Of a stretch of DNA of 64,000 nucleotides, positions 1 to 64,000 are shown in pieces. Made by a program: the position numbers and the translations under genes. Each line of letters starts with the position of its first letter. Within the stretch, counting starts at the first letter, position 1. The notes beneath the pieces were generated by a model. It was not told where the DNA came from. It was given only the letters and a program-made list of their open reading frames with translations, and ran no database searches. The stretch comes from Pseudoduganella albidiflava (GTDB taxonomy: Bacteria > Pseudomonadota > Gammaproteobacteria > Burkholderiales > Burkholderiaceae_D): positions 6,696,001 to 6,760,000 of the forward strand of contig NZ_CP036401.1 of assembly GCF_004322755.1 (NCBI RefSeq), given 5' to 3'.

Positions 1-639
1 CACCTTCTGCACCAGCCGGTAACCCGGCGACAGCTTGAACGCGCCCTTGTAGATCGTCTTCGGTTCCGGCACGTAGCCGTAGGCGAAATAATCCTCGACG
101 GCGCGCGGGTCGATCTCGCGCGGCAGGCCGGGCAGCGAGCGCAGGGCTTTCAGTTCGGAGCTGAACGCGAACAGTCCATCCGGCAGCATCGTGTAGAACA
201 TCGGCTTCACGCCCATGTGATCGCGCGCCAGGAACATCAGCTGCTGGTTGCGGTCCCACAGGCCGAAGGCGAACATGCCGCGGAAACGTTCGACACAGGC
301 CTCGCCCCATTCTTCCCACGCGTGCACGATTACTTCCGTGTCGCTGTTGGTCTTGAACACGTGGCCCAGCGCCTTCAGCTCGGCCGTCAATTCGCGGTAG
401 TTGTAGATCTCGCCGTTGTAGCAGACCATCACGCTGCCGTCTTCATTGCCGAGCGGCTGCTGGCCCAGCGACAGGTCGATCACGGATAAGCGGCGATGGC
501 CGAAACCGACGCCGGGTTCACGGTAGATGTCGCCTTCATCGGGCCCCCGGTGGAACTGGGTATCGTTCATTCGCCGCAGCAGTGCTTCGTCGATGTCGCG
601 CCGGCCACGCGTATCCAGTATGCCCACTATTCCGCACAT
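1..639 (-). CDS. Exosortase A system-associated amidotransferase 1 (asparagine synthase-like), N-terminal part
   Basis: This is the first 213 residues of a glutamine-dependent asparagine-synthase-type amidotransferase; the rest lies beyond the window edge. The protein begins MCGIVGIL, so the Ntn-hydrolase nucleophile Cys2 is present. RGPDEGD, RLSVIDLS and YNGEIYN, conserved substrate-binding segments of the class II glutaminase domain, follow. The family is expected to amidate a sugar or peptidyl acid using glutamine nitrogen; the true acceptor in XrtA loci is unknown. It is the last visible gene of the XrtA operon and overlaps the upstream glycosyltransferase gene by 13 bases, which suggests translational coupling. 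Unlike the second asparagine-synthase homologue in this window (25839-27668), this copy keeps the catalytic cysteine. The C-terminal synthetase domain cannot be judged here. Confidence 0.9.
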   Translation of the reverse strand, partial: MCGIVGILDTRGRRDIDEALLRRMNDTQFHRGPDEGDIYREPGVGFGHRRLSVIDLSLGQQPLGNEDGSVMVCYNGEIYNYRELTAELKALGHVFKTNSDTEVIVHAWEEWGEACVERFRGMFAFGLWDRNQQLMFLARDHMGVKPMFYTMLPDGLFAFSSELKALRSLPGLPREIDPRAVEDYFAYGYVPEPKTIYKGAFKLSPGYRLVQKV

Positions 640-1802
640 GATGTCACCGCCCCTCTGGTCTTGATCTTTCGTTCGCACAGGCTGTCGTACATGCCCTGGT
701 AGGCCGCGACCATCGCCGTCATGCTGTATTTGTGGAGCACCCGCTCGCGGCCCGCGGCACCGTGCCGCGCCGCCAGTTCGGGCGATCCGGCGTATCGCTC
801 GAATGCAGCCGCCATCGCGCCCGGATCGGATGGCGGCACGAGCAGGCCCGTGACACCATCGTCCACTACTTCGGGAATGCCGCCCACGCGCGTTCCCACC
901 ACCGGCAAGCCGCTGGCCATCGCTTCCAGCGCGGAACCCGGCGTGCCCTCGGCGATCGACGACATGGCGAACACGTGGAGGTTGCGCAGGACCTGCGCGA
1001 TGTCGGTGCGCGCCCCCGGCAGCCAGACCGCATCCTGCAGGCCGAGCGACGCGGCCTTGGCGCGCATCGATTCGAGCAGCGGACCGTCGCCCACGATCGC
1101 CAACCGCAATGGCAGCTCCGGCCGCCGCTCGCGCAGCAGCGCGAAAGCGGCGAGCAAGGTGGCATGATCCTTCACGGCTTGCACGCGGCCGACGGTGCCG
1201 ATCACGAAGTGCGCCGGGTCGAACGGCCAGCCGTCCGGCCGCACCGTCTCATCCGGCAGGCCGGGATGGAAGCGCTCGGCATCGATGCCGTTTGCCAGCA
1301 TCCGGCTCTTGTACGGGGGCACGCGGATCACGTCCCGGTTCCACTGCTCCATGGCCGCCGAGTTCGCATAGCAGCAATCATAGAAGGGCACCATCAGCCG
1401 GCGCAGCGCATTGTGTTTCCGGTTGGTGCCGTGCGGATCGTCGTGATCCCGGCCATGGGCACCGTTGATGCGCACCGGGACGCTGGCCAGCAGCGCCGCA
1501 GGGCCATATTCGACAGCGGACAGGTTATATGAATGCAGCACTGCCGGACGCAGTTCGCGCAGCAGGCGCCACAGCGCCACGTGCGTTCCCGGCGATTGGC
1601 CGGGCTGCTTGTGCAGCGCGTGGATCGCCACGCCGGCACGGGTGATTTTCCTGGCGAACGCGGGGTTGGAATCGGTCAGGCACACGATCGCATGCCGGTA
1701 GGCACTGGCTGGCATCCGGTTGATCCGTTCGACCAGCAGCGATTCCAGCCCACCAAAATCGAGCCGATAGATCAGGTGGACGATGAGCGGAGCGTCGTTC
1801 AT
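627..1802 (-). CDS. PEP-CTERM/XrtA system glycosyltransferase (TIGR03088-like, GT4)
   Basis: A 391-residue GT-B fold glycosyltransferase of the GT1/GT4 type. It opens with a short hydrophobic strand (APLIVHLIYRLDFGGLE) carrying the GG motif of GT4 enzymes. The C-terminal half has the usual donor site, including IVGDGP, SSIAEGTPGSALEAMASGLPVV and GGIPEVV, with the EX7E-like pair. It should transfer a nucleotide-activated sugar to a lipid-linked repeat at the cytoplasmic membrane. The start at 1802 (MNDAPLI) is chosen because it follows the XrtA stop (1807) by only 4 bases; a longer reading frame upstream would run into XrtA. It matches the sugar transferase that habitually accompanies exosortase A. 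Acceptor and donor cannot be read from sequence. Confidence 0.85.
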   Translation of the reverse strand: MNDAPLIVHLIYRLDFGGLESLLVERINRMPASAYRHAIVCLTDSNPAFARKITRAGVAIHALHKQPGQSPGTHVALWRLLRELRPAVLHSYNLSAVEYGPAALLASVPVRINGAHGRDHDDPHGTNRKHNALRRLMVPFYDCCYANSAAMEQWNRDVIRVPPYKSRMLANGIDAERFHPGLPDETVRPDGWPFDPAHFVIGTVGRVQAVKDHATLLAAFALLRERRPELPLRLAIVGDGPLLESMRAKAASLGLQDAVWLPGARTDIAQVLRNLHVFAMSSIAEGTPGSALEAMASGLPVVGTRVGGIPEVVDDGVTGLLVPPSDPGAMAAAFERYAGSPELAARHGAAGRERVLHKYSMTAMVAAYQGMYDSLCERKIKTRGAVTSCAE

Positions 1803-1806
1803 GGGT

Positions 1807-3360
1807 TCACTGTCGCGCATTGGCGGCAAGCACGGCGTCGATCGAGGCGAGATGGGCCTGCAGGAAAGTGCGCAGCGCGGGGCGCGCCGTGGCGGGATCC
1901 TCGTCGTATGGCGAGAACAGCATCAAGGCTGCGCCATCGTCACTGCCAGTCAGAAATTTTTGTTTCGTTTGCAACAATTTCCCCACGTAGTTGCTGGTCG
2001 TCGGGCGACCGCCGATGTCGTACCACTGCCAGACGACGACGCGTCCGCCAGGTCCCATCAGCGTGGTTTCCCGCATGACGAGCGGCCGGCCGGCGATGGT
2101 TTCGGTCCGGATCGCCACGCCGGTCTCATGCCAGCCACTACGCTGTGCCGTCAGCCGGTTGGTGGAACTGATCAGCTTGCCCCCATTGCCGTCGCGGTAG
2201 TACTTGAGCACGAAGCCCACCGGCTGGGTGCCGACCTGGTAGAAGTTGCGCAAGGTCGCGCTGGCTGGCGCGAAATCCGGTTGCCACTCGGTGAATGCCG
2301 GCGCGGCAGGGGCCCGGGCCGCGAACGTCGCCAGCTCGGCCGCAGGTGGCGTTGCGTTGCCGCGCTCGATATACCAGCCGTAGGCCGGCCACACGCCAGC
2401 GCACACCGCCACGCCGAGCACGGCCGCGGCGACCCGTGCCGGCGACGCGGACGAGAGCCGGGGGATCGCGTTTGCCGACGCGGCAACGGCCGGCGCATCC
2501 TCGCGCCAGAAGCTGCCGATCCAGAACAGCAGCAGCATCACCAGGCCGAAGAATGCCCAGCCGTAGATCAGGTGGTCCACGCCGACGGCCAGCGTCATGT
2601 TGCTGGAGTGGCCGATCATCACGATCATGTAGGCGCGCAAGCCGTTGGCCAGCACCGGAAGCGCGAGAGCGACGACGATGAACAGCACCCGGCGCCAAGT
2701 CGACTGGTAGGTCAGGTACGCATACAGGCAACCCAGCGTGACCGACGAGATGAGGTAGCGCAGGCCGCTGCATGCCTCCACCACCGACCAGTTGCCGCTC
2801 GGGATGCTGAAGTTGTTCCCCTCGCGCAGCACGGGAATGCCGGTCAGGCGCAGGGCGTCGACCGTGAAATTGGCGGTGATGCCGATCAGCGGTTCGATCA
2901 AGCCCTCGCCGACCGGCACGCCGAACAGCAGGAACGCCAGCGGAAACGCCAGCGCGCGGGCGATCGCCTTGCCATACGCGGCCAGCACGGCCAGCGGGAT
3001 CATCACGGCGAATGCATACTGCCGCACCACCAGCACGTCGCCCAGCATGGCCAGCATCCAGGCCGCGCCACACAGCAGCAGCACCGCGAGGGCCGGCCAG
3101 CAGGGGCGCACCGGCAACGACACCAGTTGCGCGCGGCGGCGCCAGGCCAGCCACAGCGTGATCGGCACGATCACGAACCCGTGTGCGAAGGTTTCCGAGC
3201 GTTCCCAGATCGATACGATCGACGCCGCCGTGCCGAGATAGGCGAGCAGCGGCAACAGCACGGCCAGGCCGGCGATCCACCACTGCGCCGTGGGCGGCGC
3301 ATCGTTCGCGGGTCGCGCCGCGGCCAGCCTGGCTTCTTCGGTAACGGTAACGGTATTCAT
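1807..3360 (-). CDS. xrtA: Exosortase A with fused C-terminal EpsI-like domain
   Basis: The membrane transpeptidase that recognises and cleaves PEP-CTERM sorting signals of exported proteins. It has about 517 residues, with eight or so hydrophobic segments in the first 290 residues. The catalytic set is visible: Cys197 in EACSGLRYL, Arg242 in ANGLRAYM and His263 in VDHLIYGW. After residue ~285 a soluble periplasmic EpsI-like domain follows, with the typical EWQPDF, VGFVLKYYR and VVVWQWYDI segments, so exosortase and EpsI are one polypeptide, as is common for XrtA. I place the start at 3360 because its ATG overlaps the upstream stop in an ATGA arrangement; an ATG at 3372 is possible. It sits between two XrtA-specific glycosyltransferases. 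The one clear PEP-CTERM substrate in this window is at 50984-51940. Confidence 0.95.
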   Translation of the reverse strand: MNTVTVTEEARLAAARPANDAPPTAQWWIAGLAVLLPLLAYLGTAASIVSIWERSETFAHGFVIVPITLWLAWRRRAQLVSLPVRPCWPALAVLLLCGAAWMLAMLGDVLVVRQYAFAVMIPLAVLAAYGKAIARALAFPLAFLLFGVPVGEGLIEPLIGITANFTVDALRLTGIPVLREGNNFSIPSGNWSVVEACSGLRYLISSVTLGCLYAYLTYQSTWRRVLFIVVALALPVLANGLRAYMIVMIGHSSNMTLAVGVDHLIYGWAFFGLVMLLLFWIGSFWREDAPAVAASANAIPRLSSASPARVAAAVLGVAVCAGVWPAYGWYIERGNATPPAAELATFAARAPAAPAFTEWQPDFAPASATLRNFYQVGTQPVGFVLKYYRDGNGGKLISSTNRLTAQRSGWHETGVAIRTETIAGRPLVMRETTLMGPGGRVVVWQWYDIGGRPTTSNYVGKLLQTKQKFLTGSDDGAALMLFSPYDEDPATARPALRTFLQAHLASIDAVLAANARQ

Positions 3361-4619
3361 GCCCGGTTCCATGTCGGTGAAGGGATGGCGGCCCGCAGCG
3401 GCGCGGTACCGGCAGGCTGCCGGGGCGCCTCCAGCAGCGCATCGAGTGGTGCCAGCCGGGCATCCCAGCCATACGAAGCCTCGACGCGGGCGCGGGCCGC
3501 ATGGCCGACGGCCGCCCGCAAGCTGTCATCCGCCAGGGCGGCAACGATCGTGTCGGCCACGTCCGCCGCATGCTCGGCCAGCAGCACCTCGCTGCCGACC
3601 GCGGCGTCGATGCCTTCCAGCGCCTGGGGGCTGACGACGACGGCTTTCGCCATCGACATCGCTTCCAGCACCTTGTTCTGGATACCCCGTGCCACGCGCA
3701 GCGGCGCCACCGACAACGCCGCGTGGGCGACATAGGGACGTACGTCCGGCACGGTGCCGGTGACGGTCACGCCGGGCAGCTTCGCCAGCGCCTGCACTTC
3801 CGGTGCCGGCCGTGCACCGGCGATCACGAACGATGCCTGCGGCACGCGGGCGCGCACCAGCGGCAGGACGTCCTGCGCAAACCACTGGACCGCGTCGACG
3901 TTCGGCCAGTAATCCATCGCGCCGCAGAACACCAGGGCGGTTTCGCCGGATGCGTAAGGGTTGGCATGGCCGGCATCGGGCGAAAAATAGGCGGTATCGA
4001 CGCCGTTGCCGAACCAGCCGATGCGGGCGGCGCTTTCCGGCGCGAGGGTACGGAACAGCTCGGCCTCGGGGGCCGACACGAACAATGCCGCATCGCTGTC
4101 GGCCGCCACCTGGCGCTCGTAGCGCAACAGGCGATCCGCCTCGTAACCGTACAGCAGGCTGGCCGGCCACGCTTTCTTGTCCGCGTAGGCACGCCATTTT
4201 TCGGAATCGACGTCGCACAGGTCGACCACGCAGCGCACCTCGGGCAGGTCCTGCGTGTACTGCGCCATCGGCGACGAGAACACCACCACGCGTTCGATGC
4301 CCGCATCACGCATCGTGCGGCGCACCCAGGCACGGGTGGAACGGTCGCTGTAGTAATCCAGGGAAAGCGCGCGATTTGCCAGCAGCGCGCGCAGGCTGCG
4401 CAGCCGCGCGCGGCGGGGGTTCAGCGGCGCGAAATGGCTCGAGGCGCACAACTTGCGCACATGTGCCACATACTGCCAGTCGTCCGGGTCGTCGACGAAA
4501 GTTGCCAGGTGCACGCGGTAGCGCGCGGCAAGGTGCCGGAGCAGGTGCCAGGAGCGGATCTTGTCCCCCTTGTTGGGAGGATAGGGAATGCGATGCACCA
4601 GCAACAGCAGGTCTTCCAC
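3357..4619 (-). CDS. PEP-CTERM/XrtA system glycosyltransferase (TIGR03087-like)
   Basis: A 420-residue GT-B glycosyltransferase. The N-terminus LLLLVHRIPYPPNKGDKIRSW is the signature of the exosortase-A-associated sugar transferase family, and the C-terminal donor domain shows MDYWPNVDAV, TVTGTVPDVRPY, RVARGIQNKVLEAM and VVVSPQALEGI. It should add one sugar to the exopolysaccharide repeat on the cytoplasmic face of the membrane. The start is a GTG at 4619, preceded by a GGGGTG ribosome site about 7 bases upstream; this lies just past the FemAB-like stop at 4624. Its stop overlaps the XrtA start by four bases. Donor specificity is unknown. Confidence 0.88.
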   Translation of the reverse strand: MEDLLLLVHRIPYPPNKGDKIRSWHLLRHLAARYRVHLATFVDDPDDWQYVAHVRKLCASSHFAPLNPRRARLRSLRALLANRALSLDYYSDRSTRAWVRRTMRDAGIERVVVFSSPMAQYTQDLPEVRCVVDLCDVDSEKWRAYADKKAWPASLLYGYEADRLLRYERQVAADSDAALFVSAPEAELFRTLAPESAARIGWFGNGVDTAYFSPDAGHANPYASGETALVFCGAMDYWPNVDAVQWFAQDVLPLVRARVPQASFVIAGARPAPEVQALAKLPGVTVTGTVPDVRPYVAHAALSVAPLRVARGIQNKVLEAMSMAKAVVVSPQALEGIDAAVGSEVLLAEHAADVADTIVAALADDSLRAAVGHAARARVEASYGWDARLAPLDALLEAPRQPAGTAPLRAAIPSPTWNRA

Positions 4620-4623
4620 GGTG

Positions 4624-5781
4624 TCACCCCAGGTCTTTGACGATATGCGGACCCAGCACGTTCGCCAGCGGCAACGGCAGTTTCTGCCACAGCTTGATGA
4701 ACAGTTGGTACTTCGGGTTCAGCGGATTCACATCGGGCAGGTCATGCGATGCGACCAGGCGGTATTCATACGGCAGCGGCTGGGCCACGAAGCCCCAGTT
4801 TTTCTTGAAGTCGAATGCGCCGGTGCCGCGCTTGCTGCGGCCAAAATCGAAAATACGGTATCCCTTTGCAGCGGACGCCTGCATCAGGTTCCAGTACATG
4901 AAGTCGTTCCCGGCCACGTCGCGCGCGAGCGGCATGCCGCCACCGTAATAGGGCAGCACTTCATCGCGGAAGAAAAAGCTCAGCACGCCGGCCACCAGGC
5001 GCTTTTCGCTGCCTTCGCCCTGCACGATGACGCGTACTTCGCAATCGTCGCCAAACTCTTCCTTCAACAAGCGGAAATACTTTTTCGAGAACACCGGGGT
5101 ACCCAGGCGATGCACGCTGTTTGCATAGGCGGTAAAGAAACGCTCGACATCCCGGTCGACCTCGCCCGTCAATCCCAGCTTGATGCCCTTGCGTACCATC
5201 GCGCGCTGCTTGCGCGGAATGGCGTTCATGTTGGCCTCGTCGTCGCCGCTGATTTCCTTGCGGAAGGTCACATACAGGTCCTTGCCCAGCCAGGCCGCGT
5301 CGTCCGGGTGGGCGGGCGTGTAATTGCGGTATTCGAGGTGGCCCACGTTCAACGAACCTGCCAGCCGCAACGCTTCGGCGTCGAGTGCCGCCCGGGCTTC
5401 ACCCGTGTGCGCCGCCACGCCGCCGTATACGCAGAATGGCAGTGCGATCAATGCGTGGCCGAACAGGCGGCTCTTGATCTGCGCCAGCGGCAGCACGCCT
5501 TCGATGTGCCCATCACGCTCGGCCAGGAAGAACCAGGTACGGTGGCCGAAGGCTTCCTCGATCACCCGCTGCCAGCCGGCACGGTGGAAGAACGTGGCTT
5601 CCGGGCAGGCCTGGACGAACGCGTCCCAGCGTGCCCGATCGGCGCTCTCGGCCCCCAGCAGCCGCACCGACAGTGGCCCCGGTTGCGCGGCCGGCTCGGC
5701 CAGCGGCGGCGTGGCCGGTTCCGCGGCAGCGGCCACGCCTGCCTGGGCGCGCTGCATGGCCTGTTCGATGATGGCGCTCAT
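4624..5781 (-). CDS. FemAB-like XrtA/PEP-CTERM system-associated protein
   Basis: A 385-residue protein of the FemAB/GNAT fold group. FemAB enzymes transfer an amino acid from aminoacyl-tRNA to peptidoglycan precursors; this exosortase-associated branch (TIGR03019-like) probably transfers an acyl or aminoacyl group to a saccharide, but no substrate is established. Conserved segments include ATFFHRAGWQRVI, HLEYRNYTP, IPRKQRAMVRKGIKLGL, YYGGGMPLARD and the strong C-terminal IFDFGRSKRGTGAFDFKKNWGF-type core. The start at 5781 forms an ATGA overlap with the preceding deacetylase stop. An Ala-rich linker covers residues 5-40. A distinct second GNAT/FemAB-like gene lies at 32055. Confidence 0.88.
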   Translation of the reverse strand: MSAIIEQAMQRAQAGVAAAAEPATPPLAEPAAQPGPLSVRLLGAESADRARWDAFVQACPEATFFHRAGWQRVIEEAFGHRTWFFLAERDGHIEGVLPLAQIKSRLFGHALIALPFCVYGGVAAHTGEARAALDAEALRLAGSLNVGHLEYRNYTPAHPDDAAWLGKDLYVTFRKEISGDDEANMNAIPRKQRAMVRKGIKLGLTGEVDRDVERFFTAYANSVHRLGTPVFSKKYFRLLKEEFGDDCEVRVIVQGEGSEKRLVAGVLSFFFRDEVLPYYGGGMPLARDVAGNDFMYWNLMQASAAKGYRIFDFGRSKRGTGAFDFKKNWGFVAQPLPYEYRLVASHDLPDVNPLNPKYQLFIKLWQKLPLPLANVLGPHIVKDLG

Positions 5782-6668
5782 GCACGCTCCAGGAAGATGC
5801 GGTCCATGCGGTCCCACTGGAAATCACGCGTCAGCGCGCGGATCCGGCGCTCCATCCGCTCCAGGTTGACATAGTGCCGGAAGCGGGTCTTGGCGCCGAC
5901 GCCGCCGATGCGCGGCTGGCCCGGATCGATCTCCCACGGATGGAAATAAAAGATGGCCGGCTGCCCGTCCTTGTCGTTCACGCGCCGCATCAGGCGGCGC
6001 GACAGGGCATACGGCAGCAAACGGAAGTAACCGCCGCCGCCGGCGGGCAGATTGCGCTCCATCATGCGCACCGTGGTGATCGGCACCTCCAGCAAGCCAT
6101 CCGTGCCGCCCGGGTAAAACGCGAAACGGGGTGCGTCGGGCATGCCATAGTGATCATGCGCGATCGGATAGATCGACGAACTGTAGCGGTAACCCGCCTC
6201 CTGCAGCACGTCCAATGCCCACAGGTTGGCGGGACCGATCGAGAAGCTGGGTGCGCGGTAACCCAGCACAGGGGTGCCGCCGATGTCTTCCAAAATGGCC
6301 TTGCTGCGGGCGACGTCGTCCAGGAACTGTTCACGGGTCTGGTCCGACGCCCGCAAATGCCCGTAGCCGTGGCTGGCCAGTTCGTGCCCGCCGGCCACGA
6401 TACGCTTCACCATGGCTGGATAGCGTTCGGCGATCCAGCCGAGCGTGAAGAATGTGCCTCGCGCGCCGCCCTCTTCCAGGATCGCGAGGATGCGTTCGAT
6501 GTTGGCTTCGACCCGGCATTCGCGCGACGGCCAGCTGTCGCGCGCGATATGGTCGGCGAAGGCCGACACCTGGAAATAATCCTCGACGTCGATCGTCATC
6601 GCATTGCGCAGCGCGGCAGCATTCGGCGCGGGCGCGGGCGCGTGCAAGGGGCGTATGGGCGCGTTCAT
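5778..6668 (-). CDS. XrtA system polysaccharide deacetylase (NodB domain)
   Basis: A 296-residue carbohydrate esterase family 4 enzyme predicted to remove N-acetyl (or O-acetyl) groups from the exopolysaccharide. The NodB motifs are clear: motif 1 is TIDVEDYFQV with the catalytic-base and metal aspartates, motif 2 is ELASHGYGH with the metal-binding histidines, and the later GYRAPSFS, SSIYP and FYFHPWEID segments complete the domain. It lacks a signal peptide, as is usual for the XrtA-associated family (TIGR03006-like). The start at 6668 (MNAPIRP) is preferred over upstream in-frame codons because the extra N-terminus would be Arg-rich and unlike the family. It lies between the XrtA ATPase and the FemAB-like gene. 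Confidence 0.92.
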   Translation of the reverse strand: MNAPIRPLHAPAPAPNAAALRNAMTIDVEDYFQVSAFADHIARDSWPSRECRVEANIERILAILEEGGARGTFFTLGWIAERYPAMVKRIVAGGHELASHGYGHLRASDQTREQFLDDVARSKAILEDIGGTPVLGYRAPSFSIGPANLWALDVLQEAGYRYSSSIYPIAHDHYGMPDAPRFAFYPGGTDGLLEVPITTVRMMERNLPAGGGGYFRLLPYALSRRLMRRVNDKDGQPAIFYFHPWEIDPGQPRIGGVGAKTRFRHYVNLERMERRIRALTRDFQWDRMDRIFLERA

Positions 6669-6773
6669 GGCATCTCCTGGCGTTCGTCCGGCCGAGCGGC
6701 GACGCGTGCCGCGATCAGCGAAGGCGCGTCGATGACGCACACGATGGAAACCGGTTTGCCGCTGTCGGTCATG

Positions 6774-7793
6774 TCATTCATCCACGGCCTGGTTGGCGCC
6801 GGCCGGCGTGCTGACGATCCGCTTCAGGATCGACAGGACCGAGCCCATCGAGCGTTCCAGCCGCAGCATGCGCTCATCCAGCACGGCCGGGTACTGGTTC
6901 GCGAACACGGCGCTTTCCGCATCGAACCCGCCCGGCTCCGCCAATGTTCCCGCGGCAGCCTGCGTGGCGGAGGGTGCGTCGAACTCCTGCTGGATATCGC
7001 GAATCACGGTGTCGACGTCGGCATCGGTGAAGGCATGCATCTCCTCAAGGAAACCCATCAGCAGCAGGCGGTCGCACAGGTGATTGGTCTTGCGCGGAAT
7101 GCCTCCCGTGAATTCGTAAATGGCCGCATAGGCCGCCGGCGTAAATGACGGATCGCCTTGCCAGCCCACGGTGAGCAAGCGGTGTTCGATATAGGCCTGG
7201 GTCTCCAGCTCATCCATCGGTCCCAGGTGATAGGTGGCGATCACGCGCTGGCGCAGTTGCTGCATGCCGGGGTTATGCAGCGTGGCGCGGAACTCCGGCT
7301 GGCCCAGCAGGAAAGTCTGCAGCAGTGGCTTATCATCGGACTGAAAATTGGACAGCATGCGCAATTCTTCCACCACGCGGGGTGTCAGGTTCTGCGCTTC
7401 ATCAACCACCAGTAGCGCCCGCTTGCCTGCCTGGTCGCAACCGCGCAAGAAGGTCTCCAGGCGGGCCAGCAGCGTGGTCTTGCTGGCGCTGTCCTCGAAC
7501 GGCAGGCCAAAGGCCGCCACCACGCCGCGCAGGATGTCGTCCGCGTTGACGTGGGTGTTGACGATGTGCGCGGCCACGATGCGATCCGATTCGAGCTGGC
7601 GGAACAGGTTGCGCACCAGCGTCGTCTTGCCGGCACCGACTTCGCCGGTGATCACAATGAACCCTTCGCCCTGCGCCAACCCGTAGTCCAGGTAAGCCAT
7701 GGCCCGTTTGTGGCCCTTGCTACCGAAAAAGAAGTGGGGGTCCGGGCGCAAGCGGAAGGGCTTGTCGCTGAGCCCGTAGTAACTCTCGTACAT
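6774..7793 (-). CDS. XrtA/PEP-CTERM system-associated AAA ATPase
   Basis: A 339-residue ATPase resembling ExeA of type II secretion. Walker A is GEVGAGKTT (about residues 50-58), Walker B is LLVVDEAQNL (about 124-133), and an arginine-finger region follows near GGIPRKTNHLC. The opening MYESYYGLSDKPFRLRPDP is the family signature (TIGR03015-like). It probably provides energy or regulation for polysaccharide or protein export; its partner is not established. The C-terminal 80 residues are low in conserved features. It is followed 105 bases later by the deacetylase and preceded by the outer-membrane protein gene, in the order typical of XrtA loci. Confidence 0.92.
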   Translation of the reverse strand: MYESYYGLSDKPFRLRPDPHFFFGSKGHKRAMAYLDYGLAQGEGFIVITGEVGAGKTTLVRNLFRQLESDRIVAAHIVNTHVNADDILRGVVAAFGLPFEDSASKTTLLARLETFLRGCDQAGKRALLVVDEAQNLTPRVVEELRMLSNFQSDDKPLLQTFLLGQPEFRATLHNPGMQQLRQRVIATYHLGPMDELETQAYIEHRLLTVGWQGDPSFTPAAYAAIYEFTGGIPRKTNHLCDRLLLMGFLEEMHAFTDADVDTVIRDIQQEFDAPSATQAAAGTLAEPGGFDAESAVFANQYPAVLDERMLRLERSMGSVLSILKRIVSTPAGANQAVDE

Positions 7794-7810
7794 GAAAAGG
7801 TCTCGCTCGG

Positions 7811-9346
7811 TCAGAAATTCATCGAAAGGGAGGCCGACACTGCATTCTCCGCATAGGAGCTGTTCTGCAAGGCCAGCCCGCCAGAGCTGCGCCGAACTTC
7901 CACCGTGCCGCTCAAACGTGGCTGGAAGCTGTGCGACACGTTGAACCGTAGTTGCCGGTTGTTTTCGCTGAGGTTGCCGCTGAGTGATTTGCTACGGCCG
8001 GTACTGGCGGACAGTGCCGCGGCGGTGAGTGCGCTGAGCCGGTAGCCGACGTTCAGCGAAATGCCGGTCTGGTCGGTATTGTCGTTCAGGTTCTGCTGCT
8101 CGCTGCCCAGCAGCGGGCTGTCATATTGCACCAGGGACAGCGCTTCACGACGCGACTTGTACAGCGTGACCGTCGTGGTGGTGCGCGCCGAGCGCAAGGC
8201 AACCGATGCGTTGAACTGCCGCTGCAGCGAATAGCGATTGCTGAAATAGTTGATGGCATTCGGCAGCGAGCGCGGCAGGCCCAAGGCCCGGATGTAGGCT
8301 TCGACGAACGCTGCGCGCATGACCGGGTCGGGAAAATTGGCCTGGTACATCTGGTTCAGCATGGCCGCCGTGTCGACCGACGATGGCAGCAGGAAATTGC
8401 TGCGGCTCGTGGTCACGTCATCGCTGTAGTTGATGCTCCACACCGTATTGCGGCTGCGGTGCGAAACGGCCAGGAAGTAACTGTTGCCATAGTAGCGGCG
8501 GCCAGCCGACATGCGCACGCTGGTCCGCGTGCTGGGTTCGTAGCCGAACCCCAGCGACCAGGAGGCGCCCTTGGTTCCCTCGCCCATGCCGTCGTAATCG
8601 AACTTGTCGTAGCCGCCAGTGGCCGTCAGGTTGAATTGCCGGTTCAGCGAATAGCGCAGGTTGGCCAGCGCCGAGCTGTTGATCGATTTTGGCGCGATAC
8701 TGTCTTCCACGGTTTCACGGTTCAGCTGCAGGCCCCAACCGAGTGTCTTGAAAGCCTGCCCGCTGTTGAGCGACAGATCGATGACGTCCGAGGTACTGCG
8801 GCCGAAACCGACCTGGTCGCTGTCGACCAGGTCATGCGAGTAACGCAGTTGCGTGGTGGCGAAGGCGCCGAACTGATGCACGATGTATGGCGACACGCGG
8901 TAGGAACGCACCTCGCTGCGATTGGTATCGGAATACCCATTGTTGCTGACCGGGCCGAATGCGGAGACCTGCGCCTGCGAGATGCCGGCGGTCGCGTCGA
9001 CGAACAGGAGATCCTGGATCACGCTGCTCTTGACGGTCGCGTTCAAGGAATTGTTGAAGCGATCGCTTCCCGTCGCCCGGCGATCTGAATAGGCGAAAGC
9101 ATTCAGCCGGTACGATGCCGCCACCTGGAGCCGCGGAGTGTCGTTCGTGATCGTGACGCCTGGCGATACCGAAGTGATGAACTGGCTCTGCTTTTCGTTG
9201 TCGCTGCGCAGCTGCGGATTATCCGACCATGTCTCGCGCAATTCGACGCTCGGCTTGACCTGCCATGCCGCGCGCACCGCCGACGGCAGCAGCGCAAGCA
9301 GCATCGCCGAGCCCAGCACGGCACAGCGGGCACGACGTTTAGCCAT
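7811..9346 (-). CDS. PEP-CTERM system-associated outer-membrane beta-barrel protein
   Basis: A 511-residue exported protein of the TIGR03016-like family. Residues 1-27 form a signal peptide ending AVRAA. The mature part is a series of alternating amphipathic strands, for example RLQVAASYRLNAF, TTQLRYSHDL and RSARTTTTVTLYKSR, and it ends in phenylalanine (SLSMNF), the usual signal for outer-membrane insertion. It is probably the outer-membrane channel or anchor for XrtA-linked polysaccharide or protein export. Its start overlaps the autokinase stop by eight bases. Exact strand number cannot be counted reliably by eye. Confidence 0.9.
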   Translation of the reverse strand: MAKRRARCAVLGSAMLLALLPSAVRAAWQVKPSVELRETWSDNPQLRSDNEKQSQFITSVSPGVTITNDTPRLQVAASYRLNAFAYSDRRATGSDRFNNSLNATVKSSVIQDLLFVDATAGISQAQVSAFGPVSNNGYSDTNRSEVRSYRVSPYIVHQFGAFATTQLRYSHDLVDSDQVGFGRSTSDVIDLSLNSGQAFKTLGWGLQLNRETVEDSIAPKSINSSALANLRYSLNRQFNLTATGGYDKFDYDGMGEGTKGASWSLGFGYEPSTRTSVRMSAGRRYYGNSYFLAVSHRSRNTVWSINYSDDVTTSRSNFLLPSSVDTAAMLNQMYQANFPDPVMRAAFVEAYIRALGLPRSLPNAINYFSNRYSLQRQFNASVALRSARTTTTVTLYKSRREALSLVQYDSPLLGSEQQNLNDNTDQTGISLNVGYRLSALTAAALSASTGRSKSLSGNLSENNRQLRFNVSHSFQPRLSGTVEVRRSSGGLALQNSSYAENAVSASLSMNF

Positions 9347-10310
9347 AGTGATAGTCGTACTTGCTGGACGTGTTCAGCTCGCGCGACTTGTTATAGACGA
9401 GATTGACATTGCTGCAGCCTTCGAGCTGCTGCAGCGCTTCCTTGACCGCGTGCTGGGTCGTTTTCTCCGACTCGACGACCACCACGATCTGGCCCATGTG
9501 GCTGGCCAGCACGTGCGCTTCGCTCGTCAGCAGCAACGGCGGCGAATCGAAGATCACGATTCGGTCCGGGTAGCGGCTGGCGATTTCCAGCACCAGCGAC
9601 TTCATCGCCTGGCTGGCCAGCAATTCCGTGGCGCGCGGATTCGACGTGCCTGCCGGCAGGATCGACAAGGTGTTGACGTTAGTGCGCAACATCACTTCGG
9701 ACATGTCGAGGTGTTCATCCAGCAAGATGTCCATCAGGCCGCGCTGGGCCGGCAGCCCCAGCGTGCGCAGCACGGAAGGACGGGCCACGTCGGCATCGAC
9801 CAGCAGCACGGTGTGGTCGAGTTCCATGGCGATGCTCATTGCCAGGTTGATCGACGTAAATGTCTTGCCTTCGCCCGGCAGCGAACTGGTGATCATGATC
9901 AGGTTGCCCGGATTGGCGTTCGGCTTGCGCGCCACGAAGGCCCGCTTGATCAGCGGCCGCTTGATGATGCGGAAATCCTCGACCAGGTTGGTGCGCCCAC
10001 CGGCCGCGGTGACGAGGCCGGCATCGTTCATGCGGGCCAGGTCCAGTTCGATCATGCGGCCACTGCGGCGCAGCGGTTCCGGTGCCGCCGGCTCCGGATT
10101 GGACAACGCGACCGCGGGTCCCTGCGCCCTCGCCTCGACTTCGGGCAACTCGGCCACTGCGACATCCTGGCTGTCCATGACCGGTTCCGGTACGGACGCG
10201 GCAGGCTGCGCAACAGACTGCGCAATAGGCTGATTACGCACCTGGGCCAGCGGCGCTGCGGGTTCTGCGGACTTGCCGATACGATTGGCGGCTTTTTCAA
10301 TGATGCTCAC
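9339..10310 (-). CDS. XrtA-associated BY-type tyrosine autokinase
   Basis: A 323-residue cytoplasmic bacterial tyrosine kinase, the Wzc/EpsB-like partner of the chain-length determinant encoded just upstream. The Walker A segment is SLPGEGKTFTSINLA, A' is TVLLVDADVARPS and the Walker B strand is IVIFDSPPLLL. The C-terminus carries clustered tyrosines (SKYDYHYG), the expected autophosphorylation tail. The start is placed at a GTG (VSIIEKAANRIGK) at 10310 because an AGGA ribosome site lies 7 bases ahead and this N-terminus matches the family; an ATG at 10376 would overlap the preceding gene. The low-molecular-weight phosphatase at 24210 is a plausible dephosphorylating partner. Confidence 0.9.
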   Translation of the reverse strand: MSIIEKAANRIGKSAEPAAPLAQVRNQPIAQSVAQPAASVPEPVMDSQDVAVAELPEVEARAQGPAVALSNPEPAAPEPLRRSGRMIELDLARMNDAGLVTAAGGRTNLVEDFRIIKRPLIKRAFVARKPNANPGNLIMITSSLPGEGKTFTSINLAMSIAMELDHTVLLVDADVARPSVLRTLGLPAQRGLMDILLDEHLDMSEVMLRTNVNTLSILPAGTSNPRATELLASQAMKSLVLEIASRYPDRIVIFDSPPLLLTSEAHVLASHMGQIVVVVESEKTTQHAVKEALQQLEGCSNVNLVYNKSRELNTSSKYDYHYG

Positions 10311-10335
10311 GATGTATCCTGTGCTTTCCCCCGGC

Positions 10336-11865
10336 TCAGGCTTGCCGGAAAACAGTGAAGGCCAATACTCCGCCATACGCGGTAATCAGCGAGGCGACGG
10401 CGGCGGCAAAGGCATACAGGCGGCGGCGGCGGCGCACTTTCTGCTGGTCCGTCCAGTTCATGCCGATGCTGCCAAGGATCGGCAGGCCGGTGACTTCGCG
10501 CAGGTTGGTCTGGCTGAGGAAGGTCGGCCGGATCTGGCTCAGCAACAGCGCAGTGCCCAGGCCGGCAACGAGCGCGCCCAGCAGGACGAGCGTGTACAGG
10601 CGTGGCCGGTTCGGCCCGGCCGGCACACTGGGTACCGACGGTGGATCGACGACGCGGAAGGTCAACATGTCGGTGACCGTGGACAGGTCACCCGACAGCT
10701 TGGCCGATTCGCGGCGCTGCACCAGCTTCTCGTAATTTTCCTTGTTCACGGCGTAATCGCGGTTCAGCTGGGCCAGCTGGGCTTCCACTTCCGGTGCCTG
10801 GGTGCTCAGCGACCGCATTTGCGCCAGGCGCGACGAATATTCGCCCACCCGTGCCTTCAGCGATGCGATGCGCGCTTCCTCAACGGAGAGCTGGACATTC
10901 ATCTGCTGGAGCATCGGGCTGTAGCTGGCACCGGGGTCGGCTGCGCGAACCTTCTTGGCTTCGTCCTTCTTGCGTTGCTCCAGCTGGCCGAGGAGGCGCT
11001 TGGCCGCCACGATGTCCGGATGTTCCTCGGTGAACTGCAAGCGCAGCTGGTCGAGGTTCTTTTCCACGTTCGAAATGCGGCCATCGATTTCCGGATTGAC
11101 GATGGCCCGTTCCGCCGTATCGGTCACCGGTGCCATGTCTTCGCCAGCGATCTGGCGCTTGATCGCGTTGCGCGCTTCTTCCGCTTCCAGCAACTCCAGC
11201 CGGGCCTGGCTGATTTTTTCGCTCAGGTCGCCGTAGGCGGACGCGTAGTCGCCGCCCTGCCGTGGCAGCAGGCCCATGTGGCGAATCTTGAACTCCTTCA
11301 GCGCATTTTCACCCGTGGCCAGCTTTTCCTCGTACATCTTGATCTGGTCATCGATGAACTGGATCGCCTTTTCCGATTCCTGCTTCTTCCCGCCGAAACT
11401 GCCTTCCACGAAGATCGTCAGCAGCGATTGCACGACGTCCTTGCCCAGCTTCGGATTGGGATTGTTATAGGAAATTGTGTAAATGTCGTCGCGCTCGGTG
11501 CCGATGATCCGGATCTGGTTCATCAACTCGTCGACGATCTTTTCATGTTCTTTCGGGGTCTTCGCCGTGATGTCGAGATCGACCATGCGCAGCACGCGTT
11601 CCACGTTCGGGCGGCTGATCAGCGTGCGCCGCATGAACATCACTTGCTGTTCCGTATTTGGCAGCGTGGTCATGCTTGCAAGCAAAGGCTTCAAGATACT
11701 TTGGGTATCAACGTAAACGCGCGCCGAAGCCTGGTAATCATTGGGCAGCCTGGACACCACGGTCCAGCCGACAACGGCAACCAACCAGGTGATTGCCACC
11801 GCATACCAGCGGTACTTGCCAATTGCTTTGAGGAAGCTCAAAAGCAGGGCCATCATTTCTGCCAT
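10336..11865 (-). CDS. XrtA system polysaccharide chain-length determinant (Wzz/PCP family)
   Basis: A 509-residue inner-membrane polysaccharide co-polymerase. A first membrane segment lies at about residues 20-40 (WYAVAITWLVAVVGW). A large periplasmic coiled-coil region covers about 80-420, and a second membrane segment near 425-445 is preceded by the Pro-rich motif VVDPPSVPSVPAGPNRPR. This is the family signature of chain-length regulators. It controls polymer length and contacts the autokinase encoded next. It is the first gene of the XrtA operon; the 270-base region upstream is divergent to the trypsin-like protease gene. The ATG at 11865 is used, although ATGs at codons 4 and 5 are equally possible. 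Confidence 0.92.
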   Translation of the reverse strand: MAEMMALLLSFLKAIGKYRWYAVAITWLVAVVGWTVVSRLPNDYQASARVYVDTQSILKPLLASMTTLPNTEQQVMFMRRTLISRPNVERVLRMVDLDITAKTPKEHEKIVDELMNQIRIIGTERDDIYTISYNNPNPKLGKDVVQSLLTIFVEGSFGGKKQESEKAIQFIDDQIKMYEEKLATGENALKEFKIRHMGLLPRQGGDYASAYGDLSEKISQARLELLEAEEARNAIKRQIAGEDMAPVTDTAERAIVNPEIDGRISNVEKNLDQLRLQFTEEHPDIVAAKRLLGQLEQRKKDEAKKVRAADPGASYSPMLQQMNVQLSVEEARIASLKARVGEYSSRLAQMRSLSTQAPEVEAQLAQLNRDYAVNKENYEKLVQRRESAKLSGDLSTVTDMLTFRVVDPPSVPSVPAGPNRPRLYTLVLLGALVAGLGTALLLSQIRPTFLSQTNLREVTGLPILGSIGMNWTDQQKVRRRRRLYAFAAAVASLITAYGGVLAFTVFRQA

Positions 11866-12136
11866 CTTGTTAACTCGCTTTCAGCTAAGCCATTCAGGAC
11901 ACCACAACCACGCCATTTGCCACCACCCGCCAGCCTTCCTGAATATTGCTTAAATTACATCAATTGCTCTATCATACCGCAGAAAGTGCGACGAAAGCGT
12001 TGCCTGTTGATATTAATTTTTCTTTACAACATGGCACGCGATAGAGCGTTGCAAACCGCTGACAATACGTAAAAACAATTTTATTTTGGAAATTTTTTGT
12101 CACTGTAAGTTAATGCATTTCTGATATCCTGAGCCG

Positions 12137-12922
12137 ATGAACCCCGTGACCCGCCTTTTGTACCGTGTGCTGCCGGCCTGCCTGATTGTCATGCTCGCGT
12201 TCACGCCGCCGGTTTTCGCGGCGCTGAAGGATACGATTCCGTCCGTCAAGCCTTCCGTCGTCGGCATCGGTACCCTGCTCCGCACCCGCAGCCCCGCCAT
12301 CGTCTTCGTCGCGACCGGCTTCGCGGTGGGCGACGGCCTGTCGATCATCACCAACGCCCATGCGCTGCCGAATCTGGACGTGGAGAAAATGGAAACGCTG
12401 GGCATCGTCATCGGCATGGGCGACAAGCTGGACTTTCGTCCCGCGACCGTGGCCGCCCTCGACCGCGAGCACGACCTGGCGCACTTGCGGCTTACCGGCA
12501 AACCGCTCCCCGCGCTGCAACTGGACGGCAGCGGCGCCGTCGCCGAAGGGCAGGCACTGGCCTTCACCGGTTTCCCTCTCGGCATGAACCTGGGACTGAC
12601 GCCCGTGACCCACCGGGCCATGCTGTCGGCCATCACACCGATCATGCTGCCCTCGCTGACTTCGCGCGGGCTGGATTCACGCGCGATCAACCAGTTGCAA
12701 CGCCGCCCTTTCAAGATCCTGCAACTCGACGGCACCGCCTATCCGGGCAACAGCGGCAGTCCTGTGTATGACCCCGATAGCGGCCTGGTGTACGGCGTAC
12801 TGAATATGACCTTCCTGAAGGGCCAGAAGGAAAATGCCATCAGCCAGCCGAGCGGAATTTCATATGCCATCCCGGTGCACTACGTCAGGGAATTGTTGCA
12901 GCAAAGTGATACCAAGAAGTAG
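12137..12922 (+). CDS. Secreted trypsin-like serine protease
   Basis: A 261-residue serine protease with a signal peptide or anchor (residues 1-28, ending PPVFAA). The triad reads His75 in ITNAHAL, Asp113 in EHDLAHLRL and Ser206 in YPGNSGSPV, typical of DegP/HtrA-like S1 peptidases but with no PDZ domain. It should act in the periplasm. Its place between the divergent XrtA operon and the polysaccharide export gene suggests a role in processing or quality control of exported proteins or matrix; that is inference. The start ATG lies 16 bases after a possible GATATC -10 element; no strong ribosome site is visible. Confidence 0.88.
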   Translation: MNPVTRLLYRVLPACLIVMLAFTPPVFAALKDTIPSVKPSVVGIGTLLRTRSPAIVFVATGFAVGDGLSIITNAHALPNLDVEKMETLGIVIGMGDKLDFRPATVAALDREHDLAHLRLTGKPLPALQLDGSGAVAEGQALAFTGFPLGMNLGLTPVTHRAMLSAITPIMLPSLTSRGLDSRAINQLQRRPFKILQLDGTAYPGNSGSPVYDPDSGLVYGVLNMTFLKGQKENAISQPSGISYAIPVHYVRELLQQSDTKK

Positions 12923-12926
12923 AAAA

Positions 12927-12956
12927 TTGCACGACCGCTTGGTTGTCTCGTATAAA
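12927..12956 (+). promoter_or_regulatory. Sigma-70 promoter of the polysaccharide export gene
   Basis: TTGCAC at 12927-12932 and TATAAA at 12951-12956 are separated by 18 bases, giving a good housekeeping promoter. Transcription would start near 12963, leaving a leader of about 155 bases before the export lipoprotein gene. The promoter begins just after the protease stop codon. Confidence 0.6.
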
Positions 12957-13118
12957 ATAAGCAACACAAAATTTACACAATGAAAGTTACGAGTAGGTAA
13001 TGACTGCCAACGCTGAGCGATGGCGCATGTCGATGCCACACTTCGATGCCACAGTTCAGACCGCAGTCTTCACTGCAGCTCGGACCTTATCGTTGCAATG
13101 ACCAGACTGGAGAGTCCC

Positions 13119-13736
13119 GTGAAATACCAAACGCTGTTCAAATGGCTGGCAGCAGGCGCGATCATGCTGGGTGCCCTGGGCGGTTGCGCCAGTTCGGGCA
13201 ATACGATGGTCGATGCGGGGCCCGCGCCGGCGTCCCATTACCTGATCGGCCCTGGCGATAACGTCAATATCGTTGTCTGGCGCAATCCTGAAGTGTCGCA
13301 AAGCGTGCCCGTGCGGCCGGACGGCAAGATCACAACTCCGCTGGTCGAGGATCTCGAAGCCAGCGGCAAGACCCCTACCGAACTGGCACGCGACATCGAA
13401 AAGGCGCTGGCCAAGTACATCCAGCAGCCGGTCGTCACCGTCATCGTCACTGGTTTCACGGGAACCTATGGAGAACAGATCCGCGTGATCGGCCAGGCCG
13501 CGCGACCGCAGGCATTGCCTTACCGGCGCGACATGTCGCTGATGGACGTGCTGATAGCGGTGGGCGGCGTGACGGAATTTGCCGCTGGAAACAAGGCCAC
13601 GATCATCCGCAACGTGGACGGCAAACAGCAACAATATCGTGTGCGGTTGAACGACCTGATCAAGGAAGGCGATATCTCGGCGAACGTGTCGATGCGTCCC
13701 GGCGACATCCTCGTGATCCCGGAAAGCTTCTTCTAA
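13119..13736 (+). CDS. XrtA/PEP-CTERM locus polysaccharide export lipoprotein (Wza-like)
   Basis: A 205-residue lipoprotein of the Wza/BexD family, the outer-membrane exit for exopolysaccharide. The signal peptide ends in the lipobox LGGC, so Cys24 or so would be acylated. The Poly_export domain shows YLIGPGDNVNIVVWRNPEVS and VRPDGKITTPLVEDLEASGKT, followed by a SLBB-type segment with VIGQAARPQALPYR and MRPGDILVIPESFF. Its length is that of the short XrtA export family (TIGR03027-like). The start is a GTG at 13119 because GGAG lies 5 bases ahead; an ATG at 13098 has no ribosome site. Confidence 0.92.
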   Translation: MKYQTLFKWLAAGAIMLGALGGCASSGNTMVDAGPAPASHYLIGPGDNVNIVVWRNPEVSQSVPVRPDGKITTPLVEDLEASGKTPTELARDIEKALAKYIQQPVVTVIVTGFTGTYGEQIRVIGQAARPQALPYRRDMSLMDVLIAVGGVTEFAAGNKATIIRNVDGKQQQYRVRLNDLIKEGDISANVSMRPGDILVIPESFF

Positions 13737-13916
13737 GCTATCCGCTGTCGAGAATTTTTACAGCCTCTGCGCAAAATCAATCGAAATGGCGCGTTCCTTT
13801 GCCCCAAGTCATTGATTTACAAAGTTTACGAACAGGCTTCGGCGGTCAGGAACGGTAATTGCTTAGTATTTTCGCAATACCCAACCAACTGACCGACCAC
13901 CAAGAAGGAAACCGAC

Positions 13917-14483
13917 GTGGCCACCGAACAACAGCATGACGCACCAGTTCCCGTCACGGCAGAACTGTCGTCTGAAGGCGCGGCGCGGCGCCGCTTTGCC
14001 CGCGCTGGCGTTGCCGCCTCCGGCGTATTGCTGACACTGCACAGCCAGCCCGGCATGGCAGCCGAGGTATGCACGACCCCATCGGGCTTCCTGTCCGGCG
14101 GCCTGCAAAGCTTCCGCGGCCCGCCGCCGACCTGTGCCGGCCGGTCGCCCGGCTACTGGAAGAATGCCGGCTGGCCTCGCGGTTGCGACAAGAACGCGCC
14201 TTATACCCGTGTCTTCAGCTGCAACAGCCAGAACGCGAAGTCATATGGCGGCTCTACCCAGATCGCAATCCTCGATCCCAAAAAATGGGACAGGGACGGC
14301 ATTGGCCGGCACCTGATGGCGGCCTACCTGAACGTGCAGGCGGGCCTGTCGACGTTCCAGACGGTGCCCATGCTGCAGCGCATCTGGCTGGAATACCAGG
14401 CCAAAGGCTATTACACGCCGACGGCCGGCGTGAAGTGGGATGGCGCCAAGATCGTCGAGTATCTGCAAGGCACCATGTACTGA
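13917..14483 (+). CDS. Secreted GYWKN-motif protein with Tat-like signal (unknown function)
   Basis: A 188-residue protein with a GTG start at 13917 preceded by AAGGAA. Residues 24-50 (ARRRFARAGVAASGVLLTL, then cleavage near GMAAE) form a twin-arginine-like signal. The mature part has four cysteines and the motif SPGYWKNAGWP near residue 80, seen in scattered secreted proteins of unknown role, and ends EYLQGTMY. Its stop overlaps the PqqD-like gene by one base (TGATG), so it is tied to the HPr-rel-A cassette that follows. That coupling makes it a candidate substrate or product of the kinase/PqqD/nucleotidyltransferase set, but no function is established. Catalytic motifs are not evident. Confidence 0.8.
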   Translation: MATEQQHDAPVPVTAELSSEGAARRRFARAGVAASGVLLTLHSQPGMAAEVCTTPSGFLSGGLQSFRGPPPTCAGRSPGYWKNAGWPRGCDKNAPYTRVFSCNSQNAKSYGGSTQIAILDPKKWDRDGIGRHLMAAYLNVQAGLSTFQTVPMLQRIWLEYQAKGYYTPTAGVKWDGAKIVEYLQGTMY

Positions 14484-14716
14484 TGGCTTCAACCTGGCGT
14501 CTCGTTCCTGGCCAGGCCCTGCTGCACCGCGGCTGGGACGGCGCCTTCGTACTGTATAACGACCTGTCCGGCGATACCCATCTGTTGTCCGAGGAAGCGA
14601 TGGCGCTGTTGCTGGCATTGCGCGACGGGGATGTGACCCCGGAAGAGCTGGCCGCACTGGAGCTGGCCGAGCTGCTGGCCACGCTGCGCCGGCTCGACTT
14701 GATTGAACCCTGCTGA
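14483..14716 (+). CDS. HPr-rel-A system PqqD-family peptide chaperone
   Basis: A 77-residue small protein of the PqqD fold. PqqD proteins bind and present a peptide to a modifying enzyme, usually a radical SAM or similar. The sequence has the pattern FVLYNDLSGDTHLLSEEAMALLLAL, with the hydrophobic core and Leu-rich helix expected for PqqD. It lies between the secreted GYWKN protein and HprK-related kinase A, the arrangement of the HPr-rel-A system. There is no radical SAM gene nearby, so the usual partner of PqqD is absent. The peptide it binds is unknown; the GYWKN protein just upstream is a candidate. Confidence 0.85.
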   Translation: MASTWRLVPGQALLHRGWDGAFVLYNDLSGDTHLLSEEAMALLLALRDGDVTPEELAALELAELLATLRRLDLIEPC

Positions 14717-14723
14717 GCCGCAC

Positions 14724-15626
14724 ATGACGACCGTTGGCAGCCTGACCCGTGCCCAGCTGGGCGAGCACCTTGCCGGGCCGGGCATTCACCTGCGCACCGG
14801 CCGCTTCACCACGCTGCTGCGCTCGCCCATCGCCAGCGTCGCCGACGGCATTCATCTGCTGTACGGTGACTATCCGCTGCGCGAAGGTTTTGCCGATTTT
14901 CACCTCGACCTGGTCCGTCCCGTCACGCTGCGGCGCTGGCTGCGGCCACAAGTCACGCTGCTGTACGATGGCCGCTCGATGTTCAAGCCGCTGCCGCTGG
15001 ACCAGGCGTTCCCGATGTTCGAATGGGGACTGAACTGGTGCGTGTCGAGCCGCGCCAACCGCTACCTGATCGTGCATGCGGCCGTGGTCGAGAAAGCAGG
15101 TCGGGCCGTGATCTTGCCGGCACCGCCCGGTTCCGGCAAAAGCACGCTGTGCGCGGCCCTGGTAGGCCGTGGCGGCTGGCGGCTGCTGTCCGATGAACTG
15201 ACGCTGTTGCGCCTGGACGACGGCATGCTGCATCCCCTGCCCCGGCCAATCAGCCTGAAGAATGCCTCGATCGGCGTCATTCGCGAGTACGTCCCCGGCA
15301 GCGTGATGAGCCGCGCTGTCACGGACACCGTGAAAGGCACTGTCGCGCACTTGCGCGCTCCGGCCGACAGCGTGGCACGGGCCGGCGAGGCCGCATTGCC
15401 GGCGTGGGTCGTGTTCCCCCGCTTCGAGGCCGGTGCCGCGGTGACCGCCGAGCCGATGCCGCGCGCCGACACCTTCATGCAGCTGGCCCAGAACTGCTTC
15501 AATTACAGCCTGCTCGGCGCCGAAGGGTTCACCGCCCTCGCCGATCTTGTCGAACGCAGCCAGGGCTACCGGTTCCGCTATGGCGTACTGGACGAAGCGC
15601 TCGCCTTCTTCGACAGCCTGCCATGA
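14724..15626 (+). CDS. HprK-related kinase A
   Basis: A 300-residue kinase of the HprK-related A family. HprK proteins phosphorylate HPr; these homologues are linked to PqqD-like proteins and have no known HPr partner. The P-loop is LPAPPGSGKSTL at residues 131-142, followed by LSDELTLL, a Walker-B-like segment. The start at 14724 (MTTVGSLTR) lies seven bases after the PqqD stop, and a TTG start upstream is rejected for lack of a ribosome site. It probably acts in the cytoplasm on a peptide or small protein delivered by the PqqD-like partner. Confidence 0.9.
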   Translation: MTTVGSLTRAQLGEHLAGPGIHLRTGRFTTLLRSPIASVADGIHLLYGDYPLREGFADFHLDLVRPVTLRRWLRPQVTLLYDGRSMFKPLPLDQAFPMFEWGLNWCVSSRANRYLIVHAAVVEKAGRAVILPAPPGSGKSTLCAALVGRGGWRLLSDELTLLRLDDGMLHPLPRPISLKNASIGVIREYVPGSVMSRAVTDTVKGTVAHLRAPADSVARAGEAALPAWVVFPRFEAGAAVTAEPMPRADTFMQLAQNCFNYSLLGAEGFTALADLVERSQGYRFRYGVLDEALAFFDSLP

Positions 15627-16717
15627 CGCGCGACCATCTCGATTCGTTGCTCACCGCCGCGCTGCGTTCCCCCGAACGGTTGCCGGCGCTGGATGATGCC
15701 GGATGGGATTTGCTGCTGCGGCAGGCCGGTGCCGCAAACCTGCTGGCTATCCTGTCGTGCCTGCTGGAAGAACGTGGCCTGCTGGACCGCATCGTGCCGG
15801 CGGCGCGCGAGCAGCTGGCATGGGCCAGGGTGCTGGCTTGCCGCCACCGCCAGGGCGTGCTGTGGGAAGTCCGGCTGATCCGGCAAGCGCTCGCCGGGCT
15901 GGATGTGCCGCTTATTTTGCTGAAAGGCGCCGCTTACACGGTGGCTGGATTGCCGCCCGCACAGGGCCGGCTGTTCTCGGACATCGACGTGCTGGTGCCG
16001 GAAGAGCGCATTGGCGAGGCGGAAGCGGCACTGATGCTGGCCGGCTGGGCCGGAACCCACCATGACGCCTACGACCAGCGCTATTACCGCGAATGGATGC
16101 ACGAGTTACCGCCGATGCGTCACCTGCGGCGTTCCTCGATGATCGACGTCCACCACGCGATCTTGCCGAAGACAGCCGCGTTGCGGCCCGATCCGGCACT
16201 ATTGCGGGCCGCTGCCATACCCGTGGCCGGCACGCCGGGGCTGCACGTGCTGGCACCGGCGGACATGGTGCTGCACAGTGCCGTCCACCTGTTCAGCGAC
16301 GGCGAGTTCAACAACGGACTACGCGACCTGTTCGACATCCATCGCTTGCTGTGCCATTTCGGTACCGACCGCCGTTTCTGGGCCGAACTGGTACCCCGTG
16401 CGCGCCGGCTGGAACTCGAAAGACCGCTGTTCTATGCCTTGCGCTACGGCGTGATGTTGCTGGACACGCCCGTGCCGGAAACGGTGCGCAACGAACTGTC
16501 GGGGCCGTCGCCCGCGCTGCTGGCGCTGATGGATGCGCTGTTCCGCCGCGTCCTGGTGCCGGACCACGCCAGTTGCGGCGACCGCTTCAGTCCCGTGGCG
16601 CGCTTCCTGCTCTACCTGCGTGGCAACTGGCTGCGGATGCCGCCACTGCTGCTCGCACGACACCTGTTCCACAAAGCGTTTCTGTCGCCGCGCAAGTCCG
16701 GGCCAGAAGCAGCATGA
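15623..16717 (+). CDS. Nucleotidyltransferase family protein (HPr-rel-A cassette)
   Basis: A 364-residue member of the NTP_transf_5 nucleotidyltransferase family. The active-site strand LFSDIDVLVPEE near residue 115 carries the two metal-binding aspartates typical of the Pol-beta-like fold; ILLKGAAYTVAG and DLFDIHRLL are further family segments. The start overlaps the kinase stop as ATGA, so both are co-translated. The family regularly accompanies HprK-related kinase A, and probably adenylylates or nucleotidylates something, but the target is unknown. The downstream GAF protein begins 45 bases later and may be in the same transcript. Confidence 0.85.
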   Translation: MTRDHLDSLLTAALRSPERLPALDDAGWDLLLRQAGAANLLAILSCLLEERGLLDRIVPAAREQLAWARVLACRHRQGVLWEVRLIRQALAGLDVPLILLKGAAYTVAGLPPAQGRLFSDIDVLVPEERIGEAEAALMLAGWAGTHHDAYDQRYYREWMHELPPMRHLRRSSMIDVHHAILPKTAALRPDPALLRAAAIPVAGTPGLHVLAPADMVLHSAVHLFSDGEFNNGLRDLFDIHRLLCHFGTDRRFWAELVPRARRLELERPLFYALRYGVMLLDTPVPETVRNELSGPSPALLALMDALFRRVLVPDHASCGDRFSPVARFLLYLRGNWLRMPPLLLARHLFHKAFLSPRKSGPEAA

Positions 16718-16762
16718 ACTTGCGGCCACGGCCGCTAGAATGAAAAGCCCCTGGAGGTTCCG

Positions 16763-17488
16763 ATGGCCGACGACCCGTTGAGCAAGATCCATCAGCTGTG
16801 CCGCGATATTCCTGCCGCCCACGATGACCTCGCCGCACACGCTGCGCTTGCCGCCACCCTGGTGGGCGCGGAAATCTGTTCGGTGATGCTGGTCAATGGC
16901 GAGGGCGAGAACGCCCGGATGAGCATTGCTGCCAGCCATGGTCCATTAACCCAGGAGGCCGCCGCCACGCTGGTCGCGCGCGGCGAAGGCCTGGCCGGCC
17001 AGGTCTTCGCCAACGGCACTTCGATGCTGGTCGACGATATTCTCGCTTCACCCTACGCCGTGATGGCACGCCGGCCGGCGGCTCCCGGCCGCAGCCTGAT
17101 GCTGGCCCCGATCCGCATCGAAGACCGCGTGGCCGGCACGCTGACGGCCAGTTGCGGCACCGCCAAAGGCTGCTTCGACGAGCAAGACCTGGCCTTGCTC
17201 GAGACCGTCGCCCTGTTCGTTGGCCGGGCTGTGCAGATGCGGCAAATGCGGGGCATCCTGGCTTCCCGCTTTACCCAGCTCGCACTGGCCCAGGAACTGC
17301 AGGGAACCGCCGCCAAGATCGTCTACCAGAAACCGGACCACGTGGCCCGCCTGCTGGCGCGCTCGTTCTATCGGGAAATGGCGCGCGCCGGCTTCGATTC
17401 GAACCAGATCGTCCAGGCTGCTTCCGAAATCATCGCCCAGCTTAACGCCAGCCTGGCGCGCCACAGTGCGCGCGATGGCCGCAAGTAA
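16763..17488 (+). CDS. GAF-domain protein
   Basis: A 241-residue cytoplasmic protein. Residues about 20-155 form a GAF domain with EICSVMLVNGEGE, RGEGLAGQVFANG, MLAPIRIEDRVAGTLT and FDEQDLALLETVALFVGRAV. The C-terminal 80 residues are a helical extension (MARAGFDSNQIVQAASEIIAQLN) that ends Arg/Lys-rich. There is no kinase, EAL or GGDEF domain, so it is a stand-alone sensor module. It follows the HPr-rel-A cassette and precedes the lytic transglycosylase gene; a ribosome site (GGAGG) lies 8 bases before the start. Confidence 0.8.
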   Translation: MADDPLSKIHQLCRDIPAAHDDLAAHAALAATLVGAEICSVMLVNGEGENARMSIAASHGPLTQEAAATLVARGEGLAGQVFANGTSMLVDDILASPYAVMARRPAAPGRSLMLAPIRIEDRVAGTLTASCGTAKGCFDEQDLALLETVALFVGRAVQMRQMRGILASRFTQLALAQELQGTAAKIVYQKPDHVARLLARSFYREMARAGFDSNQIVQAASEIIAQLNASLARHSARDGRK

Positions 17489-17492
17489 CGCC

Positions 17493-18347
17493 ATGGGACG
17501 CTGCTCGTTCATCGTGCTATGGCTGTTCGCGGCGACCTGCTGCACGGCCGGTGCCGCGGGAAACGATGTGACCGGCCTGCTGGCCGAGGCAGCCCAGCTG
17601 GAGCACGGCGAAGGCATGCCGCGCGACCCGGCGGCAGCGGCCGCCCTGTACTGCCAGGCCGCGCGGCTGGGGTCGGCCGATGGCCAGTATGCACTCGGCT
17701 GGATGGCGGCGAATGGCCGCGGCATGCCGCGCGACGATGCGCTGGCATGGCGGCTGTTCTCCGCGGCGGCGGACCAGGGGCATGTCCAGGCCACGCGCCT
17801 GGTCCAGGCATTGCCGCCGCGGGAGGATGCATCACTGCCGGCCTGCATGGTGCCGCCGCCGCTGCCGCTGCGGGTGGACCTGGATCCCGACCCGTGGGGC
17901 CGTCCCGATTACCCGGATGCCAGCGTGCCGGTAAGGCGCATTGTCGAGCGGCTCGCCCCAGCGTACCAAGTCGATCCCGATCTTGCCATGGCCGTTATTG
18001 CGGTCGAGTCCGGTTTTCGGGCGGATGCCGTGTCGCCCAAGAATGCCCAGGGCCTGATGCAGCTCATTCCGGAAACCGCGCAGCGGTTCCGTGTCAGCAA
18101 TCCATTCGACCCTGAATCCAATGTGCGCGGCGGCCTGGCCTACCTGCGCCAACTGCTGGCCATGTTCGACGGCGACGTGCGGCTGGTGGCCGCTGCCTAT
18201 AACGCCGGCGAGGGTGCCGTGCTGCGCCATCGCGGCGTTCCCCCTTATCGGGAAACGCGCGATTACGTCACACGCATCGCACGTCTGTACACCCTGCCAG
18301 TCCACCGCTACCGCGGTTCGGCCCCGGCCGCTTTCCCGGCCCGGTAA
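17493..18347 (+). CDS. Sel1-repeat lytic transglycosylase
   Basis: A 284-residue exported enzyme. Residues 1-22 form a signal peptide ending TAGAA. Two Sel1-like TPR units follow (about residues 28-100: LEHGEGMPRDPAAAAALYCQAARLG and MAANGRGMPRDDALAWRLFSAAA). An SLT domain at about 150-270 has the catalytic Glu in VESGF and GLMQLIPETAQRF, plus AAYNAGEGAV and the tyrosine-rich TRDYV. It should cut peptidoglycan glycan strands and make space for secretion machinery. The start is ATG 17493; ATG 17475 is an alternative. It lies 4 bases after the GAF gene stop. Confidence 0.88.
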   Translation: MGRCSFIVLWLFAATCCTAGAAGNDVTGLLAEAAQLEHGEGMPRDPAAAAALYCQAARLGSADGQYALGWMAANGRGMPRDDALAWRLFSAAADQGHVQATRLVQALPPREDASLPACMVPPPLPLRVDLDPDPWGRPDYPDASVPVRRIVERLAPAYQVDPDLAMAVIAVESGFRADAVSPKNAQGLMQLIPETAQRFRVSNPFDPESNVRGGLAYLRQLLAMFDGDVRLVAAAYNAGEGAVLRHRGVPPYRETRDYVTRIARLYTLPVHRYRGSAPAAFPAR

Positions 18348-18499
18348 GGCTTTCGCCACCGTCTGGCATCGTTGCCTGGCCTGGAGCCAGCGTGCCCTCG
18401 CGGAGCACATCGATCGTTGCCGTACCTGCCTACGCGACAACGGCACACGCCGCGACGACGACGCGGCCATCGCCACATCGTCGCAGGCGCAACAAGAAC

Positions 18500-19264
18500 T
18501 CAGCCAATCTGCAGCAAACGGCTGGCAATCCCTTGCTCTTCGCGTGGCGAAAAAAAGAAGGGATATAAAGAACGCTCGCCGGCAGGATGCATGCTGGTAC
18601 CACCGAGCTTGCGGATCTGCTCATTGACATAATCCATGCTCACATGCAGCAGATATGCCGGCGCATCGACGCGCGGATTACTCCGCAATTCACCGATCTG
18701 GTTAAATCCCAGCATGTTCATATAATATCGACGATGGCGTGGATTCACCTCGATGAATACATCGGTGCAGTTGTGCAGATAATGGCCATAAATGAAAAGC
18801 ACATGGAACAGCGAAGCCAGTGCGCTTTTCGATTTCACGTGCGGGGCAAAAGCAAGCTTGGTAATCTCGCAGACCTTCGCGCCACGCGCACGAAATTCCT
18901 CGATATAGTCCGAAAATACCTCGTCGGCCAGGATTCCCATCGATGAATCGATGCCCAGCGTTACGGTTCCGATGACTTCCCCCTTGTCGGAGGCAGCCAG
19001 GGTGATACGGTTAGGGTTGTTATCGATCCGGTGTGTGCCTGCATAGCCGCGCCAGGCATACATCTTGTTGATGAGCATGCTCGCGGAAGCACGCCCGGAG
19101 TCATTATCGGCAACGCGGATGCCGAAATCGGATTGATTGATAGTCACATGCGTTATGTTTGCAGAGTTATCTTCTTCGACAGCACAGATCAAGGGCTCGC
19201 CGGATTCGTAATCGTCCGGTAAAAGCTGATCGGTGTTGCCGTCCTTGGTAAACTCTGAGGCCAT
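18500..19264 (-). CDS. FeeM-like long-chain N-acyl amino acid synthase, copy 1
   Basis: A 254-residue GNAT-fold acyltransferase of the FeeM/N-acyl amino acid synthase type, which joins a long-chain acyl group from acyl-ACP to an amino acid. Its core motifs are shared with copies at 59110 and 63160: SMLINKMYAWRGY, NPNRITLAASD, VCEITKLAFAP, FIEVNPRHRRYY, NPRVDAPAYLL and SLYPFFFSPREEQ. The start ATG at 19264 follows AGGGGAG by 6 bases. It is a single gene between the transglycosylase and an AT-rich regulatory region. Synthases of this kind have been linked to XrtA systems before; the amino acid substrate here is unknown. Confidence 0.85.
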   Translation of the reverse strand: MASEFTKDGNTDQLLPDDYESGEPLICAVEEDNSANITHVTINQSDFGIRVADNDSGRASASMLINKMYAWRGYAGTHRIDNNPNRITLAASDKGEVIGTVTLGIDSSMGILADEVFSDYIEEFRARGAKVCEITKLAFAPHVKSKSALASLFHVLFIYGHYLHNCTDVFIEVNPRHRRYYMNMLGFNQIGELRSNPRVDAPAYLLHVSMDYVNEQIRKLGGTSMHPAGERSLYPFFFSPREEQGIASRLLQIG

Positions 19265-19299
19265 AGCACACTCCCCTGTTGAGTGGCTCGACATCTTTA

Positions 19300-19324
19300 A
19301 TTGGTAACGGAGCAAGTTACCAAT
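19300..19324. promoter_or_regulatory. Perfect 9-bp dyad in FeeM copy 1 leader
   Basis: ATTGGTAAC and GTTACCAAT are exact inverted repeats with a 7-base spacer, 36-60 bases upstream of the FeeM start. Because it lies between the putative -10 (19376) and the gene, it could act as a repressor operator or as a leader hairpin. Confidence 0.6.
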
Positions 19325-19375
19325 CGTGCCGTGCATCTTCAACAACTGCTAATTATTATTTATTGTGTATTACTA

Positions 19376-19381
19376 ATTATA
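19376..19381 (-). promoter_or_regulatory. Putative -10 element of FeeM copy 1
   Basis: A consensus TATAAT on the minus strand inside AT-rich DNA. No good -35 hexamer lies 16-18 bases ahead, so the promoter may need an activator. Transcription would start near 19369 and run through the dyad at 19300-19324 before the start codon at 19264. Confidence 0.4.
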
Positions 19382-19837
19382 TTTTGCGCTACTAATTATT
19401 GAATACTATATTTATGACTTCTCATTGCTGCGAGCATTGCATAGCCCAGCATTCTGTTCGGTTGCCTGCGCATGCCAGGCTGCAGGGAGACTGCCTGGCA
19501 ACGTGCGGAGTCTGGTCTTGTTGCCGGACGTGAAGCGGACAATAGCCAGATGGTAATGCACCTGAGGGTGTTTAGGGGGCTGTCGAGGCTGCTTTTTTCA
19601 GCAACGCGGCGCCACGCCCATGATTCTTGCCGACCGCCCTCCGATCCGACGGCGTGCCGAAACGAGCGATTCAACTCGGTAGCTCCAAATGACGCCGACC
19701 GGCCCGCAATGGCAGGGATCCCGTCTTGCAGCCAACCGAGCCCAGCTTGATGCGCGGGCAAGGTTGAGCATGGAATAATGACACGAGGAAGCTGCGCGAT
19801 CAATAGGCTGAGACCGCCAATGCGTCGACTCGACACG

Positions 19838-20842
19838 TCACGCAGTGCGGTCGAGCCGGCGCAGTACACGCAGATGAGGCACCCACAACAGGGCACGCAA
19901 CACGCGCAGGCGAAGCCCCGCATGACGGTCGAGTGCCGGCCGGCCGTATCGGCGGCGCAGGAAGTCGTCCACACCGAGCAATGCTGCCCGCGCCTGCTCG
20001 GGAAAGCCCCGGTAGTACAGGCGGTTCACGTCGTACAGCGCGCGGTCGAGCAGCTTCAGCCCGAGACGGCGCCGATGCGCCGCCGGCGTGCTGCCGTGCC
20101 AGAAAATCAGGTAATTGCGGGCCATCAGGTAAAAGTAGTACGCCGGGCGGTCGGTTTCACGCCGCGGCATCGCGTGCAGCACGCGCGCGTCGTACGCCAC
20201 CGCGCTATGCCAGCCGTGTGCGGCCAGCCGGGCACACAGTTCGTCGTCTTCGTAGTAAGCGAACATGCGCTCGTCGAGCTTGCCGGCCGCGCGCAGTGCC
20301 TGCGTTCGCAGCAACATCGCGGTGCCGGGTACCCACTGCTGGGCCTGTAGCCGGCAGGCCTTGCTGCGTGCATCGTCGACATTGCTGGCGCGGTGGGTAT
20401 CGAGCCGCGACCAGTCGTGGAAATTACCGCAAAAGTAGACTTTCTCGGGCTGGTCGAGGATCGCCAGCAGCGGCGAAGCGGCGCCGCATCGATCGTCCGC
20501 CGCCATCAATGCCAGCAGTTGCGCCAGCACGGTGACGCTGCCCATCACCGCGTCGCTGTTGACCAGCCATAGGAAGTCATGGCCGTCGTCCAGGGCGCGG
20601 TCGACCGCCAGGTTGTGTCCACCCGCGAATCCGTGGTTGACGGACTCGCGACGCAACGCGACGGGCAAGCCGGCCAGGCCGTGTGCCAGCGCCTGCGCGT
20701 CGGCCGGGGCCGAGCCGTTATCGATGACAAGAATGTCGGCTGTGACACCGGCAGGCAGTTGCTGGCGCAGCAGATCGCTCACGCAATCGAGGGTTTGCGC
20801 CGCGCCATTCCAGTTCAGGATGCTGACGAGGACCCGGCTCAC
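19838..20842 (-). CDS. Glycosyltransferase family 2 (rhamnosyl-type)
   Basis: A 334-residue GT2 enzyme resembling dTDP-rhamnosyl or galactofuranosyl transferases. It begins VLVSILNWNGAAQT, has ILVIDNGSAPAD and NHGFAGGHNLAVDRAL, and the DXD-like LWLVNSDAV. The acceptor domain contains YYEDDELCARLAAHGW and RNYLIFW. The start is GTG at 20842, overlapping the preceding stop as GTGA. It is the last gene of the 30540-to-19838 operon and probably adds a sugar to the exopolysaccharide repeat. Confidence 0.88.
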   Translation of the reverse strand: MSRVLVSILNWNGAAQTLDCVSDLLRQQLPAGVTADILVIDNGSAPADAQALAHGLAGLPVALRRESVNHGFAGGHNLAVDRALDDGHDFLWLVNSDAVMGSVTVLAQLLALMAADDRCGAASPLLAILDQPEKVYFCGNFHDWSRLDTHRASNVDDARSKACRLQAQQWVPGTAMLLRTQALRAAGKLDERMFAYYEDDELCARLAAHGWHSAVAYDARVLHAMPRRETDRPAYYFYLMARNYLIFWHGSTPAAHRRRLGLKLLDRALYDVNRLYYRGFPEQARAALLGVDDFLRRRYGRPALDRHAGLRLRVLRALLWVPHLRVLRRLDRTA

Positions 20843-21807
20843 GCGTTGCGCTCCCGCCGCAGCATCAGCCCGATCGCAAGCGGAATGAAACACAACACGC
20901 TGCGCGCGTCGATCCGCAACTGCTTCCACATCACGTCGAGGAACGGCTTGCGGTGCGCCACGCGATGCAGCACATCCGCCACGAAGCCGCGCCGCAGCGC
21001 CTGCACCGCTTCGCGGTTTTCCTTCACCTGGCGCTCGGTGAGCGGATACAGGCGAGCGATGGCCTTCTTGTATTTCATTTCGTAGTGCAGGCGGATCAAC
21101 GATTTTTCCGTTCCCCAACCGGATCCGGCGAACACATTGACGCCATCCCGATACACCACTTCGCGGGCGGACGAGAACGCGATGCGGTCCGTCATGCGCG
21201 ACAGGTCGAGCCAGAACAGGTAATCCTCGCCGGCATACACGAATTCCTCGCGAAAGCGCAAGGTGCGGAACGAGCGGAAGCGGTACACGACGGTCGACGT
21301 GCCGATCACGTTGCCGCCCAGGATCTGCGACTGCATGTCGGCCTGGTACACGTGAAGATGGCGCTCGCCCGGCAGCAGGGCGTGGCGGGCCGGTTCGATG
21401 CGTCCGGCGCGTTCGAATGCGCTGATTGTCTGGTTCAACTGGTAAAAGTCGGCAAAGTAGAAATCGTAGCCGGCGCTCAGCGCACGCAGTGCGCTGGCCA
21501 GATGATCCGGCTCCCAGGTATCGTCGGAATCGAGGAAGGCGACCAGTTCGGTATCGGGCGTGACGTGATCGAGCGCCGCGTTGCGGGCTGCCGCCGGACC
21601 GCCGTTCTTCTGCTCCACGATCCGCACGTGCGACCGTTCTCCGGCCGATAACTGTGCCACTTCATCGCGCGCCGGCACCGGCGAACCGTCATCGACGACG
21701 ATCACGTCCAGCTGCGCATCGACCGTCTGGACCGCCACTGCGCGCAACGCCCGCGCCAGGATGCCCGGCCGGCGCTGGTAATACGGAATGACAACGGCGA
21801 TCTTCAC
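20839..21807 (-). CDS. Glycosyltransferase family 2 (GT-A)
   Basis: A 322-residue GT2 enzyme with the GT-A core KIAVVIPYYQRRPGIL, DVIVVDDGSPVPA, NGGPAAARNAALD and the DXD motif LDSDDTWEPDH. The GEDYLFWLDLS segment is the usual catalytic-base ED pair. The start is a GTG at 21807 because GAGG lies 7 bases ahead; an ATG at 21825 is possible. It is followed directly by the other GT2. Both probably build the same repeat unit as the XrtA glycosyltransferases, but substrate specificity is not readable. Confidence 0.85.
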   Translation of the reverse strand: MKIAVVIPYYQRRPGILARALRAVAVQTVDAQLDVIVVDDGSPVPARDEVAQLSAGERSHVRIVEQKNGGPAAARNAALDHVTPDTELVAFLDSDDTWEPDHLASALRALSAGYDFYFADFYQLNQTISAFERAGRIEPARHALLPGERHLHVYQADMQSQILGGNVIGTSTVVYRFRSFRTLRFREEFVYAGEDYLFWLDLSRMTDRIAFSSAREVVYRDGVNVFAGSGWGTEKSLIRLHYEMKYKKAIARLYPLTERQVKENREAVQALRRGFVADVLHRVAHRKPFLDVMWKQLRIDARSVLCFIPLAIGLMLRRERNA

Positions 21808-21886
21808 GGTGCGGCCTCGCTGCATGCGGCACTGTTGCGTACGCCGGGGGTTTCCATTCTCTGCATCCAAGCTCCTCAGGTATTCG

Positions 21887-23098
21887 TCAGCCGGTGCGAC
21901 GGACCACGTGCCACAGGTCGCGCAGGAATGGGGCCGGATCCGACCAGGTGAACAGGTAATAGCGCGTGGACGGACGCAGGAAGTCGCGCAGGTACCCGGC
22001 CAGTTCGCCGCCGCGCGAGAACACCAGCTTGCGGTCCGCCACTGCGCCGGGCTGGAACAGCAGGCGCGCCAGGCGCTTCGTTTCCGGAATCATGAAACGG
22101 CAGCGCAGGCCGGCACGGTAACGGGGCTGTGGCTGCGCCGCGCCGACACCCAGCAGGCTGTAGGCCAGCCAGGGAAAGTCGGCGCCGGCATGGCAGGCCA
22201 GCGGCAGGCTGCCCCAGAAACGGCCGTTGATCTCCATGAGCGCCGCTTCATCGCGCTCGGGGTCGTAGCGGTACTCGACCATTGCGATGCCTTCCCAGTC
22301 GAGTTCCCGCAGCAGCGCCAGCGAGCGTTCCCGCAACGCCGCATGGTGCTCGAGCGACACCGATTCGCACAGCGTCGACACGCCCCCTTCCGGCGGCCAT
22401 TCATGCAGCCGGCGATGCTGGAACACACAGTGGGCCCGGCCCTCATGCATCAGGAAAAACTGCCCCAGGCCATGGCCTGCGCAGTATTCCTGGATCATCG
22501 GATAGCGGCCGACCGGCTCGAATTGCCGCAGGTAGTCCAGCAATTCGCTGCCGTCATGGCAATAGCGGGTCTTGTCCAGTACCAGCCCCGCACGGCGCAA
22601 CACGATGCCGGCTTCGTTCGGCTCGGCCCATTTCAGCACGACGGGATAGCGCAGCGCCGGTGCCGCGGCTTGCGCTTCCGCGAAGGTGGCCGGCTGTACC
22701 GTGCGAGGAACCGGCACACCAGCCTTGTCGGCCGCGGCATAGGTCTTCTGCTTGTCCAGCACGGTCTCCATCCGCCTTGCGTCCGGGAACATCAGCCGGT
22801 AGCCGGCCAGGCGATCGCGGTGCCGGTTCAGCAATGCGATGTCGCCTTCCGAGATCGCGAACAGGCACGCGGTGCCTAGCCGCTGCGCCAGCTGCTCCAG
22901 CTGGTCGAGCGTGCCCGCCGCATCTTCCGCGCGCAGCATGCCTTCGCACAGATAGCGTGACGACAGCCCAGGCGCGGCAACGCTGCGTGCCACGCCATAG
23001 ACCGGTACGCCGCGCCGGCCCAGGCTGCGCACGATGGCCAGTCCGATGGGCGTATCGATACCCAGCACCACGGCTGGCATGTGAGGTTTGGCCGTCAC
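21887..23098 (-). CDS. ATP-grasp domain protein
   Basis: A 403-residue ATP-grasp ligase-like protein. Residues 8-45 (VVLGIDTPIGLAIVRSLGRRGV) form the pre-ATP-grasp strand. The ATP-grasp domain has the invariant YPVVLKWAE lysine and, in the C-terminal part, MVEYRYDPERDEAALMEINGRFWGSLPLA with the metal-binding Glu and Asn. It ligates a carboxylic acid to an amine or thiol using ATP; the substrate is not known. The start is a GTG at 23098 overlapping the preceding stop as GTGA; an ATG at 23080 is an alternative. It may amidate or peptidylate a polysaccharide unit. Confidence 0.82.
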   Translation of the reverse strand: MTAKPHMPAVVLGIDTPIGLAIVRSLGRRGVPVYGVARSVAAPGLSSRYLCEGMLRAEDAAGTLDQLEQLAQRLGTACLFAISEGDIALLNRHRDRLAGYRLMFPDARRMETVLDKQKTYAAADKAGVPVPRTVQPATFAEAQAAAPALRYPVVLKWAEPNEAGIVLRRAGLVLDKTRYCHDGSELLDYLRQFEPVGRYPMIQEYCAGHGLGQFFLMHEGRAHCVFQHRRLHEWPPEGGVSTLCESVSLEHHAALRERSLALLRELDWEGIAMVEYRYDPERDEAALMEINGRFWGSLPLACHAGADFPWLAYSLLGVGAAQPQPRYRAGLRCRFMIPETKRLARLLFQPGAVADRKLVFSRGGELAGYLRDFLRPSTRYYLFTWSDPAPFLRDLWHVVRRTG

Positions 23099-24207
23099 GG
23101 GGCGCCTCGCGCGGCAAGCCAGCGTGATCCCTGCAGGGATTGCAACCGTGCCAGCAGCCGCGCGCGCAACAGGTGCCGGCGCCCCTCGGTGATGGAACCC
23201 GCCAGCCACACGGTGACGAGAATGGCGCCCAGCACTTCGAAGAAATACAGGTAGCCGGCCGGGTCGCCGCCGATCGCCGCGCCAAAGAACAGCAGCAGCG
23301 GCTGGTGCATCAGGTAGAGCGAGAACGTGTAGCCAGCCAGCCAGCGGATCGGCCGCTCCAGCGGCACCAGGATGCGGCCCAGCAGCATCGGTGCGACAGC
23401 GCGGGCGCCGACGAAGTGGGCGGCCACGATCATGCCCAGCAGGTAATCGGTCAGCGCGAAACGGGAAAACGTCAACTGATGATGCCAGGTTTCGCCGACC
23501 AGGCTGCGCATCCAGGCACTGCCCAGGTCGGTCAGCCGGTAATGCTGGAACAGGCCGAATGCAACGATCGAGCCAAGGAACAACGCCAGGCCGGTGGCGA
23601 AGGACGTGCGCTGCAGCAGCCGCCAGCGATGCACCACGACGCCCATGGCCCACACCGGCGCCAGCAGGAGAATCTTCGGCCCCACCACCAGTGCGCAACC
23701 GGCCAGCAACAACACCCGCGTGCGGCCGGCGGTGAATACGCAGACCGCGAACATGATGTAGTACCACATCTCATAGCACAGCGACCAGTAGGGCGTGTTC
23801 GAGAACGACATGATGGAGATCGTCCACACTTCGTTCAGCCATGCCAGGCTGGTGGCGATGCGAACGGGCGCGAGGCCATGGGTGGTCCAGCCCTGGTAGA
23901 TGTCCGGACGCAGTGCCGCACCGGCAAGATCCAGCAATGGCGTCGCCAGGACCACGGGAATGGCCAGTGAGTAAAAGCGCGACAGGCGGCTGGCCCAGTA
24001 TTCGGCCGGGGTATTTTCCCGCTTGGCGTGAATGGTCGAGATCACGTAGCCGGAAAGCACGAAGAACACCATCACCGCGGCGTGCCCATGACCGGACAGT
24101 GGCAGGATCTCGGTGCTGAGCCAGCGCATGTTCATGTGGTAGACGACCACCATCAACGCCGCCAGGAAGCGCAAGGCGTCGAGGTAAAGCGAGAATTCGC
24201 GGCTCAT
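23095..24207 (-). CDS. Membrane acyltransferase family 3 (OafA/YrhL-like)
   Basis: A 370-residue multi-pass protein with about ten hydrophobic segments. The start (EFSLYLDALRFLAALMVVVYHM) has the characteristic LDALR and the histidine that acts in acyl transfer. Such proteins O-acetylate polysaccharides in or across the inner membrane. It is the only predicted polysaccharide O-acyltransferase in the window. It sits two bases downstream of the phosphatase stop and overlaps the ATP-grasp start. The C-terminus ends in a basic segment. Confidence 0.85.
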   Translation of the reverse strand: MSREFSLYLDALRFLAALMVVVYHMNMRWLSTEILPLSGHGHAAVMVFFVLSGYVISTIHAKRENTPAEYWASRLSRFYSLAIPVVLATPLLDLAGAALRPDIYQGWTTHGLAPVRIATSLAWLNEVWTISIMSFSNTPYWSLCYEMWYYIMFAVCVFTAGRTRVLLLAGCALVVGPKILLLAPVWAMGVVVHRWRLLQRTSFATGLALFLGSIVAFGLFQHYRLTDLGSAWMRSLVGETWHHQLTFSRFALTDYLLGMIVAAHFVGARAVAPMLLGRILVPLERPIRWLAGYTFSLYLMHQPLLLFFGAAIGGDPAGYLYFFEVLGAILVTVWLAGSITEGRRHLLRARLLARLQSLQGSRWLAARGAP

Positions 24208-24209
24208 CG

Positions 24210-24806
24210 CTAGCCCCTCTTTTGCGCCGGCGCGGCGCGTGCATTCGGAACGTCGTTCGCCAGCCGGCCAACAGCCTGGCGGACACGGGTGAAGCAGGTA
24301 TCGAAATACGCGTCGGACAGTGTGAATGGATCATGCAGGTGCGGGAACGGTGGCGTGCACCAGTTGCCGAGCAGTGCCACCTGCACGTCGCGCCGGCCGC
24401 CCAGCCTGCGCGTCAGCTCGTGCGCCTGCCGCACTTCCATGACCAGCAGCAGGTCACCCGGCTGCACGGTGAAATCCTGCCAGTCGCGCGCGCGATGCGC
24501 ATCCATCGGCATGCGCTGGCGCGCGGCGGCCGCCAGCGCCGGCTCCGGCGAGCCAACGCCGGTCGTGGTCGACAGACCCAGCGATGCCGTGTGCAACCCT
24601 TCGGCGCGCGCGACCTGCTCGGCATACGCGCTGCGGCAGATATTGCCCAGGCAGACGAACACCACGCGGCGCACCGCCTGCGGATCATGCAAGTCGAACG
24701 GCCGCAGGCGGCCGGCGGTGCGCTCGGCGTGCGCCAGCAGCAGCCGCACCAGGCCGCGCCACGTGCCGAAGCGCGCATCGATGCGGTGGCGAAGGGCGGC
24801 GATCAT
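24210..24806 (-). CDS. Low-molecular-weight protein tyrosine phosphatase (Wzb-like)
   Basis: A 198-residue phosphatase. The P-loop VCLGNICRSA provides the CX5R signature, with Cys52 and Arg58, and the general-acid Asp is in the later HDPFTLSD segment. It has an N-terminal extension of about 45 residues beyond the usual 150-residue LMW-PTP. Such enzymes dephosphorylate the BY-kinase tyrosine tail, here perhaps the XrtA autokinase at 9339. The start is ATG 24806, an ATGA overlap with the deacetylase stop. Confidence 0.88.
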   Translation of the reverse strand: MIAALRHRIDARFGTWRGLVRLLLAHAERTAGRLRPFDLHDPQAVRRVVFVCLGNICRSAYAEQVARAEGLHTASLGLSTTTGVGSPEPALAAAARQRMPMDAHRARDWQDFTVQPGDLLLVMEVRQAHELTRRLGGRRDVQVALLGNWCTPPFPHLHDPFTLSDAYFDTCFTRVRQAVGRLANDVPNARAAPAQKRG

Positions 24807-25837
24807 GCGGGCGCTCCCTGTCGCGCCAGCGCCCAGCTGCCGTAGCGGTCGTTCACGGCCTGCTCGGCGAGCCGGCAAATGCTGCGCCACCCGCTGCCGT
24901 GCAACAGTACATTGCGTTCATCCGGAGCCGCCTGCAAGGCACTGCCCGCCTCGCCCATGCCGGTGGGCAGGAAACGGTCGCGGTTGCCGTCCAGGTAGCG
25001 GCACAGGCGCGCCAGGCGGTCCTGGTGCAGCGCATTGCCGCGCGCAGTGCGCATCTGGTCATCGCGCCGCTGCACGTATTCGAACGGATGGGTCAGCAGC
25101 ACGACCAGGGGAACCTGCTGTTCATGGGCGCGCTCCAGCAAGAGCTTCGTCTCGGCAAAGCTGGTCCCGGCGATCGTCAGCGTCTTCAGGTGGCGGCGGC
25201 CACCGAGCCGCCAATCCTGGAATGTGAGTACCGGCATCTCCAGCACGCCGTGGCGGCGGTGCGCACCGCTGTACAGGCGATAACGGGGATCGTTGCTGTC
25301 GAATACCGCGAGGCCCACGCAGGAACTGTACGGGATGCCGCAGCGGGCCATCGCGGCGAACATCGCATCGTCGTGCTGCATGTTCCCCGGCCGGAAAACC
25401 GTCGGTGCCGGCAAGCCCCAGGAAGCAAACGTCTGCTGGCCCTGGCGCAGCAGGTGCACCGTGTCTTCCTCGGCGCGGCCGAAGAACTCGTCCTGCAGCG
25501 GTTCGCGCCGCACCCGCTCGCGCCAGTCTTCGTGCTGGAACACGGCCCAGCAGGGATGCGTGTGCAACTGCACTTCATGTCCGCCGGCGGCGATGCGGCG
25601 AACGATGCCGCCCATCGGGTCCTGGTCCTTGAAATAGTAACGATGCGCCGCTTCGACGAAGAACGTGGCGGGGATCCGGTGCCGTTCGAACTGGTCGAGC
25701 AGGAAACCCAGGCCCTGCGAGCGGCCGCCGACCTCGCACCAGACCATCGGTTCCGCGACGGGTTGCCTGTCCGGGCTGGTGAACGCGCCGCCGATGGAAA
25801 ATTCGGTGTCGATCGAGATGCAGACCCGGGTGCGCAT
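24803..25837 (-). CDS. Polysaccharide deacetylase-like protein (WalW-type)
   Basis: A 344-residue NodB-fold protein with CISIDTEFSIGG at the N-terminus, ATFFVEAAHRYYF, GHEVQLHTHPCW and VFRPGNMQ. These correspond to motifs 1-3 of carbohydrate esterase 4, although SIDTEF differs from the typical DDG and the enzyme resembles the WalW subgroup. It lies one base after the asparagine-synthase homologue and overlaps the phosphatase. The probable role is deacetylation of a polysaccharide or a hexosamine lipid intermediate. The last 60 residues carry no recognised motif. Confidence 0.82.
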   Translation of the reverse strand: MRTRVCISIDTEFSIGGAFTSPDRQPVAEPMVWCEVGGRSQGLGFLLDQFERHRIPATFFVEAAHRYYFKDQDPMGGIVRRIAAGGHEVQLHTHPCWAVFQHEDWRERVRREPLQDEFFGRAEEDTVHLLRQGQQTFASWGLPAPTVFRPGNMQHDDAMFAAMARCGIPYSSCVGLAVFDSNDPRYRLYSGAHRRHGVLEMPVLTFQDWRLGGRRHLKTLTIAGTSFAETKLLLERAHEQQVPLVVLLTHPFEYVQRRDDQMRTARGNALHQDRLARLCRYLDGNRDRFLPTGMGEAGSALQAAPDERNVLLHGSGWRSICRLAEQAVNDRYGSWALARQGAPA

Positions 25838-25838
25838 G

Positions 25839-27668
25839 TCAGCTCCCCGGGCGCTGGCGGAACCACTGCTCCAGCATCATCAGCACCCACACCATGGTGC
25901 CGTGGTATCCGGCGTGTTCACGCAAGTGCGTGCCGGTCAGTTGCTCGATGAAGTCGCCGCGCACGATGCCGCGCGATTTCAGGTCGGTCAAGCTGTCGGA
26001 CGCCAGCTCCTGCAAGGCCTTGTGCTCCTGCAGCCAGACGCCGAACGGCAGTCCGAAGCCATGCTTTTGCTTGGTGATGATTTCCGGTGGAAGGAAGCCT
26101 TTCAGGGCCTCCTTGAAGAACCAGCGCAGCTGGGTGCCGTTCAGCTTTTGCTGCGGTGTCAGGCCGGCGGAAAAGGCGACCATTGCGTCGTTCAGGAACG
26201 GGAACGCCACTTCCACGCCGGCCAGCTCGCAAGCTTTCATGACTTTCGGCAGGTCGTTGTCCGCCAGCGTGATCTTCAGGTCCAGCGCCAGCATCCGGTT
26301 GATCAGGCTTTTCGCCTCGCTGGCGCCGTAGGTTTGCGCCAGGCCGGCCAGCGGCTGGCTGGTGTCGGTGCCGGCCAGGAAGTCGTCGGTGAATACCTGC
26401 CGCGCGCCGTAGCGGCCCAGCAGGTTGTAGGTTTCCAGCCGGGCCGGCATCGCCACCGAGGCTTGTTCGATATAGCTGCGCGCCTTGCGCAGCAGGGTGA
26501 CCCGGTCGCCGCCCGGGAAGTTGAAGATGGCGGGTTCCAGCAGCGCCTTGCGAAACAGCGACGGCACCTGCTCGTAGCGGGCGAACACGTGCTGCTTGGC
26601 GTAGCGTTCGTTGCCGCCGAAGAGTTCATCGCCGCCGTCGCCGCCCAGCATGCGCGTCACGCCATCCTTGCGTGCCATCTGTGCGCAGTAGAAAGCCGGC
26701 ACCGCCGAAGCGTTGCCGAACGGCTGGTCGCAGACGGCGGCCACGCTGGGGATCGCCGCCACCACGTCATCGGGCGTCACATAGTATTCATGGTGTTTCG
26801 TGCCGAAATGGCGCGACGCGATGCGCGCATATTCCATCTCGTCGTAGCCCTGCGCGGCGAAGCCGATCGAATACGTGTCGGCCGGCACGCCCCCGACGTC
26901 GCACAGCATGCCGGCGATGGTCGAACTGTCGGTTCCTCCGGACAGGAATGCCCCCACCTTCGCCCCGGCGGACGCTTCGCGCACGCCGTTCTTCAGCTGC
27001 GCGAGGAAGTCCGCCTTCAAGTCTTCGAAGGAGCGCTTGCCATCTTCGTGGAACGTCATCTTCCAGTACGGACGGGTTTCCACGCGGCCCTGGCGGTAAT
27101 GCAGGTAATGGCCTGGCAGCAGGCGCTGCTGGTCCCGGTACACGGTGCCCGGCGCCGGCACCATGTGGAAGTACACGTAGTTGTAGATACCCTGCGGATC
27201 GATGCCGGCGCGTGCCAGCGGATGGCGGACCAGTGCGTCCGCCGACGAAGCGAACAGCAGCGCCTCGCCAGCCAGCTGCCAGGTCAGTGGATGCACGCCC
27301 AGGCGATCGATCGCCAGGATCGCCTCGCCGGCGTGTTCGTCGAGGATGCACAGCGCGAATGGCCCGCCCAGCAATGCACACAGTTTTTCCGCGCCCAGGT
27401 GGCGTTGCGCGGCCAGCACCGCCGCCGTGCCGCGCACGCTGGCCTGCTCGGCCAGCGCCGCATCGCGCAGCACCGGATGGCCCCACAATGCGATCAGCAA
27501 GCCCTCCTGGCGATGGACATCGCCGGCGCCCGCCACGGCCGCGGCGGAGCGGCTACCCTCGGCCTGGTGCACGGCGCCGCCGTCGAACCGCGCCAGTGGC
27601 ACGGCCATCCTGCCGATCAGCTCACGGTCTTGCGCACCGTGGCCGATCCATCCGCAAATACCGCTCAT
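25839..27668 (-). CDS. Asparagine synthase-like amidotransferase lacking Cys2
   Basis: A 609-residue homologue of asparagine synthase B with an N-terminal Ntn-like domain and a C-terminal ATP-pyrophosphatase domain. It starts MSGICGW instead of MCGI, so the nucleophilic Cys2 of the glutaminase site is replaced by Ser and the nearest Cys is at position 5. The synthetase P-loop SGGTDSSTIAG near residue 245 is intact, followed by MLGGDGGDELFGGNERY. It may use free ammonia or another amine, or act in amide-bond formation like beta-lactam synthetase. It lies between the PLP decarboxylase and the WalW-type deacetylase. Confidence 0.88.
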   Translation of the reverse strand: MSGICGWIGHGAQDRELIGRMAVPLARFDGGAVHQAEGSRSAAAVAGAGDVHRQEGLLIALWGHPVLRDAALAEQASVRGTAAVLAAQRHLGAEKLCALLGGPFALCILDEHAGEAILAIDRLGVHPLTWQLAGEALLFASSADALVRHPLARAGIDPQGIYNYVYFHMVPAPGTVYRDQQRLLPGHYLHYRQGRVETRPYWKMTFHEDGKRSFEDLKADFLAQLKNGVREASAGAKVGAFLSGGTDSSTIAGMLCDVGGVPADTYSIGFAAQGYDEMEYARIASRHFGTKHHEYYVTPDDVVAAIPSVAAVCDQPFGNASAVPAFYCAQMARKDGVTRMLGGDGGDELFGGNERYAKQHVFARYEQVPSLFRKALLEPAIFNFPGGDRVTLLRKARSYIEQASVAMPARLETYNLLGRYGARQVFTDDFLAGTDTSQPLAGLAQTYGASEAKSLINRMLALDLKITLADNDLPKVMKACELAGVEVAFPFLNDAMVAFSAGLTPQQKLNGTQLRWFFKEALKGFLPPEIITKQKHGFGLPFGVWLQEHKALQELASDSLTDLKSRGIVRGDFIEQLTGTHLREHAGYHGTMVWVLMMLEQWFRQRPGS

Positions 27669-27715
27669 CGTGCACCTCTCGCTCGCATCAAATCATGTGG
27701 TTCGGGCCAGCCGTG

Positions 27716-28951
27716 TCAGACCAGGATTTCCGGTGCGGCTGGATGGCTGAGGAAGCCGGCCGGGCTGGCCGACACGCCGTAGGCGCCCGACTGCAGTACC
27801 GCGACCAGGTCGCCAGGCTGTGCCCGTGCAAGGTCCATTCCGTCGGCAAGCACGTCCAGCGGTGTGCACAGCGGTCCGACGACCGACGCCTTTTCGCGCT
27901 CGCCGCCATGCACGCGGTTGCCGATGACGACAGGGTAGTTCTTGCGGATCACCTGGCCAAAGTTGCCGGACGCGGACAGGTGATGATGCAGGCCGCCATC
28001 CGTCACCAGGTAGACGCTGCCCCGCGATTCCTTGCGGTCGACGATGCGGCACACATACACGCCAGCTTCGCCGACCAGGTAGCGACCCAGCTCGATGACG
28101 ACCTGGGCGCCGCGCAACTGCGGACGCACTTCGTCCATGACCGCATGCAGGTTACTGCCGACGGCCGCCAGGTCGAGCCGATCCTCGCCCGGGAAGTACG
28201 GGATGCCGAAGCCGCCGCCGATATTCAGGATGCGCGGCGCGCGCGGCGCATCCTGCGCCAGCCGCAGCGCCAGTGCGAAGGTTTTTTCATGCGCTTCGTG
28301 GAGCGCCGCGGCCTTCAGGTTCTGCGAGCCGGAGAAGATGTGAAAACCATGGAAATCCAGGCCCAGTTCACCGATGCGCCGCAGCAGCGCAGGCACGCGC
28401 TCGGCATCGACGCCGAACTGTTTCGGCCCGCCGCCCATCTTCATGCCGGAGGATTTCAGTTCGAAGTCGGGATTGACGCGCACGTTGACGCGCGGCGTGA
28501 TGCCGAGATGGTCGCCGATGCGTGCCGCACGTTCGGTTTCGCCCTCGGACTCCAGGTTCAGCACGATGCCGGCGGCAATCGCACATGACAGGTCCAGGTC
28601 GCTCTTGCCCGGGCCGGCAAAGCTGATATGCACGGGATTCATCGGGGTATCGAGCGCTACCCGCAACTCGCCGCCGGAAGCCACGTCGATGCCGTCCACC
28701 AGGGCAGCCATGTGCTGCACCACCGCCGGCATCGGATTGGCTTTCATCGCATAGTGCAGGTGCACGTCGGCCGGCAGGTGGCGGCGCAGCTCGGCCACGC
28801 GCGCCGTCAGCGCGCCCCTGTCATACGCGTAGAACGGCGTCTGGCCGACCCGCTGTGCCAGCCGGGTCAGCGGCATGCCGCCGATGTGCAGGCAGTCGTC
28901 GACGACGGGAAACTGCAGCAGCGGCGCGTGCTGGGGACGGGGCGCGCTCAT
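27716..28951 (-). CDS. PLP-dependent decarboxylase, exosortase A system-associated
   Basis: A 411-residue fold-type III PLP enzyme related to diaminopimelate and ornithine decarboxylases. The PLP lysine is Lys70 in LHYAMKANP; further residues are HISFAGPGKSD, LNIGGGFGIPY, the ELGRYLVGEAGVYV loop and the C-terminal GAYGVSASPAGFLSHP. It matches the TIGR03099-like family found with XrtA. It should decarboxylate an amino acid or D-amino acid; the substrate is not known. The start overlaps the acyl-CoA ligase stop as ATGA, so both are coupled. Confidence 0.92.
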   Translation of the reverse strand: MSAPRPQHAPLLQFPVVDDCLHIGGMPLTRLAQRVGQTPFYAYDRGALTARVAELRRHLPADVHLHYAMKANPMPAVVQHMAALVDGIDVASGGELRVALDTPMNPVHISFAGPGKSDLDLSCAIAAGIVLNLESEGETERAARIGDHLGITPRVNVRVNPDFELKSSGMKMGGGPKQFGVDAERVPALLRRIGELGLDFHGFHIFSGSQNLKAAALHEAHEKTFALALRLAQDAPRAPRILNIGGGFGIPYFPGEDRLDLAAVGSNLHAVMDEVRPQLRGAQVVIELGRYLVGEAGVYVCRIVDRKESRGSVYLVTDGGLHHHLSASGNFGQVIRKNYPVVIGNRVHGGEREKASVVGPLCTPLDVLADGMDLARAQPGDLVAVLQSGAYGVSASPAGFLSHPAAPEILV

Positions 28952-30540
28952 TGCTGCTGCTCCAGGAAGACGTTCTCATATTGCAGCGACAGCAGCTTGC
29001 GGTCGATCTTGCCGTTCGGGTTGCGCGGCAGGGCGCCATCGGCGATCACCACTTTCTGCGGTAGCATGTAGGCCGGCAGGCAAGGCTTGCAGGCGGCCAG
29101 CAGGTCATTCGCCGTCAGGGCCGCGCCCTCGCGCGGCAAGACGATGACGACGATCGCCTGGCCCAGCACCGGATGCCTGGCGCCGATGGCGGCCGCCTCG
29201 GCCACGTGCTCGCGCGCATACACCACTTCCTCGACCTCGGTCGGGCTGACGCGGTAGCCGGAAGTCTTGATCATCTCGTCGTTGCGGCTGATGAAGTAAA
29301 GGAAGCCGTCCTCGTCGCGGCGCACCGTGTCGCCGGACCATACGGCCAATTCCACCAGCGGCAGGCCGTAATGGCGCGGCGCCACCGGCTTGAAGCGCTC
29401 GGCGGTCTTGGCGGGATCGTTCCAGTAGCCGAGCGATACCAGCGCGCCACGATGGACCAGTTCACCCGGCTCGTGCGGCGCGCACTCGGTGCCATCCGGC
29501 CGCAGCACCACCACCTCGGCATTCGGGATCGCCTTGCCCATCGAATCGGGGCGGCGCTCCAGTTCTTCCGGCGGCAGGTACGTCGAGCGGAACGCTTCGG
29601 TCAGACCATACATCAGGAACGGCCGCGCGTTCGGCAACGCACGGCGCAGCGCGTCGAGCGTGGGTCGCTGCATGGCGCCGCCGGAATTGGTCAGGTAGCG
29701 CAGCGTGCAATCGGCAGGCCACGCCAGCGGCGCCAGCTGGATCCACAGCGGCGGCACGGCGGCCAGCCCGGTAATGCGCTCGGCAACGACGGCATTGAGC
29801 ACGTCGCGCGGCAGCAGGTGGTTGATCAGCACGGCCGTGGCACCCACATGGAATGCCGTGGTCAACTGCGACAGGCCATAGTCGAACGACAGTGGCAGCA
29901 CGGCCAGGATGCGGTCTTGCGGAGTATTGTCCAGGTAACTGGCCACGCTCTGCGCGCCGGCCACCATGTTCCGGTGCGACAGCACCACGCCTTTCGGCTT
30001 GCCGGTACTGCCGGACGTGTAGAGGATCGCGGCCATGTCGCCATCGATCACGCGATGCGGTGTGCGCGTTTCACCGAGACCGCGCGCGATGACGGCATCC
30101 CACGACAGGACTTCGACGTTTTGCACCGCGGGCAGCGAGTCGCCCCCGCCCACCGCCACCACCAGGCGCAGATCGCGGCAAGCCGGCAGTACTTCCGACA
30201 GGAGCTTCAGGCGGTCGATCGTCGTGACCAGCACGCGGACATTGCAGTCGGCCAGGATATAAGCGACCTGCTCCGGCTTCAGCAGCGGATTGACCGGCAC
30301 GAATACGCCACCGGCCGCCGCCGCACCGAACATGGCGCCGACGTTTTCAACATTCTTCTCCATGTAGACCGCCACGCGTTCGCCCCGCTCGAGGCCGGAC
30401 ACCAGCAGGGCGGCAGCGGTGCGCTGGACCAGGTCGGCGAGCCCTGCGTAATCCAGGCGGCGGCCACCGTGCACAAGGGCTTCGGCGCCAGGAGTCCGGC
30501 GGGCCGAGCGGAAAATGAAGTCGTGGATCAGGTCGCTCAT
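28948..30540 (-). CDS. Acyl-CoA ligase (AMP-forming), exosortase A system-associated
   Basis: A 530-residue ANL superfamily enzyme. The adenylation motif AILYTSGSTGKPKGVVLSH and the later YGLTEAFRSTYLPP are clear, with WSGDTVRRDEDGFLYFISR and the C-terminal lysine region PRNPNGKIDRKLL. It should activate a carboxylic acid to an acyl-AMP and transfer it to CoA or the carrier protein at 33179. It opens the 30540-to-19838 operon, divergent to the aminotransferase at 30781. An AGGA ribosome site precedes the ATG at 30540. It matches the TIGR03098-like family. Confidence 0.92.
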   Translation of the reverse strand: MSDLIHDFIFRSARRTPGAEALVHGGRRLDYAGLADLVQRTAAALLVSGLERGERVAVYMEKNVENVGAMFGAAAAGGVFVPVNPLLKPEQVAYILADCNVRVLVTTIDRLKLLSEVLPACRDLRLVVAVGGGDSLPAVQNVEVLSWDAVIARGLGETRTPHRVIDGDMAAILYTSGSTGKPKGVVLSHRNMVAGAQSVASYLDNTPQDRILAVLPLSFDYGLSQLTTAFHVGATAVLINHLLPRDVLNAVVAERITGLAAVPPLWIQLAPLAWPADCTLRYLTNSGGAMQRPTLDALRRALPNARPFLMYGLTEAFRSTYLPPEELERRPDSMGKAIPNAEVVVLRPDGTECAPHEPGELVHRGALVSLGYWNDPAKTAERFKPVAPRHYGLPLVELAVWSGDTVRRDEDGFLYFISRNDEMIKTSGYRVSPTEVEEVVYAREHVAEAAAIGARHPVLGQAIVVIVLPREGAALTANDLLAACKPCLPAYMLPQKVVIADGALPRNPNGKIDRKLLSLQYENVFLEQQQ

Positions 30541-30780
30541 GTCATGTCCTGCAAAGGGCTGGTCCGCAAATGTAACTGATTTGTAACCACACGGAAACCT
30601 AGGCGGGAATATTAACATTTTACAATCTATTCCTACCTGTTTTTTGGCAAGGTTTGGCGGAAAAATAGCTCTTCCATTGTTCCGAAAACAACAATTAACG
30701 TGAATTTTTGGCAATCTTTTGATGTATGATGTGAAACGCCGTTAGTTTTATCCTGGAAATTGGCTGCAACCGAGACGACC

Positions 30781-32058
30781 ATGGGAAAGATCAGCATTTC
30801 AGATGTGAAGCCGGCAGATGTCAGGCCCGCAGCAGTGCAGTCTCCGCCACTCGTCCCAGCCGACTATCCGCGCTCTCGCCTGCCGGTCGCGCCCGCGTTG
30901 TCGCTGGCATCGTTCCTGCGCATGGGCGGCCCTGCGGCGCCGTCGATTCTCGATGCCGGCGAGGTCCGTTTCGTGACCAGTGGCCGCGTGGCCATCGCCC
31001 TGGCGCTGAAACAGATGGGCGTGGGTCCGGGCGACGCGGTGCTTGTGCCGTCCTATCACTGCGCATCGATGATCGAACCCGTCATCTGGGCCGGTGCCAC
31101 GCCGCTGTTCTACCGTATCCGTCCCGACACCACCGTCGACCTGGACGACCTGGCCGCCAAGGCTTCCGGCACCGGTAACCTCAAGGCGCTCATGGCAACC
31201 AACTATTACGGCTTCCACCAACCCCTACCCGCACTACGCGCCTTTTGCGACGAGCGCGGCATCCAGTTGCTGGAAGACTGTGCCCACTCGTTCCTGGGCC
31301 AGCATGCCGGCCGTCCACTGGGCTCATGGGGTGATTATGCGATCGCCAGCAGCATGAAGTTCTTCCCCGTGTACGAAGGCGGCTGCCTGGTATCGGCGCG
31401 CCACCGGCTCGACGGCGTGGCCTTGCAGTCCGCCGGCGCCGGCTTCGAGGCGAAAGTGCTGCTGAACTCGATCGAAAATGGTTTTGCGTATGGCCGCCTG
31501 CCGCTGCTGCGCGCATTGATGAAGCTGCCGATGGCCGCCAAGAACGCGCTGTGGGGCTTGATCAAGGCACGCCGCCATGGCCAGGGGCCGGCGCTGGCCC
31601 CGGGATCGTCCGACGGCGGCTTCGGTTTCGATCCGGCCTGGCTGACCAAGCGTTCGTCGCTGTATTCGCGGTCGATGCTGCGGCTCGTGTCGCGCCGCCG
31701 GATGGGTGAGCTACGCCGCCGCAATTACCGGCGCCTGTACGACGCGCTGTCGGCACTGCCGGGCTGCCGCCCGTTGTTCGCTACCCTGCCGGATGGTGTC
31801 TACCCGTGGGTGTTCCCGCTGCTGTGCGACGAACCCGAGGCCCTGTTTCGCCAGCTGAAGGGCGGCGGCGTGCCGGTGATCCGCTTCGGCGAATACCTGT
31901 GGCCAGGCGTGGACGCGAGCGTGTGTGAAAACAGCGTGGACCTGTCGCGTCGCGTGCTGCAATTTCCCTGCCACCAGGAATTGCGCGATGACGAAATCGA
32001 ATGGATGATCGGCCAGGTGCGCAGCGCGGTCAAAGGTGAACAAGGAGGCCCGCAATGA
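30781..32058 (+). CDS. DegT/DnrJ/EryC1-type PLP aminotransferase
   Basis: A 425-residue aminotransferase of the sugar-aminotransferase fold. It shows TSGRVAIALAL, VLVPSYHCASMIEPV, LLEDCAHSFLG with the PLP-binding Asp166 and ASSMKFFPVYEGG with PLP Lys193. Substrates of the DegT family are keto-sugars, but this branch is more distant and could act on another aldehyde or ketone. It starts the plus-strand operon with GNAT, ACP, hydrolases and a glycosyltransferase. The ATG at 30781 is preferred over the TTG at 30760. Confidence 0.85.
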   Translation: MGKISISDVKPADVRPAAVQSPPLVPADYPRSRLPVAPALSLASFLRMGGPAAPSILDAGEVRFVTSGRVAIALALKQMGVGPGDAVLVPSYHCASMIEPVIWAGATPLFYRIRPDTTVDLDDLAAKASGTGNLKALMATNYYGFHQPLPALRAFCDERGIQLLEDCAHSFLGQHAGRPLGSWGDYAIASSMKFFPVYEGGCLVSARHRLDGVALQSAGAGFEAKVLLNSIENGFAYGRLPLLRALMKLPMAAKNALWGLIKARRHGQGPALAPGSSDGGFGFDPAWLTKRSSLYSRSMLRLVSRRRMGELRRRNYRRLYDALSALPGCRPLFATLPDGVYPWVFPLLCDEPEALFRQLKGGGVPVIRFGEYLWPGVDASVCENSVDLSRRVLQFPCHQELRDDEIEWMIGQVRSAVKGEQGGPQ

Positions 32059-33176
32059 CCGCAATGACATGGCAGCTGTATCCGGCAAGCGCGTTTGCCG
32101 ACCATGCCCGGGCGTGGCAGCGGCTGAATGCTGCCACCAGCAGAACGCCATTGCTCGAACCCGAGTTCGTGCAGCCGCTGCTGGCGGAATTCGGCGATCC
32201 GCGCTGCCAGCTCGCGGTATGCGAACTGGCTGGCGAAACGGTCGCGATGGGCATACTCCAGCCGCGCGGCCGCGGCGTGTGGGAAGCGCTGCAGCCATCG
32301 CAGGCGCCGATCGGCCTGTGGCTGCACCATGGCGCCATCGAGCTCGAGCGATTGCTGCCATCGTTGACGCGCAAGCTTCCCGGCTTCGCGCTGATGGTCG
32401 GCCTGAAGCAGCGCGATCCGCAACTGGAAACGCGCCCGGCCGACAGCGCCGTCACCGGCACGCTCGATTACATCCGCACCGCCCACGTGCCGATCGCCGG
32501 CACCTTCGAGGAATACTGGAATGCGCGCGGCAAGAACTTGCGGAACAACCTGAAAAAGCAGCGCTCGCGGCTGCAGAAGGATGGCGTCGTCACGCGCATG
32601 CAGATCGACCGGTTGCCCGAACAGATGGCCGCCGCCGTGGCCGACTACGGCCGGCTGGAAAGCGCCGGCTGGAAGGCGCAGCTGGGTACCGCGATCCATC
32701 CGGACAATGACCAGGGCCGCTTCTACACCAGCATGCTCGAAGGGTTCGCACGCCGCGGCCAGGCCGCGGTGTACCGCTACTGGTTCGAAGCCCCCGGGCT
32801 GGCGCCACAGCTGGTGGCGATGGACCTGTGCATCGAAGGCGACGGCGCCTTGATCGTGCTGAAAACAACCTACGACGAATCGGTGCCGGCCAGCCTGTCG
32901 CCAACGTTGTTGATGAGGGAGGAATGCTGCCAGCGGCTGTTTGACGAAAAGCAGTACGCGCGGCTGGAGTTCTACGGCAAAGTGATGGAATGGCATACGC
33001 GCTGGACCGACGAAATCCGGACCATGTACCATGTCAACCATTACCGCTGGCCGGTACTTCGCCAGCTGCATGCCGCCGCCGGTGATCGTAACGCCATGGT
33101 ACAGAGGTTGCGCGGCAAATCCGCTCCCGGCCCTGCGCCAGTCGCCACGCGGCAGCAAACCTCAACCACGGAGTAA
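32055..33176 (+). CDS. GNAT/FemAB-like acyltransferase
   Basis: A 373-residue protein of the Acetyltransf_6/FemAB-like group, with RGKNLRNNLKKQRSRL (about 155-170), RLESAGWKAQLGTAI and LIVLKTTYDES near 275, and FYGKVMEWHTRW. These segments match enzymes thought to transfer acyl or aminoacyl groups in polysaccharide assembly. It overlaps the aminotransferase stop (ATGA) and is followed by the acyl carrier protein gene after 2 bases, so its donor may be ACP-linked. This differs from the FemAB-like protein at 4624. Confidence 0.8.
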   Translation: MTAMTWQLYPASAFADHARAWQRLNAATSRTPLLEPEFVQPLLAEFGDPRCQLAVCELAGETVAMGILQPRGRGVWEALQPSQAPIGLWLHHGAIELERLLPSLTRKLPGFALMVGLKQRDPQLETRPADSAVTGTLDYIRTAHVPIAGTFEEYWNARGKNLRNNLKKQRSRLQKDGVVTRMQIDRLPEQMAAAVADYGRLESAGWKAQLGTAIHPDNDQGRFYTSMLEGFARRGQAAVYRYWFEAPGLAPQLVAMDLCIEGDGALIVLKTTYDESVPASLSPTLLMREECCQRLFDEKQYARLEFYGKVMEWHTRWTDEIRTMYHVNHYRWPVLRQLHAAAGDRNAMVQRLRGKSAPGPAPVATRQQTSTTE

Positions 33177-33178
33177 AC

Positions 33179-33427
33179 ATGTATCTCGACGAAGTAAAGC
33201 AGATTGTCATCGACGTTCTCGCGCTGGGCCCGGCGGGCCGCTCGCTGGACGAGCATTCCGCCCTGCTGGGCAGCATCCCGGAACTGGATTCGATGGCGGT
33301 CGTCCAGCTGATCGGCGCATTGGAAGAACAGTTCGGCTTCAGTGTCGACGATGACGAGATCAGCGCGGAAACCTTCGCCACGCTGGGCAGCCTGGCCGCC
33401 TTCGTGAAGCACAAGCTCACGGCCTGA
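33179..33427 (+). CDS. Acyl carrier protein
   Basis: An 82-residue carrier protein. ELDSMAVVQLIGALEEQFGF holds the 4'-phosphopantetheine serine, Ser38, in the DSM motif. It would carry an acyl group, activated by the ligase at 28948 or a fatty acid. It lies between the GNAT-like enzyme and the two hydrolases, and is a natural candidate to feed the FeeM-like synthases, which take acyl-ACP. A dedicated ACP is typical of XrtA loci. Confidence 0.92.
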   Translation: MYLDEVKQIVIDVLALGPAGRSLDEHSALLGSIPELDSMAVVQLIGALEEQFGFSVDDDEISAETFATLGSLAAFVKHKLTA

Positions 33428-33428
33428 C

Positions 33429-34310
33429 ATGAACGCCATCGCCGCCGCGCCACCGGCGCAGCCATTCTTCCTGGGCTCCGGCGCGGCGGCGCGTTTCTGC
33501 CTGTACCATGCACCCGCCACGGCATGCCGCGGCGCATGGCTTTACCTCCACCCGTTTGCCGAGGAAATGAACAAGTCGCGCCGCATGGCCGCGCTGCAGG
33601 CGCGCGCACTGGCGCGCCGCGGATACGCGGTGCTGCAGATGGACTTGTACGGTTGCGGCGACAGCGCCGGCGATTTCGGCGATGCACGCTGGGACATCTG
33701 GCACCAGGATGCGGCGCGCGGCATGGCCTGGCTCGAACAGCAAAGCAGCTGCGTTGCCGGGCTGTGGGGCTTGCGCCTCGGCGCCCTGCTGGCCCTGGAC
33801 GTGGCCCAGGCACATGCCCCGTCCGCCCTGCTGCTGTGGCAACCGGTGACCAACGGCAGCCAGTTCCTCACGCAATTCCTGCGCCTGAAAGTGGCGAGCC
33901 AGATGCTGGCGGATGGCAAGGATGGCAAGGATGGTAAGGATGGCAAGGATAGTAATAGCGGCGGCGGTGGCACCGCCGCGCTGAAGCAGAGTCTCGCGGC
34001 AGGCCAGCCGCTGGAAATCGCCGGATACCTGCTCGATCCCGCCCTCGCGCTGGCGATCGAAGCGCGCACCGCCGAGGGTTTCGCGCCGCCGGCCTGTCCG
34101 GTGCACTGGTTTGAAATGGCGGCCGAAAGCGGCCGCCCGCTGTCCCCTGTTGCCGCGCGCGCCGCGGCGGCGCTGGCTGCCGGCGGCGCGATCATGTCGA
34201 CGCGCGTCGTCGCCGGCCCGCAATTCTGGGCCACGCAGGAGATCGAGGAGTGCCCCGCACTGCTGGATGCCACCCTCCAATCGCTGTCCGAGCCGTGCCA
34301 TGCAGCCTGA
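33429..34310 (+). CDS. Exosortase A system-associated hydrolase 2
   Basis: A 293-residue alpha/beta-hydrolase-like protein (TIGR03101-like). The N-terminal part has the oxyanion strand WLYLHPFAEEMNKSRRM and VLQMDLYGCGDSAGDFGD; the nucleophile-elbow region reads LWGLRLGALLAL, which lacks the serine of GXSXG, so it may not be a classic esterase. A run of DGK repeats at residues 162-173 is coded by four 9-base units. It begins one base after the ACP stop and overlaps hydrolase 1 by 11 bases. It probably acts on an acyl thioester or polymer ester. Confidence 0.88.
   Translation: MNAIAAAPPAQPFFLGSGAAARFCLYHAPATACRGAWLYLHPFAEEMNKSRRMAALQARALARRGYAVLQMDLYGCGDSAGDFGDARWDIWHQDAARGMAWLEQQSSCVAGLWGLRLGALLALDVAQAHAPSALLLWQPVTNGSQFLTQFLRLKVASQMLADGKDGKDGKDGKDSNSGGGGTAALKQSLAAGQPLEIAGYLLDPALALAIEARTAEGFAPPACPVHWFEMAAESGRPLSPVAARAAAALAAGGAIMSTRVVAGPQFWATQEIEECPALLDATLQSLSEPCHAA
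33912..33947 (+). repeat. 9-bp tandem repeat inside hydrolase 2 (DGK x4)
   Basis: GATGGCAAG repeated four times (one unit with a T for C), in frame and coding Asp-Gly-Lys four times. It is followed by GATAGTAAT (Asp-Ser-Asn). The insert falls in a surface loop between strands, so unit number could vary without breaking the frame. Confidence 0.9.
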
Positions 34311-35199
34311 CGAACAAGCCCTCACTTTTCCATGCGCCGATGAATGGCTGACGGCGATCCTGAGCCCGGCCGCGGCGCCCGCACGGCGCGGTGTGCTGAT
34401 CGTTGTCGGCGGGCCGCAATACCGTGCCGGCAGCCACCGCCAGTTCGCTTTGCTGGCCCGGGCGCTCGCGGCACAGGGCATCCCCGCCATGCGCTTCGAT
34501 TACCGCGGCATGGGCGACAGCAGCGGCCCGGCACGCAATTTCGAGGGCGTGGATGCCGACCTGCGCGCCGCCATCGACCGCTTCATGGCCGCAGTGCCGG
34601 GCTTGCAGGAAGTCGTGATCTGGGGCTTGTGCGATGCGGCCAGCGCGGCGCTGTTCTATGCGCGGCATGACCGCCGGGTCTCCGGCCTGGTGCTCCTCAA
34701 TCCCTGGGCGCGCACCCCGGATGGCCTGGCCCGCGCCACGTTGAAGCACTATTACGTGGAACGCCTTCTGCAGCCGGCACTGTGGAAGAAGATCGCCAGC
34801 GGCCAGTTCGAGTTCGGCAAGGCGCTGCGTTCGTTCAGTGGCCTGTTGCGGGCATCGCGGCGCGGCCCTGCCGAAGCGCCGGTCGCGGCGCCGGCGGCGC
34901 AAGCAGCGGCCGCGGTTCCCGCCATGCCGGCCAGTCCGGACCTGCATGCCCGCATGCTGGCCGGCTGGCAGGGTTTTGCGGGACCGATTTTATTGATCAT
35001 CAGTGGCGCCGACTTGACGGCGCAGGAGTTCCTGGACATGGTGAAGGCATCGCGCCAATGGCGAAAGCTGCTGGCCGCGCCGCGCGTGCAGCGTCATACG
35101 CTGCACGCGGCGGATCATACGTTCTCGCGCCGCGAATGGCGCGACCAAGTCGCCGCCTGGACGGCGGCATGGGTCGCCGAAACCGGAGCGCGGGCATGA
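34300..35199 (+). CDS. Exosortase A system-associated hydrolase 1
   Basis: A 299-residue alpha/beta hydrolase (TIGR03100-like). VLIVVGGPQYRAGSHRQF, MRFDYRGMGDSSGPA and WGLCDAASAAL form the core; the nucleophile position reads G-L-C-D-A, so a cysteine may replace the serine. LIISGADLTAQEF gives the acid residue and HAADHTFSRREW the histidine. An Ala/Pro-rich linker lies at about 190-215. The ATG at 34300 is inside the hydrolase 2 end. Acts probably on an acyl-enzyme or acyl-lipid intermediate of the same pathway. Confidence 0.88.
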   Translation: MQPDEQALTFPCADEWLTAILSPAAAPARRGVLIVVGGPQYRAGSHRQFALLARALAAQGIPAMRFDYRGMGDSSGPARNFEGVDADLRAAIDRFMAAVPGLQEVVIWGLCDAASAALFYARHDRRVSGLVLLNPWARTPDGLARATLKHYYVERLLQPALWKKIASGQFEFGKALRSFSGLLRASRRGPAEAPVAAPAAQAAAAVPAMPASPDLHARMLAGWQGFAGPILLIISGADLTAQEFLDMVKASRQWRKLLAAPRVQRHTLHAADHTFSRREWRDQVAAWTAAWVAETGARA

Positions 35200-36479
35200 A
35201 CCGCGTGTTGATGGTGGCCTATCACTATCCGCCGATGCGCGGCAGCAGCGGCATCCAGCGCACGCTGAAGTTTTCGCAATACCTGCCTCAGCACAGCTGG
35301 CAGCCGCTGGTACTGTCCGCCAGCCCGCGCGCCTACGCCAACAGCGGCAACGACCAGATGGCCGAAATTCCCCGGGAAGCGATCGTGCACCGCGCCTTCG
35401 CGCTCGATACCTCGCGCCACCTTTCCGTGCGTGGCCGCTATGTCGGCTGGATGGCGCTGCCCGACCGCTGGGTGTCCTGGTGCCTGGGTGCGATTCCGGC
35501 CGGGCTGCAGATGATCCGCAAGTACAAGCCGCAAGTGATCTGGACCACGTACCCGATCGCCAGCGCAAAGCTGATCGGCCTGGTGCTGCACAAACTGACG
35601 GGCCTGCCATGGATCGCCGACCTGCGCGACCCGATGACGGATGTGGACTATCCCGCCGATCCGCTGACGCGGCGCTTCTATCGCTGGATCGAGGAGAAAA
35701 CAGTGCGCAATTGCGCGCTGGCCGTGTGCACGACGCCGGGCGCTATCGTCACGTACACGAAGCGTTTCCCGGATATTCCCGTCAGCCGCTTTGCGTTGAT
35801 CGAAAACGGCTACGACGAGGAAAACTTCAGCACGGCCGCCGCCTCGCAAAAGGCGGCCGCGCCCATCGCGGGCAGGCCGTTCACGTTGATCCACAGCGGC
35901 ATCATCTACCCGTCCGAACGCGACCCGGTACCCTTCTTCGAAGCGCTGGCCGGCCTGAAGGCCGGCGGCACCGTCACGGCCATGCGCCTGCGCGTCGTGC
36001 TGCGCGCCACCGCGCATGACGACTTCCTGGTACCACTGATCGAAAAATACGGCATCGGAGACATCGTCAGCCTGGCGCCGCACATCGCCTATCGCGACGC
36101 GCTGGCCGAAATGCTGGGTGCGGATGGCCTGCTGGTTTTACAGGCCACCAACTGCAATCACCAGATCCCGGCCAAGCTGTATGAATACCTGCGCGCACGC
36201 CGGCCAGTACTGGCGTTGACGGACACCACGGGCGATACCGCCGCCGCCTTGCGCCACGCCGGCATCGATACCATCGGCCCGCTCGACGACAAGGCCGGCA
36301 TCCAGGCGGCGCTGCTGCGCTTTCTCGAGTTGGCGGAAGCGGGCCACGCGCCGCTTGCTTCCGACGAGGCGGTGGCCGCCAATTCCCGGCGCGCCCGCAC
36401 TGCCGAATTGGCGCGTCTGTTGAACGCGGTAACCGTTGCCGTGCCTACCACGCAGGTGAAAGGAAGCGAAGCATGCTGA
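35196..36479 (+). CDS. Glycosyltransferase family 4 protein
   Basis: A 427-residue GT-B enzyme. The N-terminal domain begins VLMVAYHYPPMRGSSGIQR, and LPWIADLRDPMTDVDYP is the acceptor-side motif of WcaI/WbuB-like transferases. The donor domain holds LIHSGIIYP and a C-terminal IPAKLYEYLRARRPVLAL with the conserved Glu. It follows hydrolase 1 with an ATGA-like overlap (35196 versus the stop ending 35199). It adds a sugar to the lipid-linked repeat; donor unknown. Confidence 0.88.
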   Translation: MNRVLMVAYHYPPMRGSSGIQRTLKFSQYLPQHSWQPLVLSASPRAYANSGNDQMAEIPREAIVHRAFALDTSRHLSVRGRYVGWMALPDRWVSWCLGAIPAGLQMIRKYKPQVIWTTYPIASAKLIGLVLHKLTGLPWIADLRDPMTDVDYPADPLTRRFYRWIEEKTVRNCALAVCTTPGAIVTYTKRFPDIPVSRFALIENGYDEENFSTAAASQKAAAPIAGRPFTLIHSGIIYPSERDPVPFFEALAGLKAGGTVTAMRLRVVLRATAHDDFLVPLIEKYGIGDIVSLAPHIAYRDALAEMLGADGLLVLQATNCNHQIPAKLYEYLRARRPVLALTDTTGDTAAALRHAGIDTIGPLDDKAGIQAALLRFLELAEAGHAPLASDEAVAANSRRARTAELARLLNAVTVAVPTTQVKGSEAC

Positions 36480-37225
36480 CCCTGAAATCGACATTGCGAT
36501 ACCTGGTGCCCGCCACATTGCTGCTGGCCGCCGCGTTTGCCAGCGCCAAACCGTATTGTGGCGAACTGGACAATGCACTCGGGCCCTTCGATTACCGCGA
36601 TGCGCCGCCCGATGCCCTGTACCTCGTTGAAATGGCCCACTATACCGACGAAGTTGCCGCTGGCGTGAAGGGCAACACCGGCGCGATCGGTGGTGACCTC
36701 GACTACACGCTGCGGGTATTCCCCAACCACGTGAAAGCGTTGACGACGATGGCGGCGGTGGCGATGCGCACCAAGGTCACCCAGCTGTTCAACGCCAGGT
36801 ATCCGGTCGAATGTTATTTCGAGCGCGCCGTGCGCTTCCAGCCGGACGACGGCATGGCCTGGGGTGCATACGGCAAATACCTGTACAGCATGGGGCAGGC
36901 GGAGCGCGCCATGCCGATGTTGAAGAAAGCCTACGACATGGCGCCGGACAACCCGTCCGTCAACTACAACCTCGGCATCGCCTACTTCCGTGCCAAGCAG
37001 TACGACCTCGCCGTGAAGCACGCCAAGGTCGCTTACCAGCACGATTTCCCGCTCGATGGCCTGCGTAACATGCTGGTCGGTGCCCGCAAGTGGGATGGCA
37101 AGGTGGAACCGTTGCCCGGGAAGGAAGACAAGGCTGAAACCGGGGACGATGCGGCCGCGAAGGTGGCCCCGGAAACCGGGGACGATGCCGCCGCGAAGGC
37201 AGCCTCGGAAACCGCGGCGCAATGA
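36473..37225 (+). CDS. Secreted TPR protein
   Basis: A 250-residue exported protein. Residues 1-25 form a signal peptide (ending FASAKPY). Cysteine 29 and a later Cys are present. Two to three tetratricopeptide units follow (about 80-205, for example YGKYLYSMGQAERAMPMLKKAYDMAPDNPSVNYNLGIAYFRAKQYDLAVKHAK). The C-terminus is an acidic/Ala tail containing a duplicated 12-residue unit coded by two 36-base repeats. It overlaps the glycosyltransferase gene by 7 bases and ends the operon. Probably a periplasmic scaffold. Confidence 0.85.
   Translation: MLTLKSTLRYLVPATLLLAAAFASAKPYCGELDNALGPFDYRDAPPDALYLVEMAHYTDEVAAGVKGNTGAIGGDLDYTLRVFPNHVKALTTMAAVAMRTKVTQLFNARYPVECYFERAVRFQPDDGMAWGAYGKYLYSMGQAERAMPMLKKAYDMAPDNPSVNYNLGIAYFRAKQYDLAVKHAKVAYQHDFPLDGLRNMLVGARKWDGKVEPLPGKEDKAETGDDAAAKVAPETGDDAAAKAASETAAQ
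37136..37207 (+). repeat. 36-bp tandem duplication in the TPR protein tail
   Basis: Two 36-base units (37136-37171 and 37172-37207) code ETGDDAAAKVAP and ETGDDAAAKAAS, followed by a partial third unit. The repeat adds a flexible acidic tail and keeps the frame. Confidence 0.85.
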
Positions 37226-37230
37226 TCGCT

Positions 37231-37258
37231 GTGCGGCCCGGCGTCACCCGGGCCGCAC
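37231..37258. terminator. Bidirectional hairpin between convergent operons
   Basis: GTGCGGCCCGG and CCGGGCCGCAC are perfect 11-base inverted repeats with a 6-base loop, 5 bases after the TPR protein stop (37225) and overlapping the end of the VanZ-like gene. Neither side has a clear T-run, so it may be a weak or factor-assisted terminator serving both convergent operons. Confidence 0.5.
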
Positions 37259-38458
37259 GGCGGTACGTCCCCGCGGCCCGGCGGCCCGCATGCCGTGGCC
37301 CCGGACGCACCATGGAATGATCCAGCCGATGCATGCCAGCACCACCTGCGTGATATCGCCATAGCGTCCCGGCAGCGACAGCTGCAGCCACTCCAGCAGG
37401 AACATGCCCAGCGCCAGCACCGCCGTGCCCAGCACGGCGCCGGCATCCTGCCGGTGGAACGGCAGCGCTTGCCGCAACAGGCATGCCATCGCCATCGGCG
37501 GCCACAGGAACTCCAGGATATTCTCCAGCCCCGACAGGTCGTTCATCTGGCCTTCGAACGGTACCCAGTTGAACGCCGGCTGGAACACCGCGGCATCGCC
37601 GGGCAGCGTTTCGTAGATCGCCAGCCCGGCAGCGAGCAGCAGCACCCCGGCAATCGCCAGCACGTTGGGCCGCAGGTTGCGCAGCATGACCAGCGCCGGC
37701 AACGCCAGCGCCAGCGCCGCGATCAGTTCCAGCGACAGCACGCGCCCGACGACCAGCAGTTTCCAGGCGCAGACAAACGCCGTCAGCAGGACATACAGCC
37801 GGAGCAGCGGCCGGCCGGTATGCAGCAGGGTGCACAGCAGGATGCCGAGCCCCACCTGGTAGCACCACAACGTCGCCAGCTTGCCCCAGCTGAACCAGTA
37901 GGGTGCCATCATCGAACGGTACAGGTAACCCAGCTTGCCGCGCAGCTGGGCGATGTCGAGCGAAGGTACCAGCGGCGTGGTTTGCGACAGCATCCACAGG
38001 GCGATGACGATCAGGCCCGTGCTGGCCAGCGGTCCGGGCCGGAACCAGTCGTCGCGCAGGCGCAGCAGCGTGGCGCCCGGCGCCGTGCGGCGGCTGACCA
38101 GCCCGCCGAACATCCCGCCGATGAGGCTGCCACCGAAGTTCATCGCCACGTCGACCAGTGACGGTACCCGCGACGGCAGGTACTGCTGGACGGCTTCGAT
38201 GCCAAGGCTGAGCGCGGTACCGGCCACGGCGGCCAGCAGCAACCCGGCCGCGAACGGCATGCGCCGTCCGCACCATGCCACCACCAGCAAGCCGAATGGC
38301 ATGTAGACCAGCACGTTCTGGATGACGTCGCCCTTGTCCAGGTACGTCGGCAATGTATGCAGGAAGGTGAGCGGTGGCGCCACCGGCTCGCCCCATGCGA
38401 ACGGATACCAGCTGCCATAGACCAGCAGCGCCGCATACAGCAACAGCAGGAAGCCCAT
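37244..38458 (-). CDS. VanZ-like multi-pass membrane protein
   Basis: A 404-residue integral membrane protein with roughly ten hydrophobic segments. The VanZ-like part (residues 35-125) includes YMPFGLLVVAWCGRRM and GTALSLGIEAVQQYLPSRVPSLVDVAMNFGG. Such proteins occur in exosortase loci but their role is not known. It is the last gene of the 45932-to-37244 operon, 9 bases after prsR. Its C-terminal coding end carries the hairpin shared with the convergent TPR gene. A second hydrophobic region (about 150-340) has no recognised domain. Confidence 0.82.
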   Translation of the reverse strand: MGFLLLLYAALLVYGSWYPFAWGEPVAPPLTFLHTLPTYLDKGDVIQNVLVYMPFGLLVVAWCGRRMPFAAGLLLAAVAGTALSLGIEAVQQYLPSRVPSLVDVAMNFGGSLIGGMFGGLVSRRTAPGATLLRLRDDWFRPGPLASTGLIVIALWMLSQTTPLVPSLDIAQLRGKLGYLYRSMMAPYWFSWGKLATLWCYQVGLGILLCTLLHTGRPLLRLYVLLTAFVCAWKLLVVGRVLSLELIAALALALPALVMLRNLRPNVLAIAGVLLLAAGLAIYETLPGDAAVFQPAFNWVPFEGQMNDLSGLENILEFLWPPMAMACLLRQALPFHRQDAGAVLGTAVLALGMFLLEWLQLSLPGRYGDITQVVLACIGWIIPWCVRGHGMRAAGPRGRTAVRPG

Positions 38459-38467
38459 CGGCGCCTG

Positions 38468-39838
38468 TCAGGCCGAGGCTACCGTGGGCCGGATCGCGTG
38501 GCGGTCCATCAGGTCATACAGCGTCGGGCGGCTGACACCGAGCAGCTCGGAAGCCTTGACGATGTTGCCCTCGACCCGCGCCAGCGCCTTGACGATCGCC
38601 TTGTACTCGGCCTCGTCGCGCACCTGGCGCAGGTTCAGTGGCTCGTCTTCGACCGGGCCGAGCCCCAGGCCGAGGTCGTCCGCCGTGATGGCCGGGCCAT
38701 CGGCCATGATGACCGCCCGCTTGATGCAGTTTTCCATTTCGCGCACGTTGCCCGGCCAGTCGTAGCGGGCGATCTGCGCCAGCGCATCGGGGGCGAAGTG
38801 CAGCATCGTGCGCCCCTCCTGGGTACAGAAGCGGTTCTTGAAATGCTGGGCCAGCAATACCGCGTCGCCATTGCGGTCACGCAGCGGCGGGATGGTCAAG
38901 ACGATCTCCGACAGGCGGTAATACAGGTCTTCACGGAACTTGCCGGTGGCGGCCAGCGTTTTCAGGTTCTGGTGCGTGGCGCAGATGATGCGCACGTCGA
39001 CGGGAATCTCATCATGGCCGCCGACCCGCTCGATCACGCGTTCCTGGAGGAAGCGCAGCAGTTTCGCCTGCAGCGCCATCGGCAGGTCGCCCACCTCGTC
39101 GAGGAAGAACGTGCCGCCGTTGGCCAGTTCGACCTTGCCCTTGGTTTGCTTGACCGCGCCGGTAAAGGCCCCCTTCTCATAGCCGAACAGCTCCGATTCC
39201 AGCAGCGTTTCGGGAATCGCCGCGCAGTTGATGGCCATGAAGCGCTCCTTGGCGCGCGGTGAAAGCTGGTGCAGCGCACGCGCCAGCACTTCCTTGCCGG
39301 TGCCGCTTTCGCCCAGCACCATCACCGTGGCGGAACTGGGGGCCACTTTCTCGATGTTGCGGCATACCTTCAGCATGCCGGGATCGCGGCTGATGAGTCC
39401 CGACAGCGGCGAGTCGGCCTGCCCCTGCTGCAAACGGCGGTGTTCCTGTTGCAAGCCGTGCAGCACGAAGGCGCGCTGGATCACCAGGTTGAGCAAGTCC
39501 GGCTCGCAGGGTTTCTGGTGGAAGTCGTATGCCCCCATGGCGATGGCCTTGACCGCGTGTCCGCGGTCCTGGTTGCCGGTGAGGACGATCACCTTCGTGT
39601 CCGGCAGCAGCGCCAGCATTTGTTCCAGCGTGGCCAGGCCTTCGGTGGCGCCATCCGGATCGGGTGGCAGCCCCAGGTCCATCGTCACCACGGCCGGTTC
39701 ATGGCGGCGCAACTGGGCCAGCGCGGCTTCGCGATCACCGGCCACCACCACGTCATAGGCGTCCAGGCTCCAGCGCAACTGCTTTTGCAGGCCGGGATCG
39801 TCCTCGATGATCAACAGCTTTGGTTTGGTTTGCGTCAC
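38468..39838 (-). CDS. prsR: PEP-CTERM-box sigma-54 response regulator PrsR
   Basis: A 456-residue NtrC-family activator. The receiver domain (1-125) has phospho-acceptor Asp54 in TMDLGLPPD. The AAA+ domain carries [17 protein letters not shown], the sigma-54 contact loop [13 protein letters not shown] and [13 protein letters not shown] Fis-type helix-turn-helix ends the protein ([20 protein letters not shown]). It should bind enhancer-like PEP-CTERM boxes and start sigma-54 transcription of PEP-CTERM genes; the promoter at 51986 is a good target candidate. It lies downstream of prsK with a 230-base gap containing a 15-base tandem repeat. Confidence 0.95.
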
Positions 39839-39974
39839 AACAGTCCTCTTGCCGGGCTCCCGGCTTTAAATCCGCTTCAGCTATCGGCGCTTCAGCCATC
39901 CGTGCTGTCAATACCAGCGCTTTCACTATCGGCGCCTGATCTCCGCACGTTCAGGTCGGCGCGCTCAAGTCACG

Positions 39975-40034
39975 TTCATGCCGGCGCTTTTCTTCCCGGC
40001 GCCCTTGTTCCCGACGCTCTTCATCCCGGCCCTC
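39975..40034. repeat. 15-bp degenerate tandem repeat between prsR and prsK
   Basis: Four units (39975-39989, 39990-40004, 40005-40019 and 40020-40034) follow the pattern TTCNTCCCGGCGCYC with one to four changes each. A fifth related unit is at 39950-39964, and a CTATCGGCGC decamer occurs at 39881 and 39926. The last unit touches the prsK stop codon. Confidence 0.75.
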
Positions 40035-42069
40035 AGGCGGCGGCGCCGAGGGCGCCCGCGCCGTACAGCGGCAGCGTCACCGTAAACGTGGTGCCTTGCC
40101 CTGGTTTGCTGCGCACGTCGAGCTGGCCACCCAGTTCGTGGATATATTCCCGGCTCTCAAAGGCGCCGATGCCCATCCCGGCCGACTTGGTCGAGTCGAA
40201 CGGTTTGAACAGGCGCTCGCGCACGAACTCCTCATCCATGCCCTGCCCCGTATCGCCGATTTCGATCATGACCGCGTGCTCGCTGCCATCGACGCGCACC
40301 CACACCCGGCCATCGCGCGGCGTGGCCTCGATCGCGTTCTGGATCAGGTGCCCCAGCACACGCTCCAGGCGTTCGGCATCGGCCAGCACGCGCAAGCCGG
40401 ACTGCCCCACATGCAGTGCCGGTTTCGGTTCGAATGCCGCCTTCAAGGCCAGCGCCCCGGCCAGCACCTGGTCCACGGCCAGCGGCCGCGCATGCTCGGT
40501 GGTGGCGGTACGGCTGAGCTTTTGCAGCATCAGTTTCATCTTTTGCACCGAATAGCTTACCGTATCCTGCATGTCCCGCTGGAATTCCGGATTGTCGCGA
40601 TGCTTTTCCGCATTCGCCGTCAGCAGCGACAGCTGCGCCACCAGGTTCTTCAGGTCGTGGACCACGAAGGTCGACAAGCGGTTGAACGAGTCGAACTGGC
40701 GCGCCAGCATCAGCGCATTGTCGGCTTCCTGCTGGGCCAGGTAACTGGCCGCCTGGGTACCTGCCACCTTCAGCAGGTCCAGGACTTCCCAGTTCAGCGC
40801 AACAGGACTGCGCGGCTGTTGCAGGACGGTGAAGCCAAGCAGGCGGCCATGCAGCATCAGCGGTACCACCAGCCATGCGCGCGGGAAGGTACGCAGCCAT
40901 TGCGGCAGCACCGGCTCGCCCGTCACCCGCTCGTCCAGGTCCACGACCCACTGCTTTTCTTCGATGAAGCGGCAGAACGGCGAATCGGCCGGTTCGATGG
41001 CGGTCGGCGGCGCGGTATGCCAGTGCGCTGCCGGCTCGCAGCGCGCATCGCGCCGGATCCACAGTGCCCCTCCCGGGCTTTCCACGAGTGCCGCCAGCGC
41101 CTGGATCGTACGTTCCCCGAGACCCGGCCCCGGATGCGACAGCGTGCGGGTAAAGCTCAGCCACTCGTCGCGATAATCGTAGTTATAGCGGTAGAAATGC
41201 TTGCTGATGAATACCTTCAGCCAGGCACGGAAGCTGCCCGAGAAAAGGATCCCCACCAGCAGGATCGAAGCGCCGAACAGGAACACGAGCTGCATCAGCG
41301 AACCCCAGCTGCCGCCCACGAAGCGCAGGTAATAGGCCGCCGAACTCATCGTCAGCAGGTAGATCGCGGAACCGATCAGCGCCGCCGAATGGAACAGCAT
41401 CCGGCGCGACACGGCCAGCTGCCCGGTCCAGGATGCGCTGCGCAGCAACGACAGTGCCAGGAGCGGCGCGGTCAGCGCGTTGACCACGCCGCGGGCAGTC
41501 CACAGGTCGCCGTTCAGTTCACGGAACAGCAGCATGTCGCTGTACATGTAGAAGTCATACGCGAAAATACCGCCCAGTCCCAGGCAGGCAAACTTGATGG
41601 CCCAGCGGCTCTGCGTGCCGGCATTGCGGTACAGCTGCTCGATCAGCAGCATGCCCAGCACGGCGACACCGACACGGCCGATCACACTGACCTGGAAATG
41701 CAGGCCGGCAGGCAGGGCCGCCTCGGCCAGGGTCGCACCCAGCAGCAGCAGGTACAGTGCGGCGGAGAACGTCAGCATGCCACTGCGGCGGCGCGCCCCG
41801 CCGGGCGCACGCAGCTGGCCCAGCATGGCGAACAGGACGGTGGTCCAGGTGGCGTTGCGCAGCAGTTCGGCCAACTCGGCGGCCATCACCGGCACGGCGC
41901 CATGGGCCAGGCCGATCATCGCCATGCTCCATGGCGCCATCACGGCGCACGCGACGGCAATCAGGCGGGTGTGCGGCCGGCCACGCCAGCGTGTCAACAA
42001 CGGCACGCACAAGAGCACAAACGCCAGCGCGGCGCTGGCGTAGCTGAAGGAAGCGGTACTGACCGGCAT
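40033..42069 (-). CDS. prsK: XrtA/PEP-CTERM system histidine kinase PrsK
   Basis: A 678-residue membrane sensor kinase. About eight hydrophobic segments fill residues 5-285, a GAF-like domain spans about 315-450 (PSPGGALWIRR to LAQQEADNA), and a kinase core starts with the phospho-His471 motif VVHDLKNLVAQLSLL. The ATPase domain has the N-box HLIQNAIEATP and the G-boxes IGDTGQGMD and GMGIGAFESREYI. It should phosphorylate PrsR in response to an unknown envelope signal. The start is set at ATG 42069 because GGAG lies 5 bases ahead; GTG 42075 is possible. Confidence 0.95.
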   Translation of the reverse strand: MPVSTASFSYASAALAFVLLCVPLLTRWRGRPHTRLIAVACAVMAPWSMAMIGLAHGAVPVMAAELAELLRNATWTTVLFAMLGQLRAPGGARRRSGMLTFSAALYLLLLGATLAEAALPAGLHFQVSVIGRVGVAVLGMLLIEQLYRNAGTQSRWAIKFACLGLGGIFAYDFYMYSDMLLFRELNGDLWTARGVVNALTAPLLALSLLRSASWTGQLAVSRRMLFHSAALIGSAIYLLTMSSAAYYLRFVGGSWGSLMQLVFLFGASILLVGILFSGSFRAWLKVFISKHFYRYNYDYRDEWLSFTRTLSHPGPGLGERTIQALAALVESPGGALWIRRDARCEPAAHWHTAPPTAIEPADSPFCRFIEEKQWVVDLDERVTGEPVLPQWLRTFPRAWLVVPLMLHGRLLGFTVLQQPRSPVALNWEVLDLLKVAGTQAASYLAQQEADNALMLARQFDSFNRLSTFVVHDLKNLVAQLSLLTANAEKHRDNPEFQRDMQDTVSYSVQKMKLMLQKLSRTATTEHARPLAVDQVLAGALALKAAFEPKPALHVGQSGLRVLADAERLERVLGHLIQNAIEATPRDGRVWVRVDGSEHAVMIEIGDTGQGMDEEFVRERLFKPFDSTKSAGMGIGAFESREYIHELGGQLDVRSKPGQGTTFTVTLPLYGAGALGAAA

Positions 42070-42103
42070 CAGCACTCCGCGCGGCCGTGCAGCCCGGGGC
42101 CGC

Positions 42104-43507
42104 TCAGCGGCCTCCCCGGAACATCACGACCTTGAAGGTGTCGATCAACACCAGCACGTCGAGCAGCAGGCTGTTGTTCTTCACGTAATACAGGTCGTAC
42201 TGCAGCTTCTGTACGGCGTCCTCGACGGAATCGCCATATCCGTAGCGCACCTGTGCCCAGCCGGTAATGCCGGGCTTGATGCTGTGCCGCACGTTGTAGT
42301 ACGGCACGCGCTCGGTCAACTGTTCGACGAAGTACGGCCGCTCCGGCCGCGGGCCGACAAAGCTCATTTCACCCTTCAGCACATTCAGGATCTGCGGCAA
42401 CTCGTCGATCCGCAGCTTGCGGATGATGTTGCCGATCCGGGTGACGCGGGGATCGTTCTTGGCGGCCCACTGCGGCTTGCCACCCTGTTCCGCATTGGTG
42501 AACATGCTGCGAAACTTCAGCACGCGGAACACGTTGCCGTTCTTGCCGACCCGTTCCTGCGAATAAAAGATCGGGGCGCGGTCTTCGATATAGATCGCCA
42601 GCGCCGTCACCAGCATCACGGGAAGCGTCACCACCAGCAACAGCAGGCTGGCGGTAACGTCGAAGCTGCGCTTCATGAACGTGCGCATCCAGCTCTGGTC
42701 GAAGCCGCCGCCGAACACCAGCCAGCTCGGCTGTACGGAATCGACGCGGATCTGGCAGGTTTCACGTTCGAAGAACGTGGTGGAATCGGTGACGTTGATG
42801 CCGTACAGCTTGCAGTCGAGCAAATCCTTGATCGGGAACGTGCCGCCACGTCGATTTTGTACGGAGACCACGATTTCGCTGACGCGGTTCTGCCGCGCCA
42901 GCTGTACCAGCGATCTACCGGGATCGAGTGCCAGCAGGCGTTCGCGCGGCACCGTGATGTCCTCGCCGGGCACCGCCACGTAGCCTGCGACGTGGTATTT
43001 GTGATAGCTGCCGCTGCGCGTGACCAGCTCGCCACATTCCTTGGCCAGCTGGCCGCAGCCGACGAACATGATGCGCGATTCGAGGATCGACAGCTCGGAA
43101 CTTTTCAGGAACACGATGCGCGCCAGCACGATCCCGGTCCCCGAAATGCAGAACACCAGGATCAGGATGCCGCGGCCGAAATACAGGTCGGGCGCCAGGT
43201 AGAACACCAGCGTGAGGATGCAGAAGCCCATCGCGAACGACGGCATCAGTTGCAGGAAGAACGGATTGCGCAAGCCTTCGCTGACCTTGACCTGGTACAT
43301 GCCCAGCGCGCTCATCGAAAACACGATCGCGGCCGCAAACACGCAGGCGGACATGAAGAAATGGTCGAGCTTCGGCAGCACGAACTCGTCGCCGTCGAAG
43401 ATACGCAGCCCGGCACCTGCATAGAATGAACCGATGAGGATCAGGACTTCCAGGAACAGCAGGCTGAACACTACTTTGGATATGTAGTGGTTGGAGATTC
43501 TTAACAT
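42104..43507 (-). CDS. Polyisoprenyl-phosphate sugar phosphotransferase, XrtA system (TIGR03013-like)
   Basis: A 467-residue initiating glycosyltransferase. Five membrane segments (about 10-135 and 283-305) surround a CoA-binding-like domain ([15 protein letters not shown]). The C-terminal bacterial sugar transferase domain has [14 protein letters not shown], the donor motif [54 protein letters not shown] and [11 protein letters not shown]. It should transfer a sugar phosphate to undecaprenyl phosphate and so start each polysaccharide repeat. A GGGGGG-type ribosome site precedes the start. It lies 34 bases upstream of prsK. Confidence 0.92.
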
Positions 43508-43577
43508 TTTTTACCCCCCAGGGCATACACCTAGTTTTTATTCCCGTACCGTCGAACGCGGCTTGTGGAACCACTTT

Positions 43578-44624
<1,047 letters not shown>

Positions 44625-44642
44625 GCCTTTATGGTTCGGCGC

Positions 44643-45932
44643 TTACAAGCGCCAGACGGCGTAACCCGCTTCGCGCAGGCCTGACAGCGGGAATTGCGAC
44701 TTGACGTCGATGAAGCAGCCGCAATCGTCCAGCTTCGATGCCAGGTCGGTCAGCGACAACGCCAGCAGCTCCTTGTGCGATACCGCGGCCACCAGGGCAT
44801 TCGCGCGCGGCAGCGCCTCCCAGCTTTCCAGCTTGATGCCGTATTCGTGCATCGCTTCGTCGGCATCGGCGACCGGGTCATACACATGCACGTCCAGGCC
44901 ATACGATTGCAGTTCCGCCACCACGTCCGCCACCTTCGAATTGCGCAGGTCCGGGCAGTTTTCCTTGAACGTCAGTCCCAGCACGTTCACCTTGGCGCCC
45001 TTCACGTGGCAGCCCGTGGCGATCAGCTCCTTGACCGTTTTCTCCGCCACGTACTTGGCCATGCCGTCGTTGATGCGGCGGCCGGCCAGGATCACCTGCG
45101 GGTGATAGCCGATCATCTCGGCCTTGTGGGTCAGGTAATAGGGATCGACGCCGATGCAGTGCCCGCCTACCAGGCCCGGCCGGAACGGCAGGAAGTTCCA
45201 CTTGGTGCCGGCGGCCTGCAGCACTTCGAGCGTGTCGATGCCGATCTTGTCGAAGATGATGGCCAGCTCGTTCATCAGGGCGATGTTGAGGTCGCGCTGC
45301 GTGTTCTCGATGACCTTTGCCGCCTCGGCGACTTTCACGCTCGACGCGCGGTACACGCCGGCGGTGATGATCGATTCATAGAGCTGCGCCACGGTTTCGA
45401 GCGTGGCCGCGTCGTCACCGGAAACGACCTTCAGGATGGTGGTCAGTGTGTGCTGCTTGTCGCCCGGGTTGATGCGCTCCGGCGAGAAGCCGATATGGAA
45501 ATCTTTCTTCCACTTGAGGCCGGACTGTTTTTCCAGGATCGGAATGCAGACTTCCTCGGTGGCGCCGGGATAGACGGTGGATTCATAGACCACGATGGCG
45601 CCGCGCTTCATGTGCTTGCCAACGCTGGTGGAAGCGCCGATCAGCGGCCCGAAATCGGGATTGTGCGCCGTGTCGACCGGGGTGGGCACGGCAACCACGA
45701 TATAGTCGGCCTGCGCCAGCGCGGCCGGATCGGTGGTGACCGTCAAATGGCGAGCCGCCTTCAGCTCGTCCGTCGAGACCTCGCCGGTCGGGTCGATGAA
45801 ACGCTTGTAATTCTCGACCTTCGCGTCCGACAGGTCAAAGCCGATTGTCGTACGCTTTTTGCCGAACTCTACTGCCAGGGGCAAGCCCACATAACCCAGC
45901 CCCACTACCGCAACGATCTGATCGTTTTCCAT
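44643..45932 (-). CDS. tviB: UDP-N-acetylhexosamine C6-dehydrogenase (TviB/WbpO type)
   Basis: A 429-residue nucleotide-sugar dehydrogenase. VAVVGLGYVGLPLAVEFGKK is the NAD fingerprint, GFSPERINPGDKQH and KVIENTQRDLNIALMNELA form the core, and FRPGLVGGHCIGVDPYYLTH holds the catalytic cysteine. The product would be a UDP-N-acetylhexosaminuronic acid for the acidic exopolysaccharide. It is the first gene of the tviB-tviC-sugar transferase-prsK-prsR operon. A 600-base intergenic region separates it from the divergent prsT. Confidence 0.92.
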   Translation of the reverse strand: MENDQIVAVVGLGYVGLPLAVEFGKKRTTIGFDLSDAKVENYKRFIDPTGEVSTDELKAARHLTVTTDPAALAQADYIVVAVPTPVDTAHNPDFGPLIGASTSVGKHMKRGAIVVYESTVYPGATEEVCIPILEKQSGLKWKKDFHIGFSPERINPGDKQHTLTTILKVVSGDDAATLETVAQLYESIITAGVYRASSVKVAEAAKVIENTQRDLNIALMNELAIIFDKIGIDTLEVLQAAGTKWNFLPFRPGLVGGHCIGVDPYYLTHKAEMIGYHPQVILAGRRINDGMAKYVAEKTVKELIATGCHVKGAKVNVLGLTFKENCPDLRNSKVADVVAELQSYGLDVHVYDPVADADEAMHEYGIKLESWEALPRANALVAAVSHKELLALSLTDLASKLDDCGCFIDVKSQFPLSGLREAGYAVWRL

Positions 45933-46532
45933 ACGGGTTCCGTTCGAGAATTACAATTTGTCTTTATGCCAACTATATATCAAAAATTCCACTAATACAA
46001 TATTGATAACGATGCTTCTCAGTTGGCGCGCTTGAACCCAGCGGTTCCCCACAGCTGTCAGTCGAAGTTGTCTACCAGAAATTGCAGGAATGATACGACC
46101 AGATTTTACACGGGTAACTCGACCATGACTCAGCGCTAACGCAAGATCTTTTGTTGAATTCGAACGCAATAACTGCTTAGGCAATGCCGGAAAGCATAAC
46201 CTTGTTGTTAACTAAGAATGTCAGGAAATTGTCGAATTGACAGGAAAAAAAGCAAAGCGTTGCGCAGGCGCATCGGTTGTGTTTCCGACCAGAAATTACA
46301 GAGGGAAGTAACGTGCTTATGAGAACTTACGGCCTCGCTGCGGCCCCTGCCGGATGGCCGCAGGCGTACAAAGTGCCGCGTTGAATGGTGTCGCGTTTTA
46401 ACCAAGTAGTCACTCGGTCTTGCCCTTTCTATAATTTAATTTTATTAACACCTTTGTGTTTCCTCAGTATATGATCTTCGATGCTAGCGCCCGGGAAGTC
46501 CGCGCTCGACAGTGCTATCGATAGGACGATCT
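45933..46532. other. 600-base divergent intergenic region (tviB / prsT)
   Basis: This region lies between divergent tviB and prsT and is AT-richer than the flanks. No gene is visible. A TATAAT lies at 46430-46435 but without a good -35. I see no convincing sigma-54 promoter here, though prsT belongs to the same system. It probably holds promoters for both operons. Confidence 0.6.
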
Positions 46533-49298
46533 ATGCATCACAGCATGACTAACAAGCAAGTAGCGGCAGCCCTCGTGTTGGTTCTTGCAGCCATGGCAGG
46601 GTGCTCGAAAGATGAGTCTCCCGAACAGCTGATCGCCCAGGCCAAGCAATACGAAAGCAAGGGCGACAGCAAGGCGGCGATCATCCAGCTCAAGAATGCG
46701 CTGCAGGCCAGGCCTGACGACGCCGCCGCGCGGTTGGCGCTCGGCCGCCTGTACCTGAAAACGGGCGACCATGTCTCGGCCGAGAAGGAATTGCGGCGCG
46801 CCATCGATCTCGGCAGCAACCGCACCGAGGTCTTGCCGCTGCTGGCCAAGTCCCTGTTGCTGCTGAATAAACCCCAGGCTGTATTGGATGAGACTGCCTC
46901 AGCGCCGCCCGACGCTACCCTGCTGGGCCTGCGTGGCGACGCGTTCCTCGCCCTGGAAAAACTGGATGAATCCCGGCAGGCCTTCGAGAGTGCGTTACAA
47001 CTCGAACCAAACAACAGCACTGCGCTGAACGGCCTCGCGCGCCACGCCTTGCTGAAGGATGACATCGCTGGCGCAACGCGCCTGGCCGACAGCGCGGTTG
47101 CGCACAATCCGGCCGATGTCGATGCGCTGATGTTCCGCGCCGATCTCGACAAGGCGATCGGCAAGCTGGACGCGGCGCGCATCACCTATGACAAGGCGCT
47201 GAAGCTCAGTCCCGGCACAGGCGCCGCGCACCTGCAAAAGGCTTACCTCGACATCAGCCAGGCCAAGTTCGATGCGGCGCGCGCGGATATCGCCGCGCTG
47301 AGGAAGCTGGAGCCGGGGAACCTGCTTGCCTACCATGCACAAGCCTTGCTCGATTTTTCGGAAGGCAAGTACAAGGCGGCGCTCGACAATGTCCTGAATG
47401 TGCTGAAAGCAGCACCGGAACATTTGCCCAGCCAGCTGCTGGCCGGCGCGACCCAGTTCACGCTGGGTTCCTTCCCGCAGGCCGAGCAGCACCTGAAAAA
47501 ATATATCGAGTCCGACCCCGGCAACCTCTACGCGCGCAAGATGCTTGCCTCGGTCTATCTGGGCATGAACCGGCCGCAGGATGCGCTGGCGGAGCTGAAA
47601 AACTATCTCGACAAGTCCGACGATACCGCATTGCTCAATGTCGGCGCCCGCGCGTACCTGAACCTGAAGCAGTACGACAAGGCGACGGCGATCTATCAGC
47701 GGGCCCTGGAACTGGCGCCCGCCGATGCGCAGCTGCACATGGGCCTGGGCCTGGCGAAAATGAGCAAGGGCGACGCCGACGGTGCGATCAAGTCCATGCG
47801 CAAAGGCCTGGAGTTGAGTGCGCCCAAGGCGATCGACACCGGCATCGTGCTGGGCATGACGCACCTGCAATTGAAACAGTATGAGCAGGCGCTGGCGGTG
47901 ATCAACCAGATGCTGCAGCGCGCGCCCAAGAGCGCCCTGCTGTACAACCTGCAGGGCGGCGCGCTGCTTGGCCAGAACAAGCGGAGCGACGCGCGGCTTG
48001 CCTTTGAAAAGTCGATGCAGTTGCAGCCGACCTACTTCACGGCAGTCAATAACCTGGCGCGGATGGACATCGCGGACGGGAAGCCGGATGCGGCGCGCCA
48101 GCGTTACCAGGGGTTCATCGACAAGAACGCCGGCAGTGCGGAAGCGATGCTGGCCCTGGCCGACCTGGCACTCATCGAGAACAAGCAGGCGGACGCGACC
48201 AAATGGCTCGAAAAAGCCAACGCTGCCGCGCCAAAGCTGGTGGGGCCGGCATTGCGGCTGACACAGCAATACCTTGCCACGGGCGAAAAGCGCAAGGCGC
48301 TGACGCTGATCTCCGCCGTGCAGCTGGAAGATCCCGAGAACCCGTTGCTGCTCGATATGCTCGGCAAGGTGCAGGCAGCCAACGGCAACAAGGCCGCGGC
48401 GCTGGAAGCCTATGGCCGGCTGGCTACCGTGCAGCCGCGCACGACCGGCATCACGGCGCGCCTGTCCGCTGCATACGAAGCGCTGGGTGAACGCGACCTG
48501 GCCGCCGACACCTTGCGCAAGGCGCACACCGAACAGCCGGACGACGTGGGCATCCTGCTGGCCCGGGCCGCCGTCGAGACACGCCGCGGCAACCATGAGC
48601 AGGCCATCATGTTCGCGCGGGACGTGCAGCGCCGCCCCGGCAACCTGATCGCCGGATTGATCGTGGAAGCGGAAGTGCGCGAAGCGCAGCAGAAGCCCGA
48701 CCTGGCGATTCCCGTCTACCAGCGTGCACTGCAGGAAAACAAGGCATCGTCGCCACTGCGGATCAAGCTGGCCAACGCATATCGGCAAGCCGGCCGCACC
48801 GACGAGGCACTCAAGCTCGTCCAGCAATGGCGCAGCGAGCGCCCGCAGGACAGGGCGATCGCCGTCTACCTGGGTGAGCTCTACGTCGCGCAAAAGAAAT
48901 ACCCGGCCGCGATCGACACTTTCACGGCCCTGCTGAAAGACTTGCCCGACAACGGCATCATCTTGAACAACCTGGCCCTGGCATATCAGTCAGCGGGAGA
49001 CCCACGCGCGCTGGAAACGGCCGAACGGGCCATGAAAGCACTTCCGCAGAGTGGCGCCGCCATGGATACGCTCGGCTGGATACTGGTCGAGAAAGGCAAC
49101 CTCGGACGTGGCTTGCCGCTGCTGAAGCAGGCCAGCGCGGCCGAACCTGCCGCCGCCGACATTCGCTACCACCTCGCCGCGGCGTACGCACGCAATAACG
49201 ACAAGGCCGCGGCACGCAAGGAACTGGAAACCCTGCTGGCCGCGAAAGGCGACATTGCCCAGGCCGAGCAGGCGCGCGCGCTGCTGAAACAGCTTTGA
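46533..49298 (+). CDS. prsT: XrtA/PEP-CTERM system TPR lipoprotein PrsT, copy 1
   Basis: A 921-residue lipoprotein. MHHSMTNKQVAAALVLVLAAMAGCSKDE shows the lipobox AMAGC. The rest is a near-continuous superhelix of some 20 TPR units, such as EQLIAQAKQYESKGDSKAAIIQLKNALQARP and AIYQRALELAPADAQLHMGLGLA. It should be an envelope scaffold that recruits polysaccharide or PEP-CTERM machinery. The start is ATG 46533, with AGGA 6 bases ahead. A paralogue of the same architecture is at 60307. It is a single-gene unit upstream of the flavoprotein and PEP-CTERM genes. Confidence 0.93.
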   Translation: MHHSMTNKQVAAALVLVLAAMAGCSKDESPEQLIAQAKQYESKGDSKAAIIQLKNALQARPDDAAARLALGRLYLKTGDHVSAEKELRRAIDLGSNRTEVLPLLAKSLLLLNKPQAVLDETASAPPDATLLGLRGDAFLALEKLDESRQAFESALQLEPNNSTALNGLARHALLKDDIAGATRLADSAVAHNPADVDALMFRADLDKAIGKLDAARITYDKALKLSPGTGAAHLQKAYLDISQAKFDAARADIAALRKLEPGNLLAYHAQALLDFSEGKYKAALDNVLNVLKAAPEHLPSQLLAGATQFTLGSFPQAEQHLKKYIESDPGNLYARKMLASVYLGMNRPQDALAELKNYLDKSDDTALLNVGARAYLNLKQYDKATAIYQRALELAPADAQLHMGLGLAKMSKGDADGAIKSMRKGLELSAPKAIDTGIVLGMTHLQLKQYEQALAVINQMLQRAPKSALLYNLQGGALLGQNKRSDARLAFEKSMQLQPTYFTAVNNLARMDIADGKPDAARQRYQGFIDKNAGSAEAMLALADLALIENKQADATKWLEKANAAAPKLVGPALRLTQQYLATGEKRKALTLISAVQLEDPENPLLLDMLGKVQAANGNKAAALEAYGRLATVQPRTTGITARLSAAYEALGERDLAADTLRKAHTEQPDDVGILLARAAVETRRGNHEQAIMFARDVQRRPGNLIAGLIVEAEVREAQQKPDLAIPVYQRALQENKASSPLRIKLANAYRQAGRTDEALKLVQQWRSERPQDRAIAVYLGELYVAQKKYPAAIDTFTALLKDLPDNGIILNNLALAYQSAGDPRALETAERAMKALPQSGAAMDTLGWILVEKGNLGRGLPLLKQASAAEPAAADIRYHLAAAYARNNDKAAARKELETLLAAKGDIAQAEQARALLKQL

Positions 49299-49301
49299 CC
49301 G

Positions 49302-49338
49302 GCCTGCCGCCGGCGGTGACTACGCCGGCACGGCAGGC
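49302..49338. terminator. Possible hairpin after prsT copy 1
   Basis: GCCTGCCG and CGGCAGGC form an 8-base inverted repeat around a 21-base loop that itself contains a GCCGGCG/CGCCGGC stem, 4 bases after the prsT stop. There is no clear T-run, so it is at best a weak or factor-assisted terminator. It lies between the convergent prsT and flavoprotein genes. Confidence 0.4.
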
Positions 49339-49381
49339 TGCCAAACGCTGCCAGGCACCGCCACAGCGTGGCATGCCCTGA

Positions 49382-50920
49382 TCAGGGGCTGTAGCGGCCT
49401 GGCGCGATCACGCCATTCGGATCGAGCGCGTGCTTGATGGCCCCGACGGCTTGCCAGTACGGATCGGCCGGATCGACGACGCTTTCCATCATGTCCGCCC
49501 GTGCACGGTAGACCTCGAGCTGCCGCGCGCGCAAGTGTGCGTGCAACGCATCGGCGGTTTTCCGGGCCGCCGCGGACTCGGCGGCATCGTCGCGGTTGAA
49601 CAGCAGGTTGATCACGGCGACCAGTGAAGTGGCCGTTTCAATATTGATCGTCATATACAGTTCGAACGGCCGGGCCACTTCCTCCAGCTCGCGAACCAGC
49701 GCCTCGACCAGCGCGCCATTCATCGGCAAGGCCGGGTTGATGAAGATCAGGCCGCAGCTGGTCCTGTCGAGCTGGGTGGCCGGCAGGTCGCTGCGGCCAT
49801 ACCGCCACAGCAAGTTGTCGATCGCCGCATCGGTCGGCTGGCCGAGCGCCAGCACATGCAGGGGGCGAATCGCGGCGATGGCGGCGGCATTTGCCCGCGC
49901 TGCGCGGAAAAAGCGCAGCGCATGCATGATCCGGTAACCCAGCGCCAGCTTTTCCTCGCTTAACTCGCGCACAGTGGCTATGTCGCCGATCCGCTTGCGC
50001 ACTTCGGCAAGGTTGGCACGCACTTGCGCTGCCGAGCCGGTAACGGCCCCCAGGCTCGTCCACTCGCCCTTGGCGACCAGCGCCAGCGCCTCCTTCGCTT
50101 CCACGGCGGCGGCTTGCGGCGTACGGCCGCATTGCTGCTCGAGATAGGTGGTGATGCCATACATCAGCGATGCATTGCTGCGCTGGCGATTGCCGATATG
50201 CGTGACCGAATCCATCACGGCTTCCCGCTTCAGCTCGGCAAGCCGGTCGATGAACGGGGCCAGGCTCTTGCCCTCGCGCAGCCCGAGCGATACGGCAACG
50301 GCCCGGGGCCGCCTGGGCACCAGCCGGAAGCAGGCGCTCGTCACGATGCCGCAATTCCCCTGGAAAAACAGGCCATCCAGGATCGGGCCCAGTCCGTAAG
50401 GATGGCTGTGCGCCAGCGGCGACGACTCGCCAAGGCGGCGAAAGCCTGTATGGATCAGCTCACCCGTGCCCGTGATGACTTCCAGGCCGAACAGATCTTC
50501 CCGGCGCGGCCCGAAATACCCCACGCCGCGATCCAGCGCGTTGCCGATGATGCTGGTCTCGCGCGCCGAGCCGGTGACATTGAAGGCGAGATCCGGATGG
50601 TGCTGCTGCAGCCACGCATACAGGGCCTGCTGGGTGACGCCGGGTTCGATGACGGCCACCGGATTGCCGCGCGAAATCTCGGCCGCATTGCGGATCGACG
50701 TCATCCTGCCCAGGTCGAGCTGGATATCGGTGGGCCGGACGGGTGACGTACCGCCATAGCCGTAATTGAGCCCGGTCGAGACCGGGTTGATGGTCCAGCC
50801 ACGCCGGTTGGCGAGCCGGACGATCCGTTGCACCTGGGCGGTCGTCCGCGGCCGCAGCACACGCCCCCCTGCCTGTGCCAGGCCTGTGACGTTGGTGGTA
50901 TCGGCGGTATGTCTTGGCAT
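49382..50920 (-). CDS. FAD-binding oxidoreductase (VAO/PCMH family, 4-cresol dehydrogenase-like)
   Basis: A 512-residue flavoprotein. The FAD-binding PP-loop (VLRPRTTAQVQRIVRLANRRG, PVSTGLNYGYGG) and GSARETSIIGNALDRGVGYFG fit the vanillyl-alcohol oxidase fold, and the C-terminal half has RSNASLMYGITTYL, CGLIFINPALPMNG and DPNGVIAPGRYSP, as in 4-cresol dehydrogenase. No secretion signal is seen. The start is set at ATG 50920: the in-frame ATG at 50950 falls in the loop of the terminator hairpin of the PEP-CTERM gene upstream. The substrate, perhaps a phenolic or an alditol, is unknown. Confidence 0.85.
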   Translation of the reverse strand: MPRHTADTTNVTGLAQAGGRVLRPRTTAQVQRIVRLANRRGWTINPVSTGLNYGYGGTSPVRPTDIQLDLGRMTSIRNAAEISRGNPVAVIEPGVTQQALYAWLQQHHPDLAFNVTGSARETSIIGNALDRGVGYFGPRREDLFGLEVITGTGELIHTGFRRLGESSPLAHSHPYGLGPILDGLFFQGNCGIVTSACFRLVPRRPRAVAVSLGLREGKSLAPFIDRLAELKREAVMDSVTHIGNRQRSNASLMYGITTYLEQQCGRTPQAAAVEAKEALALVAKGEWTSLGAVTGSAAQVRANLAEVRKRIGDIATVRELSEEKLALGYRIMHALRFFRAARANAAAIAAIRPLHVLALGQPTDAAIDNLLWRYGRSDLPATQLDRTSCGLIFINPALPMNGALVEALVRELEEVARPFELYMTINIETATSLVAVINLLFNRDDAAESAAARKTADALHAHLRARQLEVYRARADMMESVVDPADPYWQAVGAIKHALDPNGVIAPGRYSP

Positions 50921-50935
50921 GGAAGGTACCAATGG

Positions 50936-50960
50936 AAAAAGCCCGGGCATGCCCGGGCTT
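50936..50960 (-). terminator. Intrinsic terminator of the PEP-CTERM gene
   Basis: Read on the minus strand, AAGCCCGGGC-AT-GCCCGGGCTT is a 10-base perfect stem followed by a run of five T. It lies 24 bases after the PEP-CTERM stop and is GC-rich, so it is a strong Rho-independent terminator. Confidence 0.8.
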
Positions 50961-50983
50961 GGTGGAACGGGAGCGTCCCGCGA

Positions 50984-51940
50984 TTATTGCAGACGCTTGC
51001 GGCGAGCCGTCACACCCATGGCCAGCAGGCCCAGGCCGACCAGCAGCAGCGATTCAGGTTCCGGCACGGCGTTCAGGCGGATCGTCGAGTTCGACGCTTG
51101 CGAGATCACCAGGCTGTAGTTGCGGCCAGCGACCAGGGTGCGGATCGGCGACAGGATCGTGCCTTCGAAGTCATGCACGCTGTTCTGGGTCGAGTTCGCA
51201 GCTTGCAGGCCACGGTTCAGCTGCGGCGGCGTCCAGGTCAGCACGTTGAAGACATTGCCTTCGTCCGTGATGTCGTTCAGCGTCAGGCTGAAGTTGATCG
51301 CGCCCGATGCCAGTGCCTTGGTACCGGCTGGCAGCAGCGGATCGACGAAGGCGCGAACAAACGCGTCGTACGTCAACGCGAAGCCCAGTTGAGCGGTCGT
51401 GCCGATCTCGAAGTTCGTGGTCACGGTCACGCCGTTCAGGATGGTGGCATTGGCACCGCCCACCGCTTCAGGGAAGTCGGCCGAAGAGTCGGCTCGGGTC
51501 AGGCCGTTTGCACCGCCAGCCAGTGCGTTACCGGTGATGTTCATGTCGCCCAGTGCGAAATTGCCCTGGTTCGTCATGAAATTCGCGGTGACATTGTTTT
51601 CCGCGTTGCCGCCATAGATGGCATTGACAGCCGCGGCATCCGGACCGGCGCTACGGTATTTCACGTCGACCGCAGCGGTACCGCCACCCAGAACGACATC
51701 GGTGATACTGCCCTGGCCGGCACCGGTGCCTTCGATGCCATTGTAGTTCGAGCTCGCATTGCCGGTGCGCGAGTCACTGCTGATCTGGATCTGCGGAGCG
51801 AGCGGGCTCGGCTGGCCATCGGTGCCTACCACCAGCAGGCGCGAGATGGACAAGTCTGCCATGCCCGCCACGCCTGCGAATGCTGGCGTGATACCGAAGG
51901 CGGACAGGGCGGCCGCGGCGAGCAGCGATTTGAGTTTCAT
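50984..51940 (-). CDS. PEP-CTERM sorting domain protein
   Basis: A 318-residue exported substrate of exosortase A. Residues 1-22 form a signal peptide ending PAFAG. The mature region is rich in Asn, Thr and Gly (for example SSNYNGIEGTGAGQG) without a known enzymatic domain. The C-terminus is the sorting signal: VPEPESLLLVGLGLLAMGV, a hydrophobic helix, then the basic tail TARRKRLQ. After XrtA cleavage the protein would be anchored or released with the polysaccharide matrix. It has its own sigma-54 promoter (51986-52001) and its own terminator (50936-50960). Confidence 0.95.
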   Translation of the reverse strand: MKLKSLLAAAALSAFGITPAFAGVAGMADLSISRLLVVGTDGQPSPLAPQIQISSDSRTGNASSNYNGIEGTGAGQGSITDVVLGGGTAAVDVKYRSAGPDAAAVNAIYGGNAENNVTANFMTNQGNFALGDMNITGNALAGGANGLTRADSSADFPEAVGGANATILNGVTVTTNFEIGTTAQLGFALTYDAFVRAFVDPLLPAGTKALASGAINFSLTLNDITDEGNVFNVLTWTPPQLNRGLQAANSTQNSVHDFEGTILSPIRTLVAGRNYSLVISQASNSTIRLNAVPEPESLLLVGLGLLAMGVTARRKRLQ

Positions 51941-52266
51941 GATTTCTCCTGGAAATAAGCGGTTGGTCTTGCCTTGACCTTATCTAGCATGGATCGTGCC
52001 AGAAAAATCACGTCAATAAAATCAACTACTTACGCTTAGGAATTGTTTTTTCACAAACTCGGTGTAAAGATTTCCGACAGTCCCGGCAACGAATTCTTGT
52101 CAACCCGCTTGGGTCCACATCAATGAATGGCATGAGCCATCGCAAATGCGTAGTCACTCGATACACTCGACCTCTACCATGACGTGCGCGCAGCGGCGTT
52201 CCCGCATCCCGCACGCGGCTGAAGCGCCACCCAGCCCCGTGGCTTCATCTCGGCCGGCCCAGGCCG
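51941..52266. other. 326-base intergenic region upstream of the PEP-CTERM gene
   Basis: The region contains a good -24/-12 promoter on the minus strand at 51986-52001. An AGGAGAAATC-type ribosome site lies before the PEP-CTERM start. The remaining 260 bases up to the GtrII-like stop at 52267 carry no clear signal or gene; it may contain upstream PrsR binding sites. Confidence 0.7.
51986..52001 (-). promoter_or_regulatory. Sigma-54 (-24/-12) promoter of the PEP-CTERM gene
   Basis: On the minus strand TGGCACG-ATCC-ATGCT keeps GG and GC exactly ten bases apart and differs from the sigma-54 consensus only in ATGC instead of TTGC. The start site would be near 51975, giving a 35-base leader to the PEP-CTERM start. 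It fits activation by PrsK/PrsR, whose genes are 10 kb away. Confidence 0.8.
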
Positions 52267-53850
52267 TCATTTCCCGGGCGGGACGGCATGCGCGGCATCC
52301 GGCGTCTTGCCCAGTTTGAGCAGGTAATAATCGCCGCTACGGCGCAACGAACCCTCGTGCGGCCATACCGGCATCTGTTCGAACTGGCTGGTGAGCGCGC
52401 TGCGCGCAGCGGGCGGTGCCGGACGGACAGTGTCGAAGCCGAGCACCCGCAAATACGCGGCGATGCGCTGGAGATTGCCTTTGTCCCAGCCGAAGAAGGA
52501 GCCCCTGGTCACGCCCGTCTGGGCTGCGGCGAACAGGGATACCCGCTCTTCCGCGCCGTGGCCGTAGGCGTCGAGCCAGATCGGCTTTCCGGCCTCGTCG
52601 CCGCCACGCAACAGCAGCAAGCGGCGGCCGATGTCGAACCCCATGAAGCGGTCCTGGTGCTGGACCAGCGTTGCGGTGGCGATGTATTGCGACGTCAGGT
52701 TGACGACTTGCAGCTGGAACAGCGCAAACACCACCAGGCCGGCGATCCAGGCGGCGCCACGCTGGTACGTAAAGGCCAGCAGCGCAGACAGCCAGATCAC
52801 ATAGGGCAAGGCCACCATCGCACGCAGCGGCAGGCTGGCCGGCCCCGTCAGCAAGCACAGCAGGAAAGGCGTTCCCAGCAGGATTGCGAACAACAGCAAG
52901 TTCGGCAGCGCCAAGCCGGGGCGGGCACGGGCCACCGCGACCACCGTGCAGGCCAGTGCCACGGCCGCGGCCGGCATCGCCGCCCCGAACTGCCCGGCCG
53001 AGCCGGAATAGATCTGCCAGGCCTCCAAGGCAATCGATCCCACCAGCCAGTACGGCGCTTTCAGATTGTCGAGATTGATGAAGCCGGCCACGTATTCCGG
53101 CCGGGTGCCGGAGAGGCCCAGCGCCAGCTTGTTCAACACGAAGTACAACAACGCCCCCGCGACCAGGCAGACACCGCCGTGAAAAATCCGCAGGCACGTC
53201 TGCCGCCATGGGAAGGCGGCATCGCCCTGGATCGAACGGCACAGGGCGACGCCGATCGTTCCGCAGGCGAACAGCAGCAGCAGGGTCTGGTAGGCGCCGG
53301 CGCATAGCGCCAGCAACAGCCCGATCGCCAGCAGCCGGCCGGCCTCATGGCGAGAGAAGTGGGGAGAGAAGCCGGGAAAGAAGCGGCGCAGCGCATCGGC
53401 TGGCGCTTCCGCCTGCAGGCACAGCGCGGCGGCGGCCAGCAGGAAGCCGATGCCGGTCGCCGGCACATTGGCCGAAAATTCCTCGATCAGCCACCAGGTC
53501 GGGTACGTCACGAACAGGCAGTAGGCCGCGTAGCTGCGCCAGCCCGGCGTTATGCCATGGGCACGCACGAGCAGCATGTGCGTCAGCGCCAGCATCACGG
53601 CCAGGAACAGATACGGGCTGAAGGGAATGGACGCCTGCGGGAACAGCAGGGTTTCCACCAGATACGTGGTAAAGCGCCCCTGCGCGATCCAGATTTCGCT
53701 GCTGGCGCGCACCGCCGCCAGCTCGTCATCGATGGACGGCGAGTAATTCGCCAGGAAGTACGCATTGGCCACGATACCGACCAGCGTCAGGATAAACAGT
53801 TCCCGCCAGCTGAAGCACTGGCGCTGCAGCCACCCGGTCATCGCACTCAT
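52267..53850 (-). CDS. GtrII-like glucosyltransferase-domain membrane protein
   Basis: A 527-residue membrane protein with about 10-11 hydrophobic segments and a C-terminal soluble part. SPSIDDELAAVRAS near residue 40 is the acidic motif of the Gtr_II family, where it coordinates the polyprenyl-linked donor. It should transfer a sugar from the lipid carrier to O-antigen or exopolysaccharide on the periplasmic side. The start overlaps the GtrA stop as ATGA. It is the last gene of the Gtr cassette and probably sets its acceptor specificity. Confidence 0.85.
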   Translation of the reverse strand: MSAMTGWLQRQCFSWRELFILTLVGIVANAYFLANYSPSIDDELAAVRASSEIWIAQGRFTTYLVETLLFPQASIPFSPYLFLAVMLALTHMLLVRAHGITPGWRSYAAYCLFVTYPTWWLIEEFSANVPATGIGFLLAAAALCLQAEAPADALRRFFPGFSPHFSRHEAGRLLAIGLLLALCAGAYQTLLLLFACGTIGVALCRSIQGDAAFPWRQTCLRIFHGGVCLVAGALLYFVLNKLALGLSGTRPEYVAGFINLDNLKAPYWLVGSIALEAWQIYSGSAGQFGAAMPAAAVALACTVVAVARARPGLALPNLLLFAILLGTPFLLCLLTGPASLPLRAMVALPYVIWLSALLAFTYQRGAAWIAGLVVFALFQLQVVNLTSQYIATATLVQHQDRFMGFDIGRRLLLLRGGDEAGKPIWLDAYGHGAEERVSLFAAAQTGVTRGSFFGWDKGNLQRIAAYLRVLGFDTVRPAPPAARSALTSQFEQMPVWPHEGSLRRSGDYYLLKLGKTPDAAHAVPPGK

Positions 53851-54218
53851 CGGATTTTTCCCGCGAACGCGAACTTACTCAAAAGATAGGTCAGCGGCAG
53901 CGTGACGAGAATGGCCACTGCTGGTGCCAGCGCCGGATGCTGGCGCAGCCAGGTGACCCACGTCCACACAACGGCAGCCCCGACCGCGTACTGCACCAGG
54001 TACACCAGCGGCAGCATCAGGACCGAGCGGTAGCCCTGGTGCACCTTGAAGACAAACACGCGGCCCAGCACATAGCTGATGCCGATACCGCACACGAAGG
54101 CGATGGCATAGCTGGCCTGGTAGCCGGCCACGTCGAGCAGCGCCAGGTACATCAGGTAGGTGACAGCGGTGTTCAATCCCCCGGCAAGCAGGAAACGCAG
54201 GCCGCTGCCCTTATGCAT
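53847..54218 (-). CDS. GtrA family flippase
   Basis: A 123-residue protein with four hydrophobic segments. FLLAGGLNTAVTYLMYLALLDVAGY and ICYVLGR-type residues (SYVLGRVFVFKVH) mark the GtrA family, which flips a lipid-linked sugar across the inner membrane. It overlaps the acetyltransferase/isomerase gene by 8 bases and the GtrII-like gene by four. It completes the GtrA-GtrB-GtrII trio. Confidence 0.92.
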   Translation of the reverse strand: MHKGSGLRFLLAGGLNTAVTYLMYLALLDVAGYQASYAIAFVCGIGISYVLGRVFVFKVHQGYRSVLMLPLVYLVQYAVGAAVVWTWVTWLRQHPALAPAVAILVTLPLTYLLSKFAFAGKIR

Positions 54219-55176
54219 ACCGGTGCGAGATCAGCTCGACGTACTCGTCATAGCTGCGGATGTAGTCGGCATTGTCGTAGTGGTGCGAGGCGAACACCAG
54301 CAACACGGCATCGCTCGAGTATTTGTACTGGATACCCCAGGTCATCGGCGGCAGGTACAGGCCCGTGGTGGCGGCATCGAGCACGAATTCCTCGCGCTTC
54401 CTGCCGTCGAACGCCACCACGTGCACCGAGCCCTTGATGGCCACCAGGAACTGGTGGCACTCGTGGTGCGCATGCTCGCCGCGGGTTTCCGCGGTGGGCA
54501 CGCCATACACGAGGAAATAACGCGCCGGCACGAAGGGAATATCCCGGTCGAATTCGCCCACCGACAGGCTGCCGCGAATATCCGCCGCTTCCTTCATCTT
54601 GTGCAGGGTCACGCCGCGTACATCGGTGGCGCTGACATTCAATCCCGCTCCCCGGGCTCCCGCCGGCGCGGTATCGCCGGCAGGCACCGGCTTGGCATCG
54701 ACATAGCCGACGATCTTCGCCGGGTTGCCCACCACGATGGCATTCGGCGGCACCGAGCGGGTGACCACGGCGCCGGCGCCGATCATCGCGCCCTGCTCGA
54801 CAGTAATGCCCGGCAGGATGGTGGCATTGGCCCCGACCGAGGCGCCGCGCCGGATGATGGTGCGGGCAAATTTCTCGGGGAATTTCTTACTGCGCGGGAA
54901 GATGTCATTGGTGAAGGTGGCGTTCGGCCCGACGAACACGTCGTCCTCGAGCGTGACGCCATCCCACAACTGCACGCCGCATTTGATCGTCACGCGGTCC
55001 CCCACGCGCACATCGTTCTCGATGAACACGTTGTCGCAGACGTTGCAGTCCGCGCCGATGCGCGCCTCCGGCAATACATGGGCGAATGCCCACACACGGG
55101 TGCCCTTGCCGATGTGCGGCGACTCGCACATGGCGCGCTCGTGGATGAAATAATCAACGTTGGTGTGCATGTACAT
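54211..55176 (-). CDS. Fused sugar N-acetyltransferase / 3,4-ketoisomerase (WxcM-like)
   Basis: A 321-residue two-domain enzyme. Residues 10-165 form a left-handed beta-helix acetyltransferase with many hexapeptide repeats (CDNVFIENDVRVGDRVTIKCG, GVTLEDDVFVGPNATFTND, GASVGANATILPGITVEQGAMIGAGAVVTR). Residues 185-320 form an FdtA/QdtA cupin with GEHAHHECHQFLVAIKGSVHVV. This order matches WxcM. It should isomerise dTDP-4-keto-6-deoxyglucose to the 3-keto form and acetylate the 3-amino sugar made by the aminotransferase upstream. The start is ATG 55176, with GAGG 6 bases ahead. Confidence 0.88.
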   Translation of the reverse strand: MYMHTNVDYFIHERAMCESPHIGKGTRVWAFAHVLPEARIGADCNVCDNVFIENDVRVGDRVTIKCGVQLWDGVTLEDDVFVGPNATFTNDIFPRSKKFPEKFARTIIRRGASVGANATILPGITVEQGAMIGAGAVVTRSVPPNAIVVGNPAKIVGYVDAKPVPAGDTAPAGARGAGLNVSATDVRGVTLHKMKEAADIRGSLSVGEFDRDIPFVPARYFLVYGVPTAETRGEHAHHECHQFLVAIKGSVHVVAFDGRKREEFVLDAATTGLYLPPMTWGIQYKYSSDAVLLVFASHHYDNADYIRSYDEYVELISHRYA

Positions 55177-56107
55177 GGGCGCCCTCGAAGACGTGGGATT
55201 GGCGGTGGATGGCGTTGGGCCGCTGCTTGGTGTTTTCATAGGTGCGCCAGGCATAGACGCCGACGATACCGAGACCGAACAGGTTGATGGAACCGAGCAG
55301 GGCCATCGTCAGGATGGTCATGGCATAACCGGGCACGGCGATCAGCCCGTTGAGACGGGCCACCACCACCACCACGGCAAGCGCCGTCACGAGGGCGGTG
55401 CCGGCGGCGCCCACGCGGATCAGCAGCTTGATGGGCAGGTCGGTAAACGAGAACGCGCTGTCCATCAGGTACTTCCATTTCTTCCGGAAGGTCCAGCCGG
55501 ACTTGCCATGCTGGCGCTCCAGCCGTGTATAAGGCACCACGCTGCGGCGGTAGCCGATCCAGAACAGTTGCCCGATCAGCGAAGAATGCCGCTCTTCGAG
55601 CGTGAGGAGGGTATCGCGGAAATCGCGGTTGCAGCCGAACATGTCGACGCCGCCCGGTGGAACGTCCGGCATCACATACTTGCGGTACAGCCACCAGAAA
55701 GCGCCGGACATCAACCGCGAAGCCAGCGGATCGCTGCGCCCCTCGCGCACGCCGACCACCACATCGGCCTCGTCGCGCTGCAGGATGTCGTTCATCCGCA
55801 ACACCAGTTCGGGCGGTTCCTGCAAGTCGGCCGCCATCACGGCGAAGCGGCTGCCCCTGGCAAACTGCAGGCCCATGCGAATGGCGGCAAAGGAGCCGAA
55901 ATTGCGCGACAACAGGACCAGTTGCGACCGGAAGCGCTGTTGCGGCAGCTGTTTGCGCAACAACACATAACAGTTGTCGGGACTCGCATCGACGACGAAG
56001 ACGGTTTCGAAATCGCCGCCGACGCTGTCGTTCAGCCGGGTGACCGCGGCCAGCAGTTCCGGCAGCGAACCTTCATTCCCGTAGACAGGAACAATCAGGC
56101 TGAGCAT
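55154..56107 (-). CDS. Polyprenyl-phosphate glycosyltransferase (GtrB-like GT2)
   Basis: A 317-residue GT2 enzyme. MLSLIVPVYGNEGSL, FVVDASPDN and VMAADLQEPPELV with the DXD-like motif form the catalytic domain; RHGKSG-type residues (RQHGKSGWTFRKKWKYLMDS) and two C-terminal membrane helices (residues ~235-260 and ~272-295) are typical of GtrB/ArnC. It should load the 3-acetamido sugar on undecaprenyl phosphate. The start is ATG 56107, just after the aminotransferase stop at 56109. It overlaps the WxcM-like gene by 23 bases. Confidence 0.88.
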   Translation of the reverse strand: MLSLIVPVYGNEGSLPELLAAVTRLNDSVGGDFETVFVVDASPDNCYVLLRKQLPQQRFRSQLVLLSRNFGSFAAIRMGLQFARGSRFAVMAADLQEPPELVLRMNDILQRDEADVVVGVREGRSDPLASRLMSGAFWWLYRKYVMPDVPPGGVDMFGCNRDFRDTLLTLEERHSSLIGQLFWIGYRRSVVPYTRLERQHGKSGWTFRKKWKYLMDSAFSFTDLPIKLLIRVGAAGTALVTALAVVVVVARLNGLIAVPGYAMTILTMALLGSINLFGLGIVGVYAWRTYENTKQRPNAIHRQSHVFEGAHVHAHQR

Positions 56108-56108
56108 G

Positions 56109-57212
56109 TCACTGGCCGGTGCCGAAGTGGCTGCGCACCGCGGCAATGACACGCTCGACACTTTCATCGTCGAGCCCTGGAAAACACGGCAGCGTGACCA
56201 CCGTGCCGCTGGCGGCTTCCGTCACCGGCAAGGCGACGTTGCCAGCCTGCGCGTAGGCAGGCTGCAGATGGTCGGGCACGGGATAGTGGATATCGGTGGC
56301 AATGCCGGCGGCGCCCATGCTGGCGATGAAAGCGGCGCGGTCCGGCACGCGGATCACATACAGGTGGGCGACATGATCGCCGCCGTTCGACGCTGGCAAG
56401 CGGATGGGCAAGCCGGCAAAGGCGGCGGAATACCTGGCGGCGATGGCGCGGCGCCGGGCATTCCAGTCGTCGAGCATGGGCAGTTTTTCACGCAGCACGG
56501 CGGCCTGCAATTCGTCGAGCCGGCTGTTGCGCCCGCCCGCTTCGGTCACATGGTACTTCTTGCCCCAGCCATACTGGCGCAGGCGGCGGGCCCGCGTCTC
56601 GAGTTCCTTGTCGTTGGTCGTGATGGCACCGCCGTCGCCGATGGCGCCAAGGTTCTTGGTCGGATAAAAACTGAAGCAGGCCAGGTCGCCGAAGCAGCCG
56701 GCGCGGGTGCCGTTGCGGATGGCGCCATGCGACTGGGCGCAATCCTCGATCAGGGGCACCCGGGCATCCGTGGCAAGCGCGGCGATCCGCTCGATGTCGG
56801 CCATCTGGCCATACAGGTGCGTGACGATGACGGCATCGACGCCCGTGGCCAGCACCGCCTGCAGGGCCGCAGGGGCCATCGTGAGCGTGGCGTCATCGAC
56901 ATCCACGTAGCACGGCTCGGCGTCCACGGCATGCACCGCGGTGCTGCCATAAAACCCCGCATTGGCCACCAGTGCCACCCGTTTCCCCGGGCCGATATCC
57001 AGCGTGCGCAGGGCGATTTCCAGGGCGTCCGTGCCGTTTGCCACGGAAATGCACGATTCGGTCCCTTGATAGGCGGCGAATTCCGCTTCGAAGGCGGCCA
57101 CCTCCGTACCGAGCACGTACCAGTTCCGCTCGAGCACGCGGTGCAATGCGCCGGCCAGGTCCACGCCTTCATTGGCGATCTTCGATGAAAAGAGCGGAAC
57201 CTGGATGACCAT
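56109..57212 (-). CDS. DegT/DnrJ/EryC1-type aminotransferase (dTDP-3-keto-sugar, FdtB/QdtB-like)
   Basis: A 367-residue sugar aminotransferase. GTEVAAFEAEFAAYQG, LIEDCAQSHGA with the PLP Asp and CFSFYPTKNLGAIGDGGA with the PLP lysine are all present, as is YHVTEAGGRNSRLDELQAAVL. It should aminate the 3-keto sugar made by the FdtA-like domain encoded downstream. It is the first gene of the Gtr cassette and has its own promoter (57254-57281). An AAGGG ribosome site lies 6 bases before the start. RmlA and RmlB, needed for dTDP-4-keto-6-deoxyglucose, are not in this window. Confidence 0.9.
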   Translation of the reverse strand: MVIQVPLFSSKIANEGVDLAGALHRVLERNWYVLGTEVAAFEAEFAAYQGTESCISVANGTDALEIALRTLDIGPGKRVALVANAGFYGSTAVHAVDAEPCYVDVDDATLTMAPAALQAVLATGVDAVIVTHLYGQMADIERIAALATDARVPLIEDCAQSHGAIRNGTRAGCFGDLACFSFYPTKNLGAIGDGGAITTNDKELETRARRLRQYGWGKKYHVTEAGGRNSRLDELQAAVLREKLPMLDDWNARRRAIAARYSAAFAGLPIRLPASNGGDHVAHLYVIRVPDRAAFIASMGAAGIATDIHYPVPDHLQPAYAQAGNVALPVTEAASGTVVTLPCFPGLDDESVERVIAAVRSHFGTGQ

Positions 57213-57253
57213 TTGTTACCCTTATCGTTATTCCGAAGAAATTCGCTCAGTTG

Positions 57254-57281
57254 ATTATACGACAATTTCCATGCGTGAAAA
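57254..57281 (-). promoter_or_regulatory. Sigma-70 promoter of the Gtr cassette
   Basis: On the minus strand TTTTCA (57281-57276) and TATAAT (57259-57254) are 16 bases apart. The start site would be near 57247, about 35 bases before the aminotransferase start. The -35 matches four of six consensus positions. Confidence 0.55.
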
Positions 57282-57550
57282 GAGGCATCGGCACGACTGT
57301 CCACGGGCTGCTCAGCAAGGTATTTTCTGGATTTCCGGCGATGCAGCCGCGTTGTGCGCAGTTCGCACGGGCTTTGGGGGCTGCACACCTTTCGTCACCA
57401 AAAGTAGCAATCTGAAAGTCAGTGTGCCCTGCCGCAACGTGCAGGCAGCCAACGAAAGGCGATGGAAACGGCCTATCGGCTTGCACAGAGAGAACCGAAG
57501 GAGCGTGGGGCAAGACAGGGGGTGATGCAGAGGTGATGCGGGAAGTGCGG

Positions 57551-57606
57551 TGCAGGAGAGGTAATGCAGAAGAGGTAATACAGGAGAGGTAATACAGGAA
57601 GGTTAC
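57551..57606. repeat. 14-bp tandem repeat downstream of tRNA-Arg
   Basis: Four units of 14 bases, consensus TRCAGGAGAGGTAA, run from 57551 to 57606 with increasing divergence in the last. Degenerate relatives (TGATGCAGAGG, TGATGCGGGAAG) precede them from 57532. The repeat lies 69 bases from the tRNA 3' end. Confidence 0.8.
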
Positions 57607-57674
57607 TTGAGGGTTACACGAACAGGAACATGTCTGTCCGGATACCGAATACCCTCGTAACGCATTGATTCTAT

Positions 57675-57750
57675 TGGTGCGGCTGGCTGGGATCGAACCA
57701 GCGACCCTTGGCTTCGGAGGCCAATACTCTATCCACTGAGCTACAGCCGC
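57675..57750 (-). tRNA. tRNA-Arg (anticodon CCG)
   Basis: A 76-base tRNA on the minus strand. Acceptor GCGGCTG pairs with CAGCCGC, followed by A and a coded CCA. The D stem is GCTC/GAGT, the anticodon stem TTGGC/GCCAA encloses loop CTCCGAA with anticodon CCG, and the T arm is GCTGG-TTCGATC-CCAGC. It reads CGG codons, which are common in this GC-rich genome. Confidence 0.97.
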
Positions 57751-57762
57751 ACGGAGAACCGA

Positions 57763-57791
57763 AGGATACCGGCTTTCGTGCCGCGCGTCTA
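57763..57791 (-). promoter_or_regulatory. Promoter of tRNA-Arg
   Basis: On the minus strand TAGACG (57791-57786) and TATCCT (57768-57763) are 17 bases apart, ending 12 bases before the mature tRNA 5' end. Four of six positions match in each hexamer. Confidence 0.5.
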
Positions 57792-57903
57792 TCCGAAAGC
57801 ACAAGTATTTTGCTCACCGGGATCGTGCCCCGCCCCTGCGAAGCGGTGACGGCGTGGCGTTTCCCGCATGGCCGAGTTGTTTCCCGCTCCATAATTTTGG
57901 GAC

Positions 57904-57909
57904 TATAAT
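57904..57909 (+). promoter_or_regulatory. -10 element upstream of cytochrome c
   Basis: A consensus TATAAT. The best TTG-type -35 (TTGTTT at 57877) is 21 bases away, so the promoter is likely weak or uses another -35. The leader to the cytochrome start would be about 90 bases. Confidence 0.45.
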
Positions 57910-58005
57910 CAGCCGGTTTCTCGGCCAGAAGTCTGCCATACCCAAGTACCCAGATGTGCACAACATTAACGCGCTGGTCTACCAGCCACTTGTACTAAGG
58001 AAATC

Positions 58006-58599
58006 ATGAGCGACGCACACCACGAGCACCAATCCGTCATCCGGACTCCGAAGCAGCTTGCAGCAGCAGTCATCGCATTTTTCCTCGTCACCATCTTCGG
58101 CATTGTCCTGCTGGTCCAGTTCGTCACTCAGCAAAAATTGACCGGTGCCGGTTCCGACGCCATGTCGCCCGAAGCCATCGCGAGCCGCCTGAAACCGGTC
58201 GCCGACGAAGGCTTCACGTTCAAGGATGCGAACGCACCAAAAGTGTTGCAGACCGCCGAAGCGGTATACACGTCGACCTGCCAGGCCTGCCATGGCGCGG
58301 GTATCGCGGGTGCCCCGAAAACGGGCGACAGCGGTGCTTGGGCGGCACGCCTTGCGCAAGGCTATGACACGGTCGTCAAGCACGCGATCGAAGGCTTGCG
58401 CGCCATGCCGGCCAAGGGCGGCAACCCGGATCTGGACGATGTCGAAGTAGCGCGCGCGGTGGTGTTCATGGCCAACCAGTCCGGCGCCAAGTTCAAGGAA
58501 CCCGAAGCGCCCGCCCCTGCCGCCGCCGCACCTGCGACCGCAGCACCTGCCGCCGGCGCCCCCTCCGCCGCCGAAGCCGCCCAGCCGCCAAAAGGCTGA
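58006..58599 (+). CDS. Membrane-anchored c-type cytochrome (cytochrome c5-like)
   Basis: A 197-residue protein with one N-terminal membrane anchor (about residues 20-42: AAAVIAFFLVTIFGIVLLVQFV). A single cytochrome c domain has the heme-binding CQACH and a likely distal Met ligand in RAMPAKGG. The C-terminal 30 residues are a Pro/Ala-rich tail. It should carry electrons in the periplasm to a terminal oxidase. AAGGAA precedes the start. It is flanked by tRNA-Arg and FeeM copy 2 and is likely a housekeeping gene outside the XrtA system. Confidence 0.92.
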   Translation: MSDAHHEHQSVIRTPKQLAAAVIAFFLVTIFGIVLLVQFVTQQKLTGAGSDAMSPEAIASRLKPVADEGFTFKDANAPKVLQTAEAVYTSTCQACHGAGIAGAPKTGDSGAWAARLAQGYDTVVKHAIEGLRAMPAKGGNPDLDDVEVARAVVFMANQSGAKFKEPEAPAPAAAAPATAAPAAGAPSAAEAAQPPKG

Positions 58600-59109
58600 G
58601 CAAGATCCCGGAAAGCGCATTGCGCCGGCATGGCCGTTGCGCGGCCCGGCGGGAGGTCATGCCCGAAGAATGTTCAGGATCGATTCACCATCGGAGCAGC
58701 ACTCTTCCAGCGGTGACAATCCGGGTGGGTATGACGTCCCCGACCACCCCACATCCGCTTGCAGGCCTGTATCCATCAATCTTTGCGATCCTTGAGCCCG
58801 GCTTCGGTATATGATCGCTGCAATGCGGGCATTGCAACTGTACATGAGATAACGCAACGATAGCGACGGGTCTTCTCCCGGCCGCAAAAGATGGATGATC
58901 ACGCATGGCACCTGGCGATCGCCGAAGGCTTGTGCTCCAGCCTTCACCCTGAACCTGGTACCGGACCTTGCAATAGTTGACTTGAACAAGAGCAGGCGCA
59001 CTGATTCTTCGGCTTTCTCCCTCGGCGGGAGTGCCTGGATGGACAGCCCAGGCCGAAGCAATCGCTGGACCGGCAAAACGCATCATTGAGTATCAACGGA
59101 GGGGAACTC
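58600..59109. other. 510-base intergenic region upstream of FeeM copy 2
   Basis: No gene is visible. It has a possible promoter (TTGCGA at 58783 with TATATG at 58808, spacer 19) followed at once by the perfect 18-base palindrome TGCAATGCGGGCATTGCA (58819-58836). From there a leader of about 270 bases runs to the FeeM start at 59110. GGAGGGG precedes the gene. Confidence 0.6.
58819..58836. promoter_or_regulatory. Perfect 18-bp palindrome near possible promoter of FeeM copy 2
   Basis: TGCAATGC-GG-GCATTGCA, 8-base arms, directly after the putative -10. The position at the expected start site is typical of a repressor operator. It differs from the dyad in front of FeeM copy 1. Confidence 0.5.
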
Positions 59110-59886
59110 ATGGCAACCTTTAGCAAAAGGGCAAATGCCTCCGGGCCGGGAGATCATCTGGACAACGATCTCGGGTTGAAGAACGACTTGCCCGTATCGG
59201 AGGCTGAACCCTCCGGCGCTCTTCAAAATGTCCTCATCGATACAAAGACGTTCGGCATCCGCCTGGCCGATACCGAAGAAGGCCGCAATTCCGCCAGCTT
59301 GCTGATCAACAAGATGTATGCGTGGCGCGGCTATGGTTCTTCCCACAAGGTCGAATCCAATCCCAACCGGATCACGCTGGCCGCATCGGAAAAGGACGGC
59401 ACCACGATCGGTACCGTGACCCTGGGCATCGACTCCGAGTCCGGGCTGCTGGCGGACGAGATTTTCAAGGACCACGCCGATGCGTTGCGCGAGCGCGGCG
59501 CGCAACTCTGTGAAATCACCAAGCTCGCATTCGATCATACCGTGCGGTCGAAACACGCCCTGGGCGCCCTGTTTCACACACTCTATCTCTACGCTCACCA
59601 CATGCACGGCCGCACCCATGCGCTGATCGAAGTCAACCCGCGTCACCGCCGCTTCTACGAAAGCATGCTGGGCTTCAAGCGCGTGGGTACGGTCCGGGAA
59701 AACCCCCGTGTACAGGCTCCCGCCTACCTGCTGGGTGTCGAGCTGACCGATATGGCGGAACAGATCAGCCAGTTCGGCGGCACCGCCGACAAGCCGGCCG
59801 GCCAGGCACAGCGATCGCTGTATCCGTACTTTTTCTCCGTACGGGAAGCGGAAGGTATCGTCAACCGCCTGAAGCTGATTGCCTGA
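59110..59886 (+). CDS. FeeM-like long-chain N-acyl amino acid synthase, copy 2
   Basis: A 258-residue GNAT-fold acyltransferase closely related to copies 1 and 3. Residues from about 45 share FGIRLADTEEGRNSASLLINKMYAWRGY, NPNRITLAASEKD, LLADEIFKD, LCEITKLAFD, LIEVNPRHRRFYESMLGF, NPRVQAPAYLL and SLYPYFFSVREAEGI. It uses acyl-ACP and an amino acid by analogy with FeeM. The start is ATG 59110 behind GGAGGGG. It is 420 bases upstream of prsT copy 2. The N-terminal 40 residues are variable between copies. Confidence 0.85.
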   Translation: MATFSKRANASGPGDHLDNDLGLKNDLPVSEAEPSGALQNVLIDTKTFGIRLADTEEGRNSASLLINKMYAWRGYGSSHKVESNPNRITLAASEKDGTTIGTVTLGIDSESGLLADEIFKDHADALRERGAQLCEITKLAFDHTVRSKHALGALFHTLYLYAHHMHGRTHALIEVNPRHRRFYESMLGFKRVGTVRENPRVQAPAYLLGVELTDMAEQISQFGGTADKPAGQAQRSLYPYFFSVREAEGIVNRLKLIA

Positions 59887-60306
59887 GCTGGCCGGAACAC
59901 GATCCCGTTCAGTTGCGGGTTGTCACGGGCGTTCACGGTTTGCGGCGTCATCAGCCACTCATCGCAGTCGACCGGCTTGCCGCAACTTGTTCAATTCCTT
60001 GTTGTAATTGAACGCATTGGCGCGTCACATGGAAGCTGGCACGCAACGGCAAAGGAAGACGCCTTTGCAGCGTCCCGCTGGTCCAGTGGCGGCAACATGC
60101 ACACCTTGCCAGGTTTCCACCACTCTCCGGTGTAGCCTGGCCCTTCCTGACTGACTGCTCGAGAGCCGCCATCTGCGGCGACTCCACCGCTACCGATGTC
60201 CTGCATGTCGACATCGCCGCTGCCTGATGGTCGCGATCGCCAACTCTTGCTCAAAATGCACGTCCGTGTAACCATTGGTCACCCTTACTATTAATCGGGG
60301 ATTACC
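59887..60306. other. 420-base intergenic region between FeeM copy 2 and prsT copy 2
   Basis: No gene is visible. It contains a perfect dyad, GTTCAATT-N9-AATTGAAC (59989-60013). It also has a near-miss sigma-54 motif, TGGCACG at 60033 followed by GGCA one base too close. A GGGGAT ribosome site lies 5 bases before prsT copy 2. Confidence 0.6.
59989..60013. promoter_or_regulatory. 25-bp dyad upstream of prsT copy 2
   Basis: GTTCAATT and AATTGAAC are exact inverted repeats with a 9-base spacer. It lies about 295 bases upstream of the prsT copy 2 start. Operator or hairpin; no protein is known to bind it. Confidence 0.4.
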
Positions 60307-63075
60307 ATGTACGGTTTGGTCAAAGCAAGTGTCGATGCACGCGCTTACCTGCTCATTGCCTGTAGTACGTTCCTGGCAATCACCGGATGCGGTTCGGAGT
60401 CGCCTGAAACGCTGCTGGCGCAAGCCCGCCAGTACGAACAGGCAGGCGATCACAGGGCGGCCATGATCCAGTTGAAAAATGCCCTGCAAGAAACGCCCGA
60501 CAATCGCGAAGCACGCCTGTCGCTCGCCAATATCCACATTGTGCTGGGCGACGGCGCGGCAGCGGAAAAAGAAGCGCGCCGTGCCGCCCAGCTCGGTGCA
60601 CCAGCCGCCAGGACCGTGCCGGCCATAGCGCGCGCACAGCTGTTGCAGGGCCAGTTCCAGCGGGCACTCGACGAGCTCGAACGCAGCGGCATGGACGACG
60701 CAGGCAGCCTCGCGTTGCGCGGCGAGGCCCTGCTGGGATTACAGCAGGGTGCCCTGGCTCGCCAAGCCTACGCGAAGGCGCTCGAACGCGATCCGGCACA
60801 TGTCGACGCCATGCTGGGTCTGGCGCGCCAGGACTTGCTGGATGGCGACCTCGGCGGGGCTGCCCGGCTGGCGGAAGACGTACTTCGTACCGCGCCCGAC
60901 AATACCAGCGCCTGGCTGCTGAAGGGCGAACTGGCCAAGGCCAACCATCAGCCGGCCGCGGCGCTCGCGGCGTACGATCGTGTCCTCGCCATCGCGCCGA
61001 AGAATCTCCTGGCACGGTTGCAGAAGGCGCACCTCCTCATGGGCAACAAGGACTATGCGGCCGCGCGCGCGGAACTCGCGAAGGCGGCACAGGTCGCCCC
61101 CAACAATCCGGGTACCCTGTACGTGCGGGGATTGCTCGAAGCCGAGCAAGGCCAGTACAAAGAGGCGCTTGCCGCCGCACAGGCGGCATTGCGGGTCAAC
61201 CCCGACCATTGGCCAACGGTCTTCCTGGCTGGCTCGATGCAGCTGAAACTGCGCTCGTTGCCACAGGCCGAGGAGCATTTGCGGCGCTACGTGCAGGCCC
61301 TTCCCGGCAATGCCGATGCGCGGCGCCTGCTGGCCGCCGCGTTGACCGAGTCGAGCCAGGCCAAGGAAGCGCTGAAGGTACTGGCGCCGGTACTGGAGCG
61401 CGACGCTGATGCAGCGGCCTTCGCGATGGCCGGGAAGGCGGCGCTTGCACTGAAGCAGCATGGCCAGGCCACCGCCTACCTGGAGCGTGCCGTCGCCCTG
61501 GATCCGAAACTGGCGGAAGCGCGGCGTTCACTTGGCCTTGTCCGGATCGCCAATGGCCAGCGGGAACGCGGCTTCGCCGAGCTGGAAGCGGCCGAGCGCC
61601 TGGATCCCGGTGGCGAAAGCGGCCTCCTCCTGGCGCTGACAGCCTTGCGGCTGCAGGAGTTCGACAAGGCACTGAGCACAGTCAAGACGCTGGAGAGCCG
61701 CAACGGCGCCAAGCCCGAGTTGCTTCAGGTGGCCGGCCAAGCCTACCTCGGCAAGCGGCAGGACGCCGAGGCGCGTGCCAGCTTCGAACGCGCCGTGCGC
61801 CTGGCCCCGGCTTACTTCCCGGCCGTGGCCAGCCTTGCCGAGATGGACCGGCGCGAGCATCCCGCTGCCGCCAGGCAAAGGCTTACCGCCTATGTCACGG
61901 CTTATCCGAAAAGCGTTGCGGCGATGAATGCGCTGGCAAACCTGGCCGGTGCGGAAAACCGGATGGACCAGGTGACCTACTGGCTGGAACGCGCGCGCGA
62001 CGCGCAACCGCATGCGGTGCCGCCGGTAATCCAGTTGAGCGCGCAATACCTGCGCACGGGCCAGCAGCGCAAGGCACTCGCCCTGATCCGCAATGCCCAG
62101 GTCGCGCATTCGTCCGACGCCAGCCTGCTGGACATGCTGGGCCAGGCCCAACTGGCCGAAGGCGATACCGCCGGCGCTATCGAGAGCTACCAGAAACTTG
62201 CCAGCCTGATGCCGGACACACCGCTGGCTCACCTGCGCGTGGCCGCGGTGCACGTGGTGCGGCAGAACGATGGCGCTGCCGAGAGCGCATTGAAAAAAGT
62301 CCTGCAGCTCCAGCCCGATCATCTTGAGGCCGAGGTCATGCTGCTGCAGGTCCTCAAGCGGCAGGGCCGGGGCGACCAGATGCAGGCGCTGTTGCGCCAG
62401 GTGCAGGCGCAAAAGAACAATGCCAAGGCTGGCTACATGATGGAGGGCGACTGGATGGCTGAGCAGAAGCGCTATCCGGCCGCGCTGGCCGCCTACGAGA
62501 AAGCCTATCAGCTGGGCCGGACGCGCGACGTGGTCTTGCGCCAGCACATGGTACTGGCCGCCCAGGGGAACGGGGCCGAAGGGCTGCGCCGTGTCGCTGC
62601 GTGGCAGAAGGAACACCCCGACGATGTCTCGGTGCGCGCCTACCTCGCGGAAGCTTATACCTCTGCCCGCCAGTACAAGCCGGCGATCGAACACTGGCAA
62701 GCCCTGCTGAAAAACGTGCAGCCCAGCGCAACGATCCTGAACAACCTGGCATGGGCCTATCACCAGGAAAAGGATGCGCGAGCCCTGCCGACCGCCGAAC
62801 AAGCCTACAAGCTGGACAGCAAGAGCGGCGCCGTGGCCGATACGCTGGGCTGGATTCTGGTCGAGGAAGGGCAGGTACCGCGCGGGATTGCAGTATTGAA
62901 GCAGGCTGTAGCGGTAGCGCCGTCGATGCGGGAAGCGCGCTATCATTTGGCATATGCTCTCAAGCAATCGGGTGACAAGCCACAGGCGCGTGCGCAGTTA
63001 CAACAGTTAATTGCCGCGCACGGTGATGCCGCAGCCGATCAACGGATCCGCGCATTGCTTGGCGAACTCAATTGA
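60307..63075 (+). CDS. prsT: XrtA/PEP-CTERM system TPR lipoprotein PrsT, copy 2
   Basis: A 922-residue lipoprotein with lipobox ITGCGSES after the signal peptide. It has the same architecture as the copy at 46533: an opening ETLLAQARQYEQAGDHRAAMIQLKNALQETPDN and about 20 TPR units, ending RAQLQQLIAAHGDAAADQRIRALLGELN. It is flanked by FeeM copies 2 and 3, so the FeeM/PrsT combination is duplicated. The start ATG at 60307 follows GGGGAT. A paralogue may take over envelope scaffolding for a different product. Both copies contain the segment GAVADTLGWILVEEGQ-like near the end. Confidence 0.92.
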   Translation: MYGLVKASVDARAYLLIACSTFLAITGCGSESPETLLAQARQYEQAGDHRAAMIQLKNALQETPDNREARLSLANIHIVLGDGAAAEKEARRAAQLGAPAARTVPAIARAQLLQGQFQRALDELERSGMDDAGSLALRGEALLGLQQGALARQAYAKALERDPAHVDAMLGLARQDLLDGDLGGAARLAEDVLRTAPDNTSAWLLKGELAKANHQPAAALAAYDRVLAIAPKNLLARLQKAHLLMGNKDYAAARAELAKAAQVAPNNPGTLYVRGLLEAEQGQYKEALAAAQAALRVNPDHWPTVFLAGSMQLKLRSLPQAEEHLRRYVQALPGNADARRLLAAALTESSQAKEALKVLAPVLERDADAAAFAMAGKAALALKQHGQATAYLERAVALDPKLAEARRSLGLVRIANGQRERGFAELEAAERLDPGGESGLLLALTALRLQEFDKALSTVKTLESRNGAKPELLQVAGQAYLGKRQDAEARASFERAVRLAPAYFPAVASLAEMDRREHPAAARQRLTAYVTAYPKSVAAMNALANLAGAENRMDQVTYWLERARDAQPHAVPPVIQLSAQYLRTGQQRKALALIRNAQVAHSSDASLLDMLGQAQLAEGDTAGAIESYQKLASLMPDTPLAHLRVAAVHVVRQNDGAAESALKKVLQLQPDHLEAEVMLLQVLKRQGRGDQMQALLRQVQAQKNNAKAGYMMEGDWMAEQKRYPAALAAYEKAYQLGRTRDVVLRQHMVLAAQGNGAEGLRRVAAWQKEHPDDVSVRAYLAEAYTSARQYKPAIEHWQALLKNVQPSATILNNLAWAYHQEKDARALPTAEQAYKLDSKSGAVADTLGWILVEEGQVPRGIAVLKQAVAVAPSMREARYHLAYALKQSGDKPQARAQLQQLIAAHGDAAADQRIRALLGELN

Positions 63076-63159
63076 GCTGACTCCCGGGCTGGACGATTCC
63101 GGAGCATTGCCTTCCCGGGTCGAGGATGGGCCGCAGGTGACTTCGAAAGGTTCATTTTC

Positions 63160-63912
63160 ATGAATGCAACCAAAACATCCGGCGACCGCGAGGTCACTGG
63201 CCAGTCCGATGCCGACAGCGAAAGACTTCCCGCGCTCGACGATTCCCTGCCGGGGAATATGCAGGACATCACCACTAACGAACATTCTTTCAGTGTACGC
63301 ATGCTTGATACTGCCGAAGGCCGAAACAAGGCGAGTTTGCTCATCAATAAAATGTATGCCTGGCGCGGCTATGCCGGCACGCACATGCTGACGGATGACC
63401 CGAACAGGATCACGCTGACCTCGACTGACCAGGGCGAGGTTGTCGGCACGATCACGATCGGGCTCGACTCCGAGTCCGGCATCCTGGCCGACGAACTGTT
63501 CAAGCCGGAAATCGACGCCTACCGGGCGCGCGGTGCGCGGGTATGCGAATTCACGAAACTGGCGTTCGATGCGAATGGCGGTTCGCGGCAGTCGATGGCG
63601 GCACTATGGCATCTGGCCTTCCTGCATGCCCACGATCTCCATCACTGCACGCATCTGTTTATCGAGGTCAATCCGCGCCACCATCGTTTCTACCAGAAGA
63701 TGATGGGCTTCCAGTTGCTCAGCGAACCCCGCATGAATCCGCGCGTCAACGCTCCGGCCTACCTGCTGTGCCTCGACCTCGACTACATGAAGTCGGAAGT
63801 CGAACGGGTCGGCGGCGGCCGCGCCGCGCCGGGCGACCGTTCTTTTTATACGCATTTTTACTCCCCACGCGAACAGGCTGGCATCATCGGCCGTCTGAAA
63901 GGCATGAGCTGA
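63160..63912 (+). CDS. FeeM-like long-chain N-acyl amino acid synthase, copy 3
   Basis: A 250-residue GNAT-fold acyltransferase. It shares SLLINKMYAWRGYAGTHM, DPNRITLTSTD, ILADELFKP, VCEFTKLAFD, FIEVNPRHHRFYQKMMGF and NPRVNAPAYLLCL with the other two copies but is the most divergent (CEFTKLAF in place of CEITKLAF). It lies 84 bases downstream of prsT copy 2 and 3 bases before a gene opening like ThiF/E1 proteins. It may make a different N-acyl amino acid or act in sequence with copy 2. Confidence 0.84.
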   Translation: MNATKTSGDREVTGQSDADSERLPALDDSLPGNMQDITTNEHSFSVRMLDTAEGRNKASLLINKMYAWRGYAGTHMLTDDPNRITLTSTDQGEVVGTITIGLDSESGILADELFKPEIDAYRARGARVCEFTKLAFDANGGSRQSMAALWHLAFLHAHDLHHCTHLFIEVNPRHHRFYQKMMGFQLLSEPRMNPRVNAPAYLLCLDLDYMKSEVERVGGGRAAPGDRSFYTHFYSPREQAGIIGRLKGMS

Positions 63913-63915
63913 GCG

Positions 63916-64000
63916 ATGGAAAACCAGTTCGACTACACTCGCGCCTTTTCCCGCAATATCGGTTGGGTCACGCCGGACGAGCAGCAGGCACTGCGCGGCA
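63916..64000 (+). CDS. Probable ThiF/E1-like adenylyltransferase, N-terminal fragment
   Basis: Only the first 28 residues are in the window: MENQFDYTRAFSRNIGWVTPDEQQALRG. This opening (FSRNIGW, then EQQALR) matches E1-like ThiF-family proteins that lie next to FeeM genes, but the nucleotide-binding motif is outside the window. Such proteins activate a C-terminal carboxylate by adenylation. It starts 4 bases after the FeeM copy 3 stop and is surely co-transcribed. The call rests on a short segment, so its family needs the rest of the gene. Confidence 0.55.
   Translation, partial: MENQFDYTRAFSRNIGWVTPDEQQALRG

Follow-up and report, generated by a model that had tools for sequence, protein, structure and literature searches.

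A candidate FeeM-E1-nitroreductase operon for N-acyl oxazolone synthesis in Pseudoduganella albidiflava and its exosortase/PEP-CTERM company

Three tightly packed genes at and just beyond the end of the 64,000-nucleotide stretch of Pseudoduganella albidiflava DNA analysed here (the window), encoding a predicted N-acyl amino acid synthase (NAS; FeeM3), an E1/ThiF-like protein (E1) and a putative member of the nitroreductase superfamily (NTR), probably form a translationally coupled operon that makes an N-acyl dehydro-amino-acid oxazolone or its hydrolysed form and is tied to the exosortase/PEP-CTERM system. The model draws on gene identity, order, coupling, conserved residues, co-occurrence and an exchange of partners among relatives, from which we infer every reaction, substrate and role. 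FeeM3 would acylate an (aromatic) amino acid; E1 would adenylate the free carboxylate of the resulting N-acyl amino acid with ATP, the amide oxygen then closing a 5(4H)-oxazolone; and NTR, as an FMN-dependent enzyme, would desaturate the C-alpha/C-beta bond with O2, giving an N-acyl dehydro-amino-acid oxazolone or, after hydrolysis, an N-acyl dehydro-amino acid. The product is probably a co-produced surface lipid or signal, its tie to the exosortase/PEP-CTERM system being one of co-occurrence and neighbourhood. The three paralogues and the E1-like opening that the original prediction noted loosely thus become a lipid pathway that is defined, open to test and linked to the exosortase system, and cultured Massilia strains offer a test of the old question of why NAS genes sit with PEP-CTERM genes.

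Gene content and order at the locus

The row of genes originally predicted here is borne out by open reading frames and profile matches: FeeM2 (59086..59886, + strand), PrsT2 (60307..63075, +), FeeM3 (63160..63912, +), the first gene of the proposed operon, and the E1 gene, with separate copies of FeeM (FeeM1, 18500..19345, - strand) and PrsT (PrsT1, 46512..49298, +) elsewhere in the window. The E1 gene begins at 63916, leaving a gap of 3 bases after FeeM3, and the sequence past 64000 carries it intact for a further 791 bases, to genome base 6760791 (L006:5916-6791; 291 aa); its stop overlaps the start of the NTR gene (genome 6760788-6761852, +) by 4 bases, ATGA, and a PEP-CTERM protein gene follows NTR (genome about 6762003-6762923, +). 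A terminator-like stem is present behind the PEP-CTERM gene in L006. Over L006 600-9100, scans for sigma-70 promoters and terminators gave no more hits than chance, and a shared sigma-54 promoter was rejected, the -24/-12 pattern with one mismatch allowed having 4 matches in the window versus 3.4 expected and none in L006.

FeeM1, FeeM2 and FeeM3 score 176, 168 and 172 bits against PF21926 (cut-off 27), which places them among FeeM-type NAS proteins on sequence criteria. All 12 columns invariant in a 28-row alignment (Y66, G70, Y71, T97, A135, E169, P172, H174, Y178, F184, R195 and L202) are kept in the three copies, as is E130, a nearly invariant position at which FeeM 2g0b also has an E; the loss of active-site residues that would have refuted the original prediction is not seen, and the whole-domain match and conserved residues predict all three to be N-acyl amino acid synthases. 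The module was originally described as duplicated, which is true loosely, of paralogous FeeM and PrsT copies, but not of close copies: pairwise identities of 50-58% among FeeM1/2/3 and 36-39% among PrsT1/2/3 rule out a recent duplication, and by this measure the copies are old paralogues. In the FeeM tree, FeeM3 belongs to a 27-row clade in which 26 rows are E1-adjacent; FeeM1 and FeeM2, the latter followed by PrsT2 and not by an E1, share the neighbouring clade, and FeeM4 lies elsewhere. PF21926 has two further matches in the genome: at 3.09 Mb a strong one, with a third PrsT and a PEP-CTERM ORF close by, and at 4.38 Mb one that scores a weak 29 bits.

That the last gene encodes an E1-like protein, against the second ground on which the original prediction could have been refuted, is clear from its matches to PF00899 ThiF (129 bits) and NCBIfam PRK08223 (430 bits, cut-off 266). 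It also matches PRK14851 (277 bits) and PRK14852 (221 bits), both below these models' whole-protein cut-offs; one of the two models joins E1 and NTR, the other FeeM, E1 and, weakly, NTR. Fourteen chosen site columns are identical in 16 of 17 aligned E1s, the remaining one deviating at a single column, and R13, GxGGxGG, D61, N67, R70, Q71, K83, D124 and D127 are invariant in 22. These residues we take, by ThiF/MoeB, to serve ATP binding and adenylation, and on that assumption E1 retains the residues for these steps expected in the cyclase of an oxazolone cassette. The best matches in a second-look search (VIA) include MoeB, ThiF, AclA (9egb), PaaA and MccB, and no oxazolone cyclase is in that match list. 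A search with a fusion protein as query, candidates being limited to about 357-1137 aa, found 1960 E1 homologues, and of the 120 listed 118 have PF00899 and PF00881 together; no E1-methyltransferase fusion is among these 120, a weak negative since the ranking favours E1-NTR fusions.

NTR exceeds the Pfam Nitroreductase cut-off (34 bits vs 23.5) and scores under the curated cut-offs of the nearest named families, which counts against our model. The best solved structure for its profile is Acg 2ymv (E 2.8e-12), the structure named for the oxidase domain of TrzS (PMC12856293), and its putative assignment rests on family profiles and this likeness to Acg. By sequence, the locus carries homologues of the full oxazolone-cassette gene set: acyltransferase, ThiF-type cyclase and flavin desaturase.

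Genes of the exosortase system lie within the window as well. An XrtA exopolysaccharide locus (627..11865, -), with each model over its curated cut-off, comprises TIGR03088 and TIGR03087 glycosyltransferases, FemAB (TIGR03019), a deacetylase (TIGR03006), an ATPase (TIGR03015), TIGR03016, a tyrosine kinase (TIGR03018) and a chain-length determinant (TIGR03007); an exosortase ORF lies at 1807..3372 (-; PF09721 match at 2506-3249, 250 bits), and an XrtA-system polysaccharide export protein at 13020..13736 (+; TIGR03027, over cut-off). PrsT1 and PrsT2 score 748 and 775 bits against TIGR02917, the XrtA/PEP-CTERM-system TPR lipoprotein (cut-off 312). The genome as a whole has an XrtA/PEP-CTERM system, with 2 exosortases, 3 PrsT (at E of 1e-80 or less, from the scoring of 6 of 38 candidates) and 106 PEP-CTERM matches (E up to 1).

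Co-occurrence and exchange of partners in relatives

Among 120 genomes of the order, with E1 counted over its cut-off and FeeM at a threshold of 90 bits that we set, E1 is found in 25, FeeM in 27 and both in 23 (p 1.8e-18, overstated since the genomes are related), and in 21 of the 25 E1 genomes the two are no more than 10 kb apart. PrsT is present in 24 of the 25 E1 genomes versus 12 of the 95 others. The original prediction was right about an E1-like partner, which follows FeeM3 in this genome, and the company of PrsT and the exosortase system is seen again in relatives. Several observations weigh against our model: FeeM occurs without this E1 in 4 of 27 genomes; one genome (G013) has the cassette and no PrsT or exosortase that we could find; another (G049) has E1 and, as far as we could find, neither NTR nor the methyltransferase described below; and among the 67 named loci with 4 kb or more of sequence to either side, 22 showed no NAS within 6 kb of E1, so E1-NTR is not always beside FeeM.

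A sample of 245 genomes of the family contains 62 with E1 over the cut-off, and these divide into 52 that carry NTR, P. albidiflava being of this type, and 10 that carry a UbiE-like methyltransferase adjoining E1; none has both under the criteria applied, which were E values of at most 1e-20 for NTR and 1e-40 for the methyltransferase, with scoring confined to the 8 to 12 top first-look candidates of each genome, so that weaker relatives would escape. Among cultured strains, Massilia aurea JCM 13879 (L072) is of the methyltransferase type and Massilia terrae JCM 31606 (L087) of the NTR type; in L175, too, E1 and the methyltransferase are adjacent. The NTR search went down to E 1e-3 in the methyltransferase-type genomes G056, G092 and G118 and the genomes of loci L064, L072, L097 and L140. 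The 10 methyltransferase genomes span 3 genera and so are not 10 independent cases; the swap occurs repeatedly on the E1 tree. One further genome (G201) has an E1 below the cut-off and neither partner. L192 (G167, NTR type) has a weak methyltransferase match, 31% over about 100 residues, in the vicinity of E1 and NTR, and a different methyltransferase group (cluster 37) does co-reside with NTR in L066, L088 and L142. The single NTR sequence of this locus, used as query, had suggested an E1 without any partner in 6 of 12 order genomes; a profile search overturned this, finding NTR in G103 and G016 and leaving G056, G092, G118 and G049 without it, 3 of these 4 having the methyltransferase.

This partition of E1 between NTR and methyltransferase is an addition to the literature that we found in print. 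Since the methyltransferase replaces NTR in some relatives, the E1 step would be the one common to both, which suggests an oxazolone as common intermediate, desaturated or, hypothetically, alpha-C-methylated, and hints at a second product line. We tentatively extend this, at somewhat less than even odds, to a scheme in which E1 makes an oxazolone, acidified at C-alpha, that serves as common intermediate for two exchangeable finishers: a flavin desaturase, as at this locus, leading to dehydro-amino acids, or a UbiE-like methyltransferase, leading to N-acyl alpha-methyl amino acids. If true, azlactone alkylation would have a counterpart in biology, and the methyltransferase branch would be a route to compounds like N-palmitoyl-alpha,O-dimethyl-L-tyrosine, for whose biosynthesis our literature searches found no account; Alteromonas sp. 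RKMC-009 is a known alpha-methyl producer. The pairing allows two chemotypes to be predicted from the genes present, and the swap raises the possibility that an enzyme methylates the alpha carbon of an activated amino acid, a reaction useful to chemists.

Proposed fates of the activated N-acyl amino acid

The original prediction spoke of an untested pathway in which an N-acyl amino acid is activated or attached. The cassette is best read as a pathway of a known kind, that of the oxazolone makers oxz, tyz and trz: tyz and trz have been characterised biochemically, as has oxz according to citations of it, and a NAS-ThiF-nitroreductase operon of Massilia has been proposed for kyonggic acids (PMC12479983). 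Activation fits the E1 family, since TyzB and TrzS, which are ThiF homologues, are ATP-dependent cyclases of N-acyl amino acids (PMC10404671, PMC12856293), and E1 would on the best reading activate its substrate for ring closure; for attachment, no evidence of a conjugation target emerged.

One form of this explanation, whose odds overlap with those of the whole, makes an open-chain N-acyl dehydro-amino acid the true end product and the oxazolone a mere transient that acidifies C-alpha for oxidation; we give it a substantial chance, if short of an even one. Open-chain structures are known for kyonggic acids, thalassotalic acids and stieleriacines, and where the compound is unsaturated the producer's gene set has ThiF and NTR (PMC12479983); in TrzS, moreover, cyclisation precedes desaturation (PMC12856293). 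Such compounds may, however, come from hydrolysis or alcoholysis in work-up, and losses of that sort are reported, the ring being opened by acid and by alcohol (PMC12856293). No oxazolone was observed in Massilia, Stieleria or Thalassotalea, where the role of ThiF is called enigmatic (PMC12479983, section 6), and this counts against an oxazolone pathway here.

A conjugation in which E1 activates the N-acyl amino acid for transfer to the neighbouring PEP-CTERM protein, the exopolysaccharide or some other amine, with a lipid tag behind the exosortase link, appears improbable. Oxazolones are acylating agents, and a PEP-CTERM ORF adjoins E1 in 20 of the 25 order loci versus about 0.8 expected and lies within 4 kb of it in 66 of the 80 named loci (one ORF in 400 kb of control DNA); the first of these counts adds to the literature that we found in print. 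Yet the adjoining proteins belong to several families, which rules out a single conserved PEP-CTERM partner; inspection by eye of the locus ORF lists revealed no E2-like or carrier gene; and the adjacency may reflect shared regulation alone. For NAS and PEP-CTERM genes, adjacency had been reported earlier (Craig 2011, as cited in PMC7293339). It is hardly credible that E1 is of the sulfur-carrier or ubiquitin-like type (ThiF/MoeB/Ubl) and present by chance, given the three-gene coupling, the co-occurrence with FeeM and scores below every cut-off for ThiF (78/275, 75/159), MoeB (73/449, 68/266, 51/377) and TcdA (57/304), which place E1 outside these families.

Comparison with known systems

The proposed FeeM3-E1-NTR operon resembles the Massilia kyonggiensis candidate operon for N-acyl dehydrotyrosines (kyonggic acids), in which the genes of a single NAS, a ThiF protein and a nitroreductase are less than 10 bp apart or overlap (PMC12479983, section 6), and the nearest named E1 loci include Massilia records; unlike our locus, going by that published description, the operon is presented in a main text without PEP-CTERM, exosortase or PrsT. 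By kind of gene it is also like tyzACB and trzAS of mycobacteria and, as known through citations, oxzAB of Pseudoalteromonas rubra, all of which combine an N-acyltransferase with a ThiF-type cyclase and a flavin desaturase; cyclase and desaturase are separate in tyz and fused in trz and, by citation, in oxz (PMC10404671, PMC12856293). The main texts of these two papers, unlike the present case, do not bring in exosortase or PEP-CTERM, and the word methyltransferase is absent from both. The Stieleria stieleriacine cluster shares NAS genes, ThiF, nitroreductase and methyltransferase, with a PEP-CTERM gene as well and exopolysaccharide genes upstream in S. maiorica (PMC12479983, PMC7293339); there, methyltransferase and nitroreductase stand together, whereas in the sampled family NTR and the E1-adjacent methyltransferase exclude each other. 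NAS genes beside PEP-CTERM genes are common to our loci and to the link reported by Craig 2011, as cited, and to that link, there one of NAS, we add the E1, NTR and methyltransferase partners.

The gene row across the window edge

The original prediction set two N-acyl amino acid synthases (NAS), a scaffold lipoprotein and an E1-like gene in a row at the end of the window, and all four are present where it placed them: FeeM2 at 59086-59886 (+), PrsT2 at 60307-63075 (+), FeeM3 at 63160-63912 (+) and the ThiF/E1-like gene (E1) from 63916. Reading on past 64000, as it proposed, extends E1 to genome base 6760791 of the single 7.44 Mb contig, of which the window is bases 6696001-6760000. Three bases separate the FeeM3 stop from the E1 start, and the E1 stop overlaps by four bases (ATGA) the start of a nitroreductase-superfamily gene (NTR). 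The match of NTR to the Pfam Nitroreductase model is short (34 bits, cut-off 23.5). Its scores are higher, though under the respective cut-offs, against the Acg-family model (114 bits) and the Rv1355c-family model, in its second half (115 bits); Acg 2ymv is the best solved structure for the NTR family profile.

The gene of a PEP-CTERM protein with the tail VPEPGTLALLGLGLLGLTFTRRARS starts ~150 bases beyond NTR; behind it lie a terminator-like stem, of a kind found at chance frequency in this stretch, and two tandem M13-type peptidase genes (8991-13485, -, of L006, the genome stretch spanning the window edge), the first assigned by Pfam and the second by ORF likeness. The opposite end of the window is taken up by an XrtA exopolysaccharide locus that includes an exosortase. 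PEP-CTERM matches (E up to 1) number 106 in this genome, the highest among 25 genomes compared. An EDSAP-1 PEP-CTERM protein gene is found at window 50987-51940 (-), with a one-mismatch sigma-54-like site at 51986-52001 (-), ~46 bases upstream; such sites occur at chance level in the window.

Recurrence of the grouping and the FeeM lineages

Across 120 genomes of the order, 25 have an E1 over cut-off and 27 a FeeM over 90 bits, a threshold of our choosing (Pfam's own 27 bits is passed by 45 genomes); 23 have both, two have E1 without FeeM (G103, G049) and four FeeM without E1 (G005, G039, G055, G067). Of the 25 genomes with E1, 21 have a FeeM no more than 10 kb from it. PrsT (E up to 1e-80) is present in 24/25 E1 genomes versus 12/95 others, and an exosortase in 24/25 versus 25/95; the Fisher p values for E1-FeeM (1.8e-18) and E1-PrsT (2.5e-15) are overstated, since the genomes are related. 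In G103, G021, G112 and G049, E1 has a nearby acyltransferase resembling TIGR03694, the other NAS family linked to exosortases; the G112 copy is confirmed by the model. At 20 of the 25 order loci a PEP-CTERM ORF falls within ~2.5 kb of the E1/NTR block, where ~0.8 would be expected from genome-wide counts made with a different detector.

A scan of named genomes kept the best 80 of at least 515 E1 relatives, with a bias toward close kin; two of these loci duplicate records already among the order loci. Among these best 80 of at least 515, the genes within 4 kb of E1 include FeeM (43), a TIGR03694-like acyltransferase (10), NTR (71) and a PEP-CTERM ORF (66), and PrsT is within 4.2 kb in 27; the order PrsT-FeeM-E1 occurs in 20, 18 in records of Oxalobacteraceae genera and 2 in Nitrosospira, and 22 of the 67 with enough flank showed no NAS up to 6 kb from E1. 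Twenty other stretches of the same genomes, taken as a control, gave one PEP-CTERM ORF in 400 kb altogether. The order and named-genome counts together therefore mark the window's PrsT/FeeM/E1 grouping as a recurrent synteny.

A glycosyltransferase also recurs near E1-NTR, in 23 of the best 80 of at least 515 (including L065, L068-L070, L073-L076, L079, L082, L083, L085, L086 and L091; EryCIII-like in L073, the sole member examined); Janthinobacterium and Duganella loci lacking FeeM within 6 kb are among them.

In a tree of 51 rows, FeeM3 belongs to a starred 27-row clade of which 26 rows are E1-adjacent. FeeM1 (18500-19345, -) and FeeM2 fall next to it, in a starred clade of five rows, two of the others being Massilia FeeMs adjacent to an E1. 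FeeM4, at 3.09 Mb, clusters with Nitrosospira; it lies far from the window (8423-9103, +, of L007, genome 3086000-3103000), close to PrsT3 (10844-13528, -) and a PEP-CTERM ORF (7231-8160, -), in a stretch with no E1 match. On these placements three FeeM lineages have been kept, which would be compatible with different substrates.

A methyltransferase in the place of NTR

It is well supported that, at some E1 loci, a methyltransferase stands in place of the desaturase. Among 104 E1 loci (102 distinct records), an NTR ORF (profile E up to 1e-3) is missing in 13, and a UbiE/COQ5-like methyltransferase (PF08241 and PF01209 over cut-off; TIGR01934 at 69 bits, under its cut-off of 158) occurs in seven, all within those 13 (Fisher p 9e-8, distinct records). 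The remaining six comprise four in genomes with NTR elsewhere, L111, whose contig is short, and G049, in which neither NTR nor methyltransferase was found. In the family sample of 245 genomes (NTR E up to 1e-20, methyltransferase E up to 1e-40), E1 is present in 63 (62 over cut-off), including all 52 with NTR and all ten with the methyltransferase, and at these thresholds no genome has both; the sole E1 genome with neither, G201, has an E1 below cut-off. The ten belong to three genera, and one sampled genus (g3) has both types. A class-wide sample of 369 genomes gave a single methyltransferase match (E up to 1e-30), in another family (G423), ~240 bases from an E1, in an 8 kb stretch with two TIGR03694 acyltransferases, a PEP-CTERM ORF and no NTR seen.

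The arrangement varies: the methyltransferase is directly behind E1 on the same strand in G163 (11-20 bases between aligned stretches), divergent and ~240-310 bases away in G141, G179, G202 and G221, and ~1.1-1.2 kb away in G056, G180, G250, G284 and G338, where a PEP-CTERM gene intervenes. Mapping the methyltransferase label onto a tree of 99 E1s requires six changes, at least four of them forced by well-supported branches (quick method). At six loci of methyltransferase type or with no partner, E1 keeps its site residues, as it does in L062 apart from one change. Four pairs of methyltransferase-type E1s, all drawn from related genomes, give dN/dS values of 0.11-0.25, and five NTR-type pairs give 0.06-0.29. 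A single stop codon was flagged inside the E1 match of the methyltransferase-type genomes G092 and G284 and of the NTR-type genomes G078, G082, G169, G301 and G352.

The C4-H of an oxazolone is acidic, and its enol form is a 5-hydroxyoxazole, which a UbiE-like C-methyltransferase could plausibly accept. Alpha-C-methylation of the oxazolone followed by ring opening would yield N-acyl alpha-methyl amino acids; O-methylation or ring methylation by the same enzyme are live alternatives. A compound with an alpha-methyl group, as alpha-C-methylation would give, has been reported: N-palmitoyl-alpha,O-dimethyl-L-tyrosine from Alteromonas sp. RKMC-009 (PMC11943599).

Relation to described pathways

In the open-licence literature on NAS, oxazolones, ThiF, exosortases, PEP-CTERM and methyltransferases, as far as its accessible text goes, we found no account of the partner swap or of E1-exosortase counts, which is no proof of novelty; we found there no paper combining N-acyl amino acids, nitroreductase and exosortase, and nothing related on oxazolone with exosortase. 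Partial precedents are a stieleriacine cluster accompanied by a PEP-CTERM gene and exopolysaccharide genes (PMC7293339), UBA/THIF genes tabulated for a Rubrivivax exopolysaccharide locus (PMC3684757) and the NAS-exosortase link restated in PMC4897644.

NAS, ThiF and nitroreductase genes are reported from the N-acyl dehydrotyrosine producers Massilia kyonggiensis and Thalassotalea, where they are tightly packed, and from Stieleria; no oxazolone was observed in any of the three (PMC12479983). In Stieleria a UbiE-like methyltransferase gene occurs together with both ThiF and nitroreductase (PMC12479983), whereas in the sampled family the E1-linked methyltransferase and NTR are never together at the thresholds used; because of this case, the exclusion may fail outside this class.

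The tyzACB genes, encoding an acyltransferase, a ThiF homologue and a nitroreductase-superfamily oxidase, yield N-acyl tyrazolones (PMC10404671), and trzAS encodes a cyclase-oxidase fusion in which cyclisation precedes desaturation and to whose oxidase domain Acg is the closest structure (PMC12856293). Given this biochemistry and the NAS-ThiF-nitroreductase producers, the FeeM3-E1-NTR cassette is thus a further case of an already described type.
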